In this document: in pieces, positions 1 through 41,337 of the stretch
Layout: each line of letters opens with the position of its first letter
Numbering within the stretch: the first letter of the stretch is position 1
DNA from: a virus
Virus record (IMG/VR): IMGVR_UViG_3300005356_000329
Location: 1-41,337 of that record
DNA length: 41,337 nucleotides
Direction: 5' to 3' (one strand)
Position numbers and translations under genes: made by a program
The notes under the pieces: model-generated
Seen by the model: the letters and a program-made list of their open reading frames with translations, nothing else
Told to the model about the DNA's origin: nothing
Database searches by the model: none

Positions 1-57
1 GGCTGGAAGATCAAGGCCTGGACCTGGTCGGGCGTCAAGCCGCATCCGGTTGGCTAA
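1..57 (+). CDS. C-terminal end of an upstream host gene (partial)
   Basis: Frame 1 is open from the window edge to a TAA at 55-57. It encodes the last 18 residues, ending ...KAWTWSGVKPHPVG. Third codon positions are G or C in 16 of 18 codons, as in the surrounding coding sequence. Frame 3 is also open to a TAA at 114-116, 3 nt before moeA, but its third-position GC is much lower. I do not recognise the protein from so short a tail. It does not show the GKSG-type ending I would expect of MoaC. A perfect 14-bp palindrome (TCGCCGCGCGGCGA) lies between this stop and moeA. Confidence 0.4.
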   Translation, partial: GWKIKAWTWSGVKPHPVG

Positions 58-119
58 CCGGACTCGCCGCGCGGCGAACTGCTGGCGGTAAAGCAATGGG
101 CTGTGGCATGGCGTAAGCG

Positions 120-1310
120 ATGACCCCGCTGCTCCCCGTCGCCGATGCCCAGGCCCGCTTGTTCGCGATGGCACCCCGCGTTGCGAGCGAACGCGTGCCA
201 TTGGCCGCAGCGGCGGGACGCTGGGCCGCGACACCCGTCACCGCAATGCGCGCGCAGCCCGGCGCCGATCTGTCGTCCATGGACGGCTATGCGATCCGGT
301 TCGACGACTTGCCGGGTCCTTGGCGCGTGATCGGCGAGAGCGCGGCGGGACGCGCCTTTGGCGGCTCGGTTGGGCGCGGAGAGGCCGCGCGGATCTTCAC
401 CGGCGCCGCGATGCCCGCGGGTGCCGACAGCGTGCTCGTTCAGGAGGAGGCCGACCGCGCTGGCGATACGCTGTCCCTCGCGGGCGAGGGACCACCACGC
501 CGCGGCGCTAGCGTTCGGCACAAGGGGCTCGATTTCGACCGCGGCGCTGCGCTGATCGCGGCCGGCGCTCGCCTCACGCCTGCCGCCATCGCACTCGTCG
601 CCACCGGCGGATACGGCGAACTCGAGGTCAATCGTCGCTTGCGAGTCGCCGTCCTGGCCACCGGCGACGAGCTTATCGCGCCTGGCACCGCCGGCGGCGA
701 CCCGCTCGCGCTTCCCGAGGGCAATAGCGCGATGCTGACGGCCATGCTCGCCGACCTGCCTGTCGATGTGACCATGGCCGGGATCATCCCCGACCGGCTC
801 GACGCCCTGGTTGCCGCGTTCTCCGCCGCGAAAGCCGATATCGTCGTCACGACCGGCGGCGCCTCGGTCGGCGATCACGATCTGGTCCGTCCTGCGCTCG
901 AAGCGGCGGGTGGAACGGTGGATTTCTGGCGCATCGCGATCCGGCCCGGCAAGCCGATGCTCGCGGGCCAGATCGGCGACGCGATCGTGCTGGGCCTACC
1001 CGGGAATCCGGTATCGGCCTTCGTCACCGCCACTTTGTTCCTGCGCCCGCTGATCGCGGCGATGGCAGGCGCGACCGATCCGCTGCCGCGCCTGCTTCGC
1101 GCCGAACTTGCCGAGCCCCTTCCCCGCAACGACCATCGACAGGATTATCTGCGCGCAACGTTCATCAATGGCCGTGTCTCCGCCGCCGCGCTGCAGGACA
1201 GTTCGATGCTCGCGACACTCGCCCACGCGACGTGTCTGATCGTCCGACCGCCACACGCCCCGCCCGCCGCCGTTGGCGACACCGTGGACATCCTGCCGCT
1301 TGTTAGGTGA
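120..1310 (+). CDS. moeA: Molybdopterin molybdenumtransferase MoeA, C-terminus altered by prophage insertion
   Basis: This 396-aa protein inserts molybdate into adenylylated molybdopterin, the last step of molybdenum cofactor synthesis in the cytoplasm. Family marks are visible: SSMDGYAI near residues 57-64, the ATGDEL segment, the TTGGASVGDHD loop, and RPGKPMLAG followed by GLPGNPVSAF. Length is normal for MoeA (about 400 aa). The Mu-like prophage inserted after CCGCT (1296-1300) within the final codons. Joining the flanks gives CCG CTC GCT TGA, so the uninterrupted protein ended ILPLA. The present gene reads CCG CTT GTT AGG TGA and ends ILPLVR. The change is so small that activity is probably kept. 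moeA next to lexA is the usual sphingomonad order, to my knowledge. Confidence 0.95.
   Translation: MTPLLPVADAQARLFAMAPRVASERVPLAAAAGRWAATPVTAMRAQPGADLSSMDGYAIRFDDLPGPWRVIGESAAGRAFGGSVGRGEAARIFTGAAMPAGADSVLVQEEADRAGDTLSLAGEGPPRRGASVRHKGLDFDRGAALIAAGARLTPAAIALVATGGYGELEVNRRLRVAVLATGDELIAPGTAGGDPLALPEGNSAMLTAMLADLPVDVTMAGIIPDRLDALVAAFSAAKADIVVTTGGASVGDHDLVRPALEAAGGTVDFWRIAIRPGKPMLAGQIGDAIVLGLPGNPVSAFVTATLFLRPLIAAMAGATDPLPRLLRAELAEPLPRNDHRQDYLRATFINGRVSAAALQDSSMLATLAHATCLIVRPPHAPPAAVGDTVDILPLVR
1296..1300. repeat. Left copy of the 5-bp target-site duplication (CCGCT)
   Basis: CCGCT directly precedes the TG terminus of the prophage and is repeated at 41218-41222 after the CA terminus. A 5-bp duplication is the signature of Mu-type transposition. 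Removing the prophage and one copy restores an uninterrupted moeA 3' end. Confidence 0.9.
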
Positions 1311-1327
1311 CACGTGGTCTTAGACTG
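1301..1327 (+). repeat. Left terminal inverted repeat / probable transposase end site L1
   Basis: Aligned to the reverse complement of 41191-41217, 18 of 27 positions match, including TGT at the tip, GACA, and a TCTTAGA block. The core TGACACGTGGTCTTAG (1308-1323) starts 7 nt from the end. The right-end core is also 7 nt from its end. In Mu such subterminal sites bind MuA. A weaker TGACACG copy lies at 1469-1475. Confidence 0.85.
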
Positions 1328-1701
1328 ATGGCGGTGGGGCGGGATATCGCGGGCCACAACGGGATTTTGCGGGACGAACGGCTGTTTTCCGCCAAAAAAC
1401 TGGCCTCGCGGCGAGCGCGGCCTCGGCGGACGGGTTGTCAAGAGTCGACCCCGGTTTAGACAGCCCAATGACACGACTGGCGGGAGTGGTGGCCTTCTAG
1501 AGGGCCGATCGCTGTGGAGCCCCTAAACTGGCGCTGCAGGAGGGGAAACGGCCCTATCTACCCTCTAAAAATGAGCCCGCGGCCGGTGCTAAGCGGCGAA
1601 ATGCGCCGGGGAAGTGGGACGATTCCCGGTCCCACTTCCTGCGGAGGCGGCGCGAAGACGATAAACGACGGTATTCCGCCACTTCCTGCCGGACAGGACA
1701 G
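1328..1701. other. Left-end non-coding region
   Basis: I see no convincing gene in these 374 bases. A 63-codon open frame at 1514-1705 has irregular composition and no family signal. The stretch holds a weak second TGACACG motif (1469-1475), several G/C-rich inverted repeats, and two copies each of AAGTGGGAC (1612-1620, 1719-1727) and CACTTCCTGC (1633-1642, 1680-1689). By analogy with Mu attL it probably carries further transposase-binding sites and the 3' end of the leftward repressor-operon transcript. Confidence 0.5.
1610..1639. terminator. 11-bp hairpin downstream of the leftward operon
   Basis: GGAAGTGGGAC (1610-1620) and GTCCCACTTCC (1629-1639) form a perfect 11-bp stem with an 8-nt loop. 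It lies 63 nt past the stop of the last leftward gene (ending at 1702), a suitable place for a terminator or mRNA-stabilising stem. No T-run follows on either strand, so intrinsic termination is uncertain. Confidence 0.4.
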
Positions 1702-2094
1702 CTAATCGCCGCCGACGCAAGTGGGACCGTTTTCCGCGGCGCCGACCATACCCTCCAACCATGCGCGGCGATGGCTCCAGCGGCCGACTGAGGTGCCGAC
1801 GACCTGTCCGGTCGGGAACTCGATCACGAGGTCGCCGTCGGGCAAGCCATCGTCGAGCCCGCGCGCGGTAATCGGACGCACGCCGGCGGCACTGAATAGC
1901 CAGCCGATCACTGGCGATGCGAATATCGAGTGAGTATCCGGCTGATCACCTTCCCCAGGCTCAATAAGGAGGTCGAGCACGCTCGTCCCTGGGATGGCGG
2001 GAAAAATGTCGGGCACACCACGCTGCGGTTTGCCCTCACCGCGATACCAGAAGCCGTACATCGCGCTCCAGATCGATGGTCGCAGCCCAGGCAT
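1702..2094 (-). CDS. Hypothetical protein, last gene of the leftward accessory operon
   Basis: This 130-aa protein has no motif I recognise. I chose the ATG at 2094 because it overlaps the stop of the upstream YozE-like gene as TGATG, typical translational coupling; an in-frame ATG lies 15 nt further upstream (2109). The sequence is fairly hydrophobic and rich in Gly, Trp and Pro. It includes MYGFWYRGEGKPQRGVPDIF near the start and GRWSHRRAWLEGM near the end. There is no signal peptide and no long hydrophobic helix. Position between the repressor operon and attL suggests a gene expressed in the lysogen. Function unknown. Confidence 0.6.
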   Translation of the reverse strand: MPGLRPSIWSAMYGFWYRGEGKPQRGVPDIFPAIPGTSVLDLLIEPGEGDQPDTHSIFASPVIGWLFSAAGVRPITARGLDDGLPDGDLVIEFPTGQVVGTSVGRWSHRRAWLEGMVGAAENGPTCVGGD

Positions 2095-2330
2095 CAGTAA
2101 CAGGACCAATCAAGCTCGGCATCTTCGAGCGCTACGTGCATCTCGGGATCGGCCTGGACGCCGTTCAGCCGAGCCGAAACAGCTTGGAAGTCGCCTTCCT
2201 TGGGGAACCCAGGATCGGTGGCAGCGGCGCGCGCGAGTTCCCCGATGGCGTCGGTGCGCTTCTTTTGGTCGAGCAGCCAAGCGCCGAACGGAGGGCGCGG
2301 TTTGTGGTAGCGATCATGGGCGTCTGGCAT
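2094..2330 (-). CDS. YozE-like SAM-fold small protein
   Basis: This 78-aa protein resembles the YozE_SAM_like family, small proteins of unknown function common in phages and bacteria. The matching part is PFGAWLLDQKKRTDAIGELA, then a D...FP segment, and an acidic, Trp-containing C-terminus (EDAELDWSCY). The assignment rests on this F..WL..Q....D.IG.LA..A..D..FP pattern. It overlaps the next leftward gene by TGATG. The gap to the upstream membrane-protein gene is 77 nt. Its role in the prophage is unknown. Confidence 0.65.
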   Translation of the reverse strand: MPDAHDRYHKPRPPFGAWLLDQKKRTDAIGELARAAATDPGFPKEGDFQAVSARLNGVQADPEMHVALEDAELDWSCY

Positions 2331-2407
2331 CGATGTTCTCCTGTAAACGGCGACTCGCCGAAGAGAACAAATCTAGAACTAAATCCAACACGCCAATAGG
2401 AAAATTC

Positions 2408-3493
2408 CTAGGCCTCGGGAGGCGGGTCGTTGTCGTTGCCTGGAAGAGCAAGAACGGGCGCAGGGCTAGGAGCCGAGAAAACCAGCTGGGGCACGATAGA
2501 CGCGATTTGGTCCATCGCTTGCGCGCTTTCAGGGTCGGGCGCCTCCTCATAAGGAAGGAATTTGAGCTCGACCGTCATTCCCCGCTCTATCCGAGCCATC
2601 AGCGACTTCAAAGAATACGTGACTGCATTCACCAGTTCATTATCGCGGCCAGGCCCTGCGCCAGGATTGACGAGCTGGGTCGCGTGAGCGGCGATCGCCG
2701 CCTCGATCGTTGTAGCTATTTTCGCATCAAATTGGGCGATCATGTCATCCAAAGCGCCACTATTGTCCGCACTAAGCCTTGCGGTTTCGGCGCGAATCTT
2801 TTTGATTTCCTCGACTTTCTTCCACTGGTCGAGTGACCATGACACCGCTGTTGAGATCAGCGCGATGACCGGAGCCGTCGCGATGAGAAACACAATGGGG
2901 TTGCTGGAAGAAACTTCGCCGAGTCCGATTGGCGCATCGCCGCCCGTCGCTAGCTCGGCGAAAGGGCGCACGATCCGCTTGATCTCATTCAGTTCGGCGA
3001 TCCAGCCAGCAAATTCATTATCAAAGATGGTCCGTGGAATGCGGAAACCGATCTGCGCCTCCCCGGGGACGACCTCATCGCCTGCAATACCCAGTTTCGT
3101 CATCGCACTGACAAGCTGGTGAAGCTGCTCTAGGTAACTTGCCCGACGATCGCGCAAGTCACTCAGGATGTCGCGAGCGACCGTCGGCGTCATGGCGTTA
3201 TCCGTTATCGCCTGGGCGATCTGGATAGGCATACCAGGGCCGAAATAGGGGATGGCACCAAGGGCCTCCCCGTAAGCCGCGAAGGCTGGATCGCGCGCTA
3301 GCGTAAGTTGCCCGATCGCGTTCCGGAGCTCGATCTGGTGATTTGCGACTTGCGTTTGAAAGTCCGGGTTACCGGGGCTACCTGCCAGGTTTCCCAGTGC
3401 GTCGGTCAGTTGATTGAGGATACCCTGGATACCAAGGTTCTTCTCCTCCAAACGAAGTAACTCCGCGGCACGCCTCAGCCGACCTGTATCCAC
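2408..3493 (-). CDS. Predicted membrane-anchored protein with coiled-coil segments (unknown function)
   Basis: This 361-aa protein starts at GTG 3493 with a GGGGAG ribosome-binding site inside the end of the upstream lipoprotein gene. Residues 1-200 are mostly helical and soluble. One hydrophobic segment (NPIVFLIATAPVIALISTAVSW, split here as NPIVFLIATAPVIAL and ISTAVSW) lies near residues 201-222. A charged, coiled-coil-like stretch (KKVEEIKKIRAETARLSAD) follows, and the tail is rich in Pro, Ala and acidic residues. No catalytic motif is visible. Only 3 nt separate it from the lipoprotein gene, so the pair probably acts together at the envelope. Superinfection exclusion or defence is a guess from position, not homology. 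Confidence 0.75.
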   Translation of the reverse strand: MDTGRLRRAAELLRLEEKNLGIQGILNQLTDALGNLAGSPGNPDFQTQVANHQIELRNAIGQLTLARDPAFAAYGEALGAIPYFGPGMPIQIAQAITDNAMTPTVARDILSDLRDRRASYLEQLHQLVSAMTKLGIAGDEVVPGEAQIGFRIPRTIFDNEFAGWIAELNEIKRIVRPFAELATGGDAPIGLGEVSSSNPIVFLIATAPVIALISTAVSWSLDQWKKVEEIKKIRAETARLSADNSGALDDMIAQFDAKIATTIEAAIAAHATQLVNPGAGPGRDNELVNAVTYSLKSLMARIERGMTVELKFLPYEEAPDPESAQAMDQIASIVPQLVFSAPSPAPVLALPGNDNDPPPEA

Positions 3494-3496
3494 CCC

Positions 3497-3904
3497 TCAC
3501 TCCCCTAAGCTCATCTCGTCGCGGCATCGCACGTGACCGAGGCTCGCGCCCCTAAAATCGCCACCAGATTGGTCGAGTTTAGCCAGGTCGACGATGCGAA
3601 CATCGGTCGTAGCGCCAACCAACTGTTTCTCGCCAAGCAGCTGACAGACATACCGCGCTAGTCCGACGCGGCTCGTCCCGTCGCTGTCTACTCCGATTTG
3701 CCAAGTGACGCCCTCGCCCCCGTTGAACGTAAGATCGCGGATCTTCGGCTCGGCGAGCAGCTGCTTCTTCATGGCCGCGATCGCGGCCGGCTCAAAGTCA
3801 GTCGATGGCGCGGCTGCCGCCGCCTGCGCGTTGCTGGCGACGACCGTTGGCGCGTTTGAGCACGCGGTCAGCAAGATCGCCAAGGCAAGACATAGAAGGC
3901 GCAT
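3497..3904 (-). CDS. Predicted lipoprotein
   Basis: This 135-aa protein has a short N-terminal signal (MRLLCLALAILLTAC) with lipobox LTAC and Cys15 as the lipidation site, followed by a flexible Ala/Ser/Thr linker. The mature domain (about residues 38-135) contains TFNGGEGVTWQIGVDSDGTS and two Cys residues (YVCQLL and VRCRDE) that could form a disulfide. I recognise no family. It lies between the repressor and the membrane-protein gene, all leftward, so it should be made in the lysogen. An alternative role is a surface-modifying phage lipoprotein. Confidence 0.75.
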   Translation of the reverse strand: MRLLCLALAILLTACSNAPTVVASNAQAAAAAPSTDFEPAAIAAMKKQLLAEPKIRDLTFNGGEGVTWQIGVDSDGTSRVGLARYVCQLLGEKQLVGATTDVRIVDLAKLDQSGGDFRGASLGHVRCRDEMSLGE

Positions 3905-3913
3905 CGGCGCTCC

Positions 3914-4603
3914 CTAGAGCTTCGCCAACATCCGCGCATGGATGCGGGCAATGGGTTGAACCTCGCCGCCCTGTAGGTCGGCGGCGGTGATGAAAGCTTC
4001 ACCGAGCTGCTCGGCCGCGGCAAGGCGCTCCGGCGCGGGGCGGTTACTGTAGCGTGCGACGAACGGCCCCCCCTGCCCACGGAACAGGCAAACCCACCCC
4101 TCCTCCGGTCCCGCGCCTGAGCCGGCCACGATGTCCGAGCAGATGACCACGTCACCCTCAGCCAGGCCGATGGCGTCGTAATCGGAGGGAAGCTCCGTCA
4201 GCCAGAGGTCGGTCGCGCGCATAAGGCGGCGATTGAGCCAGTCGCGTCGAATCGGGATGGTCTCAATGCGATTGCCCTTGCTGCTGTCGGTGATCAATCG
4301 CAGGTCGTATTGGGGGATGTTGACCCACGCGGCATCGTCGGCGTCGACGACCGGATCGGCCATCGGTCCAATTCCTTCGACCAGCCAACGGGCACTCACC
4401 TTCAAAGCGTCAGCCAGTGAGAACAATCTTTCGGACCCGCAAAACCGTTCGCCGTGCCAATAGCCGGCCATCGACTGCTTCTTAATTCCCGCTAAACGCC
4501 CGATTTCCGCGCTTTCCAAGCCGAGCTCGGCCGCGCGCTCGCGAATGCGGCGCCCGAACGCATCCGGCGCTTGACGGTCCAATTCTCCATCCTTATGGTC
4601 CAT
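3914..4603 (-). CDS. Lysogeny repressor (HTH plus degenerate S24-like domain)
   Basis: This 229-aa protein, counted from ATG 4603, would hold the prophage silent by binding operators at the early promoter. Residues about 15-80 form a helix-turn-helix of the Cro/cI type (RIRERAAELG...GRLAGIKKQSMAGYWHGE...LADALKVSARWL). The C-terminal part resembles a LexA/cI S24 fold (LTELPSDYDAIGLAEGDVVI). A Ser lies where the nucleophile would be, but the usual V-K-R lysine site reads VARY, so self-cleavage looks unlikely. The start at 4603 lies inside the 4598-4613 operator. An in-frame ATG at 4636 would add 11 residues but would overlap the ner start region. Divergence from ner supports the assignment. Confidence 0.85.
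   Translation of the reverse strand: MDHKDGELDRQAPDAFGRRIRERAAELGLESAEIGRLAGIKKQSMAGYWHGERFCGSERLFSLADALKVSARWLVEGIGPMADPVVDADDAAWVNIPQYDLRLITDSSKGNRIETIPIRRDWLNRRLMRATDLWLTELPSDYDAIGLAEGDVVICSDIVAGSGAGPEEGWVCLFRGQGGPFVARYSNRPAPERLAAAEQLGEAFITAADLQGGEVQPIARIHARMLAKL
4571..4599 (+). promoter_or_regulatory. Probable early promoter (Pe) driving ner and the transposition genes
   Basis: TTGACG (4571-4576) and TATGGT (4594-4599) are separated by 17 bp, placing the start near 4606. The next gene, ner, has an AAGGAT Shine-Dalgarno 7 nt before ATG 4635. The dyad operator at 4598-4613 covers the end of the -10 element and the start site, as expected for a repressed promoter. Inferred from sequence only. 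Confidence 0.6.
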
Positions 4604-4613
4604 TTTATTGGAC
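4598..4613. promoter_or_regulatory. Operator 1: GTCCA-N6-TGGAC
   Basis: GTCCATTTTATTGGAC is a perfect 5-bp inverted repeat with a 6-nt AT-rich spacer. It overlaps the early promoter start site and the repressor start codon. A second copy with identical arms and spacer length lies at 4835-4850, and a half-site GTCCA at 4577-4581. Likely bound by the repressor or by Ner. Confidence 0.65.
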
Positions 4614-4634
4614 TCAACGGCTAAGGATTTGGCC

Positions 4635-4901
4635 ATGCTAGCTCAGGGCCTCCATCGGGAGGACATCAAGGCGGTGCTGCGCAAGCGGTACGGGTCGGTT
4701 CGCGCGTGGGCGCACAGCCGCAACCTGAAGCCCCAGGCGGTCGCCGACTTCATGCGCGGTCGCGCGAGCCAGCACGTCGCTGACGAGATCGAAGCTGAGC
4801 TTCAAGCGGTCGATCACAATGATGCTGCCCCCGAGTCCATTAAGTTGGACAATAGCGGCGCTTCATCGGACGCGCACCGTCTAATTGCGGGGGCGCGCTA
4901 G
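4635..4901 (+). CDS. ner: Ner-like HTH transcriptional regulator
   Basis: This 88-aa DNA-binding protein matches the Ner/Nlp family: LHREDIKAVLRKRYGSVRAW, then SRNLKPQAVADFMRGR as the recognition region. In Mu, Ner turns down the early and repressor promoters after infection. I chose ATG 4635 because AAGGAT sits 7 nt upstream and the start falls after the predicted early transcript start. A start at 4608 would lie within the operator. The C-terminal third (after about residue 60) is not conserved with Ner as I know it, and its DNA carries a second operator copy at 4835-4850. Confidence 0.85.
   Translation: MLAQGLHREDIKAVLRKRYGSVRAWAHSRNLKPQAVADFMRGRASQHVADEIEAELQAVDHNDAAPESIKLDNSGASSDAHRLIAGAR
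4835..4850. promoter_or_regulatory. Operator 2: GTCCA-N6-TGGAC
   Basis: GTCCATTAAGTTGGAC has the same arms and 6-nt spacer as operator 1, 237 bp downstream, inside the 3' part of ner and 54 nt before the ParB-like gene. The arms are identical, which suggests a second binding site for the same regulator. No convincing promoter is visible at it. Confidence 0.55.
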
Positions 4902-4903
4902 AC

Positions 4904-5854
4904 ATGGCGACCGCACCTGCAAACGACTTCGCCGATCCGATCGTCGCCGGCGAGATCATCATCGTCGATCCCCGGCGGGTTCGACAGGGCGAACGCCTGC
5001 GCGCCGTCGATCCGGTTTGGGCGGAGGCGCTCGGCGCCGCCATCGAACGCGATGGGCAGATAACGCCGATCGACGTCTGCCCGATCTACGACGATCCTGA
5101 CTACGATTGGGAACTCGCCGGTCCTGGCGGACACCGCCTACAGGGCGCGCTCATCCGCGAGCACAACGGGATCGAAGCGAGGATCGTTTCCAGCGACCGC
5201 GACGTCCAGCGGCGCCGAGAAGCTGCGGAGAATCTATTCCGCCGCGCCAACGATCCGATGGAGCGTGCAGCGGCGATCGCCGAGCTGGTTCGCATCTCGA
5301 AACAGCGCGCCGGCGTCGACCCGCAGAAAGACGGCCGCGCGGTGTCCGCAGCGGTGCGTTGGCAGAAAGCGGTCAAGACCGAGGCAAATGATGCAAACGT
5401 CACGATGACGGTTGCATATGGCTTCACCGCCGACGTCGCAGCTGAGCTGGGGCTGTCAGCGAGTACGATCGAGCGCGATCTTCTGCTCTATCGCCGCCTC
5501 GCGCCGTCGCTCCTCGCGCGGCTTCGGGACGCGAAACACCCGATCGCGAAGAATGCGGGCCAGCTCCGCGCGCTGGCCAAGCTTGAGGACGACGCCCAGC
5601 TAAAGGCGGTCGAGAACCTCACCCGGCACGCGAACAAACTCTCCAGTTTCTATGGCGCCAAAGCGATCGCGACCGTCACAGAAGCGCTTGCGATCGGGCA
5701 AGCCGGAACGAAGGCCGCCGACCCCGAGGCAAAGCGCCTCTCCACCTTCCTAGGCACGTTTCAGCGCATGGGCCTCGCCGAGAAGAAGGGCGCCCTCGCC
5801 CATCTGGCGGGAATGCTGCCGGCTGGCTTCACCTTGGTCGAGGCGAGCAAGTGA
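4904..5854 (+). CDS. ParB/Srx-fold nuclease-like protein
   Basis: This 316-aa protein begins with a ParB-like N-terminal region. IIIVDPRRVRQGERLRAVD is followed by ...ALGAAIERDGQITPIDV and WELAGPGGHRLQGAL, the usual (I/V)...R...L..SI...G...PI.V and G.HR..A pattern. The middle carries an HTH (ADVAAELGLSASTIERDLLL, about 176-196), and a helical C-terminus follows. Similar ParB-domain proteins occur early in many Mu-like phages of alphaproteobacteria. The DNA target and any nuclease activity are unknown. ATG 4904 lies directly after the ner stop. It heads the chain of overlapping early genes. Confidence 0.8.
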   Translation: MATAPANDFADPIVAGEIIIVDPRRVRQGERLRAVDPVWAEALGAAIERDGQITPIDVCPIYDDPDYDWELAGPGGHRLQGALIREHNGIEARIVSSDRDVQRRREAAENLFRRANDPMERAAAIAELVRISKQRAGVDPQKDGRAVSAAVRWQKAVKTEANDANVTMTVAYGFTADVAAELGLSASTIERDLLLYRRLAPSLLARLRDAKHPIAKNAGQLRALAKLEDDAQLKAVENLTRHANKLSSFYGAKAIATVTEALAIGQAGTKAADPEAKRLSTFLGTFQRMGLAEKKGALAHLAGMLPAGFTLVEASK

Positions 5855-5970
5855 TGTTCGCCCGCCTCCTTGGGGTTCGTGGACCTCTTACCCTCCGCAA
5901 CTGGATCGAAGTCGCCGTGCTGATCGGCATGACGGCGATCGCGATCCTCATCCTGGGGCTGCGCCGATGA
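5854..5970 (+). CDS. Small single-pass membrane protein
   Basis: This 38-aa protein starts with an ATG that shares its A with the TGA of the ParB-like gene and ends overlapping the next ATG (GATGA). Residues about 18-35 (EVAVLIGMTAIAILILGL) form one hydrophobic helix, followed by Arg-Arg. The overlaps at both ends suggest it is translated. Function unknown. Confidence 0.6.
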   Translation: MFARLLGVRGPLTLRNWIEVAVLIGMTAIAILILGLRR

Positions 5971-6476
5971 CGACACCCATCCAGCAGAAAATCTTCGACT
6001 ACGTGCGCGATTGCACCGCCGACGCCGGATATTGCCCGACGCTCAAGCAAATCGGCGATCAGTTCGGGGTCACTCCGCAGGCCGTGAGCCGGCACGTCGA
6101 CAAGCTGGTCACCCGCGGCCTGTTGGAGCGTGAATCCGCGCTCGGCCTGCGCAAGCTGCGGGTTGCGAACGTGCCCGACGTCCGCAAGGTCGGCAGCGAG
6201 GCGATCCTCGCCGAACTCGCCCGGCGCGGCATGACGTTCGGTGCGCTCGACAGCGGCACCCACAAGTCCTTCTCTCGCCCGGCAGCCAGTTGCGCCGCGG
6301 ATAGTTGCGGGTGCGAGGTCGAGCCGGGCCGGTTGTTCTGCCTGACGCATTGGCGCGCGCTCCCGTTCGATCTCCGCGGGGAAATCCTTGCCGCGCACCG
6401 GCGCCGCGATCTCGAAGCCTATCAGGCGGCGGTTAGCCGGGCCCGTGACATCGTCGATGGCGCGAGGGCGGCATGA
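5967..6476 (+). CDS. LexA-type winged-helix DNA-binding protein
   Basis: This 169-aa protein has an N-terminal region like the LexA DNA-binding domain: QQKIFDYVRDCTADAGYCPT, then LKQIGDQFGVTPQAVSRHVDKLVTRGLLE (residues about 25-52). There is no S24 peptidase part. Residues about 105-130 contain four Cys and a His (CAADSCGCEV...FCLTHW), a possible metal-binding knuckle. The C-terminal 40 residues are helical and Arg/Ala-rich. It probably regulates phage or host promoters. Its ATG overlaps the previous stop and its stop overlaps the next ATG. Confidence 0.75.
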   Translation: MTTPIQQKIFDYVRDCTADAGYCPTLKQIGDQFGVTPQAVSRHVDKLVTRGLLERESALGLRKLRVANVPDVRKVGSEAILAELARRGMTFGALDSGTHKSFSRPAASCAADSCGCEVEPGRLFCLTHWRALPFDLRGEILAAHRRRDLEAYQAAVSRARDIVDGARAA

Positions 6477-6721
6477 GCAAGCGCCCCAACGACGAAGCGC
6501 ACGGCATGAGCCAGCGCGAGCAGGCGATCATGGACCTCGCCGAGGCGGGCATGACGACAGCCGCGATTGCCGAGGAGCTCGGCATCAAGGCCGGCTACGT
6601 CCGCAAGGTCTACTCGATGTATTCGAGCGACGGCGACCACACCGCGTTCTGCATCATGGCGCGGCAAGGCTGCGCGGCGATGACAGCCGCGATCGCCGCG
6701 ACCGGCCGGAGCTACGCATGA
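6473..6721 (+). CDS. Small HTH protein
   Basis: This 82-aa protein carries a helix-turn-helix of sigma-70 region 4/resolvase style (MSQREQAIMDLAEAGMTT, then AAIAEELGIKAGYVRKVYSMY; about residues 12-48). A hydrophobic tail contains two Cys. Start and stop overlap the neighbouring genes as ATGA. It is probably a minor DNA-binding protein of the early region; target unknown. Confidence 0.7.
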   Translation: MSKRPNDEAHGMSQREQAIMDLAEAGMTTAAIAEELGIKAGYVRKVYSMYSSDGDHTAFCIMARQGCAAMTAAIAATGRSYA

Positions 6722-6960
6722 TGGCCGGCATGGCAGCCCGCGCCGAGCAGCTGCGCAAGCACCGCGTCGAATTCGAGCGCGCTTGCCTGGACAACGTCTC
6801 ACTCGACGAGGCCCGCCTGCGTATCGCTCGCGAAACCTACACCGCAGCTGAGCGGCGCTTGGCCGAGCGCCAAGCGGCGACTGCTCGCTGCGGCACTCAG
6901 GCCGATCAAATCGGGCGCCGCCCGCGCTGGTTCACCGAAACGAGGGGAGATTGGGAGTGA
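6718..6960 (+). CDS. Hypothetical early protein
   Basis: This 80-aa helical, highly charged protein starts MMAGMAARAEQLRKHRVEFE. There are two adjacent ATG codons, 6718 overlapping the upstream TGA and 6721 as an alternative. The sequence has coiled-coil character (RLRIARETYTAAERRLAERQ). No family recognised. Confidence 0.55.
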   Translation: MMAGMAARAEQLRKHRVEFERACLDNVSLDEARLRIARETYTAAERRLAERQAATARCGTQADQIGRRPRWFTETRGDWE

Positions 6961-7130
6961 AGATTACGTCGATCGGCTATTTTGGCCGAACCACAAACCT
7001 GCGCGTACCGCTGCAGCCGCTCGACACCGAGCAGCTCGCGGCCGCGATCGCGGCGCTGCCGGCGCGCAAACCACTTGGCCGTCCGACTGCCGAGGTCGTG
7101 TCGATCGAGGAGGCACGCCGTGGTGCGTAA
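6957..7130 (+). CDS. Small hypothetical protein
   Basis: This 57-aa frame starts at GTG 6957, overlapping the previous TGA (GTGA), with GGGAG upstream. It begins MKITSIGYFGRTTNLRVPLQ and ends ...VVSIEEARRGA. The next gene's GTG start and its GAGGAGG ribosome site lie within its last codons. Chained overlap and high third-position GC support translation. Function unknown. Confidence 0.55.
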   Translation: MKITSIGYFGRTTNLRVPLQPLDTEQLAAAIAALPARKPLGRPTAEVVSIEEARRGA

Positions 7131-7662
7131 CCTCTCTCCCGAGCAGCTGCGCATCAATCGCGTGGTCGGCACGATGCTGAGCGACCCGTCGAAGGTGTGG
7201 AAAGCGGCGGATTTGGCGCGGGCTACCAGTCTCACCCTGGGCTCGGTCAACGAGATCGTGCGCTCGCTCCGTTACAAGGGCCAGATCGCGTTCGACCGCA
7301 TCCAGCTTTCGCCCTCCATGATTGAGCGGCCATCGGTCGCGCCCGTAGTGAAGCAGGAGCCGGTCCCTGCGGCCGCTCAGCCCTCGATCGCCGAACAGGT
7401 CCATGCGGAGGCGCTGGCGATCGGCGCGAACCGCGCCGCGGCACGCAGCTCCGGCAGTGTTCACGGCCCCGCGGCTATCCGGTCGACCAAGCTGATCGAG
7501 CAACTTCAGGGAGCATTGGTCGCCACTCCTAGCGACCTCGTCGAAACGACCAGGCGCGCCTGGCCTGAGCTTTGGGCGCGATGCGTCGCGCGGTCGCGTG
7601 CCGAGCAGGCTTCACCGGGTAGCGTGCTGATTGCAGCGATCGAGCGGGGGCTTGAGCAGTGA
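7120..7662 (+). CDS. Hypothetical early protein with winged-helix-like N-terminus
   Basis: Starting at GTG 7120 (or the adjacent GTG 7123), with GAGGAGG 7 nt upstream, this encodes about 180 aa. Residues about 8-50 look like a winged helix (INRVVGTMLSDPSKVWKAAD, LARATSLTLGSVNEIVRSLR). The middle is a Pro/Ala/Ser linker. The C-terminal 60 residues are helical (TPSDLVETTRRAWPELWARC). It probably binds DNA; no named family recognised. Confidence 0.65.
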   Translation: MVRNLSPEQLRINRVVGTMLSDPSKVWKAADLARATSLTLGSVNEIVRSLRYKGQIAFDRIQLSPSMIERPSVAPVVKQEPVPAAAQPSIAEQVHAEALAIGANRAAARSSGSVHGPAAIRSTKLIEQLQGALVATPSDLVETTRRAWPELWARCVARSRAEQASPGSVLIAAIERGLEQ

Positions 7663-7823
7663 CGATGCTGTTTACCGGTACCCCCGATGTGCGGCTCGAC
7701 GAGTTCGATCGCGACGAGTGGCGCGAGGTCACTCGCCTCGTTCGGCCGGACTGGTCCGACGAGGACTTCGATCGCGCCTGGACCGAATTTCTCGACGCTA
7801 AGCGCCGCGGGGCGATGCACTGA
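7659..7823 (+). CDS. Small acidic hypothetical protein
   Basis: This 54-aa protein starts at GTG 7659, overlapping the upstream TGA; ATG 7665 is an alternative. It is rich in Asp, Glu, Arg and Trp (DEFDRDEWREVTRLVRPDWS). Its TGA overlaps the next ATG (TGATG). No family recognised. Confidence 0.55.
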   Translation: MTMLFTGTPDVRLDEFDRDEWREVTRLVRPDWSDEDFDRAWTEFLDAKRRGAMH

Positions 7824-8284
7824 TGGCGAAGCGCCGCCCTTCCCTCGACGCGAACCAGCTTGGGTTCACCTTCGACGCGCCGGTCCAGCCGACGCGCGAG
7901 GCGGACCTGGCGGGGCTCGATCGTATGGTCGCGGCGGCCGTTGCCCAGGCACTCAAAGGCGATGAACGCGACCGTTTTGAGATCGCCGCGGCGATCTCTC
8001 GCCTGCTGAATGAAGACGTCACCAAGTTCATGCTCGACGCCTACGCGTCCGAAGCGCGCGAGGATCACAACATCCCGGCGCACCGCTTCCTCGCGCTCGT
8101 CGCGGTGACCGATCGCTACGACCTGTTCGACGCGTTGGCCCGCAAGATCGGCGCCGCGCTGCTGGTCGGCGAGGAAATCGTCACCGCGGAACTCGGCCAC
8201 ATCGAACGCCAGATGGCTGCGCTCCGCGCTCGTCAGAAACAAATCAAGGGCCGCGCGCCCATCATCCGGGGAGGCAAGCGTTGA
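7823..8284 (+). CDS. Hypothetical early protein preceding the transposase
   Basis: This 153-aa mostly helical protein includes FEIAAAISRLLNEDVTKFML and AHRFLALVAVTDRYDLFDAL. The C-terminus is basic (RARQKQIKGRAPIIRGGKR). Its position directly before and overlapping the transposase gene recalls conserved small genes next to muA in other transposable phages. Function unknown. Confidence 0.65.
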   Translation: MAKRRPSLDANQLGFTFDAPVQPTREADLAGLDRMVAAAVAQALKGDERDRFEIAAAISRLLNEDVTKFMLDAYASEAREDHNIPAHRFLALVAVTDRYDLFDALARKIGAALLVGEEIVTAELGHIERQMAALRARQKQIKGRAPIIRGGKR

Positions 8285-10251
8285 AAGCTGGCGGGGGGAA
8301 AGAGTGGTTTACCGCGGCAGAGCTCGCCGAGCTCGGGTTGCCCGGCCTGCCGACCACCAAGCGCAAGATGAACGAGCGCGCGTCTGCCGACATGTGGGCG
8401 ATGCGTGTCGGCAACGACGGTCAACCACTGGCCCGTGCCAGCGGTCGGCGCGGCGGCGGTCTGGAATATCATTGGTCGGTAGTGCCTGCCGCTGCGCGAG
8501 CGGCGCTCGCGGCGCGCGCGATCGAAACCTTGGCCGATGTCTCACCTCAACCGGAAACGCGAGCGGCGGCGAAATGGCGCCACTTTGAGCGGCTAACCGC
8601 GAAGGCGAAGGCAGAAGCGCATCGTCGGGCGACGGCGATCGCGATGATCGAGAATTATGTCGAGATCGGACGCCTGACCAAGTCGGCCGCGGTTGCGAAC
8701 ACCGCTGCAAGGATGAAGGTCGGCGCGGCCACCTTGTGGAACTGGCTCAAGCTCGTCGAGGGCGTCGCTGCAGCCGACAGGTTGGCCTATTTGGCACCGG
8801 GCCACGCCGGTGGCGGTGCCGAGGCGGAGATCGACCCCAGCGCCCTCAAGCTGCTCATGTCGGACTATCTGCGCCCCGAGCAGCCGACGTTCTCGTCATG
8901 CTATTATCGCCTGCTGAAGGGCTATGCCGAACCCAACGGCATCACGCTCCCCTGCGAGCGCACGCTTCGCCGACGCCTCGATAAGCAACTCGACCGCCGC
9001 GTCGTCACGGCGCGTCGCGAGGGCGCTGAAGCCCTGCGGCGGTCTCTGCCGTCGCAGCGGCGCTCGGTCGAAGCGCTCCAGGCCATGGAGCTGGTCAACA
9101 TCGACGGACACAAATGGGATGTCTTCGTCGAGTGGCCGGACGGGAAGATCGAACGCCCGCTGATGGTCGCGATCCAGGACGTCTACAGCCGCAAGATGCT
9201 GGCCTGGTCGATCGGCCGCACCGAGAGCGCGGTAGAGACGCGCCTCGCCTTCGCGCAGCTGTTCGCGAACTACGGCATCCCGGCCGCCTGCCTGATGGAC
9301 AACGGGCGCGCGTTCGCCAGCAAGTGGATCACCGGCGGCGCCACCAGCCGATTCCGCTTTAAAATCCGCGAGGAGGAGCCACTGGGCATCCTCACCGCGC
9401 TCGGCATCAAGATCCACTGGGCGACGCCGTATCGTGGCCAGTCGAAGCCGATCGAGCGCGCGTTTCGCGACCTGTGCGACAGCGTCGCGCGCCACCCCGC
9501 CCTGGCGGGCGCCTACACCGGTAACGGCGTCGACAAGAAGCCAGAGAATTACGGCAGCAAGGCCATCCCGATCGACCGATTCCGCGAGATCGTCGCCGAT
9601 GGCATCGCAGCCCATAATGCCCGAGCGAACCGCCGCACCGAAATGGGCGCCGGCGCGCACAGCTTCGACCAGGTCTTCGCCGCTTCATATGCGGTCGCGC
9701 CGATAGGCCGCGCGACGCCCGAGCAGCTGCGCTTGGCATTGCTCGCGGCCGACGACCGCCCCACCGACAAGCGGACCGGCGTGATCACGCTCCACGGCAA
9801 CCAATATTGGGCGGAGGAGCTGTCGCAGGTCGCTGGAGATCGCGTCACCATCCGCTTCAACCCCGACGATCTCCATGCGCCGGTTCACGTCTACACCCGC
9901 GATGGCCGATATCTCTGCGCCGCGCCGGCGTTCCAATCGAGCGGCTTCAGCGATGTCGAAGCCGCCAAGGTCCGCGCGCGCATCGAGAAGCGCCACAAGA
10001 GCGCCGTCCGCGAGCTGATCGACGCCGAACAACTGCTGTCAGCCGCTCAGGTCGCCGACATGTTGCAGCGGACCGCCACCGACCCGCTCGACGCGCCGAC
10101 CGTCGTCCGGCCCGTTCGTCACCGTGGCCAGACCGCGGCCGCGCTCAAGCCCCTGATCCAGGCGGTGCCAATCGCCCGCGAAGAAGCTGCCCAGGATGCC
10201 CGCATCGACCGCATGGCAGGCGGAATGCGGCGCCTGCGGCCTGTTGAGTAG
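8281..10251 (+). CDS. muA: Mu-type DDE transposase A
   Basis: This 656-aa protein (MuA has 663) binds the prophage ends and performs strand transfer during replicative transposition. The N-terminus (EWFTAAELAELGLPGLPTTK) matches the winged-helix MuA domain; DNA-binding helices follow. The catalytic triad is visible as D275 (NIDGHKWD), D340 (LMDNGRAF) and E392 (SKPIERAFRD). The C-terminal part carries the domain that in Mu contacts MuB. The start is TTG 8281 with GGGGAGG 6 nt upstream, overlapping the previous stop. The stop is followed 17 nt later by muB. Confidence 0.95.
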   Translation: MKAGGGKEWFTAAELAELGLPGLPTTKRKMNERASADMWAMRVGNDGQPLARASGRRGGGLEYHWSVVPAAARAALAARAIETLADVSPQPETRAAAKWRHFERLTAKAKAEAHRRATAIAMIENYVEIGRLTKSAAVANTAARMKVGAATLWNWLKLVEGVAAADRLAYLAPGHAGGGAEAEIDPSALKLLMSDYLRPEQPTFSSCYYRLLKGYAEPNGITLPCERTLRRRLDKQLDRRVVTARREGAEALRRSLPSQRRSVEALQAMELVNIDGHKWDVFVEWPDGKIERPLMVAIQDVYSRKMLAWSIGRTESAVETRLAFAQLFANYGIPAACLMDNGRAFASKWITGGATSRFRFKIREEEPLGILTALGIKIHWATPYRGQSKPIERAFRDLCDSVARHPALAGAYTGNGVDKKPENYGSKAIPIDRFREIVADGIAAHNARANRRTEMGAGAHSFDQVFAASYAVAPIGRATPEQLRLALLAADDRPTDKRTGVITLHGNQYWAEELSQVAGDRVTIRFNPDDLHAPVHVYTRDGRYLCAAPAFQSSGFSDVEAAKVRARIEKRHKSAVRELIDAEQLLSAAQVADMLQRTATDPLDAPTVVRPVRHRGQTAAALKPLIQAVPIAREEAAQDARIDRMAGGMRRLRPVE

Positions 10252-10268
10252 GCAAGAGAGGAGCTCCC

Positions 10269-11246
10269 GTGAACACTCCCGATTCAGTCGCAATCGACGT
10301 CGAAGCCGAGCTGGAATGGCTCAAGGACTACAAGGCGAAAAAAGGTCTGAGCTGGACCCAGCTCGGCCAGCTATCGAACATCTCGCCGGGGTCGCTGAGC
10401 GCCCTCTACACGCCGAACTATCCGGGCAAGAAGGATAACCAGGCGAAGCGCATCTTCCAGTTTCGCCAGAAGGTCGAGAGCCAGGAACACCGCAAGCAAT
10501 TCGTGCTTGAGCGGCCGCGCTGGATCGAGACGCCGACTGCGCGACGTGTCCAATTCCTGCTGGAGGTCGCCCATATGGGGCGCATCACGGTTGGGGCGAT
10601 GGCGCCCGGCACCAGCAAGACGATGACAGCGGTCCACTACAAGGAAAGCATCGGCGATTCGGTGTTCCTGGTCACCATGCTTGAATCGACCTCGTCGACC
10701 GCGGGGATGGTGCGCCAAGTCATGCAGGTGATGGGCCTAGCGGTACGAGCGAGCTGGACGCAGCAGATGTCGGCGTTGGTCATCGACAACCTGAAGCACC
10801 GCAAATGCCTGCTGATCATCGACGAGGCCAATTTTCTGTCGCTCAACGCGCTGGAGGAGCTCCGCGGGTGGCACGATGCGACAGGCGTCGGCATCTGCCT
10901 GTTAGGCAATGAGGAACTCCTCCATAGACTCCGCGGGCGGGATAACAAAGACCGCCACGCCTATGCGCGATTGAACAGCCGCATCGCTAATAGCCACGTG
11001 GCCGACAGCCCTCGCCGGGACGATGTCGAGGCCTATCTCGATTACTACGATCTCATCGAACCCGACATGCGCGAGCCGCTGATCGAGCGCGGCCTCGCGC
11101 CAGGCCACGGCGGTCTGCGCGAGGTCCAGCAGATCCTGGAAGCGGCGAACATGCTGGCGATCGGCGACGACGAAGTTCTGTCGGCCAAGCATATCACCGA
11201 CGCAATCCGCTCGCGCGCGACCGTCCAGATGCGGAGGACGGCATGA
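10269..11246 (+). CDS. muB: MuB-like AAA+ target-capture ATPase
   Basis: This 325-aa protein partners the transposase, choosing target DNA and activating MuA in an ATP-dependent way. Residues 1-60 contain an HTH (LSWTQLGQLSNISPGSLSAL). A Walker A-like loop APGTSKT lies at about 112-118, and Walker B LLIIDEAN with D185/E186. The start is GTG 10269 after a GAGAGGAG ribosome site. The arrangement directly after muA is that of Mu. The P-loop is of the short MuB/TnsC kind rather than canonical GxxxxGKT. Confidence 0.92.
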   Translation: MNTPDSVAIDVEAELEWLKDYKAKKGLSWTQLGQLSNISPGSLSALYTPNYPGKKDNQAKRIFQFRQKVESQEHRKQFVLERPRWIETPTARRVQFLLEVAHMGRITVGAMAPGTSKTMTAVHYKESIGDSVFLVTMLESTSSTAGMVRQVMQVMGLAVRASWTQQMSALVIDNLKHRKCLLIIDEANFLSLNALEELRGWHDATGVGICLLGNEELLHRLRGRDNKDRHAYARLNSRIANSHVADSPRRDDVEAYLDYYDLIEPDMREPLIERGLAPGHGGLREVQQILEAANMLAIGDDEVLSAKHITDAIRSRATVQMRRTA

Positions 11247-11377
11247 CGTTACTCCGCTGGCTTAAGGCCGAGGCGGCGCGGCACGAGTTGCTGACCGCCG
11301 GCGCGGCGATCGCGTTCTGCGCATGGCTAGGTCTCAACCTGGATGCGATCGCCGCCGCGATCTCGCGGGTGCTGTGA
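11243..11377 (+). CDS. Small membrane protein
   Basis: This 44-aa protein overlaps the muB stop (ATGA) and the next ATG (TGATG). Residues about 15-43 (ELLTAGAAIAFCAWLGLNLD and the tail) are hydrophobic, likely one membrane helix or an amphipathic segment. Function unknown; one of three tiny membrane-type genes in the early region. Confidence 0.55.
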   Translation: MTLLRWLKAEAARHELLTAGAAIAFCAWLGLNLDAIAAAISRVL

Positions 11378-11790
11378 TGATGCAGGTTATCATCCGCGGG
11401 GAACGCCTGCCCTTTGAGTTGCTCGACGCGCTCTGCGCGACGATCGGCGCCGATATGGCGGTGCTACACGGCGATCGCGCGGCCGCGGCTGAGCCGTCGA
11501 TCGGGCAGATCGTCGCGGACGTCGCGTTCGAAACTGGCCTGGCGGAAGCGCGCATTCTCAGCCCCTGCCGCGAGCGTCCATTGTTCCGGGCGCGGGCCGC
11601 GATCTCGTACATCGCAAAAACGGTCACGAGCCTGAAGGGCACGGAGATCGGAGCGGCGATGGGCTTCCGCGATCACTCGACGATCGCCAACCAGCTCAGT
11701 GCAGCCCAGGTGATGCGCGCCGGATCGGACCCTGCCTTCAAGCGCCTGACCGATCGGCTGGTCGCCCGCTATCGGGAGCGCTGCGCATGA
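11377..11790 (+). CDS. DnaA domain IV-like DNA-binding protein
   Basis: This 137-aa protein ends in a region like the DNA-binding domain IV of the replication initiator DnaA: RARAAISYIAKTVTSLKGTE, IGAAMGFRDHSTIANQLSAA. RDHST lies at residues 98-102, the DnaA signature that reads the DnaA box. There is no AAA+ ATPase part. It may bind DnaA-box-like sites in the prophage or host origin, or recruit host replication proteins. Two adjacent ATG codons (11377, 11380) are possible starts. It sits between muB and gemA. Confidence 0.8.
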   Translation: MMQVIIRGERLPFELLDALCATIGADMAVLHGDRAAAAEPSIGQIVADVAFETGLAEARILSPCRERPLFRARAAISYIAKTVTSLKGTEIGAAMGFRDHSTIANQLSAAQVMRAGSDPAFKRLTDRLVARYRERCA

Positions 11791-12473
11791 GGGCTGCAGC
11801 TCGCCCAGCGTTGTTCGACGCCTCGACCCAGCACCGCCGCGCGCTGCTGGCCAAAGTCCATGTCGCCAAGAAAGTGCTCGGCCTCGACGACGATACCTAC
11901 CGCGCAGTGCTTCTGCGCGTCGCCGGGGAGACCAGCGCGGCCAAGTGCTCGGACGCCCAGCTGGTCGCCCTGGTCAAGGAATTCGAAGCCAAGGGGTTCA
12001 CCGCCAAGGCGAAGAAGCCGTCGCCGCGACCGGCCGACCACCCGCTCGCGCTGAAGGCTCGCGCTATGTGGATTTCGCTCCACCAGCTCGGCGTCGTCGA
12101 CAATCCGAGTGAGCCGGCCCTGGAAGCCTTCGCCCAGCGCCAGCTCGGCGTCGCCAAGCTGCAATGGGCGAACCAGCGCGAGGGCAACAAGCTGATCGAG
12201 GCACTGAAGGCGATGGCCGAGCGCGCCGGCTGGTCGCAAGAACTATCCGGCGTCGCGCCAGCTATGCGCGTGCTGGTGCTGCGTCGGCGCCTGGTCGACG
12301 CACTGCTGGCTAAACTGAAGGCTGCCGACGTGGTCCCGGCCGACTGGGATATCCGCCGGGCGGCGTGGCACCTGGGCGGCGTAGAAGTCCGCAACGTCGC
12401 GCTGTTGGAGCATGGCGACATCGACGTGGTGGCCAAAACGTTCGGCAGAAAATTGCGCGAGGCGCTGCCGTGA
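11787..12473 (+). CDS. gemA: GemA-like early regulatory protein (Mu gp16 family)
   Basis: This 228-aa protein matches the GemA/gp16 family (DUF1018). The match covers HRRALLAKVHVAKKVLGLDD, DTYRAVLLRVAGETSAAKCS, and an internal ALKARAMWISLHQLGVVDN. In Mu, GemA modulates host gene expression and DNA supercoiling; the mechanism is poorly defined. The C-terminal 60 residues are probably an extension. ATG 11787 overlaps the previous TGA, and the stop overlaps the next GTG. Confidence 0.88.
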   Translation: MRAAARPALFDASTQHRRALLAKVHVAKKVLGLDDDTYRAVLLRVAGETSAAKCSDAQLVALVKEFEAKGFTAKAKKPSPRPADHPLALKARAMWISLHQLGVVDNPSEPALEAFAQRQLGVAKLQWANQREGNKLIEALKAMAERAGWSQELSGVAPAMRVLVLRRRLVDALLAKLKAADVVPADWDIRRAAWHLGGVEVRNVALLEHGDIDVVAKTFGRKLREALP

Positions 12474-12562
12474 TCCGTTGGCTGATGCACCCCGAGCGGT
12501 CCGACATCGCCGCTATAATCGCCATGCTGGCGATCGCGGGGCTCATGGCGGCGTTCGCCTGA
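12470..12562 (+). CDS. Tiny membrane peptide
   Basis: This 30-aa frame starts with GTG overlapping the gemA stop and ends with TGA overlapping the activator ATG. Residues 12-30 (DIAAIIAMLAIAGLMAAFA) form one hydrophobic helix. The overlap at both ends is the main reason to think it is translated. Function unknown. Confidence 0.45.
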   Translation: MIRWLMHPERSDIAAIIAMLAIAGLMAAFA

Positions 12563-12942
12563 TGAACGCGCAGCGTCCCATATCCGCCGCGGCCGAGCAA
12601 TTGGAGGAGCTCGCCCAGGTCATCGGCCAAGTGAACCTGTCGACCCTGTGCAAGGTGTTTGGCGGCACCAAAATCTATATTCCTGCCAAGATGTCGCACA
12701 ACCATCCCATCGCCGAGGCGATCGGGTTGAAGGCCGCTGGGCTCATGGCCGATCACTATTTCGGCACCTCGATCGACTTCCCCAAAGCCCATCTGCGCCG
12801 ACAGCGCGTGATCGAGCTCGCGAAGTCGGGCAAGATGACCGTTGCGGATGCGGCCCGAGCCTGCGACTATACCGAGCGTCGGGTGTATCAGCTGCTCGCG
12901 GCTGAAAAGGACGACGACAACCAGCTCGACCTGTTCCGCTGA
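12562..12942 (+). CDS. mor: Mor/C-family activator of late transcription
   Basis: This 126-aa protein (Mu Mor is 129 aa) belongs to the Mor transcription activator family. It has the dimerisation part (LEELAQVIGQVNLSTLCKVF GGTKIYIPAK, written here in two pieces), and a C-terminal HTH (RRQRVIELAKSGKMTVADAA, then RACDYTERRVYQLL). In Mu, Mor and its relative C bind dyads upstream of weak promoters and recruit RNA polymerase. I see only this one family member, so it may do both jobs. A matching dyad starts 4 nt after its stop and again before the protease gene at 24495. Confidence 0.9.
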   Translation: MNAQRPISAAAEQLEELAQVIGQVNLSTLCKVFGGTKIYIPAKMSHNHPIAEAIGLKAAGLMADHYFGTSIDFPKAHLRRQRVIELAKSGKMTVADAARACDYTERRVYQLLAAEKDDDNQLDLFR

Positions 12943-12945
12943 TTT

Positions 12946-12997
12946 CCTGAAATTCTTCAGGTCAGCGTCGCCCCCCGACCTAGACCATAGCAGCCCC
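12946..12997 (+). promoter_or_regulatory. Late promoter 1 (Mor/C-type), leaderless start
   Basis: The dyad CCTGAAATTCTTCAGG (12946-12961, arms CCTGAA/TTCAGG) is followed by a CCATAG -10-like element (12985-12990). In Mu, Mor binds a dyad at -51 to -36. With that geometry the start is 12997, one base before the lysozyme ATG at 12998. There is no room for a Shine-Dalgarno. The same 17-nt block, the same 52-nt distance and an almost identical start region recur at 24495-24560. Confidence 0.75.
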
Positions 12998-13648
12998 ATG
13001 GGTGGGGAACCGGACATCGTCGTCGTCGCTTACACCAAGCGATTCGATGCGGCCTGCGATCGGTTGATCCCGATCGAGGGCGGCTATGTCAACAAGCGCG
13101 CCGATCCGGGCGGTGCTACCAAATACGGCATCTCGTTGCGATTTCTGCTGGGCGAAGGCCTAAAGGACGTCGACCTCGACGGCCACGGCGACTTCGACCT
13201 GGACATGGACGGCGATATCGATGTCGACGACATCAAGGCGCTGACGCCGGCCGACGCAAAATCACTCTATTATCGCTGTTTCTGGAAGCCGTTGCTCTGT
13301 GAGCGTTGGCCGGCGCCGATCGGCGAAGCGATGTTCGACCAGGGCGTCAACGGCGGACTGACGGCAGCAAAGAAGCTGCTCCAGATTGCCATCAATTCTT
13401 GTCTCGCGCGGCGTGCCGGGTTCGCTGGCCTGCCGACTACTCTCGTCGTTGACGGCGGCCTGGGGGACAAGACGGCCAACGCGTTCGCTTGGGTGCTTAC
13501 CCATCCTGGCGACGGAATGCCGGCGTTGATCGCCGCCTATCGCGCGAGTGCAGAGGCGCGTTACCGCGACCTGGTCGCCCGCAATCCTAAGCTCGGCGAA
13601 TTCCTCGGTGGCTGGGTCAAACGTGCTCGCAACTTGGGGGTCTCATGA
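12998..13648 (+). CDS. Phage muramidase, glycosyl hydrolase 108 family
   Basis: This 216-aa lysozyme-type endolysin cleaves the peptidoglycan glycan chain at lysis. The GH108 signature IEGGYVNKRADPGGATKYG carries catalytic Glu27. The C-terminal half (about 140-216) fits the peptidoglycan-binding part of the family. An acidic insert (about 57-80) reads DLDGHGDFDLDMDGDIDVDD, like a double EF-hand/dockerin calcium loop, and interrupts the lysozyme core. No signal peptide is seen, so a holin is needed. I chose ATG 12998 from the promoter geometry and because the same start sequence follows the second late promoter. Confidence 0.88.
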   Translation: MGGEPDIVVVAYTKRFDAACDRLIPIEGGYVNKRADPGGATKYGISLRFLLGEGLKDVDLDGHGDFDLDMDGDIDVDDIKALTPADAKSLYYRCFWKPLLCERWPAPIGEAMFDQGVNGGLTAAKKLLQIAINSCLARRAGFAGLPTTLVVDGGLGDKTANAFAWVLTHPGDGMPALIAAYRASAEARYRDLVARNPKLGEFLGGWVKRARNLGVS

Positions 13649-14196
13649 ACTTGAAGCTGATTGGCTGGATCGCCGGGATCATTGCCGCGATCGGCGTTGC
13701 CTGGGGAGCGATCGCCATGATCGGCGACGCGATCGAGAACATCCACGATGGCAAGGCCGCCAAGCAATGCGAGCTCGGCGCGCGGACGCCCTCCGGTGCG
13801 GTCGACGCCTGCAGCAGTGCGGTCAAAACGCTGATCCAGGAAGCGCGCCAGGCGCGCGAGTGCGACGCGGCGCTCGCGGTATATCGGGTCGCCGCGCCGA
13901 CATCGGCCGCTCTGGGTCAGTCCGCCTTCGCGATCAAGATGAGCTGCAGCGAACCGGTGAAGACGCTGGTGGCGCGAGCAGACGCTGACGCAGCCAACTT
14001 GGCCGACGCAAAGGCGCAGCTCGCCAACGCCGCCCAATCCACGGCTGACGCCGTGAAACGCGCGGAGTCGCGCGCTCTGAACACCGCCAATCGAAAGGCC
14101 GCCGACGATGCCGTCATTTCCGCCCAGCCGCGCACTGCCGACGGCAACGTTACTTGCGATGCTGACTGCCTGCGCCACCTCTCAGGCGCCCCTTAA
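13645..14196 (+). CDS. Rz-like inner-membrane spanin subunit
   Basis: This 183-aa protein has one N-terminal membrane helix (LIGWIAGIIAAIGVAWGAIA, about 5-24). A long periplasmic coiled coil rich in Ala, Asp and Lys follows (about 115-165). The Cys-containing tail CDADCLRHLSGAP is typical of Rz. With the Rz1 lipoprotein encoded inside its 3' end in the +1 frame, it should form the spanin that fuses inner and outer membranes at lysis. ATG overlaps the lysozyme stop. Confidence 0.8.
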   Translation: MNLKLIGWIAGIIAAIGVAWGAIAMIGDAIENIHDGKAAKQCELGARTPSGAVDACSSAVKTLIQEARQARECDAALAVYRVAAPTSAALGQSAFAIKMSCSEPVKTLVARADADAANLADAKAQLANAAQSTADAVKRAESRALNTANRKAADDAVISAQPRTADGNVTCDADCLRHLSGAP

Positions 14197-14410
14197 GCCC
14201 GCCACAGACCCGATCGTCACGACCCGCACGATCACGCGTACCGTGTGCCCGGCGGAGGTGACTGCCGCCAGTCCCGACCCGGTGCCTGCCTATGTCGGCG
14301 CGGCGATCGTCGTCCCGCCTGTCTATCTCGCGTGGGTCGCCGCCCACTTGCGGCGCGAGCGCCTGCTCGATGCGCGCGCCGCCGACGCCCGGAGCCAGTG
14401 TCCGCAATGA
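14108..14410 (+). CDS. Rz1-like outer-membrane spanin lipoprotein (overlapping gene)
   Basis: This 100-aa protein starts within the Rz-like gene, +1 relative to it, and runs 214 nt past its end. The first 22 residues end in lipobox LTAC with Cys22. Pro- and Thr-rich sequence follows, and a hydrophobic stretch (YVGAAIVVPPVYLAWVAA) near residues 62-79 is unusual for Rz1. The nested Rz/Rz1 layout and lipobox are the evidence. The stop overlaps the next ATG (ATGA). Confidence 0.75.
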   Translation: MPSFPPSRALPTATLLAMLTACATSQAPLKPATDPIVTTRTITRTVCPAEVTAASPDPVPAYVGAAIVVPPVYLAWVAAHLRRERLLDARAADARSQCPQ

Positions 14411-17034
14411 GCGTTTTCGAAGCCAATCCCAGCGCACCGCCCGACGCCCGCCTCGCCGCCTTGGAGCGGGCGATCGCCGATCTCACCGCGCAGATCGAGG
14501 CGAACAAGGCCGCCGCCGATCAGGGCCTGGAGACCGCGGGCACCAGTATCGAGGGCGTGGATACGGCGCAGCAGACCCGGCTGGACGCCGAGGAAGCCGC
14601 ACGTGTCGCCGCCGAGCAGGTGGTTCGTGACATGGTCGCCACCGAGGCGAGCGCCCGCGTAACCGGCGACGCGATCAACTTCGACCAGGTGCAGCTCCTC
14701 GCCTCCAATCTGACGAAAGCGCTTGGCGAGGCCGTCGTCACGGCGACCTGGGCCGAGCTCAACGCGATCGATCCCAAGCGCTATGCCGAGGGCAAGGCGG
14801 CAAAGGTCTATGGTCCCGATAGCGGCACTCACGTTGACCCCGTCGTTGGTGGCGCCCCCGTCCAAAACACCGGAGTCTACTCGGCGGTCACGGGGAGCGG
14901 ATGGAAGCGCATCGCCAACCTGGAGGCGACGGACGTCGCCGCTGCGGTGACAATCGCGCAGGCCTGGGCTGCCGGAACGCTGCCGGGCGGTACCGGCACC
15001 AAATCATCCAAGGAATGGGCGGAGTTGTCCGGCGTCAATGCGGCGACGACGACCGCGAATGTGGCGCAGGGCGCCCAGTATCTGTCGGACACGCAAGTCG
15101 CGCGCGATCTCGCAGCGAACTACCGGGACGCCGCCGACGCGTCACGAGCTGCCGCTGCAACCCAGGCGGCGACTTCGACCGCTCAGGCGCTGATCTCGAC
15201 GGCGAAAGCCGACGTCTCGACTACCCAGGCTGCCATCGCGACGGCAGCTGCTGCCAGTCCGTCATTCGCCATCCAGCCCAACCCGGCGACGCCCACCGTG
15301 CCTCCGGCCGGCGTGGCCAGCGGTGCCACCTATTGGGCGCTCGACAACAGCTCAAGCAACCTGATCCTGTACACGAACACTGCCGGCACCGGCATTGCCG
15401 TGTCTCCGCTCGTCAAATTCTCCTTGGTCGACTTGCTGTTTTCAGCCGAGGGGCCGTCCGACTTCTCATTGACCGATAGCGCCGGTTACCGGTGGTTCCG
15501 CGTCACCGCGACCGACATTCAGCACCCGGCGATCGACGGCCTGAAAGGTCGCGCTTCGTCGCTGGAAGCCTATGCCCTGAAGCAGCCGATCATTGGCGCA
15601 GACGGTTCGGCAGTTTGGGGATTGACCGACGCCAACGGCTACCACTGGCTTCGCGCCACCCCCACCACGTTGCGGCACCAGGTCATCGATGCGCACGGCC
15701 GCAATATCGATGCTGCACTTCGTGGAGCGGCGGACCCGACGCTTGCCGACATGCGCAACCTCGCCGAGCGTATCTTGCTGCCCATGTCGGGCGAATCCCT
15801 CTCGCTAGGGCACGGGTCAGGGCCGATCTTGTCGACCACGCCGAGCACCTATGCGGACATGTTCGGCAACGCCGACCTGAGCAAAGCGAGCATCGTTCCC
15901 GACGATATCAACGACATTTCAAGTTCGTCGGACCCCGATTTGCTCGCCAACCGCGCGGCGCTGACCCCCGCATTCGAGACGAACTACGGTGCCGACGTCG
16001 ACGACTGGACCAGTCATGGCGAAACGCCGCTCTCTGGCTGCGCGCAAATGATCGTGCAGCTGCTCAAGGACGAGGACGGCTTCGACTTCGCGGCGTCGGG
16101 AATGAAATTCCTGCTGGCCGATGATGGGCGCAACGGCGGCAGCATCACGACGGAAGACGAAACGCTGACGGGGCTCACCGCCCAGCGGAGCTATGCGAGC
16201 CTAGCGCAGGGCCAGGCGCTGTACGCCGCCCAGGGCAAGAGCTTCATCGCCGCGGCGCAGATGATCATCACCGGAACGAACGATAACGCCAGCGATGCCG
16301 CCAACTATCCGGGCGGCGCCAACTCGAAATGGTTCTACAACCGCGCGATCACCGTCCAGGCGCAGCGCCAAGCGAAGGCGAGGCAGGTTGTCGGCGGCAA
16401 CTTCCGCCTCCCGCTGCTGCTCGGCCAAACCGCCACGCACACCAATGTCGCCTTCACCGCGCCGATCCCGCACGTCGCGCTCGACCAGCTGCAGCTCGCG
16501 CTCGATCGTCAGGAATTCATCCTCGCCTGTATCCAGTACGCGGTGCAGAACGGCGTCAATGACGTCCATATGACCGGTGCCGGCAGCAAGCACATGGGCG
16601 CCTATTTCGGCTGGGCCATCAAACGCCTTCTGTTCGACGGTATCCGTCAGACGCCGCTTATGCCGGTGTTCACCGCGCAGGGGTCGCAGATCATTGCGAC
16701 CTTCCCGGTTAAGCCGGGCCATAAGATTGCAGGCGGCCTGACCATTGCCGACACGACGATCCTCTCAAATTGGGGGGTCGCCGCGATCGATGCCGCGGGC
16801 GCCGCAAAGGCGCTGAGCAATCCCCGCGTCGTCGGTCGCGATCGCATCGTTTGGGATGCGCCAGCCGCCCCGACCAACACGTGGAAATTCCGGTGCGGTT
16901 ACACCGGCAACACCACCAAGGGCTGGACCAACATCGGTGAGACTCGCGCCGATGCTCCGCTCATCTTCGACCCGACCTATCTCCGGCTGCCGATGTACCG
17001 CTGGCTGCCCATTTGCGAGGTGCCCCTGACATGA
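14407..17034 (+). CDS. Tail fibre/spike protein with SGNH-type esterase candidate domain
   Basis: This 875-aa protein has an N-terminal coiled coil (about 15-75). Long Ala/Thr-rich fibre-like repeats follow (about 160-310), and two related modules lie near 345-450 (GPSDFSLTDSAGYRWFRVTA and GSAVWGLTDANGYHWLRATP). The C-terminal domain (about 455-720) resembles SGNH hydrolases: block I GESLSLGHG with Ser464, and block V DVHMTG with D719/H721. Such domains on tail spikes deacetylate surface polysaccharide. The final 150 residues are probably a beta-rich cap. I start it at ATG 14407, which overlaps the previous stop. Its place inside the lysis cassette rather than with the tail genes is odd. Confidence 0.75.
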   Translation: MSVFEANPSAPPDARLAALERAIADLTAQIEANKAAADQGLETAGTSIEGVDTAQQTRLDAEEAARVAAEQVVRDMVATEASARVTGDAINFDQVQLLASNLTKALGEAVVTATWAELNAIDPKRYAEGKAAKVYGPDSGTHVDPVVGGAPVQNTGVYSAVTGSGWKRIANLEATDVAAAVTIAQAWAAGTLPGGTGTKSSKEWAELSGVNAATTTANVAQGAQYLSDTQVARDLAANYRDAADASRAAAATQAATSTAQALISTAKADVSTTQAAIATAAAASPSFAIQPNPATPTVPPAGVASGATYWALDNSSSNLILYTNTAGTGIAVSPLVKFSLVDLLFSAEGPSDFSLTDSAGYRWFRVTATDIQHPAIDGLKGRASSLEAYALKQPIIGADGSAVWGLTDANGYHWLRATPTTLRHQVIDAHGRNIDAALRGAADPTLADMRNLAERILLPMSGESLSLGHGSGPILSTTPSTYADMFGNADLSKASIVPDDINDISSSSDPDLLANRAALTPAFETNYGADVDDWTSHGETPLSGCAQMIVQLLKDEDGFDFAASGMKFLLADDGRNGGSITTEDETLTGLTAQRSYASLAQGQALYAAQGKSFIAAAQMIITGTNDNASDAANYPGGANSKWFYNRAITVQAQRQAKARQVVGGNFRLPLLLGQTATHTNVAFTAPIPHVALDQLQLALDRQEFILACIQYAVQNGVNDVHMTGAGSKHMGAYFGWAIKRLLFDGIRQTPLMPVFTAQGSQIIATFPVKPGHKIAGGLTIADTTILSNWGVAAIDAAGAAKALSNPRVVGRDRIVWDAPAAPTNTWKFRCGYTGNTTKGWTNIGETRADAPLIFDPTYLRLPMYRWLPICEVPLT

Positions 17035-17981
17035 GAATTGCCATTCCGTTCGCTGGCGTCGACGCGTCTACCTTCGGGTATGGCCGCACGCGCACGTGCC
17101 CGGCGTTCGGCGCCGGCTACGCCGCCTACATGTTCGGCTCCGCGCTGACGAGCACACCGACCAAGAACCTATTTACCGGCGTCGTCGACGGCCGCCTGGT
17201 CGGCGCCCCGGACGCGATCGGCCTGGCGGGCGGCCCGCAGGCAACGGCTACGTCGTGTTCGATCAGTGGGAATACGCTTACCGTCGGTGGGACCGTGGCC
17301 GGCGATCCTTGGGCGGTCGGGATGACGGTCGAAAGCCAGACCGGATCGCTTGTCGCGGCTAATACCGTCATCACCGCGCTCGGCACCGGGACGGGAGGCG
17401 CCGGAACCTACACGGTCAGCGTTGCTCAGACTGTGGCCGGGACGACCATGCGCGGCTGGACGCGCTACTTCGAAATCCCCGGATTCTCGCGCGATCTCTT
17501 CAATCTCGGAAGCGCGCTCACGTTGCTCGCCGTCTACAAGGCACCGCTTAGCCAGTGCATCATTTCGGACGGCCAAACAGGTGGCTCCATGGGGCTGCTG
17601 GTGCCCGCAGCCAACGACGTGCAGACCTTCGGCCGCGACGCCGCGGCCGCGGTCATCAACGTTTCCACGTCGTCGGGCTTCCTGAACGGCTCCACGACCT
17701 GGAGCATGGGCGTTTCGCAGTTTTCGCTGACCAGCGGGCAAGGCTTCATCCAGCGTTCGGGTCCGGCACGTGCCGCGTCTCCGGCCGCCACAGCCAGGAC
17801 GTCAAACCCGGTCGGCAGCACGACGGCTAAGCTGCGGGTCGGCTACGCCAACGGGACCACTTCACCATCGAGCCGGCTGGCCGGCCTGTCCGTCTACACG
17901 AAGCAGCTATCGAGCGGGGAGATGGACGACGCGTTCGTCTTTTGGCGCGACCTCCTGGCCGACGCCGGCGAAGTGCTGTGA
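17031..17981 (+). CDS. Tail-associated protein with LamG/ConA-like domain
   Basis: This 316-aa protein starts at ATG 17031, overlapping the fibre stop. After a short N-terminal part, residues about 72-145 carry a Gly/Thr/Val-rich beta module (ISGNTLTVGGTV ... GTGTGGAGTYTVS) that often recurs in phage fibres. The rest resembles a concanavalin-like jelly roll, ending SSRLAGLSVYTKQLSSGEMD. A carbohydrate-binding role next to the candidate esterase is likely but unproven. Confidence 0.6.
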   Translation: MRIAIPFAGVDASTFGYGRTRTCPAFGAGYAAYMFGSALTSTPTKNLFTGVVDGRLVGAPDAIGLAGGPQATATSCSISGNTLTVGGTVAGDPWAVGMTVESQTGSLVAANTVITALGTGTGGAGTYTVSVAQTVAGTTMRGWTRYFEIPGFSRDLFNLGSALTLLAVYKAPLSQCIISDGQTGGSMGLLVPAANDVQTFGRDAAAAVINVSTSSGFLNGSTTWSMGVSQFSLTSGQGFIQRSGPARAASPAATARTSNPVGSTTAKLRVGYANGTTSPSSRLAGLSVYTKQLSSGEMDDAFVFWRDLLADAGEVL

Positions 17982-18015
17982 CGGCTTTCCGCTCCGTACC
18001 GGCGGGTCGCTATCG

Positions 18016-18471
18016 ATGAACGCAACACTGAACCTCACCCGACAGGTAGTGGCCATGCCGATCGCGCTGGCGGTCAGCTCCGCCGGCACGCGCATCGTGT
18101 TGCCAGGGCCGGAGCTGATCGGCGTGTTCGGCGTCGACATTCCGATCTTCTCGGCCATCTTCGGCGTCGCCGGCGTGCTCGCCGGACACTGGCTCGCGCC
18201 CGCGGCGCCGTCGCAACTGTCCTGGCGCAAGACCACGCTGCTGCTCCTGACCCTTTCGCTGGTCACCCTGGCGATCGTCGTCGCCACTGGCCAGCGTCCC
18301 GTGGTCGCGATCGGCTGGGGCATCGGCCTGGGCTTCAGCGGCGTGTCGAGCGTGCAGCTACTCGGCACGCAGGCAGGCGGCGGAATCAAGACGATCACCG
18401 ACGCGTTTTTCAACTCGATCGCCGCGCGCATCGGCGGCAAGCCCAAGGAAGACGATAGTGCCCCTAAGTGA
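18016..18471 (+). CDS. Multi-pass membrane protein, probable holin
   Basis: This 151-aa protein has about four hydrophobic segments: VVAMPIALAVSSA (weak), FSAIFGVAGVLAGHWLA, TTLLLLTLSLVTLAIVVAT and VVAIGWGIGLGFSGVSS. A polar Lys-rich tail follows. No signal peptide or enzymatic motif is seen. In a lysis cassette with a muramidase lacking a signal peptide and a spanin pair, it is the best holin candidate. The start ATG 18016 has no strong ribosome site. The next gene begins inside its last codons. Confidence 0.55.
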   Translation: MNATLNLTRQVVAMPIALAVSSAGTRIVLPGPELIGVFGVDIPIFSAIFGVAGVLAGHWLAPAAPSQLSWRKTTLLLLTLSLVTLAIVVATGQRPVVAIGWGIGLGFSGVSSVQLLGTQAGGGIKTITDAFFNSIAARIGGKPKEDDSAPK

Positions 18472-18868
18472 CGTAGCCTCGATCGCCATCACGTTGGCGA
18501 TCCTCGGCCTGGCCGTGGTCTCCGCGTGGCGATACGGCCGCCTGAACCCAGAGAATACGGGCCGGCTGGGCAAGGAGATCGGCTCGCTCCGGGGCGATTT
18601 CAAAAAGCTCGAGGACCGAGTTGGCGGATGCGCGACAACCGCCGCGCTCAGCCTTCTGGCGTCGGAGGTCCGATCGCTGGAAGGCGCAACCGCGAGCAGC
18701 GGCGAGATGAACGCCCTGGAGGGCAAGATTAACGCGCTCGCCGAGAAAATCGACGCGCAGGTTGGCGGCCTGAAGGATTCGAGTGACCGCACCTGGGAGG
18801 CGGTCGACCGGATGCAACGCTTTTTCATCGAAGAAGGCCTGCGCAGCATGGGGGGCAACAAGTCGTGA
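18458..18868 (+). CDS. DUF2730-like small membrane/coiled-coil protein
   Basis: This 136-aa protein starts at GTG 18458 with AAGGA upstream. It has one N-terminal membrane helix (ASIAITLAILGLAVVSAW) and a long coiled coil with Glu/Leu heptads (SEVRSLEGATASSGEMNALE and beyond). Mu-like phages carry a DUF2730 protein with this shape just before gp27. Function unknown. Confidence 0.65.
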   Translation: MPLSDVASIAITLAILGLAVVSAWRYGRLNPENTGRLGKEIGSLRGDFKKLEDRVGGCATTAALSLLASEVRSLEGATASSGEMNALEGKINALAEKIDAQVGGLKDSSDRTWEAVDRMQRFFIEEGLRSMGGNKS

Positions 18869-19167
18869 GCAATTTCTTCGCGTTCACTATGGAGCATGTC
18901 CGGCTGACGGCATTGCGAGTGCTGGCCGAGGCTCCGGCATATCGCGCCAACGATAGCGTGCTCGCCCAGGCGATCGACGCGATGGGTTTGCCCTGCACGC
19001 GTGACCAGCTCCGCGGTCAGCTCGCCTGGTTGGAGGAGCAAGGCCTGGTCCGCTTGGAGCACCCAACGCCGACGCTGACCGTCGCGATCGCGACCGAGCG
19101 CGGCTGTGATGTGGCCCACGGCCGGGCCATCCAGCCAGGGGTTCAGCGGCCGTCGCCGGGGGCGTGA
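18865..19167 (+). CDS. VpaChn25-like/ArsR-like small protein before gp27
   Basis: This 100-aa protein starts at GTG 18865, overlapping the previous stop. It looks like a winged helix: EHVRLTALRVLAEAPAYRAN, then LPCTRDQLRGQLAWLEEQGLVRLE and a short beta-wing. Similar small HTH proteins precede the DUF3486 gene in many Mu-like phages. Its target, DNA or terminase complex, is not known. Confidence 0.65.
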   Translation: MSNFFAFTMEHVRLTALRVLAEAPAYRANDSVLAQAIDAMGLPCTRDQLRGQLAWLEEQGLVRLEHPTPTLTVAIATERGCDVAHGRAIQPGVQRPSPGA

Positions 19168-19730
19168 TGGCAAAGAAGCAAACCCCATCGACCATCGACC
19201 GGCTGCCGGCTGAAGTCCGCGACCTGATAGGCGGGCTGCGCCGCGGTGGCCGGACGATCGACGAGATCCTCGCAAAGCTGCGCGAGCTCGACGTCGACGT
19301 TTCCAGATCGGCGCTCGGGCGCCATGTGAAGGGCCTGGCCGAGGTAACGGCACGGCTGCAGCACAGCCGTCAGGTCGCCGAGGCGCTGGTCGGGCAATTC
19401 GGCGACGAGCCCGACAATCGGCTCGCCCGCGTGAACCTGGAGCTGATGCACTCCGTCGTGCTGCAGGCGATCACCGCTGCGGAGGTCGATGAGGAAACCG
19501 GCGAAGCCAAGCCGGTGACCTTCGACCCCGAAAGCGTGATGTTCCTTTCGCGATCGCTACAGAGTCTGGCGTCCGCCGAGAAGACCAATAGCGACCGCAT
19601 AGCGAAGGCTCAGGAAGCGGCCACCAAGAAGGCGGCAGTCAAGGCGTCGAGCGCGGCGCGGGCCAAGGGGCTGTCCAAGGAGACCGCCGATTTCATCTAC
19701 GACCAGGTGCTCGGCGTCGGGGCTGGTTGA
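19167..19730 (+). CDS. DUF3486 family protein (Mu gp27-like), probable small terminase
   Basis: This 187-aa protein starts at ATG 19167, overlapping the upstream TGA; a GTG at 19164 is in frame. It begins MAKKQTPSTIDRLPAEVRDL and has an HTH-like part (GRTIDEILAKLRELDVDVSR SALGRHVKGL, two pieces). The rest is helical with a basic Lys/Ala tail. DUF3486 proteins sit directly before the large terminase and are thought to be small terminase subunits. The stop overlaps the terminase ATG. Confidence 0.82.
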   Translation: MAKKQTPSTIDRLPAEVRDLIGGLRRGGRTIDEILAKLRELDVDVSRSALGRHVKGLAEVTARLQHSRQVAEALVGQFGDEPDNRLARVNLELMHSVVLQAITAAEVDEETGEAKPVTFDPESVMFLSRSLQSLASAEKTNSDRIAKAQEAATKKAAVKASSAARAKGLSKETADFIYDQVLGVGAG

Positions 19731-21244
19731 TGTTGCGCGACCCGACCACACAGCAACGCGAGGAGGAGCGCTCCGCCGCCGAGCAGACGCTGGTCCGGCT
19801 CGATCGCAGCAGCCTGCTGCTCGCCTATCAGGCTTCTACGCTCGCCGAGCTGCGCGCCGGCGTGTCCCTGCTCGTCATTGAGAAGTCCCGTCGCATCGGT
19901 CTCACCTGGGCCGTCGCGGCGTTCGCGGCGCTCAGCGCGTCGAGCCAAGCATCGGCCGGCGGCGATAACTGCTGGTACATGGGCTATGACATGGAGATGG
20001 CGCGCGAGTTCATCGAAACGTGCGCCATGTGGGCGCGCGTGTTCGGGTTCGCTGCGGCCGAGGTCGATCAGGAAGTGCTGGAAGGCGATGACGAGAAGCC
20101 GGTGCTGGCATTCCGCATCCGCTTCTCGTCGGGGTTCAAGATCGTCGCCCTTCCGTCCGTGCCTCGCGCCATCCGCGGCAAACAGGGCAAGGTGCTGATC
20201 GACGAAGCGGCGTTCCACAAGAACATCGGCGAGACGTTGAAAGCCGCGCTGGCGTTGCTGATGTGGGGCGGCCAGGTCGTCGTCTGGTCTACTCACGACG
20301 GCGTCGACAATCCGTTCAACTTGCTGATCGACGACATCCGTGGAGGCCGTCGCAAGGGCAAGGTGCTCACTTTCGACTTCGACCGCGCGATCGCCGATGG
20401 GCTCTATGAGCGCATCGCCCTGGTGGCGTCGGTCAAGGGCCGCTCGATCCTTCCGAAGGACGAATGGATCGCGGACATCTTCGCCACCTATGGCGACGCG
20501 GCCGACGAGGAACTCCGCTGCATTCCGAGCGCCGGCAGCGGCGCCCTGATCAAGCCCGAGGACTTGACCGCGGCCGAGCATCCCGAAGCCGGCATCCCCG
20601 AACTCTATACGGGCGGTCTGTATGGCATCGGGCGAGACGTTGCCCGTCGGCGGGATGGCCAAATCATTCTGGGTGCCGAGCTGATCGGGCCGGTGGCCTG
20701 GGTGCGCGACGAGTACAACGAGGTCGGCCAGACCTTCGCGCACCAGGATGCATATTTCGACGCGCTGATGCGCGATCGTCGCGTGCTGCGAGCGATGATC
20801 GATCAGACCGGCATGGGCGAGAAAGTCGTCGAAGACCAGCAGCTGAAATGGGGCACCTACCGCGTCGAGGGGGTTCTTCTAACCGGCCCGGCTCGCTTGG
20901 ACCTCGCGCTGGGCCTGGCCGACGGCTTCCAGCGCAACCTGCTTCGCATCCCGGCGAACCGACCGGACATCCGCGTCGACCTTCGCGCGATCAAGCGCAT
21001 CGGCAGCGAGCAGTCGGGATCGATCCGGATCGTCAACGAAGGCTCAGTCCATGCCGATTGGTTTTGGGCCCTCGCGCTGATGTGGCGCGCGCTTCAGACA
21101 CCCGAGCAGCTGATCGAGTATCGCTCGGTTCCCAAGCTCGGCTTCGACAGTGGCGGCCGCATGGCTGACGACAATGACGATTTCGCCAACCGCCACGGCC
21201 GCCGCCAGCAGCACGGCCGGTTCGGCGGCAATGGCTCATGGTGA
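19730..21244 (+). CDS. Large terminase subunit (Mu gp28-like)
   Basis: This 504-aa protein is the packaging motor ATPase and headful nuclease. The Walker A-like EKSRRIGLTW lies at 51-60 and Walker B VLIDEAAF with D158/E159. The nuclease region holds conserved acidic residues (GRDVARRRDGQ..., MIDQTGMGEKVVEDQ). It acts at the procapsid portal and fills heads with prophage plus flanking host DNA, as in Mu. Length is close to Mu gp28. Confidence 0.92.
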   Translation: MLRDPTTQQREEERSAAEQTLVRLDRSSLLLAYQASTLAELRAGVSLLVIEKSRRIGLTWAVAAFAALSASSQASAGGDNCWYMGYDMEMAREFIETCAMWARVFGFAAAEVDQEVLEGDDEKPVLAFRIRFSSGFKIVALPSVPRAIRGKQGKVLIDEAAFHKNIGETLKAALALLMWGGQVVVWSTHDGVDNPFNLLIDDIRGGRRKGKVLTFDFDRAIADGLYERIALVASVKGRSILPKDEWIADIFATYGDAADEELRCIPSAGSGALIKPEDLTAAEHPEAGIPELYTGGLYGIGRDVARRRDGQIILGAELIGPVAWVRDEYNEVGQTFAHQDAYFDALMRDRRVLRAMIDQTGMGEKVVEDQQLKWGTYRVEGVLLTGPARLDLALGLADGFQRNLLRIPANRPDIRVDLRAIKRIGSEQSGSIRIVNEGSVHADWFWALALMWRALQTPEQLIEYRSVPKLGFDSGGRMADDNDDFANRHGRRQQHGRFGGNGSW

Positions 21245-21256
21245 TGGAGACCAAGC

Positions 21257-22957
21257 GTGCCCGGTACTGACATCGTTCTCTGGAACGCCGCCCCCGCGCC
21301 ACCGCCGCTGGTCGACGCCAGCGGCCGTCCGCTACGCGATGCCTATGACCGGCTGACCGGCGAGATCTCGGCGCCCACGGTGACCGGGTTGCGGTCGATC
21401 ATGTCTGGCCATCCTGCGCAGGGCCTCGACCCGGCGCGCCTGGCCCAAATCCTGCGCTCGGCCGAGCAAGGCGACGCGACCGCGTATCTCGAACTCGCCG
21501 AGGAGATGGAGGAGAAATACCCGCACTACCAGTCGGTACTGGGCACGCGAAAGCGCGCCGTAACCAAGCTGCCGATCTCGATCGTCGCGGCCGGCGACAG
21601 CGCCGAGGAGGAAGGCGACGCCCAGCTATGCCGGGACTGGTTCAAGCGCCCGACGCTGCGGACTGAACTGCGCGACATCATGGACGCGCTCGGCAAGGGG
21701 TTCTCGGCAACCGAGATCATCTGGACCTTCTCGGCAACGGCCTGGAAGCCAGCGCAGCTGAAGTGGCGTTACCCGACCTTCTTCGAATTCGACCAGGTTA
21801 CCGGCGAACAGCTGCTGCTAAAGGGCGGCGAGGACGGCACCAGCGGCCTGGCGCAGCCCCTCGCGCCATATAAGTTCATCACCCATTTCGCTCAGGCTAA
21901 GTCCGGCCTCCCGATCCGCGGCGGCCTCGCCCGCACGGTCGCCTGGTACTACCTGTTCGTCAATTTCACGATCAAGGACTGGATCACCTTTTTGGAGGTC
22001 TATGGTCTGCCGCTGCGCGTCGGAAAGTACGCCAACGGGACCAGCGAAGGCGACATCCGCAAACTGGCCCAGGCGGTCGCTCAGATTGGCAGCGACGCCG
22101 GCTGCGTCATCCCACAGTCGATGATGATTGAGTTCGTCAAATCGGATGGCGGCGCCACCAACCCCGACATGTTCAAGGCCTTCTGCCAATATGCCGACGA
22201 CGCGGTGTCGAAGGCAGTGCTCGGCCAAACCAGCTCGGCCGACGCCAAATCTGGCGGCCTCGGTACCGGCCAAGCCAGCCTGCACGGCGAAGTCCGAGAG
22301 GATATCCGGGACGACGACGCCGAGCAGCTCGCCGCCACGCTGATGCGTGACCTGGTCGTCCCGCTGGTGATGCTCAACCGCGGCCCGCGGGAGAACTATC
22401 CGCTGGTCGAGATCGGCGAGCCGGATCCGGTCGACCAGGACACCGCGCTCAAGGGCATCGCCGCCGCGGTCAGCTACAACGTCCCTGTGGGCGTCAGCTA
22501 CTTCCGGGAGGTCACGCGCGTGCCGACGCCGGAGGATGATGAGGAGCTGTTACGACAGCCGGGCACAGCGCCGCTGGGCGGCGCAGATGGCACTGACCCC
22601 GCCGCCGGGGCCTCGAACCCCTCTAAACAGGCCTCTAAGGCCCCTAAAGGGGCAATTCAGGATGCCGGGGCCGATCCCGTCGCAGCATCGGCCGAGCATA
22701 GCGATCAGGAACCCGATGCGATCGATCGCCTTGCCGAGCAGATGATCGCGGCGATGCCGGAGCTCGAAAACGCCATGATGGGCAAGTTTGAGGATCTGAT
22801 AGCGAGCGCGAATTCGATGGCAGAAGTTCGCGAGATCCTCGCGATCGCTGCGGGCGATGCGATCATGGGCATGGACACCGCGAAGTTCGTCGAGATCGCT
22901 GCTTCCGCCGGATTCTCCGCAAAGATCGCCGGCATGATCGCGGAGCCGGGGAGCTGA
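21257..22957 (+). CDS. Portal protein (Mu gp29-like, DUF935)
   Basis: This 566-aa protein forms the dodecameric ring through which DNA enters and leaves. Typical DUF935 sequence runs from the N-terminus (RDAYDRLTGEISAPTVTGLR) through YLELAEEMEEKYPHYQSVLG and the KDWITFLEVYGLPLRVGKY segment. The C-terminal 130 residues are variable: a low-complexity Pro/Ala/Lys linker encoded by repeated CCTCTAAA-like bases (22617-22655), then a helical domain. The start is GTG 21257. Confidence 0.92.
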   Translation: MPGTDIVLWNAAPAPPPLVDASGRPLRDAYDRLTGEISAPTVTGLRSIMSGHPAQGLDPARLAQILRSAEQGDATAYLELAEEMEEKYPHYQSVLGTRKRAVTKLPISIVAAGDSAEEEGDAQLCRDWFKRPTLRTELRDIMDALGKGFSATEIIWTFSATAWKPAQLKWRYPTFFEFDQVTGEQLLLKGGEDGTSGLAQPLAPYKFITHFAQAKSGLPIRGGLARTVAWYYLFVNFTIKDWITFLEVYGLPLRVGKYANGTSEGDIRKLAQAVAQIGSDAGCVIPQSMMIEFVKSDGGATNPDMFKAFCQYADDAVSKAVLGQTSSADAKSGGLGTGQASLHGEVREDIRDDDAEQLAATLMRDLVVPLVMLNRGPRENYPLVEIGEPDPVDQDTALKGIAAAVSYNVPVGVSYFREVTRVPTPEDDEELLRQPGTAPLGGADGTDPAAGASNPSKQASKAPKGAIQDAGADPVAASAEHSDQEPDAIDRLAEQMIAAMPELENAMMGKFEDLIASANSMAEVREILAIAAGDAIMGMDTAKFVEIAASAGFSAKIAGMIAEPGS

Positions 22958-22959
22958 CC

Positions 22960-23202
22960 ATGGCCGATGTCATAGACCTAGGCGCCGAGCGCGTCCGGCG
23001 CGACGGCCCCGATCCCGAGTTCCTCGCGACAGATCAATGGGGCCGGCAGATGTTCACCTTCGCGCTCAGCTATCAGCTCGGCGAGAAGGCGTTCGGCGTG
23101 AGTATCCTCGCCTACGACTTCGACGATGCCGAAGCGCGGGTCGAGGCGATGCGCGCGTCGCTTCAGCTTGACGGCAAGGTGTTCAGCGAGCGGCCCGCGT
23201 GA
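22960..23202 (+). CDS. Hypothetical protein between portal and gp30
   Basis: This 80-aa acidic protein starts 3 nt after the portal stop. It contains DQWGRQMFTFALSYQLGEKA, FGVSILAYDFDDAEARVEAM. It looks like a small alpha/beta domain. No family recognised. Conserved syntenic small genes at this point are common in related phages. The stop overlaps a tiny GTG frame. Confidence 0.6.
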   Translation: MADVIDLGAERVRRDGPDPEFLATDQWGRQMFTFALSYQLGEKAFGVSILAYDFDDAEARVEAMRASLQLDGKVFSERPA

Positions 23203-23258
23203 AAGTGCTCAACCGGTCTCAAACGCGTGCGCTGCAGCCGGCGGAGGAAGCTCGCTAA
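23199..23258 (+). CDS. Possible 19-aa coupling peptide
   Basis: A GTG at 23199 overlaps the upstream TGA, and the frame ends in TAA at 23256-23258, overlapping the ATG of the head morphogenesis gene (TAATG). It would encode MKVLNRSQTRALQPAEEAR. It contains the GGAGG that serves the next gene. It may be a leader that couples translation rather than a functional protein. Confidence 0.3.
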   Translation: MKVLNRSQTRALQPAEEAR

Positions 23259-24427
23259 TGCCCGGCCCCGCGGACCTCCCACGGGCCGGCATCCCGCCGC
23301 AGGAAGCGATCAACTTCTTCCGGTCGAAGGGCTTCCGAATCGGCTTCTCCTGGCTCGATATCTTCAAGGGCGAGCATGCGCGCTGGTTCACCGTAGCGAA
23401 GGCCATGAGCATGTCGGTGCTGGAGGATATCCGCGCCGAGGTCGACCACGCGATCGCGGACGGCACAACATTGGCCGAATTCAAGAAGAACCTGCGCCCC
23501 AAGCTGCAAGCCCGCGGCTGGTGGGGTCAGAAGCGCGTGCTCGATCCCAAGACCGGCCAGCACGAGGTCGCCCAGCTCGGCAGCGATCGCCGGTTGAAGA
23601 CGATCTTCGACACCAATCTGCGCACCTCCTACGCGGCCGGTAAATGGGAGCGGATCCAGCGCACCAAGGCGGCGCTACCGTTTCTCGAATACAGCTCGCT
23701 GATGGACGGGCGCGAGCGGCCGCAACATCACGCCTGGAACGGAACGCTACTGCCCGTCGACGATCCCTGGTGGGATACCCATTATCCGCCGTGTGGATGG
23801 CGCTGCCGTTGCTCGGCCGTGCAGCGCAGCCAGCGCATGCTGGATAGCCAGGGCAAGGAAGTCACCCAACCCGAGGTCTTTCCGCAAGTGCCCTGGCACA
23901 ACAAGCGGACGGGCGAGAGCGGGACGATCGAACTCGGCCTCGGGAAGGGTTGGGATTACAACGTAGGCAAGGAATATCTGCGCGGCCTGGCACCCAAACC
24001 GTTGCCGCCTAGTTTCGACGAGCCCGACGAGGTCGGCGCCTCGGCCGTGCTGACCGCCGCCCAGCAAAGTCTGGTGGACCGCTTCCTGAAGAATTTCGGG
24101 GTCGCGTCCGGCAAGGAGACGATCTGGATCGATCGAGACGGCTGGCCGCTGTCGATCGGCCGGGGCTGGTTCATCGCCGAAGGCGGCCGCGTCCAGCTCC
24201 CGCGGGGCGCTGCGGGCATCGCGATCGACGCGATCGCCGACACGATCACCGCGCCCAGCTCGACCGGTTGGACATGGGCCCAAGCGCGCGACGGCAGCCA
24301 GATGATCATGCGACGCTATGTCCGACAATCGGGCGCCGGCGGGCTGGCTACGGTGGTCGACGTCGGTCGCGAAGGTTGGCGCTGGGCGAGAATGCGAGCG
24401 GACCAGGTCGCGCCGCCAACGCGGTAG
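23258..24427 (+). CDS. Phage head morphogenesis protein (Mu gp30/F-like) with extra C-terminal domain
   Basis: This 389-aa minor head protein starts at ATG 23258 after GGAGGAAG. The SPP1 gp7/Mu F-like core is clear: SLMDGRERPQHHAWNGTLLP, VDDPWWDTHYPPCGWRCRCS (about 148-187). Residues about 275-389 form a separate domain: WIDRDGWPLSIGRGWF, IADTITAPSSTGWTWAQARD, MIMRRYVRQSGAGGLATVVD. It resembles the barnase/EndoU/RelE-like nuclease domains (PBECR) fused to this family in other phages. Toxin activity is inferred only. Confidence 0.85.
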   Translation: MPGPADLPRAGIPPQEAINFFRSKGFRIGFSWLDIFKGEHARWFTVAKAMSMSVLEDIRAEVDHAIADGTTLAEFKKNLRPKLQARGWWGQKRVLDPKTGQHEVAQLGSDRRLKTIFDTNLRTSYAAGKWERIQRTKAALPFLEYSSLMDGRERPQHHAWNGTLLPVDDPWWDTHYPPCGWRCRCSAVQRSQRMLDSQGKEVTQPEVFPQVPWHNKRTGESGTIELGLGKGWDYNVGKEYLRGLAPKPLPPSFDEPDEVGASAVLTAAQQSLVDRFLKNFGVASGKETIWIDRDGWPLSIGRGWFIAEGGRVQLPRGAAGIAIDAIADTITAPSSTGWTWAQARDGSQMIMRRYVRQSGAGGLATVVDVGREGWRWARMRADQVAPPTR

Positions 24428-24494
24428 CTAGACATGGCCAGCCGCGGCGATAAAGCTACGGCGGCGTAGCGGGTCGCGCGCCGGCCGCCGCCGT

Positions 24495-24546
24495 CCTGAA
24501 ATTCTTCAGGTTAGGGATCGCCGGAGCCAGCGCCATAGCCCAGTCC
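24495..24546 (+). promoter_or_regulatory. Late promoter 2 (Mor/C-type), leaderless start before the protease
   Basis: CCTGAAATTCTTCAGG (24495-24510) repeats the dyad of late promoter 1, with CCATAG at 24533-24538. The dyad-to-ATG distance is 52 nt, identical to the first copy. By the Mu Mor geometry the transcript starts at 24546, one base before ATG 24547. Mu also has late promoters before lys and before I, so the positions agree. A G/C-rich stretch (24470-24494) lies just upstream; its function is not clear. Confidence 0.75.
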
Positions 24547-25680
24547 ATGGGCGGGGAACTTCGAAACCTAGAATTGACCGAGGCGGCCGGGCGGGCAGCT
24601 GCGCAGATCGGCGCGTGCCCGCGCCAACTGGAGATCGTCGCGGCAGCTTCCGCGTTAGACGAGGTGCTGGCGTCGGCCGCGGCGCCGATCGACCTGGTCG
24701 ATGGAGCGGCGCCCGATCGCGTCAAGATTCTGCCGATGGGCGAGATCAAGCTGCGCGACGGGCGCGGCCCCTATCAGCTGCGTGACCAGGCGCATGCCGA
24801 ACAGGTGATCGCCAACACGCGGACCTATCTCGGCTCGCTCGACTTCAGTTTCGACTACAATCACGCGGTTACCGTCGCCGGGAGTGACGCGAAGGCGTCG
24901 GGATGGTGCTCGGCCGCCGACCTCTCCGCCGAGGCGGACGGCATCTACGCGAACAACGTCCAGTGGACGCCTCGCGGGCGTCAAGCCCTCGAAGACCGCG
25001 AATATCGCTACATCAGCCCGCTGTTCGTCGCCGCCGGCGTCAAGGACGGCGGCGATGTCATCCATCTGAAGAACGCGTCCCTCGTCATCATCGGGGCGAT
25101 TGACCTGCCGGCGGTCGCCGCCGGCGTTTCCGGAGAAGAACACGCAATGGATCTCGCCAAACTCCTGGCGCTGCTCGGCCTGCCGGCCGACGCGCCCGAG
25201 GAGACGGTCGCAGCCGCGATCGCCAACCTCAAAGGCTCGACCTCGATCGCGGCGATCGCCGCGGCCGCAGGCCTGGCCGAAAACGCGACCGCCGAGGAAG
25301 TCGCCGCCGGCGTCGCGAGCCTCAAGAGCGCCGGCGCTCCCGATCCCACCAAGTTCGTGCCGATCGAGCAGCTGCAGCAGGTCTCCGGCCAGCTGACGGT
25401 GCTGACCGACGAGCGCGCCGAGCGTGAGGTGGCGGCGGCGATCTCCAGCGGCAAGCTGGCGCCAGCCGCGAAAGGCTGGGGCCTCGACTATTTCAAGAAG
25501 GACGAAGCCGGGTTCCGCACCTGGCTGAACGTCGCTCCGGTGGTCGTCGCCGCCGGCGCCGATGTCACCGGCAAACCCGCCGCGTCCACCTCGCTGACGG
25601 CCGAGGAGGTCGCTGCTGCGGCGCTTAGCGGTCTCACGCACGAGGAAATGCTCGCGGCGAAGAACGGGGAGATCAAGTAA
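24547..25680 (+). CDS. Phage head maturation protease (Mu gpI-like)
   Basis: This 377-aa protein matches the Mu I protease/scaffold family. Residues about 55-190 carry the protease part (RVKILPMGEIKLRDGRGPYQ, FDYNHAVTVA, ASGWCSAADL, REYRYISPLFVAAG). The second half (about 201-377) is a helical Ala-rich scaffold. It would process and assemble the procapsid. The first codons (MGGEL) share their DNA with the lysozyme start (MGGEP) because both belong to the repeated promoter module. An internal in-frame start at 25147 probably yields the scaffold alone. Confidence 0.88.
   Translation: MGGELRNLELTEAAGRAAAQIGACPRQLEIVAAASALDEVLASAAAPIDLVDGAAPDRVKILPMGEIKLRDGRGPYQLRDQAHAEQVIANTRTYLGSLDFSFDYNHAVTVAGSDAKASGWCSAADLSAEADGIYANNVQWTPRGRQALEDREYRYISPLFVAAGVKDGGDVIHLKNASLVIIGAIDLPAVAAGVSGEEHAMDLAKLLALLGLPADAPEETVAAAIANLKGSTSIAAIAAAAGLAENATAEEVAAGVASLKSAGAPDPTKFVPIEQLQQVSGQLTVLTDERAEREVAAAISSGKLAPAAKGWGLDYFKKDEAGFRTWLNVAPVVVAAGADVTGKPAASTSLTAEEVAAAALSGLTHEEMLAAKNGEIK
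25147..25680 (+). CDS. Internal scaffold product of the protease gene (Mu gpZ-like)
   Basis: ATG 25147 (codon 201 of the protease) follows GGAGAAG with 8 nt spacing, a much better ribosome site than the full gene has. The 177-aa product starts MDLAKLLALLGLPADAPEET and is mostly helical. Mu makes its scaffold gpZ by in-frame internal initiation in I, so the same is expected here. Confidence 0.65.
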   Translation: MDLAKLLALLGLPADAPEETVAAAIANLKGSTSIAAIAAAAGLAENATAEEVAAGVASLKSAGAPDPTKFVPIEQLQQVSGQLTVLTDERAEREVAAAISSGKLAPAAKGWGLDYFKKDEAGFRTWLNVAPVVVAAGADVTGKPAASTSLTAEEVAAAALSGLTHEEMLAAKNGEIK

Positions 25681-26486
25681 TGGCGCTCGGTAAGGGCAAG
25701 AAGACCGTCCAGGGCAGCGGCCGCGGGCTGCTCAACCTGGGCGTTAAGGCAGCCGCCGTCGTCTGGCAGGGTGGGCTCACGATGCTGTCCAGCGGCTACG
25801 CGATGGCCGCTTCGGCGCCTGGCGTAGGCAGCGACTTCGCGAAGATGGCTACCGTATCCCTCTATCGCCTGGTCGGCGTCGGACTTTCGAGCGTGACCGG
25901 TACGGGCGCCGATGGCGGTGCGGTGCTCGATGTCCAATCGGGCGACTGGCTGTGCAAGAACAGCGCCGGCGTCGACCAGCTCACCGTCGCGAACATCGGC
26001 CATTATTGCTTCGTGGTCGACGACGAAACGGTCGCGCGCACGTCGAATTTCCGAACGCGACCACGCGCCGGCGTCGTCGTGGCGGTCGATTCGACCGGCG
26101 TGATGGTCCGCATCAGTCCCGAGATCGCAGCGGCGGCCGACCGGTTCATCTGGCTGCCGTTCTCGATCAACGCCACCGACCTGGCGGCGCCGACCAACGC
26201 GCAGCTCGTTTCGCCGGTCACGGGCGTCGTCAACCGCCTGACGACCGTCGTTCAGACCGCGATCGTCACCGGCGGCGATGTCACCGTCATGCTCGACACT
26301 ACCGCAGTTGCCGGCCTGACCTGCACCATTGCCGACGCCGCGGCTGCGGGCAGCATTGTCACCGATACGCCAACCGCCGGCGACGCGACCACCAACGTGG
26401 CGGCCGGCCAGCGCATCCAGATCGTTCCGTCCGCGCCGTTCAACGGCGGCGGCGCGATCAACGGCATTCTCGAAATCGGCTACTAA
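25680..26486 (+). CDS. Probable head decoration protein
   Basis: This 268-aa protein starts with an ATG overlapping the protease TAA. It lies between protease/scaffold and major capsid. The sequence is Gly/Ala/Val/Thr-rich and beta-like. Residues about 75-150 (GTGADGGAVLDVQSGDWLCK, ADRFIWLPFSI) resemble phage capsid-stabilising or DUF2190-type proteins, and the C-terminal part (about 175-268) is Thr/Ala-rich. The role is inferred mainly from position and composition. Confidence 0.6.
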   Translation: MALGKGKKTVQGSGRGLLNLGVKAAAVVWQGGLTMLSSGYAMAASAPGVGSDFAKMATVSLYRLVGVGLSSVTGTGADGGAVLDVQSGDWLCKNSAGVDQLTVANIGHYCFVVDDETVARTSNFRTRPRAGVVVAVDSTGVMVRISPEIAAAADRFIWLPFSINATDLAAPTNAQLVSPVTGVVNRLTTVVQTAIVTGGDVTVMLDTTAVAGLTCTIADAAAAGSIVTDTPTAGDATTNVAAGQRIQIVPSAPFNGGGAINGILEIGY

Positions 26487-26498
26487 GGAGCTACCGCT

Positions 26499-27389
26499 TT
26501 GATCGTCACCAACACTGCGCTTCAGGCGCTCCGTACGGCCTGGAACACGCTGTTCAAGCGTGGCCAGACCAAGGCCGAGCCGAAGCTCGCCGTCCTGGCC
26601 ACTCCGGTCACCTCCTCGACCAAAACCGAGACCTACGGGTTCCTCGGCGCCATGCCGATCTTCCGCAAGTGGGTCGGCGACAAGCGTATCAAGTCGATCG
26701 AGGAGCGCGCCTATCAGCTCGTTAACGAGCCCTACGAAGCGACGGCCGGTGTCCACAAGCACCAGCTCCAGGACGACAATCTCGGCATCTATCCGCCGAT
26801 GATCGAAGGCTGGGGCATGGAGGCGACGCTTTGGCCCGATCGTGTTCTGACGATCGCGCTTGCCAATGGTCACCAAATCGCGTGCTTCGACAACCAGAAC
26901 TTCTTCGACACGTCGCACCCGAACTTCGACGAGGCGGGCACGACCTATTCGAACAACAACACCGCGAACCAGGTCAACGCGTGGTACCTGGTGGACCTGT
27001 CGAAGCCGCTCAAGCCGCTCATCTGGCAGCAGCGCGAGACGCCGCATTTCTGGATGATCACCGATCCGGAAGACAGCAAGGTGGCCGACACCGGCATGTT
27101 CGGCATGTACGCCGAGGCGCGAGGTGCCGCAGGCTTCACCATGCCCTTCCTCGCCTATCGTTCGACCGCGACGCTCAATGCCGCGAACTTCGTCGCGGCG
27201 CGTGACGCGATGGCAGCCTTCGTCGATGAGGTGGGCGATCCCCGCGGCATCGTTCCGACGCACATCGTCTACGGCGTATCGAACCGCGCGGCGGCCGAGG
27301 ATCTGTTCAACAAGCAGAACCTCGTCGGCGGCGAGTCGAACGTCCACTATCACGAAGTCGCGACGCTGTTCGCCGAGCGGTTGGCCTAA
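26499..27389 (+). CDS. Major capsid protein (Mu gpT-like)
   Basis: This 296-aa protein matches the Mu-like major head subunit gpT: start MIVTNTALQALRTAWNTLFK, GFLGAMPIFRKWVGDKRIKS, AYQLVNEPYEATAGVHKHQL, and NFFDTSHPNFDEAGTTYSNN. It builds the icosahedral shell. The start is TTG 26499 with AAGGAG 8 nt upstream; no ATG with a better site is near. It directly follows the decoration gene. Confidence 0.92.
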   Translation: MIVTNTALQALRTAWNTLFKRGQTKAEPKLAVLATPVTSSTKTETYGFLGAMPIFRKWVGDKRIKSIEERAYQLVNEPYEATAGVHKHQLQDDNLGIYPPMIEGWGMEATLWPDRVLTIALANGHQIACFDNQNFFDTSHPNFDEAGTTYSNNNTANQVNAWYLVDLSKPLKPLIWQQRETPHFWMITDPEDSKVADTGMFGMYAEARGAAGFTMPFLAYRSTATLNAANFVAARDAMAAFVDEVGDPRGIVPTHIVYGVSNRAAAEDLFNKQNLVGGESNVHYHEVATLFAERLA

Positions 27390-27970
27390 TGCGCGGAACG
27401 CTGCAGATCCGCAGCGCGCGGACGCCCTACCTCCGTGGGGGGCTAAACTTCGCGACGCGCGAGCCGCTCCAGGTCGACATTCGCGACCTGGACGGTGCGC
27501 GCCTCCTGGAGCTGGCGCGCGATCCGGTGTTGTCGATCGCCATGGGCGACGAGGACGGGTCGTTCCGTCCGATGCCGGCGGTCGACCAATCGGTAGGGGT
27601 CGACCAGGCGCAGATGATGATCGACAGCCTGGCGGCCGAGCTGCCGGAGCGCATCGTGCCGTCAACCGATCCGGTCGCCGATGAGCTCTCGGCCATTGCG
27701 GTCAAGCTGCGGGAGGCTGGGTTCGCCGACCTCGACGCGCTTCTCGAAGCGTTCACCATTCTGTTCGAACAGCACGTCGGCGACGTGGACGCGCTGAAGG
27801 CGGCGGGCTTCGACGATCTGGAGCCGTTGCTGCAACGGCACCGCGATATCGTGAAAGAGCTGTCGGCGTCTCAAGACAAGGTGACCGAGCTCACCAAGGA
27901 AGTCGCCCAGCTGAAGGCATCGGCTGCCAAGCCGGCGCCAAAGCCAAAGACGCCTGCCGCCGAGAAATAA
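27389..27970 (+). CDS. FluMu_N-domain protein (Mu gp35-like)
   Basis: This 193-aa protein begins like the Mu-like prophage FluMu N-terminal domain (LQIRSARTPYLRGGLNFATR, then LLELARDPVLSIAMGDED). The rest is helical, with a predicted coiled coil near 160-180 (SQDKVTELTKEVAQLKAS) and a Lys/Pro/Ala tail. Proteins of this type follow the capsid gene in Mu-like phages; function unknown. The ATG overlaps the capsid stop. Confidence 0.75.
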   Translation: MRGTLQIRSARTPYLRGGLNFATREPLQVDIRDLDGARLLELARDPVLSIAMGDEDGSFRPMPAVDQSVGVDQAQMMIDSLAAELPERIVPSTDPVADELSAIAVKLREAGFADLDALLEAFTILFEQHVGDVDALKAAGFDDLEPLLQRHRDIVKELSASQDKVTELTKEVAQLKASAAKPAPKPKTPAAEK

Positions 27971-28025
27971 CGTTTCCGGTCAGGTCCGCGGGGGCAGTCA
28001 CGGCGCTCTCGATCGACCCTGATCA

Positions 28026-28060
28026 CTCCGGCGAGCTTGGGGGAAGCTCGCTCGCCGGAG
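28026..28060 (+). terminator. 11-bp hairpin between gp35-like and gp36-like genes
   Basis: CTCCGGCGAGC (28026-28036) pairs with GCTCGCCGGAG (28050-28060) around a 13-nt loop. An alternative inner stem GAGCTT/AAGCTC (28033-28038, 28044-28049) excludes the last pairs. No T-run follows, so it may be an RNA processing or attenuation stem within the late transcript. It lies in a 119-nt gap, the largest in the head region after the second late promoter. Confidence 0.5.
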
Positions 28061-28089
28061 ACCATTTCTGAAGGACCAGCACGCTCACC

Positions 28090-28506
28090 ATGTACGCCAC
28101 CGCCAACGATATGCGCGATCGCTACAAGGAAGCGCCGCTGGTCCAGCTGACCGACAGCGACAGCTGGGACAACGGCTGCATCGCCAAGATCGAGGTGGAA
28201 CTCCGCGCCGCTTCGGTCCTGGTCGACGGGTATGTCGCGAAATACTACCAGGCCGCGCCCGGCCAGGCCGTGCCGCCCTTGCTGGTCGAGCTGACCTGCC
28301 AGATCGCGTATTGCGAGCTCGCTGCGAACCCCACTGAATACGCGATCAAACGCAAGTCGGAAGCGCTGGCGCACCTCCGCGACATTTCGCGCGGCCTTCT
28401 GAAGCTCGACGAAGGCACGCCCGATGCGATCCCGTCGCGCGAGGGGCAGATCATCGTGCCGGATGCCGAGCGCGTCTTTAGCCATGACAAGCTGAAAGGC
28501 TTCTGA
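28090..28506 (+). CDS. DUF1320 head-tail joining protein (Mu gp36-like)
   Basis: This 138-aa protein matches DUF1320: MYATANDMRDRYKEAPLVQL TD and a later ELTCQIAYCELAANPTEYAI KRK segment. It is the probable head completion protein that links portal and tail. The ATG is 14 nt from the nearest AAGGA, a long spacing. The stop overlaps the next ATG. Confidence 0.88.
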   Translation: MYATANDMRDRYKEAPLVQLTDSDSWDNGCIAKIEVELRAASVLVDGYVAKYYQAAPGQAVPPLLVELTCQIAYCELAANPTEYAIKRKSEALAHLRDISRGLLKLDEGTPDAIPSREGQIIVPDAERVFSHDKLKGF

Positions 28507-29033
28507 TGGCCGGCGCTGAATTCCGTGTTGATCTTCACGGCCGCGACGAGGTCGAGCGTAATATGTTCGCGCTGCTCGGCCGGATGCACGACCTCACGCC
28601 GCTGATGGACACGGTCGGCGGTGTGATCGAGACCGACGTCCACGACAACTTCCAGGGCGAGCACTCGCCCGAGGGCATTCCCTGGAAGCCCTCCCAGCGC
28701 GTGCTCGAGCACGGCGGAAAGACGCTCCAGGATAGCCGCCGCTTGGCGCAATCGATCACTCATCGGGCCGGTCGCGACTTCGTCGAGATCGGTACCAACG
28801 TCGTCTATGCCGGCCGCCACCAGGACGGGTTCCACGGCGCCGAGCGGGTGGCCAGTCACCGGCGCACCATGCGCGAGGTATTCGGCCACGAGCTCGCCGA
28901 GCCGATCGAGGTGACGGTCGGCGCGTTCACCCGCACTGCCAACACCCCGGCCCGCCCGTTCCTGGGTATCTCGGCAGGCGCGCGCGAAGAGATCCTCGCG
29001 ATCGCCGCCGACTATGCAGGAGTGGAGTCGTGA
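28506..29033 (+). CDS. Phage virion morphogenesis protein (Mu gpG-like)
   Basis: This 175-aa protein fits the phage virion morphogenesis/tail completion family: MHDLTPLMDTVGGVIETDVH, NFQGEHSPEGIPWKPSQR, GKTLQDSRRLAQSITHRAG and the C-terminal ARPFLGIS motif. In Mu, gpG is a head-tail or tail completion protein. It usually sits near F; here it follows gp36. Confidence 0.88.
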   Translation: MAGAEFRVDLHGRDEVERNMFALLGRMHDLTPLMDTVGGVIETDVHDNFQGEHSPEGIPWKPSQRVLEHGGKTLQDSRRLAQSITHRAGRDFVEIGTNVVYAGRHQDGFHGAERVASHRRTMREVFGHELAEPIEVTVGAFTRTANTPARPFLGISAGAREEILAIAADYAGVES

Positions 29034-29269
29034 CGCTGGCCGCGTTCATCCTCGTCCTTTGGTTCGTTGTCAGCGGCGTATCGGCGCTCGCCTGGATATT
29101 CGAGTGGTGGCCGCAACCGGATTCCAGCCGCGTTGCATTGACGATCATGATGCCGCTCGTCGTGCTGGCCTGCGTTCTCTTGGCCATTTGGCTGGTGTTC
29201 ATCGCGATCCGCGAGGCCGGTATCGACTTGCGCTCTTGGGTCGGCGACCGGGTGGGAGACATCTCATGA
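29030..29269 (+). CDS. Small two-pass membrane protein
   Basis: This 79-aa protein starts at GTG 29030, overlapping the upstream TGA. It has two hydrophobic helices (LAAFILVLWFVVSGVSALAW and IMMPLVVLACVLLAIWLVFI) and a polar tail. Holin-like by shape, but it lies in the tail region, not the lysis cassette. Function unknown; a second holin or antiholin is possible. Confidence 0.6.
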   Translation: MTLAAFILVLWFVVSGVSALAWIFEWWPQPDSSRVALTIMMPLVVLACVLLAIWLVFIAIREAGIDLRSWVGDRVGDIS

Positions 29270-29943
29270 TCGCCGCGATCGAGCTCGCCATGCTGGAGCG
29301 CCTTCGCGTGGTCGCGGCTGCGGGCGTGCTGCCGTTCCCAACGTGGAAGCTGCTCGCCACCTATCCCGACAATTGGGAGGAGTATCTCGCCTCCACCGTC
29401 GCGATCACCTGTCCGGCTGCCTACGTCGTGTTCGCTGGGCTCGACCCCTCGGCCGAAGTCGAGCAGGACGGCGATTGGTCTGACGGCCGGGTCATCGTCT
29501 CCGGCAATTTCGCGGTGATGGTGGTCGACGAGAACCTGCGGTCGGATGAGCAATACCGCCGGCATGGCGGACCCGACCTCGCCAAGGAACCCGGCTCGTA
29601 CAATCTGCTGACCGCGGCGATCGTCAGCCTGGTTGGGCAGGATCTCGACATGCTGTCGACGCCGCTCAAGCTCAGCGCCGTCCGTCCGGTCGTGCCCACC
29701 GTCGAGGCGAAGAAGCGCAACCTCAACCGTTGGTCAGCGCTGCTCACCTGCACCTTCCCGCTCATGCTGGTTGGCAATCCCGAAGATCCTGTCGAGCTGC
29801 TCGACCTCCACGCCAACTGGGACATTCCCGATTTCGGCCGGCCGGTGCCGGTCGATGCCGCGCCTGGCACGCCAGGCGTCCAACTGCCGGACGATTTCCA
29901 CGCCGACGCGACCGACACGGTCGCCCTTAGGGAGCAACCATGA
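29266..29943 (+). CDS. Mu gp37-like tail protein (DUF1834)
   Basis: This 225-aa protein starts at ATG 29266, overlapping the previous TGA. It matches the gp37/DUF1834 type (IAAIELAMLERLRVVAAAGV, YNLLTAAIVSLVGQDLDM). It precedes DUF2635 and sheath genes as in Mu. Probable tail terminator or tail-head connection; the exact role is not certain. Confidence 0.78.
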   Translation: MIAAIELAMLERLRVVAAAGVLPFPTWKLLATYPDNWEEYLASTVAITCPAAYVVFAGLDPSAEVEQDGDWSDGRVIVSGNFAVMVVDENLRSDEQYRRHGGPDLAKEPGSYNLLTAAIVSLVGQDLDMLSTPLKLSAVRPVVPTVEAKKRNLNRWSALLTCTFPLMLVGNPEDPVELLDLHANWDIPDFGRPVPVDAAPGTPGVQLPDDFHADATDTVALREQP

Positions 29944-30158
29944 CCGACCGCCGATTCATCAAACCCGCCGAGGGCATGACAGTGCTCGACCCCGACCACG
30001 CCAACCGTCCGCTCGCGCCTGCCGGCCGCGGCGTCGAATGGTCGAGCCACTGGCAGCGTCGCCTCGACGAAGGCGAGATCGAGATGACGACGGAGGCCGA
30101 GGTCGCCGCCGCCGAGAAGGGCGCGGGCAAGACGCCGCCTAAGGGAGACGCGAAGTGA
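29940..30158 (+). CDS. DUF2635 protein (Mu gp38-like)
   Basis: This 72-aa protein has the DUF2635 pattern RRFIKPAEGMTVLDPDHANR PLAPAGRGVEW. It always precedes the sheath gene in Mu-like phages. Its function is unknown. ATG 29940 overlaps the gp37-like stop, and its stop overlaps the sheath GTG. Confidence 0.82.
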   Translation: MTDRRFIKPAEGMTVLDPDHANRPLAPAGRGVEWSSHWQRRLDEGEIEMTTEAEVAAAEKGAGKTPPKGDAK

Positions 30159-31585
30159 CCATTGCCTTTGACACGCTGATCAGCACGCCGGTTCCCGGCA
30201 GCCAGGTCGAATTCTCGAACGTCCGCGCGATCAGCGGGCTGCCGGCCGCACAGCAGAAAATCCTGCTGATCGGCATGCGCTCCAACGCCGGCCTGACGTC
30301 CGCGCTAACGCCGCTCCGCATCGTCTCGAAAGACCAGGCGGCGCAGGCATTCGGGCGCGGCTCGATGCTGCACGCGATGGTGATCGCCGCGCTCGACGGC
30401 AATTCGACAACGGAACTCTGGGCGGTCGCACTCGACGAGAACGCCGCCGGCGTCGCCGCGACCTGGACGATCACGCTGACCGGCCCCTCCACTGCAGCCG
30501 GCACTCTCGCCTACATGATCGCCGGCCAGCGCCTGCAGGTCGGCGTGGCCACTGGCGATACCGCCACAGCCATGGCCGCCAACGTGGCGGCAGCGGTCAA
30601 CGCGGCCCTTGATCTGCCGGTCTCCGCGACCTCGGCGGCAGCCGTCGTCACTCTCACAGCCCGCCACAAGGGCACCTATGGCAACGAGATCGACGTCCGG
30701 CAGAATCACTTCCAGGGCGAACGGCTGCCCGCCGGCGTCACCAGCACGATCGCCGCTGCGGTCGCCGGCGCGACCAACCCGGACGTGACGACGGTGTTCG
30801 CTGCGATCGGCGACAGTTGGTTTCAGAACATCGCCACCGGCATCAATGACCCGACCAACCTGACCGCCTGCGATACCGAGATGGTTTCGCGCTGGGGGCC
30901 GGCGCGCCAGCGCGAAGGGCGGGTCTACGCGGCGTTTACCGGCACGCTGTCCGCGACGTTGACGTTCGGCGCGACCCGCAACGGCATCTTCACGACTGTC
31001 GTCGGCTGCCGGAAGGTGCCGTCACCGACCTGGAAGGTGGCGGCGCACGTCTGCGCGGTCGCGGCGTTGTCGCTTGCTGCCGACCCGGCCCGGCCGCTCA
31101 CCAATCTCGCGCTCCCCGGACTGGTTGGGCCCCTCACTACGGACGCTTACACGGCGACCGAGCGGGCGCAGTTGCTCAACACCGGCATATCGACCCTGAA
31201 GCTGGAGTCGTCGGGCCAGATGGTGATCGAGCGCCTGATCAGCTGCTATCAGCTCGACGCCTACGGACTGCCCGACGGCAGCTATCGCGATATCCAGACC
31301 ACCGCCACGCTGGGCTACATCCGCTTCGCCTGGCGCCAGCGCATGTCGCAGAAGTTCCCGCGCGCCAAACTGACCGCAGACACGATCGCGTCGGTCAAGG
31401 CGGAGACCATCGCCCTGGCGCGCGACATGGCAGACGCCGAGCTGCTGGAGGATGTCGAGGGGTTCATCGCCGGCCTCGTCATCGAGCGCGACGGGACGGT
31501 CCCGACCCAGCTCAACCTGCTCATGACGCCGAACATCGTGAACCCGCTGCTGCAGTTCGCGGCGCGCATCGAATTCATCCTCTGA
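30155..31585 (+). CDS. Tail sheath protein (Mu gpL-like)
   Basis: This 476-aa protein is the contractile sheath subunit. Family features include the N-terminal F..ISTPVPGSQVEFSN segment, AAQQKILLIGMRS, and the C-terminal TIALARDMADAELLEDVEGF, PTQLNLLMTPNIVNPLLQFA. The start is GTG 30155, overlapping the previous gene. Its presence defines the virion as a myophage. Confidence 0.92.
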   Translation: MTIAFDTLISTPVPGSQVEFSNVRAISGLPAAQQKILLIGMRSNAGLTSALTPLRIVSKDQAAQAFGRGSMLHAMVIAALDGNSTTELWAVALDENAAGVAATWTITLTGPSTAAGTLAYMIAGQRLQVGVATGDTATAMAANVAAAVNAALDLPVSATSAAAVVTLTARHKGTYGNEIDVRQNHFQGERLPAGVTSTIAAAVAGATNPDVTTVFAAIGDSWFQNIATGINDPTNLTACDTEMVSRWGPARQREGRVYAAFTGTLSATLTFGATRNGIFTTVVGCRKVPSPTWKVAAHVCAVAALSLAADPARPLTNLALPGLVGPLTTDAYTATERAQLLNTGISTLKLESSGQMVIERLISCYQLDAYGLPDGSYRDIQTTATLGYIRFAWRQRMSQKFPRAKLTADTIASVKAETIALARDMADAELLEDVEGFIAGLVIERDGTVPTQLNLLMTPNIVNPLLQFAARIEFIL

Positions 31586-31620
31586 GCGCCTGCTCAGCGG
31601 TCACTTAGAAGGGAGTAAGT

Positions 31621-31989
31621 ATGGCCAATCCCAATAGGGTCGTCGGCCGGGCGAAGGTGAAGATTGACGGCAGTCTGATCCCGACTGCCGGCAACATCAC
31701 GCTGACCTCGGGCGGTCCGAAGCGCGAAGGCGTTCCTGGTGATTATGTCGTCGGCGGTTTCAAGGAGTCGACCGTCGAAGCCAAGCTGGAATTCGACGTG
31801 CTGGCTACGTCCAGCTTCGATGCCGTTGCGTTCGGCAAGCTGGACGATTCCACCGTCGACATCCTTTACGACACCGGCCAGCATTTCGTCATGCGCCATG
31901 CCTGGGCTGAGAGCGCGCCCGACATGGGCACGAGTGACGGTAAGGCAAAATGCGTGCTGTACAGCCAGCCAGCCGAGAAGATCGCGTGA
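31621..31989 (+). CDS. Tail tube protein (Mu gpM-like)
   Basis: This 122-aa protein (Mu M is about 118 aa) matches the tube family: ANPNRVVGRAKVKIDGSLIP, TLTSGGPKREGVPGDYVVGG and FKESTVEAKLEFDV. It polymerises into the inner tube under the sheath. AGGGAG precedes the ATG by 7 nt. The stop overlaps the next ATG (TGATG). Confidence 0.92.
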   Translation: MANPNRVVGRAKVKIDGSLIPTAGNITLTSGGPKREGVPGDYVVGGFKESTVEAKLEFDVLATSSFDAVAFGKLDDSTVDILYDTGQHFVMRHAWAESAPDMGTSDGKAKCVLYSQPAEKIA

Positions 31990-32486
31990 TGGAGCGGCTG
32001 AAACTCAAACTAGCTTATCCCCTGTCGTTTGAGCAGGGCATCGGCGAGGCGAAGCAGACCGTCAGGGTCGACGAAATCGATCTCGCGCCTCGCGTCAAGG
32101 GCCGGCACATGCTCGCCGCCGAGCACGCCCAGGGGCAGATCCAGGCCCGCCTCTTGGTGTTGATGTCGCTAGCTGGCCTGCCTCGCGAGTATGCCGACGA
32201 GTTCGACGAGCAGGATCTCGCGGCGATGGACGCGCTGATCGGGGGCGAGGTGCATGACATGCGCAAGGTCGCCCTGGCGCTGGGCCTCGTCGAACATGCG
32301 AACCTGGACCAGGTGTTGGCCGCGATCGCGACGTTGAAGGCGTCGCCGGCAGCCCCCGCCGCGGCAGAGGCCGAAGGCGCGTCAGAGACCTCGCCCGGGA
32401 CTGCGATGGTGGCCGTCCCTTTGGCTGGTGGCGATCCCTCCCTGGGGGATGGCCAGCCGAATGGCGGCAATTCGTTGGCGACCTAA
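31989..32486 (+). CDS. Tail assembly chaperone, unshifted product (Mu gp41-like)
   Basis: This 165-aa protein lies between tube and tape measure, the place of the frameshifting tail chaperone pair. The first 110 residues (LKLAYPLSFEQGIGEAKQTV, DLAPRVKGRHMLAAEHAQGQ) match the Mu gp41/E-type family. An Ala/Pro/Glu linker follows. A CCCTTTG slippery heptamer at 32417-32423 lies in the correct phase for a -1 shift that would replace the last 21 residues with a 57-residue Trp-rich extension. Confidence 0.85.
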   Translation: MERLKLKLAYPLSFEQGIGEAKQTVRVDEIDLAPRVKGRHMLAAEHAQGQIQARLLVLMSLAGLPREYADEFDEQDLAAMDALIGGEVHDMRKVALALGLVEHANLDQVLAAIATLKASPAAPAAAEAEGASETSPGTAMVAVPLAGGDPSLGDGQPNGGNSLAT

Positions 32487-32590
32487 CGCTAGCGTTCCGG
32501 TTCGGGCCGCGTGACTGGCTCGACTTTGACGTTGCCGATTTGCGTTTCTGGGTAGGGCAGCTGGTCGAGCGGGAGGGCCAGCAAGAATGA
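32417..32590 (+). CDS. -1 frameshift extension of the tail assembly chaperone
   Basis: After a -1 slip at CCCTTTG (32417-32423, phase GTC CCT TTG), the frame stays open to TGA 32588-32590, overlapping the tape-measure ATG 32587. The extension begins PFGWWRSLPGGWPAEWRQF and continues VGDLTLAFRFGPRDWLDFDV, ADLRFWVGQLVEREGQQE. Without it the 100 nt before the tape measure would be unexplained. A stem is possible just downstream (ATCCC/GGGAT at about 32434-32450). The fused product would be 200 aa, as in lambda gpG-T and P2 E-E'. Confidence 0.7.
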   Translation, partial: PFGWWRSLPGGWPAEWRQFVGDLTLAFRFGPRDWLDFDVADLRFWVGQLVEREGQQE

Positions 32591-34053
32591 AGCTATCGCT
32601 GATCCTTCAGGCGATCGACCGGTGGAGCAAGCCGACCGAACACGCCACCAAAGCCACCACCGGCTTGAATCGGGCGGTCGAGACGCTCGGCCGCACGTCG
32701 AACCGATCGCGGCAAGGCGTTTCGCGCTTTTTTAGCGATGCGGAGCGCGGCGAGCGTACGGGTCAGCGCTTGGCTGCAACGCTCAAGCACATCGCGCAGG
32801 CTGGCTTCGAGAAAGTTCGCGCGACCGCCGGTCGGGCCGGCGAAGCAGTCAAGAAGTTTGGCGCCAGCGCCGGGAAGTGGCTGCTAGGCAAAGCTGGCAG
32901 CCTCCTCGGCGGGCTGGTCACTGGCGGAGTGGCTGCCGGCATCGGCGGCATTGTCGCATTTGCTTACAAGGTCGTCACGGCCGGCCTGATGTTCGAGAAG
33001 TTCCGAACGCAGCTAACCGGCCTGATGGGTTCGGTCGCCGCCGGCGACAAGGCAATGACCTGGGTTACCGATTTCGCGCGCAAGACGCCCTACGAGATCG
33101 ACCAGGTGATGGAGGCGTTCGTCCAGCTCAAGGCTTACGGGATCGACCCAGCCGACGGCTCGCTGAAGACGCTGGGCGATACCGCCGCCGGCATGGGCAA
33201 GGATCTGATGCAGGCGGTCGAGATGATCGCCGACGCGCAGACCGGCGAGTTCGAGCGCCTGAAGGAATTCGGGGTAAAGGCGTCGCAAAAGGGCGACCAG
33301 GTCACCTTTTCGTTCATGAAGAACGGCAAGACCATGACCAAACTGGCGAAGAAGAACGGCGCCGACATCACCAAGGCCCTGTACGGCATTTTCAACGACC
33401 GCTTCGCGGGCGGAATGGACCGCCTGTCGGCCACGACCGCCGGCAAATGGTCGAACGTCATGGATCGCCTGACCATCAGCGCGAAGCGGGTGTGGGAGGC
33501 CGGCATCGGCTCCGCCGTCAACACTCAGCTGGACCGGTTGAGCGCGTGGATCGACAAAGCCGAGGCCAATGGCACGCTCAAAAAGTGGGCGACGGAGACG
33601 GGCTCGGCTGTCGGCAACCTGATCAAGCAACTCGCCAGCGCCGACTGGAAGCGGTTTGCCGCCGATGTCGGCACCCTCGCTAGCGCCTTTCGAACCTTGG
33701 CAGAGTGGTCTGCTAAGGCGACCCGCGTCGCCAGCACCGGCAACGTTTGGGACATCCCGGTGAAGAAGCCGACCAAGATGCCCACGCCCTGGGATGCCTG
33801 GGAGATGATGGATCCGTGGGGTGCAAAGGCGGGCCAGGCGCGTGACGCCGTGCGCGGCCTGTTCGGCGGACGCAAGACGACACCGGCGGCACCGCCGCCC
33901 GCCGGCGGCTTGAAGAAGAGCAGCTATGACGGCGGCGGCGGGACTGTCCGCGTCGAGTTGCTATTGCCGGAAGGCATAAGGGCGCGCACGCGCGGCATGA
34001 GCGGCAACGGGATCCAGCTCAACACCGGCCGCGCTATGAGCAGCCTCGCATGA
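32587..34053 (+). CDS. Tape measure protein
   Basis: This 488-aa protein sets tail length. The core region (about 130-290) matches the tape-measure domain: FEKFRTQLTGLMGSVAAGDK, WVTDFARKTPYEIDQVMEAF, MGKDLMQAVEMIADAQTGEF and LSATTAGKWSNVMDRL. A hydrophobic stretch (LLGGLVTGGVAAGIGGIVAF) lies near 106-125. The N-terminus is basic and helical. It is short, which predicts a fairly short tail. Confidence 0.9.
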   Translation: MKLSLILQAIDRWSKPTEHATKATTGLNRAVETLGRTSNRSRQGVSRFFSDAERGERTGQRLAATLKHIAQAGFEKVRATAGRAGEAVKKFGASAGKWLLGKAGSLLGGLVTGGVAAGIGGIVAFAYKVVTAGLMFEKFRTQLTGLMGSVAAGDKAMTWVTDFARKTPYEIDQVMEAFVQLKAYGIDPADGSLKTLGDTAAGMGKDLMQAVEMIADAQTGEFERLKEFGVKASQKGDQVTFSFMKNGKTMTKLAKKNGADITKALYGIFNDRFAGGMDRLSATTAGKWSNVMDRLTISAKRVWEAGIGSAVNTQLDRLSAWIDKAEANGTLKKWATETGSAVGNLIKQLASADWKRFAADVGTLASAFRTLAEWSAKATRVASTGNVWDIPVKKPTKMPTPWDAWEMMDPWGAKAGQARDAVRGLFGGRKTTPAAPPPAGGLKKSSYDGGGGTVRVELLLPEGIRARTRGMSGNGIQLNTGRAMSSLA

Positions 34054-35267
34054 CTGCGCCAGCTGGTTTCCAGAAAGGCACGTTCCGCGGCCTCGCCTTC
34101 GTTACCGAGGGTCAGCAGGCCAGCGGCGGCCGCCGCCTGGTTGTGCATGAATTTCCGCAATCGGAGGATCACGTCGTCGAGGAGCTTGGCCGCAAGGCAA
34201 AGCGGTTCTCGCTCGATCTTCACATCCGTGGGGCCGATTTCATCGATCGCGCCAACGCCTTCGAAGACGCGCTCGACGCGCCCGGAGATGGCATGCTCGT
34301 CCACCCGTGGCGCGGCACGATGCGCGTCTCGGTCGACGATTACTCGCGCACTGATTCGACCGGCGACGGCGGGATCACCACGTTCTCGGTGCAGTTCGTC
34401 AAAAGCGGCTTGCCCGCGTCGCCCGCCCCGTCGACCGACACTGCTGCGGTCGCCAATGGCGTTGCCGGCGAGACGATCACCGCCGCGCCAGCAGCTTTTG
34501 CCGGGTCGTTTAACGTCGTCGGCGCGACAGCCTTTGTCGAAGGCGCCGCGAACGACCTGATCGCCAAGCTAGGCGACGCGACGGCGATTCAGGCCGGCCT
34601 GCTCGGTGGCGCCGGCCCCGCGCTGCGCACCTTCCAGGACTATGCCGCCAGGCTCGGCGCCGGCGAGCTCGTGCGTGACGCTGCAGGCCTCGGCCTGGCG
34701 ATCGTCAACCTGGTCGGTGCGGTCTCCGCGCTGGGCGAGAGCGCGCCCGGCCGGATCGAGGCGTTGCGCTCGTTGCTCGGCTTCGGCGACGACTTCGACC
34801 CGATCCCCGGCGACACGCCAGCGCGAAACCTGCAAGCAGCGAACGAAGCGGCGTTCGTTCAGCTAGTCAACGTGTCGGCTGCAAGCGAGCTGATCGCCGC
34901 GATCGCCGCCACCCCGTTCGGCTCCTATGACGATGCGATCGCGCTGCGCGACGGCGTCGCAGATCAGCTCTCAGCGCTGTCGCTGCGGCAGGCGGACATC
35001 GCCGACGATACGGGGTCGGATGCGTTCGACGCTTTGCGCCGCGCAATGATCGCCGACGTCGCGGCTCGCGCTGGCACGCTAGCCAGGCTGCAGAGCTATA
35101 CGCCGGCAACGACCGAACCCGCCTTGACGATCGCGTATCGCCTCTATGGCGACGCCGACCGCGATCTGGAGATCGTCGACCGCAATCGCATCGATCACCC
35201 CGGCTTCGTTCAGGGCGGCGTGGCTCTGCATGTGCTCACGCCATCGATCCAGGTGGCCAATGGTTGA
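34050..35267 (+). CDS. DNA circularisation/baseplate protein (Mu gpN-like)
   Basis: This 405-aa protein has the DNA_circ_N domain in residues about 1-95 (FQKGTFRGLAFVTEGQQASG, RRLVVHEFPQSEDHVVEELG, FSLDLHIRGADFIDRANAFE). The rest is helical and Ala-rich. In Mu, gpN is a tail/baseplate protein whose name comes from an old DNA-circularisation proposal. ATG 34050 overlaps the tape-measure stop. Confidence 0.9.
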   Translation: MTAPAGFQKGTFRGLAFVTEGQQASGGRRLVVHEFPQSEDHVVEELGRKAKRFSLDLHIRGADFIDRANAFEDALDAPGDGMLVHPWRGTMRVSVDDYSRTDSTGDGGITTFSVQFVKSGLPASPAPSTDTAAVANGVAGETITAAPAAFAGSFNVVGATAFVEGAANDLIAKLGDATAIQAGLLGGAGPALRTFQDYAARLGAGELVRDAAGLGLAIVNLVGAVSALGESAPGRIEALRSLLGFGDDFDPIPGDTPARNLQAANEAAFVQLVNVSAASELIAAIAATPFGSYDDAIALRDGVADQLSALSLRQADIADDTGSDAFDALRRAMIADVAARAGTLARLQSYTPATTEPALTIAYRLYGDADRDLEIVDRNRIDHPGFVQGGVALHVLTPSIQVANG

Positions 35268-36327
35268 CCCCCGCGCAGAGGCGGACAAGCTTGCCGAGCA
35301 GGTCGCGCTGCGCGTCGGCGGCCAGCTCTACGATGTCTGGACCTCGATCACGATCTCGCGGTCGCTGGATAGCCTGGCGGGCACCTTCGAATTTCAGCTG
35401 GCCAACCGCCTGCGCGACCAGGACGCGCCGCTTTCAATTAAGGCGGGCGATCGCTGCCAAGTGATGATCGGGGGCGAGGTCGCCATGGATGGCTGGGTCG
35501 ACCGCAAAGGCCCCACGCGTTCAGACAGCGACGCCGGCATTTCGATCTCAGGCCGCGACCGCACCGGTGACCTCGCCGATTGCTCGGCGATCGCCAAGCC
35601 GGGCAGCTGGGCCAACATGTCGATCGAGGCCATCGCCAACGAGTTGACCAAGCCGTTCGGCATCAAGGTCACGGCGAAAACGTCGACCGGCGGTCGCATC
35701 CCCAAATTCGCGTTGCAGCCGAGCGAAACGGTGCAGGCCGCGATCGAGCGCCTGCTGCGCTTCCGTGGCCTGCTGATGCAGCCAACCGCCACCGGCGATC
35801 TGGAGATCATTACGCCTGAGACGGGCGCTCCGGCAACAACGCTGGCGATCGGGGTGAACATCAAATCGATCGAGGCCACGCACGACCACAGCGAACGCTT
35901 CAGCGACTATCTGGTAAAGGGCCAGTCCGTCGGCGACGACAAGAAGCACGGCAAGACGGTGTCGCAGGTCAAGGGCGAGGCCAAGGATAGCGCGATTAAG
36001 CGATATCGGCCGCTGATGGTGGTTGCCGAGGATCAGGTCGACGGCGCCAGCGCCTCTTCGCGGGCGAAGTTCGAAGCAGGTGTGCGCGCCGGCAAGGGCG
36101 TCTCAGCCGAGATCGTCGTGTTAGGCTGGCGTGTCACCGCCGGCGGCAAGCTGTGGCGGCCGAACGTACCGGTCACGGTGAAGGCGCCGGCCGAAGACTT
36201 GCCCGGCAACGCGATGATCATAACCGCCGCGACCCTGTCGAAAGACGACCAGGGCACATTGGCGCAGCTTACCGTCATGCCACCCGGCGCCTGGGCGCAA
36301 CTTGCCGATAAGGGAGCTCTCAAATGA
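35260..36327 (+). CDS. Baseplate hub protein (Mu gpP-like)
   Basis: This 355-aa protein corresponds to Mu gpP (gp44), a T4 gp27-like hub. Typical segments are VALRVGGQLYDVWTSITISR, SLDSLAGTFEFQLANRLRDQ, ISGRDRTGDLADCSAIAKPG and FSDYLVKGQSVGDD. I chose ATG 35260 with AGGTGG upstream; it overlaps the gpN stop. The earlier in-frame ATG at 35146 would lie deep inside gpN. Confidence 0.9.
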   Translation: MVDPRAEADKLAEQVALRVGGQLYDVWTSITISRSLDSLAGTFEFQLANRLRDQDAPLSIKAGDRCQVMIGGEVAMDGWVDRKGPTRSDSDAGISISGRDRTGDLADCSAIAKPGSWANMSIEAIANELTKPFGIKVTAKTSTGGRIPKFALQPSETVQAAIERLLRFRGLLMQPTATGDLEIITPETGAPATTLAIGVNIKSIEATHDHSERFSDYLVKGQSVGDDKKHGKTVSQVKGEAKDSAIKRYRPLMVVAEDQVDGASASSRAKFEAGVRAGKGVSAEIVVLGWRVTAGGKLWRPNVPVTVKAPAEDLPGNAMIITAATLSKDDQGTLAQLTVMPPGAWAQLADKGALK

Positions 36328-36932
36328 GCGATGCGTCCACCCGCGCGATGGCCGCTCGCATTCAGGCGACCGTGCGTCGATGCGTCGTCGCCGGCGTCGA
36401 CGACGACAAGAGCTGCCAGGCGCTCCAGATCGAATTGCTGGCCGACGAGACGCTCGACGAGGTCGAGCATTTCCAGCCCTACGGCTTTACCGCGCGGCCC
36501 TTCGCCGGTGCCGAGGCGGTGGCGCTCGGCGTAGGCGGCCTGCGCAGCCACACCATCGTCCTGGGCGTCGGCGATCGCCGCTATCGGCTCACGTCGCTCC
36601 CGGAGGGCGAGGTCGCGATGCATGACGACCAGGGCCAGGTCGTCCATCTGACCCGCGACGGCATTCGTATCTCCAGCAGCAAGGGGATCACGATCGAGAC
36701 CGAGGGCGACCTGTCGCTATCGGCCGATGGGGATCTGTCGCTGTCGGCCGATGGCAATCTGTCGATCGACTGCGCGGATTTCACCGTCTCGGCATCCGGC
36801 GCCGCCGAGTTGGGCAGTGACGACGTCAAGATCGGCAACGGCGCCACCTTGGACGCCGCGCGTAGGACCGACGCGATCAACGACGCCGATGACAAGATTT
36901 CGGGGGGATCGAGCAAGGTGAAGATCGCATGA
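36324..36932 (+). CDS. Baseplate assembly protein V / tail spike (Mu gp45-like)
   Basis: This 202-aa protein is the central spike that pierces the outer membrane. The N-terminal part is an OB-fold (VEHFQPYGFTARPFAGAEAV). The spike holds short repeated beta units: LSLSADGDLSLSADG repeats encoded by near-identical 24-nt units at about 36708-36770. The C-terminus has a Gly/Asn-rich tip (DDVKIGNGATLDAARRTDAI). It overlaps neighbours on both sides. Confidence 0.9.
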   Translation: MSDASTRAMAARIQATVRRCVVAGVDDDKSCQALQIELLADETLDEVEHFQPYGFTARPFAGAEAVALGVGGLRSHTIVLGVGDRRYRLTSLPEGEVAMHDDQGQVVHLTRDGIRISSSKGITIETEGDLSLSADGDLSLSADGNLSIDCADFTVSASGAAELGSDDVKIGNGATLDAARRTDAINDADDKISGGSSKVKIA

Positions 36933-37213
36933 CGACTGGGCTATCGCGAAATCGCCGCTGGCAGCGCCGCGAGCTCGATCCGTTGGGCGTCGACCGGATC
37001 ATGCGGGAAGTTGGGTTCTCGGCAACCGCCGATCGCCCCACTGAAGGGCATGCCATGGTCGACCGCGGCGGCAACATGCGCCGCGTCCATGCGGTCTACC
37101 CCGATGGCTGGCGCGTAACTCTGACCATCAAAAAGAGCGGCGAGGGCTCGCTCAGCTGGGTGAAGAAGATCTGCACGGTGCGTGTGACCTGTCGGCCGGG
37201 GAACGCCGCATGA
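36929..37213 (+). CDS. Hypothetical protein between gp45 and gp46
   Basis: This 94-aa basic protein contains MVDRGGNMRRVHAVYPDGWR and VTLTIKKSGEGSLSWVKKIC. No family recognised. It overlaps gp45-like and gp46-like genes by ATGA, so it is translated with the baseplate set. It may be an accessory baseplate protein; Mu has no gene at this point that I can name. Confidence 0.55.
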   Translation: MTTGLSRNRRWQRRELDPLGVDRIMREVGFSATADRPTEGHAMVDRGGNMRRVHAVYPDGWRVTLTIKKSGEGSLSWVKKICTVRVTCRPGNAA

Positions 37214-37695
37214 CCGATATCGCCCTTGTCTACCGCCAATCGACCGCGTCGGCCGACTTCGCCATGTCAGCCGGCAGCCTGTTGACCGACGACGGTCTCG
37301 AAACGGCGATGATCGTTTCGCTTTTCACCGATCGCCGGGCGCGCGCCGACGATCCTCTGCCCTATGCCGGCGCCGATCGCCGCGGGTGGTGGGGCGACGT
37401 TGCCAACGACGACGACGCCGACGAGATCGGCTCGCGGCTGTGGCTGCTTGAGCGCGAGAAGATGACCGTCGCCGTGGCGACGCGCGCCCGCGACTATGTC
37501 GTCGAAGCGCTGAGCTGGATGATCACCGACCAGGTCGTTCATAGCGTCGATGTGGAGACGGCGATCGTGCCGATCTCAGCCCAGCACCCGCTCGGCGCGC
37601 TGGCGATCGGCGTGACGTTGACCCGTCCCGATGGCCCGGCGCGTGAGCGCTACGACTTCATCTGGTCCGCTACCGAAAGGAACCTCGCAGCGTGA
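37210..37695 (+). CDS. Baseplate wedge protein (Mu gp46-like, gpW/gp25 fold)
   Basis: This 161-aa protein matches phage GP46: LLTDDGLETAMIVSLFTDRR ARADDPLP, then DRRGWWGDV, GSRLWLLEREKMT and the YVVEALSWMI segment. It links the baseplate wedge to the sheath. The stop overlaps the GTG of the baseplate J gene. Confidence 0.9.
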   Translation: MTDIALVYRQSTASADFAMSAGSLLTDDGLETAMIVSLFTDRRARADDPLPYAGADRRGWWGDVANDDDADEIGSRLWLLEREKMTVAVATRARDYVVEALSWMITDQVVHSVDVETAIVPISAQHPLGALAIGVTLTRPDGPARERYDFIWSATERNLAA

Positions 37696-38738
37696 GTTTC
37701 GCGCGTCCGACCAAATCCGAGATCATCGACCGCTGCGAAGCCGACATGGACCGGCTGCCGGGGGCCGACGCGCGGCTGCGGCGCAGCCCGCTCTCCGTCC
37801 TCGCCAGGACGATCGCCGGGGTTTCGCATGGCCTCCATGGCCGCCTCGACACGTTGTCGCATTTCCTGCCTGACGATCCGAAAACGATGTGGCTGGCGCG
37901 CTGGGCGGCAATCTTCGGCCTGACGCGCAAGGCTGCGTCAGCCGCGACCGGTACCGTCACCGCTTCGGGCACCAACGGCACCATCATCCCGATCGGCACC
38001 GCGTTGGTGCGCGCCGATGGCGGCCGCTACCTGGTCACCACGGCGGCGACTATAGTTGGCGGCACCGCCGCGCTTTCGGTGTCGGCCGAGGGCGCCGGTC
38101 TGGCGGGCACCATGGACGCCGGCCAGTCGCTAACCTTCCAATCGCCGATCGCCGGCGTCCAGGCGATCGCAACGGTCGCAGTCGGCGGGATCGTAGGTGG
38201 CGCGGACGAAGAGAGTGATGACGACTTGCGCACGCGCTTGCTGCTCCGCATCCGCAACCCGGTTCGGGGCGGGTCCGCCAGCGATTACGTCCAATGGGCG
38301 ACGGATGTTGCCGAGGTGACCCGCGCCTGGGTCTATGAGAATTGGAACGGCCTCGGGACGGTAAAGGTGCTGTTCGTCATGGACGGCCGCGACGACATCA
38401 TTCCCGAGTCGGGCGATGTCGCGGTCGTGGCGTCCTATATCGCCGAGCGACGCCCTGTGTGCGCCGACGTTACCGTCGCTGCGCCGACCGCCGACGCGCT
38501 AAATTTCAATATCACGCTGACACCGGCCAGCGACGGCGTGAAAGCGGCCGTGGAGGCAGAACTACGCGACTTGCTCTCGCGCGAGGCGGAGCCGGGAGGC
38601 ACGCTGCTGCTGAGCCATATGCAGGAAGCGATATCGATTGCGGCCGGCGAAACGGACCATGTGTTGAACTCGCCGACCGCGAACCAAACCGCCACGGCCG
38701 GCCATATTCACACCCTCGGCACGATCACCTGGGCCTAG
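37692..38738 (+). CDS. Baseplate J-like protein (Mu gp47)
   Basis: This 348-aa protein is the T4 gp6-like wedge component. It contains LARTIAGVSHGLHGRLDTLS, IIPIGTALVRADGGRYLVTT, ESDDDLRTRLLLRIRNPVRG GSASDYVQWA and VTRAWVYENWNGLGTVKVLF. The start is GTG 37692. It fits the family in length and order. Confidence 0.92.
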   Translation: MSFARPTKSEIIDRCEADMDRLPGADARLRRSPLSVLARTIAGVSHGLHGRLDTLSHFLPDDPKTMWLARWAAIFGLTRKAASAATGTVTASGTNGTIIPIGTALVRADGGRYLVTTAATIVGGTAALSVSAEGAGLAGTMDAGQSLTFQSPIAGVQAIATVAVGGIVGGADEESDDDLRTRLLLRIRNPVRGGSASDYVQWATDVAEVTRAWVYENWNGLGTVKVLFVMDGRDDIIPESGDVAVVASYIAERRPVCADVTVAAPTADALNFNITLTPASDGVKAAVEAELRDLLSREAEPGGTLLLSHMQEAISIAAGETDHVLNSPTANQTATAGHIHTLGTITWA

Positions 38739-38739
38739 C

Positions 38740-39339
38740 ATGTACTCGGCCGACGCCTATGCCCTGCAGCTCCAGCAGCACCTCCCGACCGGTGCAGCAT
38801 GGCCGCGCGACCGAGCGGCGCTGCTGACCCTGTTGATGGGCGCCAGCGCGCAGGAATTCGCCCGCTTCGACGAGCGCACGGTTCAATTCGAGCAAGAGTT
38901 CGACCCCCGCACCGCCTACGAGCTGTTGTCCGATTGGGAGCGCCTGCTCGGCCTTCCCGACCCCTGCACCGCAGCGGCCACCAGCATCGCCGCCCGCCAG
39001 TCGGCGTGCTGGCGCAAGCTCGCCTTTCAGGCAGGGCAGACGCCCGAGTTCTACACCGCGCTGGCCGCCTCGATCGGCTACGAAATCGTGATCCATGAAT
39101 TCGACCCGGACGTCGACGATTACGACGGCTCGCTGACCAGCCAGATCACCGGCGGCCGATATCGCTACGTCTGGCGCGTCGAGGTGCTCAATGCCGGCGA
39201 TTATTCCGTCTTTCGATTCGGCGATCCGTTTGGCGGCCGCTTCGCCGAGGGCGGCGGCGGCGCCGTCGACCTGGAGTGCGTTCTAAACGCCGCCAAGCCC
39301 GCCCACACTCACGTCATTTTTTCATATCCGGAGGCCTAG
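38740..39339 (+). CDS. DUF2313 baseplate protein (Mu gp48 / YmfQ-like)
   Basis: This 199-aa protein has the DUF2313 pattern: YALQLQQHLPTGAAWPRDRA, PRTAYELLSDWERLLGLPDP, and a C-terminal CVLNAAKPAHTHVIFSY. It probably forms the outer wedge that attaches fibres. It is followed with no gap by the short fibre gene. Confidence 0.9.
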   Translation: MYSADAYALQLQQHLPTGAAWPRDRAALLTLLMGASAQEFARFDERTVQFEQEFDPRTAYELLSDWERLLGLPDPCTAAATSIAARQSACWRKLAFQAGQTPEFYTALAASIGYEIVIHEFDPDVDDYDGSLTSQITGGRYRYVWRVEVLNAGDYSVFRFGDPFGGRFAEGGGGAVDLECVLNAAKPAHTHVIFSYPEA

Positions 39340-39864
39340 ATGCGCGATTTTACTGGAGTGTCGGGAGCGTCCGGCGGAGACGCGAAGGTCTCGCCAGCGC
39401 CGGCGACGCAATGGACGCCGGCGGTCGCCAATTCTTGGAAGAACGAGCTCAAGAACGTCATCCTGCACCCCAGCAGCGGCATCGGCGCGCTCGATGGCGG
39501 CAATGACAGCCAGCTCATCACGGCGCTCCTCGCGATCATCGCGGCATCCGGCGCGGGCGTAACCGTCACGCCGGGTTCCTATGAGCAGACGATCTCCATC
39601 GGCGGGCTGATCATCAAGGTTGGCAATCACCTGGGCTTCTTTGGTGAAAGCTCGCTCTACACAGCCTTTGAAACGCCTTTCCCGAACGATTGTTGGGGGG
39701 CGTTCTCCATGGCCCGTAACGACAGCGGCGGCACGACGCGAGACATATGGCCGCAGGCCCAGGGCGACCCGAACGCCGCCGGATTCACGGTCAAGCTCAA
39801 CCTCGGCGGCGGCGGCACGACCAACAATATCGACGGCATCACTTACTTCGCCATCGGGCATTAA
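39340..39864 (+). CDS. Short tail fibre-like protein
   Basis: This 174-aa protein begins with Gly/Ala-rich sequence and WTPAVANSWKNELKNVILHP, then two beta-type halves. It ends NNIDGITYFAIGH, like the C-terminal domain of putative fibre proteins (gp53-like), which finish ...YWLAIG. It lies where Mu has its fibre gene S but is far shorter. The large spike in the lysis region may be the main receptor-binding protein. Confidence 0.65.
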   Translation: MRDFTGVSGASGGDAKVSPAPATQWTPAVANSWKNELKNVILHPSSGIGALDGGNDSQLITALLAIIAASGAGVTVTPGSYEQTISIGGLIIKVGNHLGFFGESSLYTAFETPFPNDCWGAFSMARNDSGGTTRDIWPQAQGDPNAAGFTVKLNLGGGGTTNNIDGITYFAIGH

Positions 39865-39869
39865 ATTCG

Positions 39870-39989
39870 CCCTCTCCGAAAGGAGGGGGGTCGGCGCGCG
39901 CCAACGCGCCGAGCCGCGCGGTAGGGCCGCGCACCTAGCCCGGCGCGCGCCGGGTTCGATCCCCTCACCGGTGGCCCCGGCGAGGGGCT
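39870..39989. other. Array of five G/C-rich hairpins before com
   Basis: Within 120 nt lie consecutive stems. 39870-39877/39882-39889 is 8 pairs with a GAAA tetraloop. TCGGCGCG/CGCGCCGA is at 39891-39898/39905-39912. GCGCGG/CCGCGC is at 39916-39921/39927-39932. A perfect 16-bp palindrome, CCCGGCGCGCGCCGGG, is at 39939-39954. CCCCTC/GAGGGG with inner CCGG/CCGG is at 39961-39987. No T-run follows. It could terminate the tail transcript, protect mRNA ends, or form a structured RNA. GGTTCGAT (39953-39960) mimics a tRNA T-loop, but no full tRNA can be folded. Confidence 0.7.
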
Positions 39990-40004
39990 GGTTAGGTTGG
40001 ATTT

Positions 40005-40166
40005 GTGAAGGAGTCTTTTAGGTGCGCGGGCTGTGGTGCTCTCTTGTTCAAAGCGGCGCCATCAGCGATATCCGGGCCGATCGAAATCAAGTGCCGGCGC
40101 TGCCGGCAATTCAACATTCTACGGCCTTTGAGCCCCACCAAACCGACCGCCGAGGGAGCGGCATAG
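40005..40166 (+). CDS. com: Com-like zinc-finger translational regulator
   Basis: This 53-aa protein starts at GTG 40005 with TTAGG upstream. It has two CxxC pairs (C7-x2-C10 and C30-x2-C33) in the Com arrangement: MKESFRCAGCGALLFK, then GPIEIKCRRCRQFNILRPLS. In Mu, Com binds a stem-loop in the mom mRNA and allows mom translation. Here it ends 13 nt before a cytosine methyltransferase, so that mRNA is its likely target. It lies in a different frame from both overlapping frames of the next gene. Confidence 0.88.
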   Translation: MKESFRCAGCGALLFKAAPSAISGPIEIKCRRCRQFNILRPLSPTKPTAEGAA

Positions 40167-40179
40167 GGGACAAAGCCTT

Positions 40180-41106
40180 GTGGACTTACGTACCAACTTC
40201 CGCCCTCAATCGGGCGATCTGTTCGGCATCTCACTCTGCGCTGGATACGCTGGTCTCGACCTCGGCCTGCACATCGCCGAACCCAACTACCGAACTGTGG
40301 CTTTCGTCGAGCGGGAAAGCCACGCGGCGGCAACTCTCGTGGCGAGGATGGCGGACCAGGCCCTGGGTGAAGCGCCTATCTGGGACGATCTTAGAACCTT
40401 CGATGGCCGGCCATGGTGTGGCCGCGTTCATCTCGTCTCTGCCGGCTATCCCTGCCAACCCTTCAGCTACGCCGGCCGGCGAGGCGGTAAGGACGATCCA
40501 CGACATCTCTGGCCCGATGTCGCCCGAATCGTGGAGGAGGCAGCGCCGGAGTGGGTCTTTTGCGAGAACGTCGAGGGGCACCTGTCACTGGGATACGCCG
40601 AGGTCGCGGCCGACCTTCGACGCATGGGCTACGACCCAAAGGCGGGCCTGTTCACGGCGCGAGAGGTCGGCGCTCGCCACCGCCGGCGCCGGCTCTTTAT
40701 CCTGGCCCACTCCAACAGCGTCAGACGCCGGCTATATCCCGGACCTGGTGGTGGAGGCGGGTCGGGTCGGCATAACGTCGCCGACGGACATCAGCGCGGG
40801 GAGCGGAGGACAATACTCCCTGGAGCGGTCGACGCGCGTCTGGACGAAGCTCTGGCTGGTGTTGCGCGCGTTGGGCGTCTCGATGGCGAGCCTGACGACC
40901 CCATCTTCGCTCCCGGTCCGGGTGAGCTTCAAGAATGGGAACGGCTGCTTCTACGCCGGCCTGATCTCCAACCCGCAATTCTACGAGCTGATGATGGGTT
41001 GGCCGATCGGGTGGACCGCACCAGAGGCGCCGGTAATGGGGTTTCCAGCCTGGCTGCAGCGCTCGCGTGGGCGGTTCTCAAGACTGCTCACGGAATTCCA
41101 GGATGA
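40180..41106 (+). CDS. C5-cytosine DNA methyltransferase
   Basis: This 308-aa enzyme transfers a methyl group from S-adenosylmethionine to cytosine C5. Motifs in order: I SLCAGYAGLDLGL (18-30), IV GYPCQPFS with nucleophile C92, VI ENV (129-131), VIII ARHRRRRLF (165-173) and X GNGVSSLAAALAW (285-297). The recognition region (about 176-260) is Gly/Arg-rich. The start is GTG 40180 with GGGGA 9 nt upstream. No restriction enzyme gene is nearby, so it is probably an orphan phage methylase against host restriction. The 3' half has weaker third-position GC than the +1 frame. Confidence 0.88.
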   Translation: MDLRTNFRPQSGDLFGISLCAGYAGLDLGLHIAEPNYRTVAFVERESHAAATLVARMADQALGEAPIWDDLRTFDGRPWCGRVHLVSAGYPCQPFSYAGRRGGKDDPRHLWPDVARIVEEAAPEWVFCENVEGHLSLGYAEVAADLRRMGYDPKAGLFTAREVGARHRRRRLFILAHSNSVRRRLYPGPGGGGGSGRHNVADGHQRGERRTILPGAVDARLDEALAGVARVGRLDGEPDDPIFAPGPGELQEWERLLLRRPDLQPAILRADDGLADRVDRTRGAGNGVSSLAAALAWAVLKTAHGIPG

Positions 41107-41113
41107 CGGCTAG
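40697..41113 (+). other. Overlapping +1 frame with protein-like sequence within the methyltransferase gene
   Basis: The +1 frame relative to the methyltransferase is open from 40022 to TAG 41111-41113. From about 40697 it reads SWPTPTASDAGYIPDLVVEA and ends ISNPQFYELMMGWPIGWTAP EAPVMGFPAWLQRSRG. WPTPTASD and NPxFxExMMGxPxGW resemble C-terminal parts of other phage DNA methylases. Third-position GC here is much higher than in the methyltransferase frame. I see no clear start codon with a ribosome site, so expression would need frameshifting or an internal GTG. Confidence 0.45.
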
Positions 41114-41123
41114 CGCCCTCCTA

Positions 41124-41154
41124 GGCGGCTTCTACGCGGCGCGTAGGGGCCGCC
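41124..41154. terminator. Hairpin after the methyltransferase gene
   Basis: GGCGGC (41124-41129) pairs with GCCGCC (41149-41154). Inside it CTACGC (41132-41137) pairs with GCGTAG (41141-41146), leaving a GGC loop. It is followed by GCTACAAAAG without a T-run. It lies 18 nt past the last phage gene and would shield lexA from phage late transcription. Confidence 0.6.
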
Positions 41155-41190
41155 GCTACAAAAGCGATTGCTCCAAATCCACCTGTCACA

Positions 41191-41217
41191 GACTCTAAGA
41201 GCAAATGTCGCGCTACA
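41191..41217 (-). repeat. Right terminal inverted repeat / transposase end sites
   Basis: Read on the minus strand, it begins TGTAGCGCGACATTTGC and contains TCTTAGA, matching the left end at 18 of 27 positions. The R1 core lies at 41195-41210, 7 nt from the end. A second related site (TGACAGGTGGATTTGG on the minus strand) is at 41173-41188 and matches the left core at 12 of 16 positions. Confidence 0.85.
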
Positions 41218-41229
41218 CCGCTCGCTTGA
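41218..41229 (+). repeat. Right target duplication and displaced native moeA 3' end
   Basis: CCGCT (41218-41222) duplicates 1296-1300. The 12 bases read CCG CTC GCT TGA in the moeA phase: the original last codons and stop, now cut off from the gene by the prophage. Confidence 0.85.
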
Positions 41230-41268
41230 CTTGATCCGCAACGTTCCGTAAAAGTTCCGCGTCTGTTC
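41226..41268 (+). promoter_or_regulatory. lexA promoter with two overlapping SOS boxes
   Basis: TTGACT (41226-41231) and TAAAAG (41249-41254) are spaced by 17 bp. GTTC occurs at 41243, 41254 and 41265, giving two GTTC-N7-GTTC boxes (41243-41257, 41254-41268) that share the middle half. One box overlaps the -10. This is the alphaproteobacterial LexA site and implies autoregulation. The -35 overlaps the old moeA stop and lies 4 bp from the prophage duplication. Confidence 0.8.
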
Positions 41269-41285
41269 TGGACGGAGGAACGTCG

Positions 41286-41337
41286 ATGCTCACCAAGAAG
41301 CAGCATGAGCTGATCTGCTTCATCAACGATCGCTTGA
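41286..41337 (+). CDS. lexA: LexA repressor, N-terminus (partial, runs off the window)
   Basis: The first 17 codons read MLTKKQHELICFINDRL, the start of LexA. GGAGG lies 7 nt before ATG 41286. The SOS boxes upstream and the moeA neighbour support the call. LexA represses SOS genes until RecA triggers its self-cleavage. Confidence 0.88.
   Translation, partial: MLTKKQHELICFINDRL

Follow-up and report, generated by a model that had tools for sequence, protein, structure and literature searches.

Three adjacent modules beside the repressor of a Mu-like prophage: a predicted immunity unit, an exchangeable cassette and a LexA-boxed YozE gene pair

Organization of the locus

The window, meaning the whole 41,337-nucleotide stretch of viral DNA analysed here, contains a complete prophage whose MuA transposase and MuB-like gene (PHROGs profile matches phrog_310, E 1e-155, and phrog_296, E 2e-49, respectively), together with defined ends and a short target duplication, identify it as a Mu-like transposable element. 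The 5-bp duplication, CCGCT, can be read directly in the sequence at 1296-1300 and 41218-41222, and the prophage end sequence TGTTAGGTGACACGTGG is common to the window and its closest relative (L003), which shares the left end. The insertion point is the 3′ end of host moeA (identified by Pfam). On the other side of the prophage, two overlapping LexA boxes precede a host gene starting near 41287, whose first residues read like lexA; these boxes support, from within the window itself, the LexA-box motif described below. The features of interest are as follows.

1301-41217: complete Mu-like prophage, 39,917 bp, defined by its ends, the duplication and the MuA and MuB families
1702-2094, minus strand: 130-aa protein, second gene of the putative SOS unit, translationally coupled to the YozE gene by a TGATG stop/start overlap
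2094-2330, minus strand: YozE-like protein, 78 aa, first gene of the putative SOS unit
2365-2379: alphaproteobacterial LexA box (GAAC-N7-GAAC), GAACAAATCTAGAAC, directly before the YozE gene
2408-3496: swap slot, the whole stretch from the lipoprotein stop to the LexA-box region, replaced in the nearest relative
2408-3493, minus strand: slot gene, 361 aa, with a FlgK-D1-like part (residues ~17-130), an alpha/beta part, a hydrophobic segment (~200-218) and a charged helical C-terminal part
3497-3904, minus strand: lipoprotein of the phrog_7191 family, 135 aa, recognized by a clear lipobox (LTAC/S) and the family match
3914-4636, minus strand: repressor with a helix-turn-helix and an S24-like C-terminal region (phrog_4, E 2e-13)
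41243-41268: two overlapping LexA boxes before the host gene

As the original prediction had it, four leftward ORFs (1702-2109, 2094-2330, 2408-3493 and 3497-3904) lie past the leftward repressor; all of them show coding-type base usage. The overlap of the leftmost, unknown protein with YozE, likewise predicted, also stands, with a corrected start: in the reading from the TTG (ORF 1702-2109), homology to a relative begins at residue 6, and the ATG at 2094 is the most likely start.

The four genes had been taken for a single operon that is active while the phage is dormant. A single unit is not retained here because the LexA box sits immediately before YozE; no promoter or terminator that would divide the units was detected on the minus strand. 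The region is composed of three adjacent modules, a predicted immunity unit, a swap slot and a putative SOS unit, rather than one lysogen operon. Expression in the dormant state should hold for the lipoprotein and the slot gene, which follow the repressor, and is rejected for the YozE pair because its LexA box is kept in all eight YozE-bearing related loci.

A conserved lipoprotein next to the repressor

The lipobox and the 3-nt spacing between the lipoprotein stop and the start of the 361-aa gene agree with the original annotation. Members of the lipoprotein family stand directly after the repressor in all five Sphingomonadales-type loci that have one (the window, L003, L051, L081 and L120), and in Mannheimia PHL101 a family member is found two genes after CI. 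The lipoprotein had been viewed as one half of a pair with the 361-aa protein. L051, L081 and L120 have the lipoprotein but lack the 361-aa gene, and in L003 its partner is an unrelated gene; this rules out an obligate pair and leaves the lipoprotein as a conserved, predicted envelope component in its own right. The membrane anchor varies across the family (lipobox, signal peptide or membrane helix), and the exported domain contains two invariant cysteines.

A gene for an exported protein neighbours the repressor in 18/18 repressors counted, a figure whose p value is nominal: the limits (100 aa and 60 nt) were set after inspection of the candidates, the count excludes 23 of 41 repressors (13 without a candidate, 10 with one too short or too far) and background genes faced a stricter coding-score limit.

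The structure model of the lipoprotein is good over its domain (pLDDT about 84-96 by 10-residue blocks, residues 41-135). A Foldseek search with this model gave no match at E <=0.001, and the best PDB profile hit of the family reached E 0.11. A second structure comparison matched 4jm1, an alpha-lytic-protease-prodomain-like fold, over 80 residues (Z 9.2, rmsd 2.6); this alpha/beta arrangement is common, and the likeness is uninformative on function. The lipobox and the position of the gene predict an envelope product encoded in the lysogeny module, one of the features expected of superinfection exclusion. The repressor promoter would also transcribe the lipoprotein gene, the small disulfide-type domain would face the periplasm, and the protein would most likely hinder incoming phage at the envelope. 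For the lipoprotein and the slot gene alike, exclusion or defence is plausible from position only.

An exchangeable cassette between fixed flanks

Alignment of the window with L003 (blastn) yields two blocks, 1301-2411 (79%) and 3497-14553 (86%), with no alignment between them. In L003 the 361-aa gene is replaced by a gene for a 304-aa membrane protein, the DNA aligning up to both gene ends, and blastp finds no match between the two slot proteins. Both genes are GC-poor (58.0% and 58.9%), the 361-aa gene having the lowest value among the 39 phage genes of at least 150 aa. Elsewhere the slot is vacant (L051 and L081) or contains a HigB/HigA-like pair (L008; phrog_3066, E 1e-11, and TIGR02607, E 8e-10, the latter below its cut-off), a DUF3800 gene (L007; E 2e-8) or a transposase gene (L084). 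Fixed flanks with unrelated alternative cassettes, the arrangement of a hotspot, are thus observed over these six loci and the window. The expectation of an accessory slot beyond the repressor is borne out by this exchange of a foreign-looking gene between close relatives, and the search for other cargo that had been proposed turned up the toxin-antitoxin pair and the DUF3800 gene. In the explanation favoured here, related phages would carry one exchangeable cassette in the space bounded by the stop codon of the lipoprotein gene and by the LexA-box region.

It could also be that small accessory ORFs come and go in the interval separating the repressor from the transposon end without serving any selected function, given that short variable regions are known in Mu-like phages and fall mostly in the left arm (PMC4378225). 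Such neutral baggage is improbable: reading frames are intact in the full-length relatives compared, gene order is conserved, the LexA box is conserved within diverged DNA, and the four members of the 361-aa family are 30-37% identical over almost their full length.

The 361-aa slot protein and its family

Relatives of the 361-aa protein were sought in several collections. None was found among 50,697 phage records (with this query or with the L079 copy), among 72,556 plasmids or in a single-sequence scan of genome contigs; viral contigs gave none by single sequence and one locus, L089, with both of two profiles. Five whole genomes with related phages had no match at E <=0.05, one weak hit (0.06) being dropped. 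In whole-genome samples that overlap in part, 397 genomes gave nine matches at E <=0.01, of which two were accepted (G372, full length, and G015, a 60-residue C-terminal piece) and seven dropped as weak (E 5e-4 to 9e-3), and two of the 396 genomes of an order sample matched (G372 again and G930). The one match in 385 genomes of a class sample was a FlgK gene. As to context, the relative in L089, a P2-like phage, adjoins the portal gene (old/tin side), that in L079 resides in a 7.5-kb integrative element with an integrase, and that in L094 occupies one chromosomal site where no mobile element is visible. The protein is probably membrane-associated and belongs to a small family seen mainly on mobile elements. 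Its description as a single-helix membrane protein is apt for the window copy, in which the helix is clear (hydropathy 2.29), and less so for two relatives, in which it is borderline (1.57 and 1.60).

As predicted, none of the four proteins shows a known defence motif (no PADLOC match at E <=1), and none of the genes was encountered elsewhere as a conserved structural or replication gene. For the 361-aa protein, Pfam, NCBIfam, PHROGs and PADLOC returned no convincing match and none that passed a cut-off, and it is accordingly not assigned to a known defence family. Structure prediction from two sequences gave a poor model (mean pLDDT 56), with which Foldseek found nothing in the PDB at E <=0.001.

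The N-terminal third of the protein resembles the helical domain of FlgK. Residues 17-130 align with that domain at an hhalign score of 45.9, compared with 15.8 +/- 2.6 (maximum 24.2) for 60 block shuffles, and in a profile search of the PDB the top hits are FlgK chains (E 0.013 and 0.016); Pfam FlgK_D1 scores 12.7-19.2 bits in the four family members, under its cut-off of 28.6, with only part of the domain similar. Conceivably, this region could disturb flagellum or pilus assembly and thereby block appendage-dependent phages. The distribution of FlgK makes this very improbable, since FlgK is above cut-off in 0/3 relative-carrying genomes (G372, G930 and, with a fragment, G015) and in 0/11 genomes of the genus of G372, and is present in 4/4 genomes that have related phages but no accepted 361-aa relative.

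A different possibility is that the slot gene encodes all or half of a self-contained effector of abortive infection or envelope damage, which would be inactive until triggered by a phage protein and would then damage the membrane. Consistent with this, it is a single gene of foreign GC found on three kinds of mobile element, its hydrophobic segment is followed by a strongly charged helix, and the P2 hotspot houses many such systems (PMC9122126). We nevertheless consider it rather unlikely, as family searches detect no known effector domain in the protein and the hydrophobic segment is borderline in relatives. The slot protein is most likely anti-phage cargo that would be expressed in the lysogen.

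The LexA-boxed YozE pair and a repressor without its catalytic dyad

The first gene of the SOS unit was correctly named YozE-like, its product passing the PF06855 cut-off (26.2 versus 25 bits; 27.0 bits for the L002/L003 copy). The 130-aa partner has no family match in profile libraries including Pfam, PHROGs and NCBIfam, and is swapped for other small genes in most relatives. Beyond the related loci, the LexA box is found at five of eight unrelated YozE loci, among them two P2-like phages, and is absent from the plasmid relatives L128, L129 and L130. Host LexA would repress YozE and the coupled second gene until DNA damage, so that the pair is expected to stay silent in the lysogen and to be expressed once damage occurs.

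The window repressor lacks the catalytic Ser and Lys of S24 proteins, having Tyr and Ala in those columns (alignment A7). In the same alignment, the dyad is missing from all eight YozE-linked repressors. Among the 33 repressors without YozE it is present in 15 and missing in 18. YozE and loss of the dyad are thus only modestly correlated (Fisher p 0.018, with YozE absence uncertain where the sequence stops before the left end), and YozE is not the sole answer to loss of the dyad, because those 18 repressors have lost it too.

With the self-cleavage residues gone from the repressor, the preferred reading of the YozE pair is a putative SOS-induced antirepressor. Two features of Tum/GfoA-type antirepressors are found here, namely a LexA box directly before the gene and a partner repressor without the S24 dyad (8/8 by alignment). 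The SOS unit would most likely yield an antirepressor that ties induction to the SOS response, like Tum in phage 186. Judging by titles and the openings of abstracts, none of the papers found on YozE and phage deals with such a role.

It is quite possible, if somewhat short of an even prospect, that YozE and its partner are instead induced by the SOS response to assist lytic growth or host takeover, for example in replicative transposition or DNA repair, and leave the repressor untouched. L126 and L127 have LexA-boxed YozE-like genes on plasmids whose displayed stretches lack phage genes, and L123 has one next to an integrase gene; no repressor of this kind was seen there. Against a helper role, Mu-like phages pair the YozE module only with dyad-less repressors (8/8). 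Moreover, in two P2-like loci the module adjoins the portal gene, near the place that LexA-controlled tum has in phage 186.

Antirepressor function, the preferred reading, would suggest how the window's repressor, its cleavage site dead, could still answer DNA damage. The three-module explanation as a whole, comprising an immunity unit, an exchangeable anti-phage cassette and an SOS antirepressor unit, seems to us evenly poised, and the functions in it are predictions throughout. A bolder proposal, which we regard as doubtful, is that YozE-type proteins and their coupled partners form a new LexA-controlled antirepressor class of Sphingomonadales Mu-like and P2-like phages, freeing the repressor from self-cleavage, and that the resident of the adjoining slot founds a new membrane-associated anti-phage family reusing a FlgK-type helical module. 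What had been a vague accessory operon is resolved into two testable items: a cassette slot, which beside the repressor may be a good hunting ground for new anti-phage genes in Mu-like phages, and a candidate SOS antirepressor family, recognizable by the YozE domain and the LexA box, which may represent a new route of prophage awakening.

Comparison with known systems

The swap slot recalls P2 old/tin and the P2/P4 hotspots, in which a site fixed by core genes accepts many alternative cassettes and single-gene systems are common; the antiviral hotspot of P2-like phages is located between gpA and gpQ (PMC9122126). The 361-aa relative in P2-like L089 lies at the portal side of the old/tin locus. 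Here, by contrast, the phage is Mu-like, the site has a repressor-linked lipoprotein on one side and a LexA box on the other, and the candidate cassettes are ~1 kb. Plasticity regions of Pseudomonas aeruginosa Mu-like phages similarly hold accessory genes that vary and lie mostly in the left arm, whereas anti-CRISPR loci are central there, and the portion of that account considered here describes neither a repressor-linked lipoprotein nor a LexA-boxed YozE (PMC4378225).

The lipoprotein resembles the Ltp proteins of Streptococcus thermophilus phages, small lysogeny-module lipoproteins encoded on the repressor strand and expressed from the prophage (PMC3952083). It differs in the Gram-negative host and in the anchor, which varies among its relatives as described above; the name Ltp, the sole basis of comparison, is absent from its Pfam, PHROGs and NCBIfam matches.

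The SOS unit is closest to Tum of phage 186 and GfoA/GftA of the Gifsy phages, each a small, directly LexA-controlled gene outside the immunity region whose partner repressor is not inactivated by self-cleavage (PMC3121763, PMC7708051); tum sits at the right end of the phage 186 genome (PMC7708051). The pair described here is distinguished from these by a YozE fold, two coupled genes, a Mu-like phage and an alphaproteobacterial box, and its antirepressor activity is a prediction by analogy with them.

Organization of the prophage left end

A complete Mu-like prophage occupies positions 1301-41217 of the 41,337-base record. MuA and MuB-like genes are present, the insertion point is the 3′ end of moeA, and the 5-bp duplication CCGCT bounds the element on both sides. 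The left-end sequence TGTTAGGTGACACGTGG is also found where prophage meets host DNA in L003, the nearest relative among the compared loci, whose MuA is 91% identical to that of the window.

Repressor and genes beyond it
3914-4636, leftward: repressor
3497-3904, leftward: lipoprotein
2408-3493, leftward: 361-aa protein
2365-2379: LexA box
2094-2330, leftward: YozE-like protein
1702-2094, leftward: 130-aa partner of YozE

The leftmost gene most likely starts at 2094, because of a stop/start overlap (TGATG) and because homology to L003 begins there. The four leftward genes after the leftward repressor are real, as seen from the open reading frames of the window. The original prediction read them as a single operon, and this part does not hold: the region splits into a repressor-linked exported protein, an exchangeable slot and an SOS unit. 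Elsewhere in the prophage, a ParB-like gene (4904-5854) follows a Ner-like gene and has tblastn relatives among L003-L048, in most alphaproteobacterial MuA loci, and a DNA methyltransferase gene (40180-41106; phrog_363, E 9e-51) is an end-located accessory gene on the opposite side, at the right end.

The repressor-linked lipoprotein

The lipoprotein belongs to phrog_7191 (E 8e-11). Relatives directly follow the repressor in L003, L051, L081 and L120, and one lies two genes after the CI repressor of Mannheimia phage PHL101. Two cysteines are invariant across five sequences of the family (alignment A4). Anchoring varies among the relatives: the window copy and those of L003, L081 and L120 have a lipobox, L051 has a membrane helix, and PHL101 has a cleavable-type signal. 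Matches to the family occur in 3 of 169 Sphingomonadaceae genomes surveyed.

Exported neighbors were also surveyed for 41 repressors, drawn from Mu-like and related loci of Alphaproteobacteria. In 18 cases the next gene is at least 100 aa long and starts no more than 60 nt away, limits that were set after viewing the list and that dropped the other 23 repressors. All 18 such genes have a hydrophobic segment near the start; in the background set (genes of 100-220 aa) the figure is 115 of 451 (nominal Fisher p 6e-11, the limits being post hoc). Coupling an exported protein to the repressor thus seems habitual in these phages, in line with a putative envelope role in the lysogen.

An exchangeable slot and its occupants

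In blastn comparison with L003, window segments 1301-2411 and 3497-14553 align with nothing between, and the stretch lacking alignment is exactly the 361-aa gene. In its place L003 has a 304-aa protein with three hydrophobic segments, for which blastp finds no relation to the 361-aa protein. The 361-aa gene has a GC content of 58.0%, the lowest among 39 genes (mean 65.6%, sd 2.2), and the L003 slot gene 58.9%, versus 65.7% for the rest of that locus. The proposed search for other cargo at this position, run on loci having a related repressor and YozE, found occupants that differ between loci.

Slot contents in related loci
L051 (Sphingomonas sp. AOB5): no gene; lipoprotein relative, then YozE
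L081: no gene; lipoprotein relative, then YozE
L008 (Sphingomonas sp. ERG5): HigB/HigA-like pair, opposite strand; no lipoprotein
L007: 173-aa membrane-anchored protein and DUF3800 gene (the latter on the other strand)
L084: 146-aa anchored protein and transposase
L088: 114-aa exported protein only

MuA is present in the window, L003, L007, L008, L081, L009 and L010, the last two of which lack YozE; L051 retains the first 46 MuA residues at a contig end, and MuA was not seen within the L084 and L088 stretches examined. The L008 slot (4210-5232) also holds an 86-aa gene, on the strand opposite to the repressor. Weak relatives (23-24%) of the L003 slot protein occur in two Sphingomonadaceae genomes (L121:8560-9375 and L122:8605-9549), one adjoining a flagellar cluster. 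Judged only by position and exchange, the lipoprotein and the slot gene most likely serve exclusion or defense.

Four full-length members of the 361-aa family were found, the other three being 30-37% identical to the window copy over nearly their full length. One lies beside portal (phrog_68, E 1e-131) and terminase genes of a P2-like phage (L089). Another belongs to a 7.5-kb stretch that also encodes a tyrosine integrase and lies between imperfect repeats, beside tRNA-Gln (L079). The last follows a sigma-factor-like gene in the chromosome, at a site where no mobile element was seen (L094). The P2 antiviral hotspot is described as flanked by gpA and by gpQ, the portal gene (PMC9122126); the L089 member is on the portal side, on a contig that ends 658 bases past the gene, before any gpA. 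Between its portal and slot genes, L089 also has a 147-aa CxxC-containing gene with two LexA boxes (7359-7373 and 7685-7699) around it, within 6906-7699. A 60-residue C-terminal remnant of the family (L080:947-1126, 52% identity), adjoining an ABC-F-like gene, suggests that the gene has been lost there.

Of the checks proposed for the 361-aa protein, structure prediction gave a model too poor to use, and homology searching revealed that residues 17-130 match the FlgK helical domain. FlgK ranked first in PDB profile searches with the family (E 0.013 and 0.016), and Pfam FlgK_D1 matched all four members, below cut-off. Against 10 FlgK sequences (of 15 fetched loci, five being dropped where the start motif was not found), hhalign scored 45.9 (E 1e-5 for one comparison); the 60 block shuffles gave 15.8 +/- 2.6 and at most 24.2, and reversed FlgK gave 19.5. 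Because none of the three genomes carrying the family has FlgK above cut-off, a FlgK-type module has probably been reused rather than directed at host flagella.

The SOS unit

The Caulobacter SOS box is given as GTTCN7GTTC (PMC9578287). There are three GAAC-N7-GAAC sites in the window, one upstream of YozE and two upstream of a host gene that we take to be lexA-like. This count proves nothing by itself: chance would give 1.16 sites over the length of the window, and three are reached in 14 of 100 shuffles. It is conservation, not number, that carries weight. A box lies between the repressor unit and YozE in all eight related YozE loci, against a background of 29 sites per 762 kb of related loci. 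In seven it is 46-106 nt from the YozE start used; in L084 a transposase sits between box and gene. A protein search of phage and plasmid records, taking one place per record, gave eight further YozE loci, five with a site 52-55 nt upstream (L123-L127, of which L126 and L127 are nearly identical) and three with none upstream of YozE (L128-L130). Two of the five, L124 and L125, are P2-like, with YozE located after the portal gene and, in L125, one small gene between. The LexA-controlled tum gene of phage 186 is near the right end of that genome. It spans 28984-29538 of the phage record (PMC7708051).

The second gene of the unit is variable: those at L008:3525-3761, L084:10674-10868 and L088:1635-1892 have, by eye, a short PWR...VPxxI pattern, unlike the 130-aa gene of the window and L003. 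In three Asticcacaulis Mu-like loci (L014:4696-5020, L022:5323-5666, L029:4384-4731), a LexA box heads a short CxxC-type, zinc-ribbon-looking gene running towards a repressor that retains the S24 dyad.

In alignment A7, all eight YozE-linked repressors carry Tyr/Phe and Ala/Gly in the S24 dyad columns, and the L009 and L010 repressors have the S24 residues (GDSM, Lys before R). Among the 41 repressors, the dyad is absent in 8/8 YozE-linked and present in 15/33 others (p 0.018). A phage with a self-cleavage-deficient repressor needs another link to DNA damage, and the YozE unit would most likely supply one, as a putative antirepressor. Against this, the dyad is likewise missing from 18 of the 33 repressors without YozE, and some relatives of YozE are found outside phages. 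Of the modules in this locus, the SOS unit was less to be expected, and it is directly testable.

The known kinds concerned are the phage cargo hotspot, for the slot, and the LexA-controlled induction module, for the SOS unit. In the Gifsy phages and 186, the link to DNA damage is described as a small LexA-controlled antirepressor (PMC3121763). The window unit is like these in its predicted LexA control and in being paired with a repressor that is predicted not to cleave itself.

Follow-up and report, generated by a model that had tools for sequence, protein, structure and literature searches.

The phage locus described here carries, within a single stretch of 930 bases, two reading frames for two different proteins of about 310 residues each, which we call alpha (frame 0) and beta (frame +1). 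Comparison across homologues shows that both frames are coding, that they have separate starts and that the motifs of a C5-cytosine methyltransferase are split between alpha and beta. In our reading, which we hold at a probability of about 0.82 on the strength of sequence comparisons, the two are complete genes whose products together would make one C5-cytosine methyltransferase, an obligate enzyme of two polypeptides.

The two reading frames

In the window (the whole stretch of 41,337 nucleotides that was analysed), alpha occupies positions 40180 to 41106 of the plus strand, on which all features of the locus lie. It has a GTG start and 308 residues, and it is identified as a C5-cytosine methyltransferase catalytic subunit by Pfam (PF00145 DNA_methylase over residues 17-182, 1.2e-28), by PHROG 363 (residues 17-302, 9e-51) and by its AlphaFold model. 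The frame carries the methyltransferase motifs from I to VIII as well as X, whose GNGV stands at residues 285-288 as the preliminary description had stated: motif I at about 40228-40269, motif IV (GYPCQPFS, with its PCQ) at 40444-40467, motif VI (ENV) at 40564-40572, motif VIII (HRRRRLFILA) at 40678-40707 and motif X at 41032-41043, together with a Rossmann-like catalytic domain. The model reproduces a catalytic domain of the M.HaeIII/M.HhaI type, with a match over about 174 residues, and is mostly unordered at residues 183-234. In the alignment of homologues, residues 1-177 and 243-300 are conserved and about 178-240, between motifs VIII and X, are not. A target-recognition region and a motif IX between motifs VIII and X of the same chain were not found in alpha; both are in the +1 frame.

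Beta, a putative specificity subunit, extends from 40178 to 41113, starts with TTG and comprises 311 residues beginning M-W-T-Y-V-P. The two start codons overlap in the sequence TTGTG (40178-40182), with the TTG of beta at 40178-40180 and the GTG of alpha at 40180-40182. The +1 reading from WPTPTASD through NPQFYELMMGWPIGWT to FPAWLQRSRG, ending at 41113, is present as first described, and so is its stronger third-position GC (0.81 vs 0.57 in frame 0 over 40697-41098). That description had the frame open from about 40697, which holds as far as it goes, but the frame runs without a stop from 40022 to 41113 and dual coding begins some 170 codons farther upstream. Two parts of beta stand out. A WPTPT or target-recognition-like region at 40703-40918 falls where alpha is unconserved, and there beta is the dominant frame, as judged from codon-position variability and the alignment of alpha. 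A motif-IX-like segment, NPQFYELMMGWPIGWT at 40970-41017, with the pattern NPxFxExMGWPxGWT, lies over the DDGLADRVD of alpha just before motif X, and is assigned from a profile match and from the codon use at Gly273 of alpha.

Selection on both frames

A set of 157 homologous loci with 138 distinct C-termini was collected from IMG/VR and GTDB, and as a null for stop codons the codons of alpha were shuffled synonymously and the stops arising in the +1 frame counted. Over the 138 distinct homologues, one stop was observed against 194 expected in the first 165 codons, which precede motif VIII, and three against 59 in the C-terminal part; as homologues share kinship, these counts are not independent events. 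The same procedure gave 168 stops for 165 expected in 12 other genes of the window, so the shuffling null is well calibrated. In 135 of the 138 homologues at least 80% of what follows motif VIII is open in the +1 frame, with a median of 136 codons, and the median open length of the +2 frame over the same part is 14 codons. Stops or drift in the +1 frame among homologues had been named as what would refute the idea, and the outcome of this check speaks for dual coding. These figures bear on whether the +1 frame could be an untranslated shadow of alpha, open by base composition, as happens in GC-rich genomes with few stops in some alternative frames; from the window alone, indeed, the probability of finding no stop is about 0.17 in each half. 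The homologue-wide stop test, the synonymous constraint and the start conservation described below make such a shadow extremely improbable, and GC content is no explanation for the open frame since phages of low GC (Paenibacillus, Lactobacillus and Bacteroides) carry the pair too.

The synonymous sites of alpha, whose analysis had also been suggested beforehand, proved strongly constrained in blocks. Expressed as a fraction of the saturation expectation, change at the fourfold sites of conserved fourfold-degenerate codons is 0.17 at codons 1-10, a low value that arises partly by construction through the sequence selection at the start. It is 0.32-0.56 at codons 41-80 and 0.50-0.58 at codons 141-160, and comes close to saturation (about 0.94) in codons 11-30 and 91-110. 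Between 40694 and 40873 variation is highest at the third position of beta codons and lowest at that of alpha codons, and between 40919 and 41098 both frames are held. Where motifs IX and X overlap, alpha reads GAT GGG xTG GCC: Gly273 is encoded by GGG in 135 of 135 sequences (for a background of 18%), Asp272 by GAT in 116 of 116 and Ala275 by GCC in 130 of the 132 with alanine, which is the codon choice that MGWP in beta requires. Stop, synonymous-site and codon tests thus agree in finding purifying selection for both frames over the same nucleotides. The +1 frame might instead be what is left of an older methylase end, since replaced by the frame-0 end, and its resemblance to the ends of other phage methylases would fit such a relic. 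This idea is contradicted by this conservation and is the least probable of all the readings considered, given that relics decay, that the +1 frame is the better conserved one in 40694-40873, and that it has been kept in the 41 groups into which 114 of the sequences fall at 70% alpha identity. A few homologues do combine an intact alpha with a broken beta (L133, with a stop at codon 3, and L072 and L147, with early stops), so that some copies may be dead, as natural beta-null alleles, or else contain sequencing errors.

The start of beta was analysed in the 114 distinct homologues that carry its W...P signature, and a beta-frame start codon was found at the same place in all of them. In 86 it stands directly before the W, forming NTGTG with the alpha start (40 TTG, 26 GTG, 20 ATG and no CTG). 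In the other 28 the codon before the W is NCG or NCA, and in every one of these an ATG for beta lies one codon upstream. Conservation of W and P within the N-terminal consensus M-W-x-[YF]-x-P is partly by construction, since W, P and a T or C preceding the start of alpha were the criteria by which the 114 were chosen, but the choice of start codon is free of this selection and the stop counts use all 138 sequences without it. In 31 sequences no alternative start exists between the upstream stop and the beta start, so that the start is forced, and no internal beta-frame start was found to be conserved in more than 50% of the sequences. Relative to the beta start, the GTG of alpha is placed at +2 in 86 cases and at -4 in 25; with both starts within a few bases of each other, alpha and beta overlap almost entirely.

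A conserved start at the beginning of the locus also bears on a programmed +1 frameshift after motif VIII, which would yield a fusion of alpha with the target-recognition region besides alpha itself, and which the preliminary description had entertained as a source of two C-termini. The order of the frames fits (motifs I-VIII, then WPTP to motif IX), and single-chain enzymes with such an order exist. Nevertheless, with a start of its own for beta in 114 of 114 sequences and an N-terminal half that is open and under selection upstream of motif VIII, no frameshift is needed, and the fusion product would lack motif X; we regard this mechanism as very unlikely. The option of overprinting, by contrast, was the right one, and these comparisons confirm true dual coding over the full length of the gene rather than over its last 139 codons only. 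Beta is thus taken as coding on the basis of the stop test, the conserved start codon, the synonymous constraint and the family matches that follow.

The +1-frame protein and the proposed enzyme

All 53 aligned beta sequences matched PHROG 1008, labelled 'DNA methyltransferase', which bears out the earlier remark on a likeness between the +1 frame and parts of other methylases from phages. Moreover, the beta segment NPQFYELMMGWPIGWT aligns with the motif IX region of methylases that have IX and X in one chain (probability 94.6%, E 7e-8), and residues 274-306 of alpha give a weak profile match (39.9%, E 3e-4) to the X region of such methylases. In Gordonia phage MelBins, LPTP repeats, LNxxFAEWMM..P.G and GNGV occur in a single chain with motifs I-VIII, and in Mycobacterium phage Peaches (gp76) and Streptomyces phage Euratis (34) those elements make up a separate downstream chain that includes motif X. 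Upstream of the WPTP region beta is conserved in blocks, among them M-W-x-[YF]-x-P and RPLSWxGWxTRPW..LSGT. Searching Pfam and the PDB with beta returned no methyltransferase and only chance matches, such as the MS2 coat protein, and tblastn of its C-terminus against phage records gave nothing at 1e-5; relatives were reached through IMG/VR, GTDB and profiles. Modelled by AlphaFold without alpha, beta gave a poor result (mean pLDDT 50.7) that does not confirm the fold of the target-recognition region.

Since beta matches the part of single-chain methylases with the target-recognition region and motif IX, and alpha the part with motif X, the natural reading would be a heterodimer in which alpha is catalytic and beta provides recognition plus motif IX. 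We infer translation of both chains, their assembly, the need for both parts, the specificity and the role of the methylation along the following lines. Alpha would hold the SAM-binding and catalytic motifs I-VIII and X without a conserved target-recognition region, and beta would supply that region and motif IX. Translation of each frame would begin at a start codon of its own, with the overlap of these codons in TTGTG. The chains would then assemble into an active heterodimer methylating the DNA of the phage, and of the lysogen, and the modification would presumably serve evasion of host restriction. As a guess, the part of beta upstream of WPTP may act as a scaffold for alpha. A bolder proposal, which we think rather doubtful, is that this N-terminal half forms a new domain that has a function of its own, and that initiation at two starts two bases apart, possibly steered by Com, sets the ratio of alpha to beta.

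Beta could also be translated and do something other than confer specificity, for instance act as an inhibitor, help in evading restriction or serve as a chaperone of alpha. Its N-terminal half is without a methyltransferase homologue of known structure, and 'DNA methyltransferase' is only an annotation label on PHROG 1008, both of which leave room for such roles. We consider them unlikely, as the WPTP/MGWPxGW region of beta sits between motifs VIII and X in single-chain methylases, precisely where alpha is without any conserved region.

Relatives, genomic setting and distribution

In the enzyme M.EcoHK31I the beta reading frame lies inside alpha in an alternative frame, begins at an internal start and encodes 176 residues; in the phage locus beta is likewise encoded within alpha, in frame +1, but spans the whole of it, with a start codon overlapping that of alpha. 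As summarized in PMC3404938, citing Lee, Kam and Shaw 1995, M.EcoHK31I carries motifs I-VIII and X on alpha and motif IX on a second, smaller polypeptide, and both are needed for methylation. Sequence and profile comparison gives the phage pair the same split, shared also with M.EaeI. The summary in PMC3404938 places the predicted target-recognition region of M.EcoHK31I in alpha, whereas the conserved region of this kind is in beta here. The setting differs too: the pair follows Com in a Mu-like phage, and no neighbouring restriction enzyme was noticed. M.AquI, according to the same source, is also one enzyme from two polypeptides, with both IX and X in the second chain (PMC3404938); in the phage locus motif X is kept on alpha, and the overlap between the genes is complete. 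The pairs gp77/gp76 of Mycobacterium phage Peaches and 33/34 of Streptomyces phage Euratis look AquI-like. The same register and motif split are seen in nested genes of Paenibacillus larvae phages (gp62/gp63 of BN12) and in PHROGs 363 and 1008, both genes being annotated as DNA methyltransferase in some records, although in the P. larvae phages beta has 234 residues and starts inside alpha, and the +1 frame upstream contains stops. The locus is of the M.EcoHK31I kind, from which it differs in its full-length beta, its overlapping starts, a target-recognition-like region that lies in beta and a phage setting with com. A literature search with few subscription papers within its reach returned no report of such dual coding in phages.

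The window belongs to a Mu-like phage (Mu portal, gp45, gp48 and baseplate J), and a complete MoeA-like molybdopterin gene at its left end (120-1310) is probably host flank of a prophage. Just upstream of alpha and beta, a gene with a GTG start (40005-40166, 53 residues) encodes a Com-like zinc ribbon (Pfam PF10122 Zn_ribbon_Com, 7.6e-6, above the cut-off; PHROG translational regulator / gpCom), and a similar C..C/C..C zinc ribbon precedes 72 of the 114 homologues. As in com-mom of phage Mu, a Com-like gene directly precedes a DNA-modification gene after the tail genes, but here the next gene is a C5-methyltransferase pair instead of mom, whose place the pair thus takes. A Com-dependent hairpin like that of mom was considered and is not supported, RNA folding round the shared start giving no more structure than shuffled sequences (mean z 0.02, mononucleotide shuffles).

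The pair is conserved in phages or prophages of several phyla. Among 398 genomes sampled from the phylum to which one homologue belongs, 26 gave beta matches. At every confident match alpha overlaps beta in exactly the register seen here, which recurs in phages of Paenibacillus, Lactobacillus, Bacteroides and Bordetella and in a Klebsiella element. In phages of Gram-positive hosts beta is shorter and starts inside alpha, so that the full-length beta with overlapping starts is one variant. Few long overlapping gene pairs in prokaryotes are described as established, and such pairs have long been controversial (PMC9927249); being widespread, with a clear register, mapped starts and a natural readout in DNA methylation, alpha and beta make overprinting directly testable.

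Database records are uneven in this regard, some annotating alpha only, some beta only and some both, but usually one of the two, so that many phage and prophage entries for a 'DNA cytosine methyltransferase' would name one subunit only. Codon-recoded expression of such a gene would destroy beta and could yield a false 'inactive' result. Beta is annotated instead of alpha in Acidovorax phage Alfacinha3 (gp46), the cyanophage Synechococcus phage Ssp-JY39 and Sphingomonas paeninsulae (WP_239025738.1) (L223, L224, L181). In the short methylases of Pseudomonas phage PS-1 and Vibrio phage 1.091.O (L225:1501-2205, L226:1492-2214), the +1 frame keeps only E-W-[LM]-M-G-W-P-x-x-W over the DGMAxxVxR of alpha, which may represent a minimal beta with motif IX and nothing else. 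Finally, genes 75/76 of Mycobacterium phage Seabastian (L175:1510-2269) represent a methylase split between motifs VI and VIII, in overlapping frames and at a different split point.
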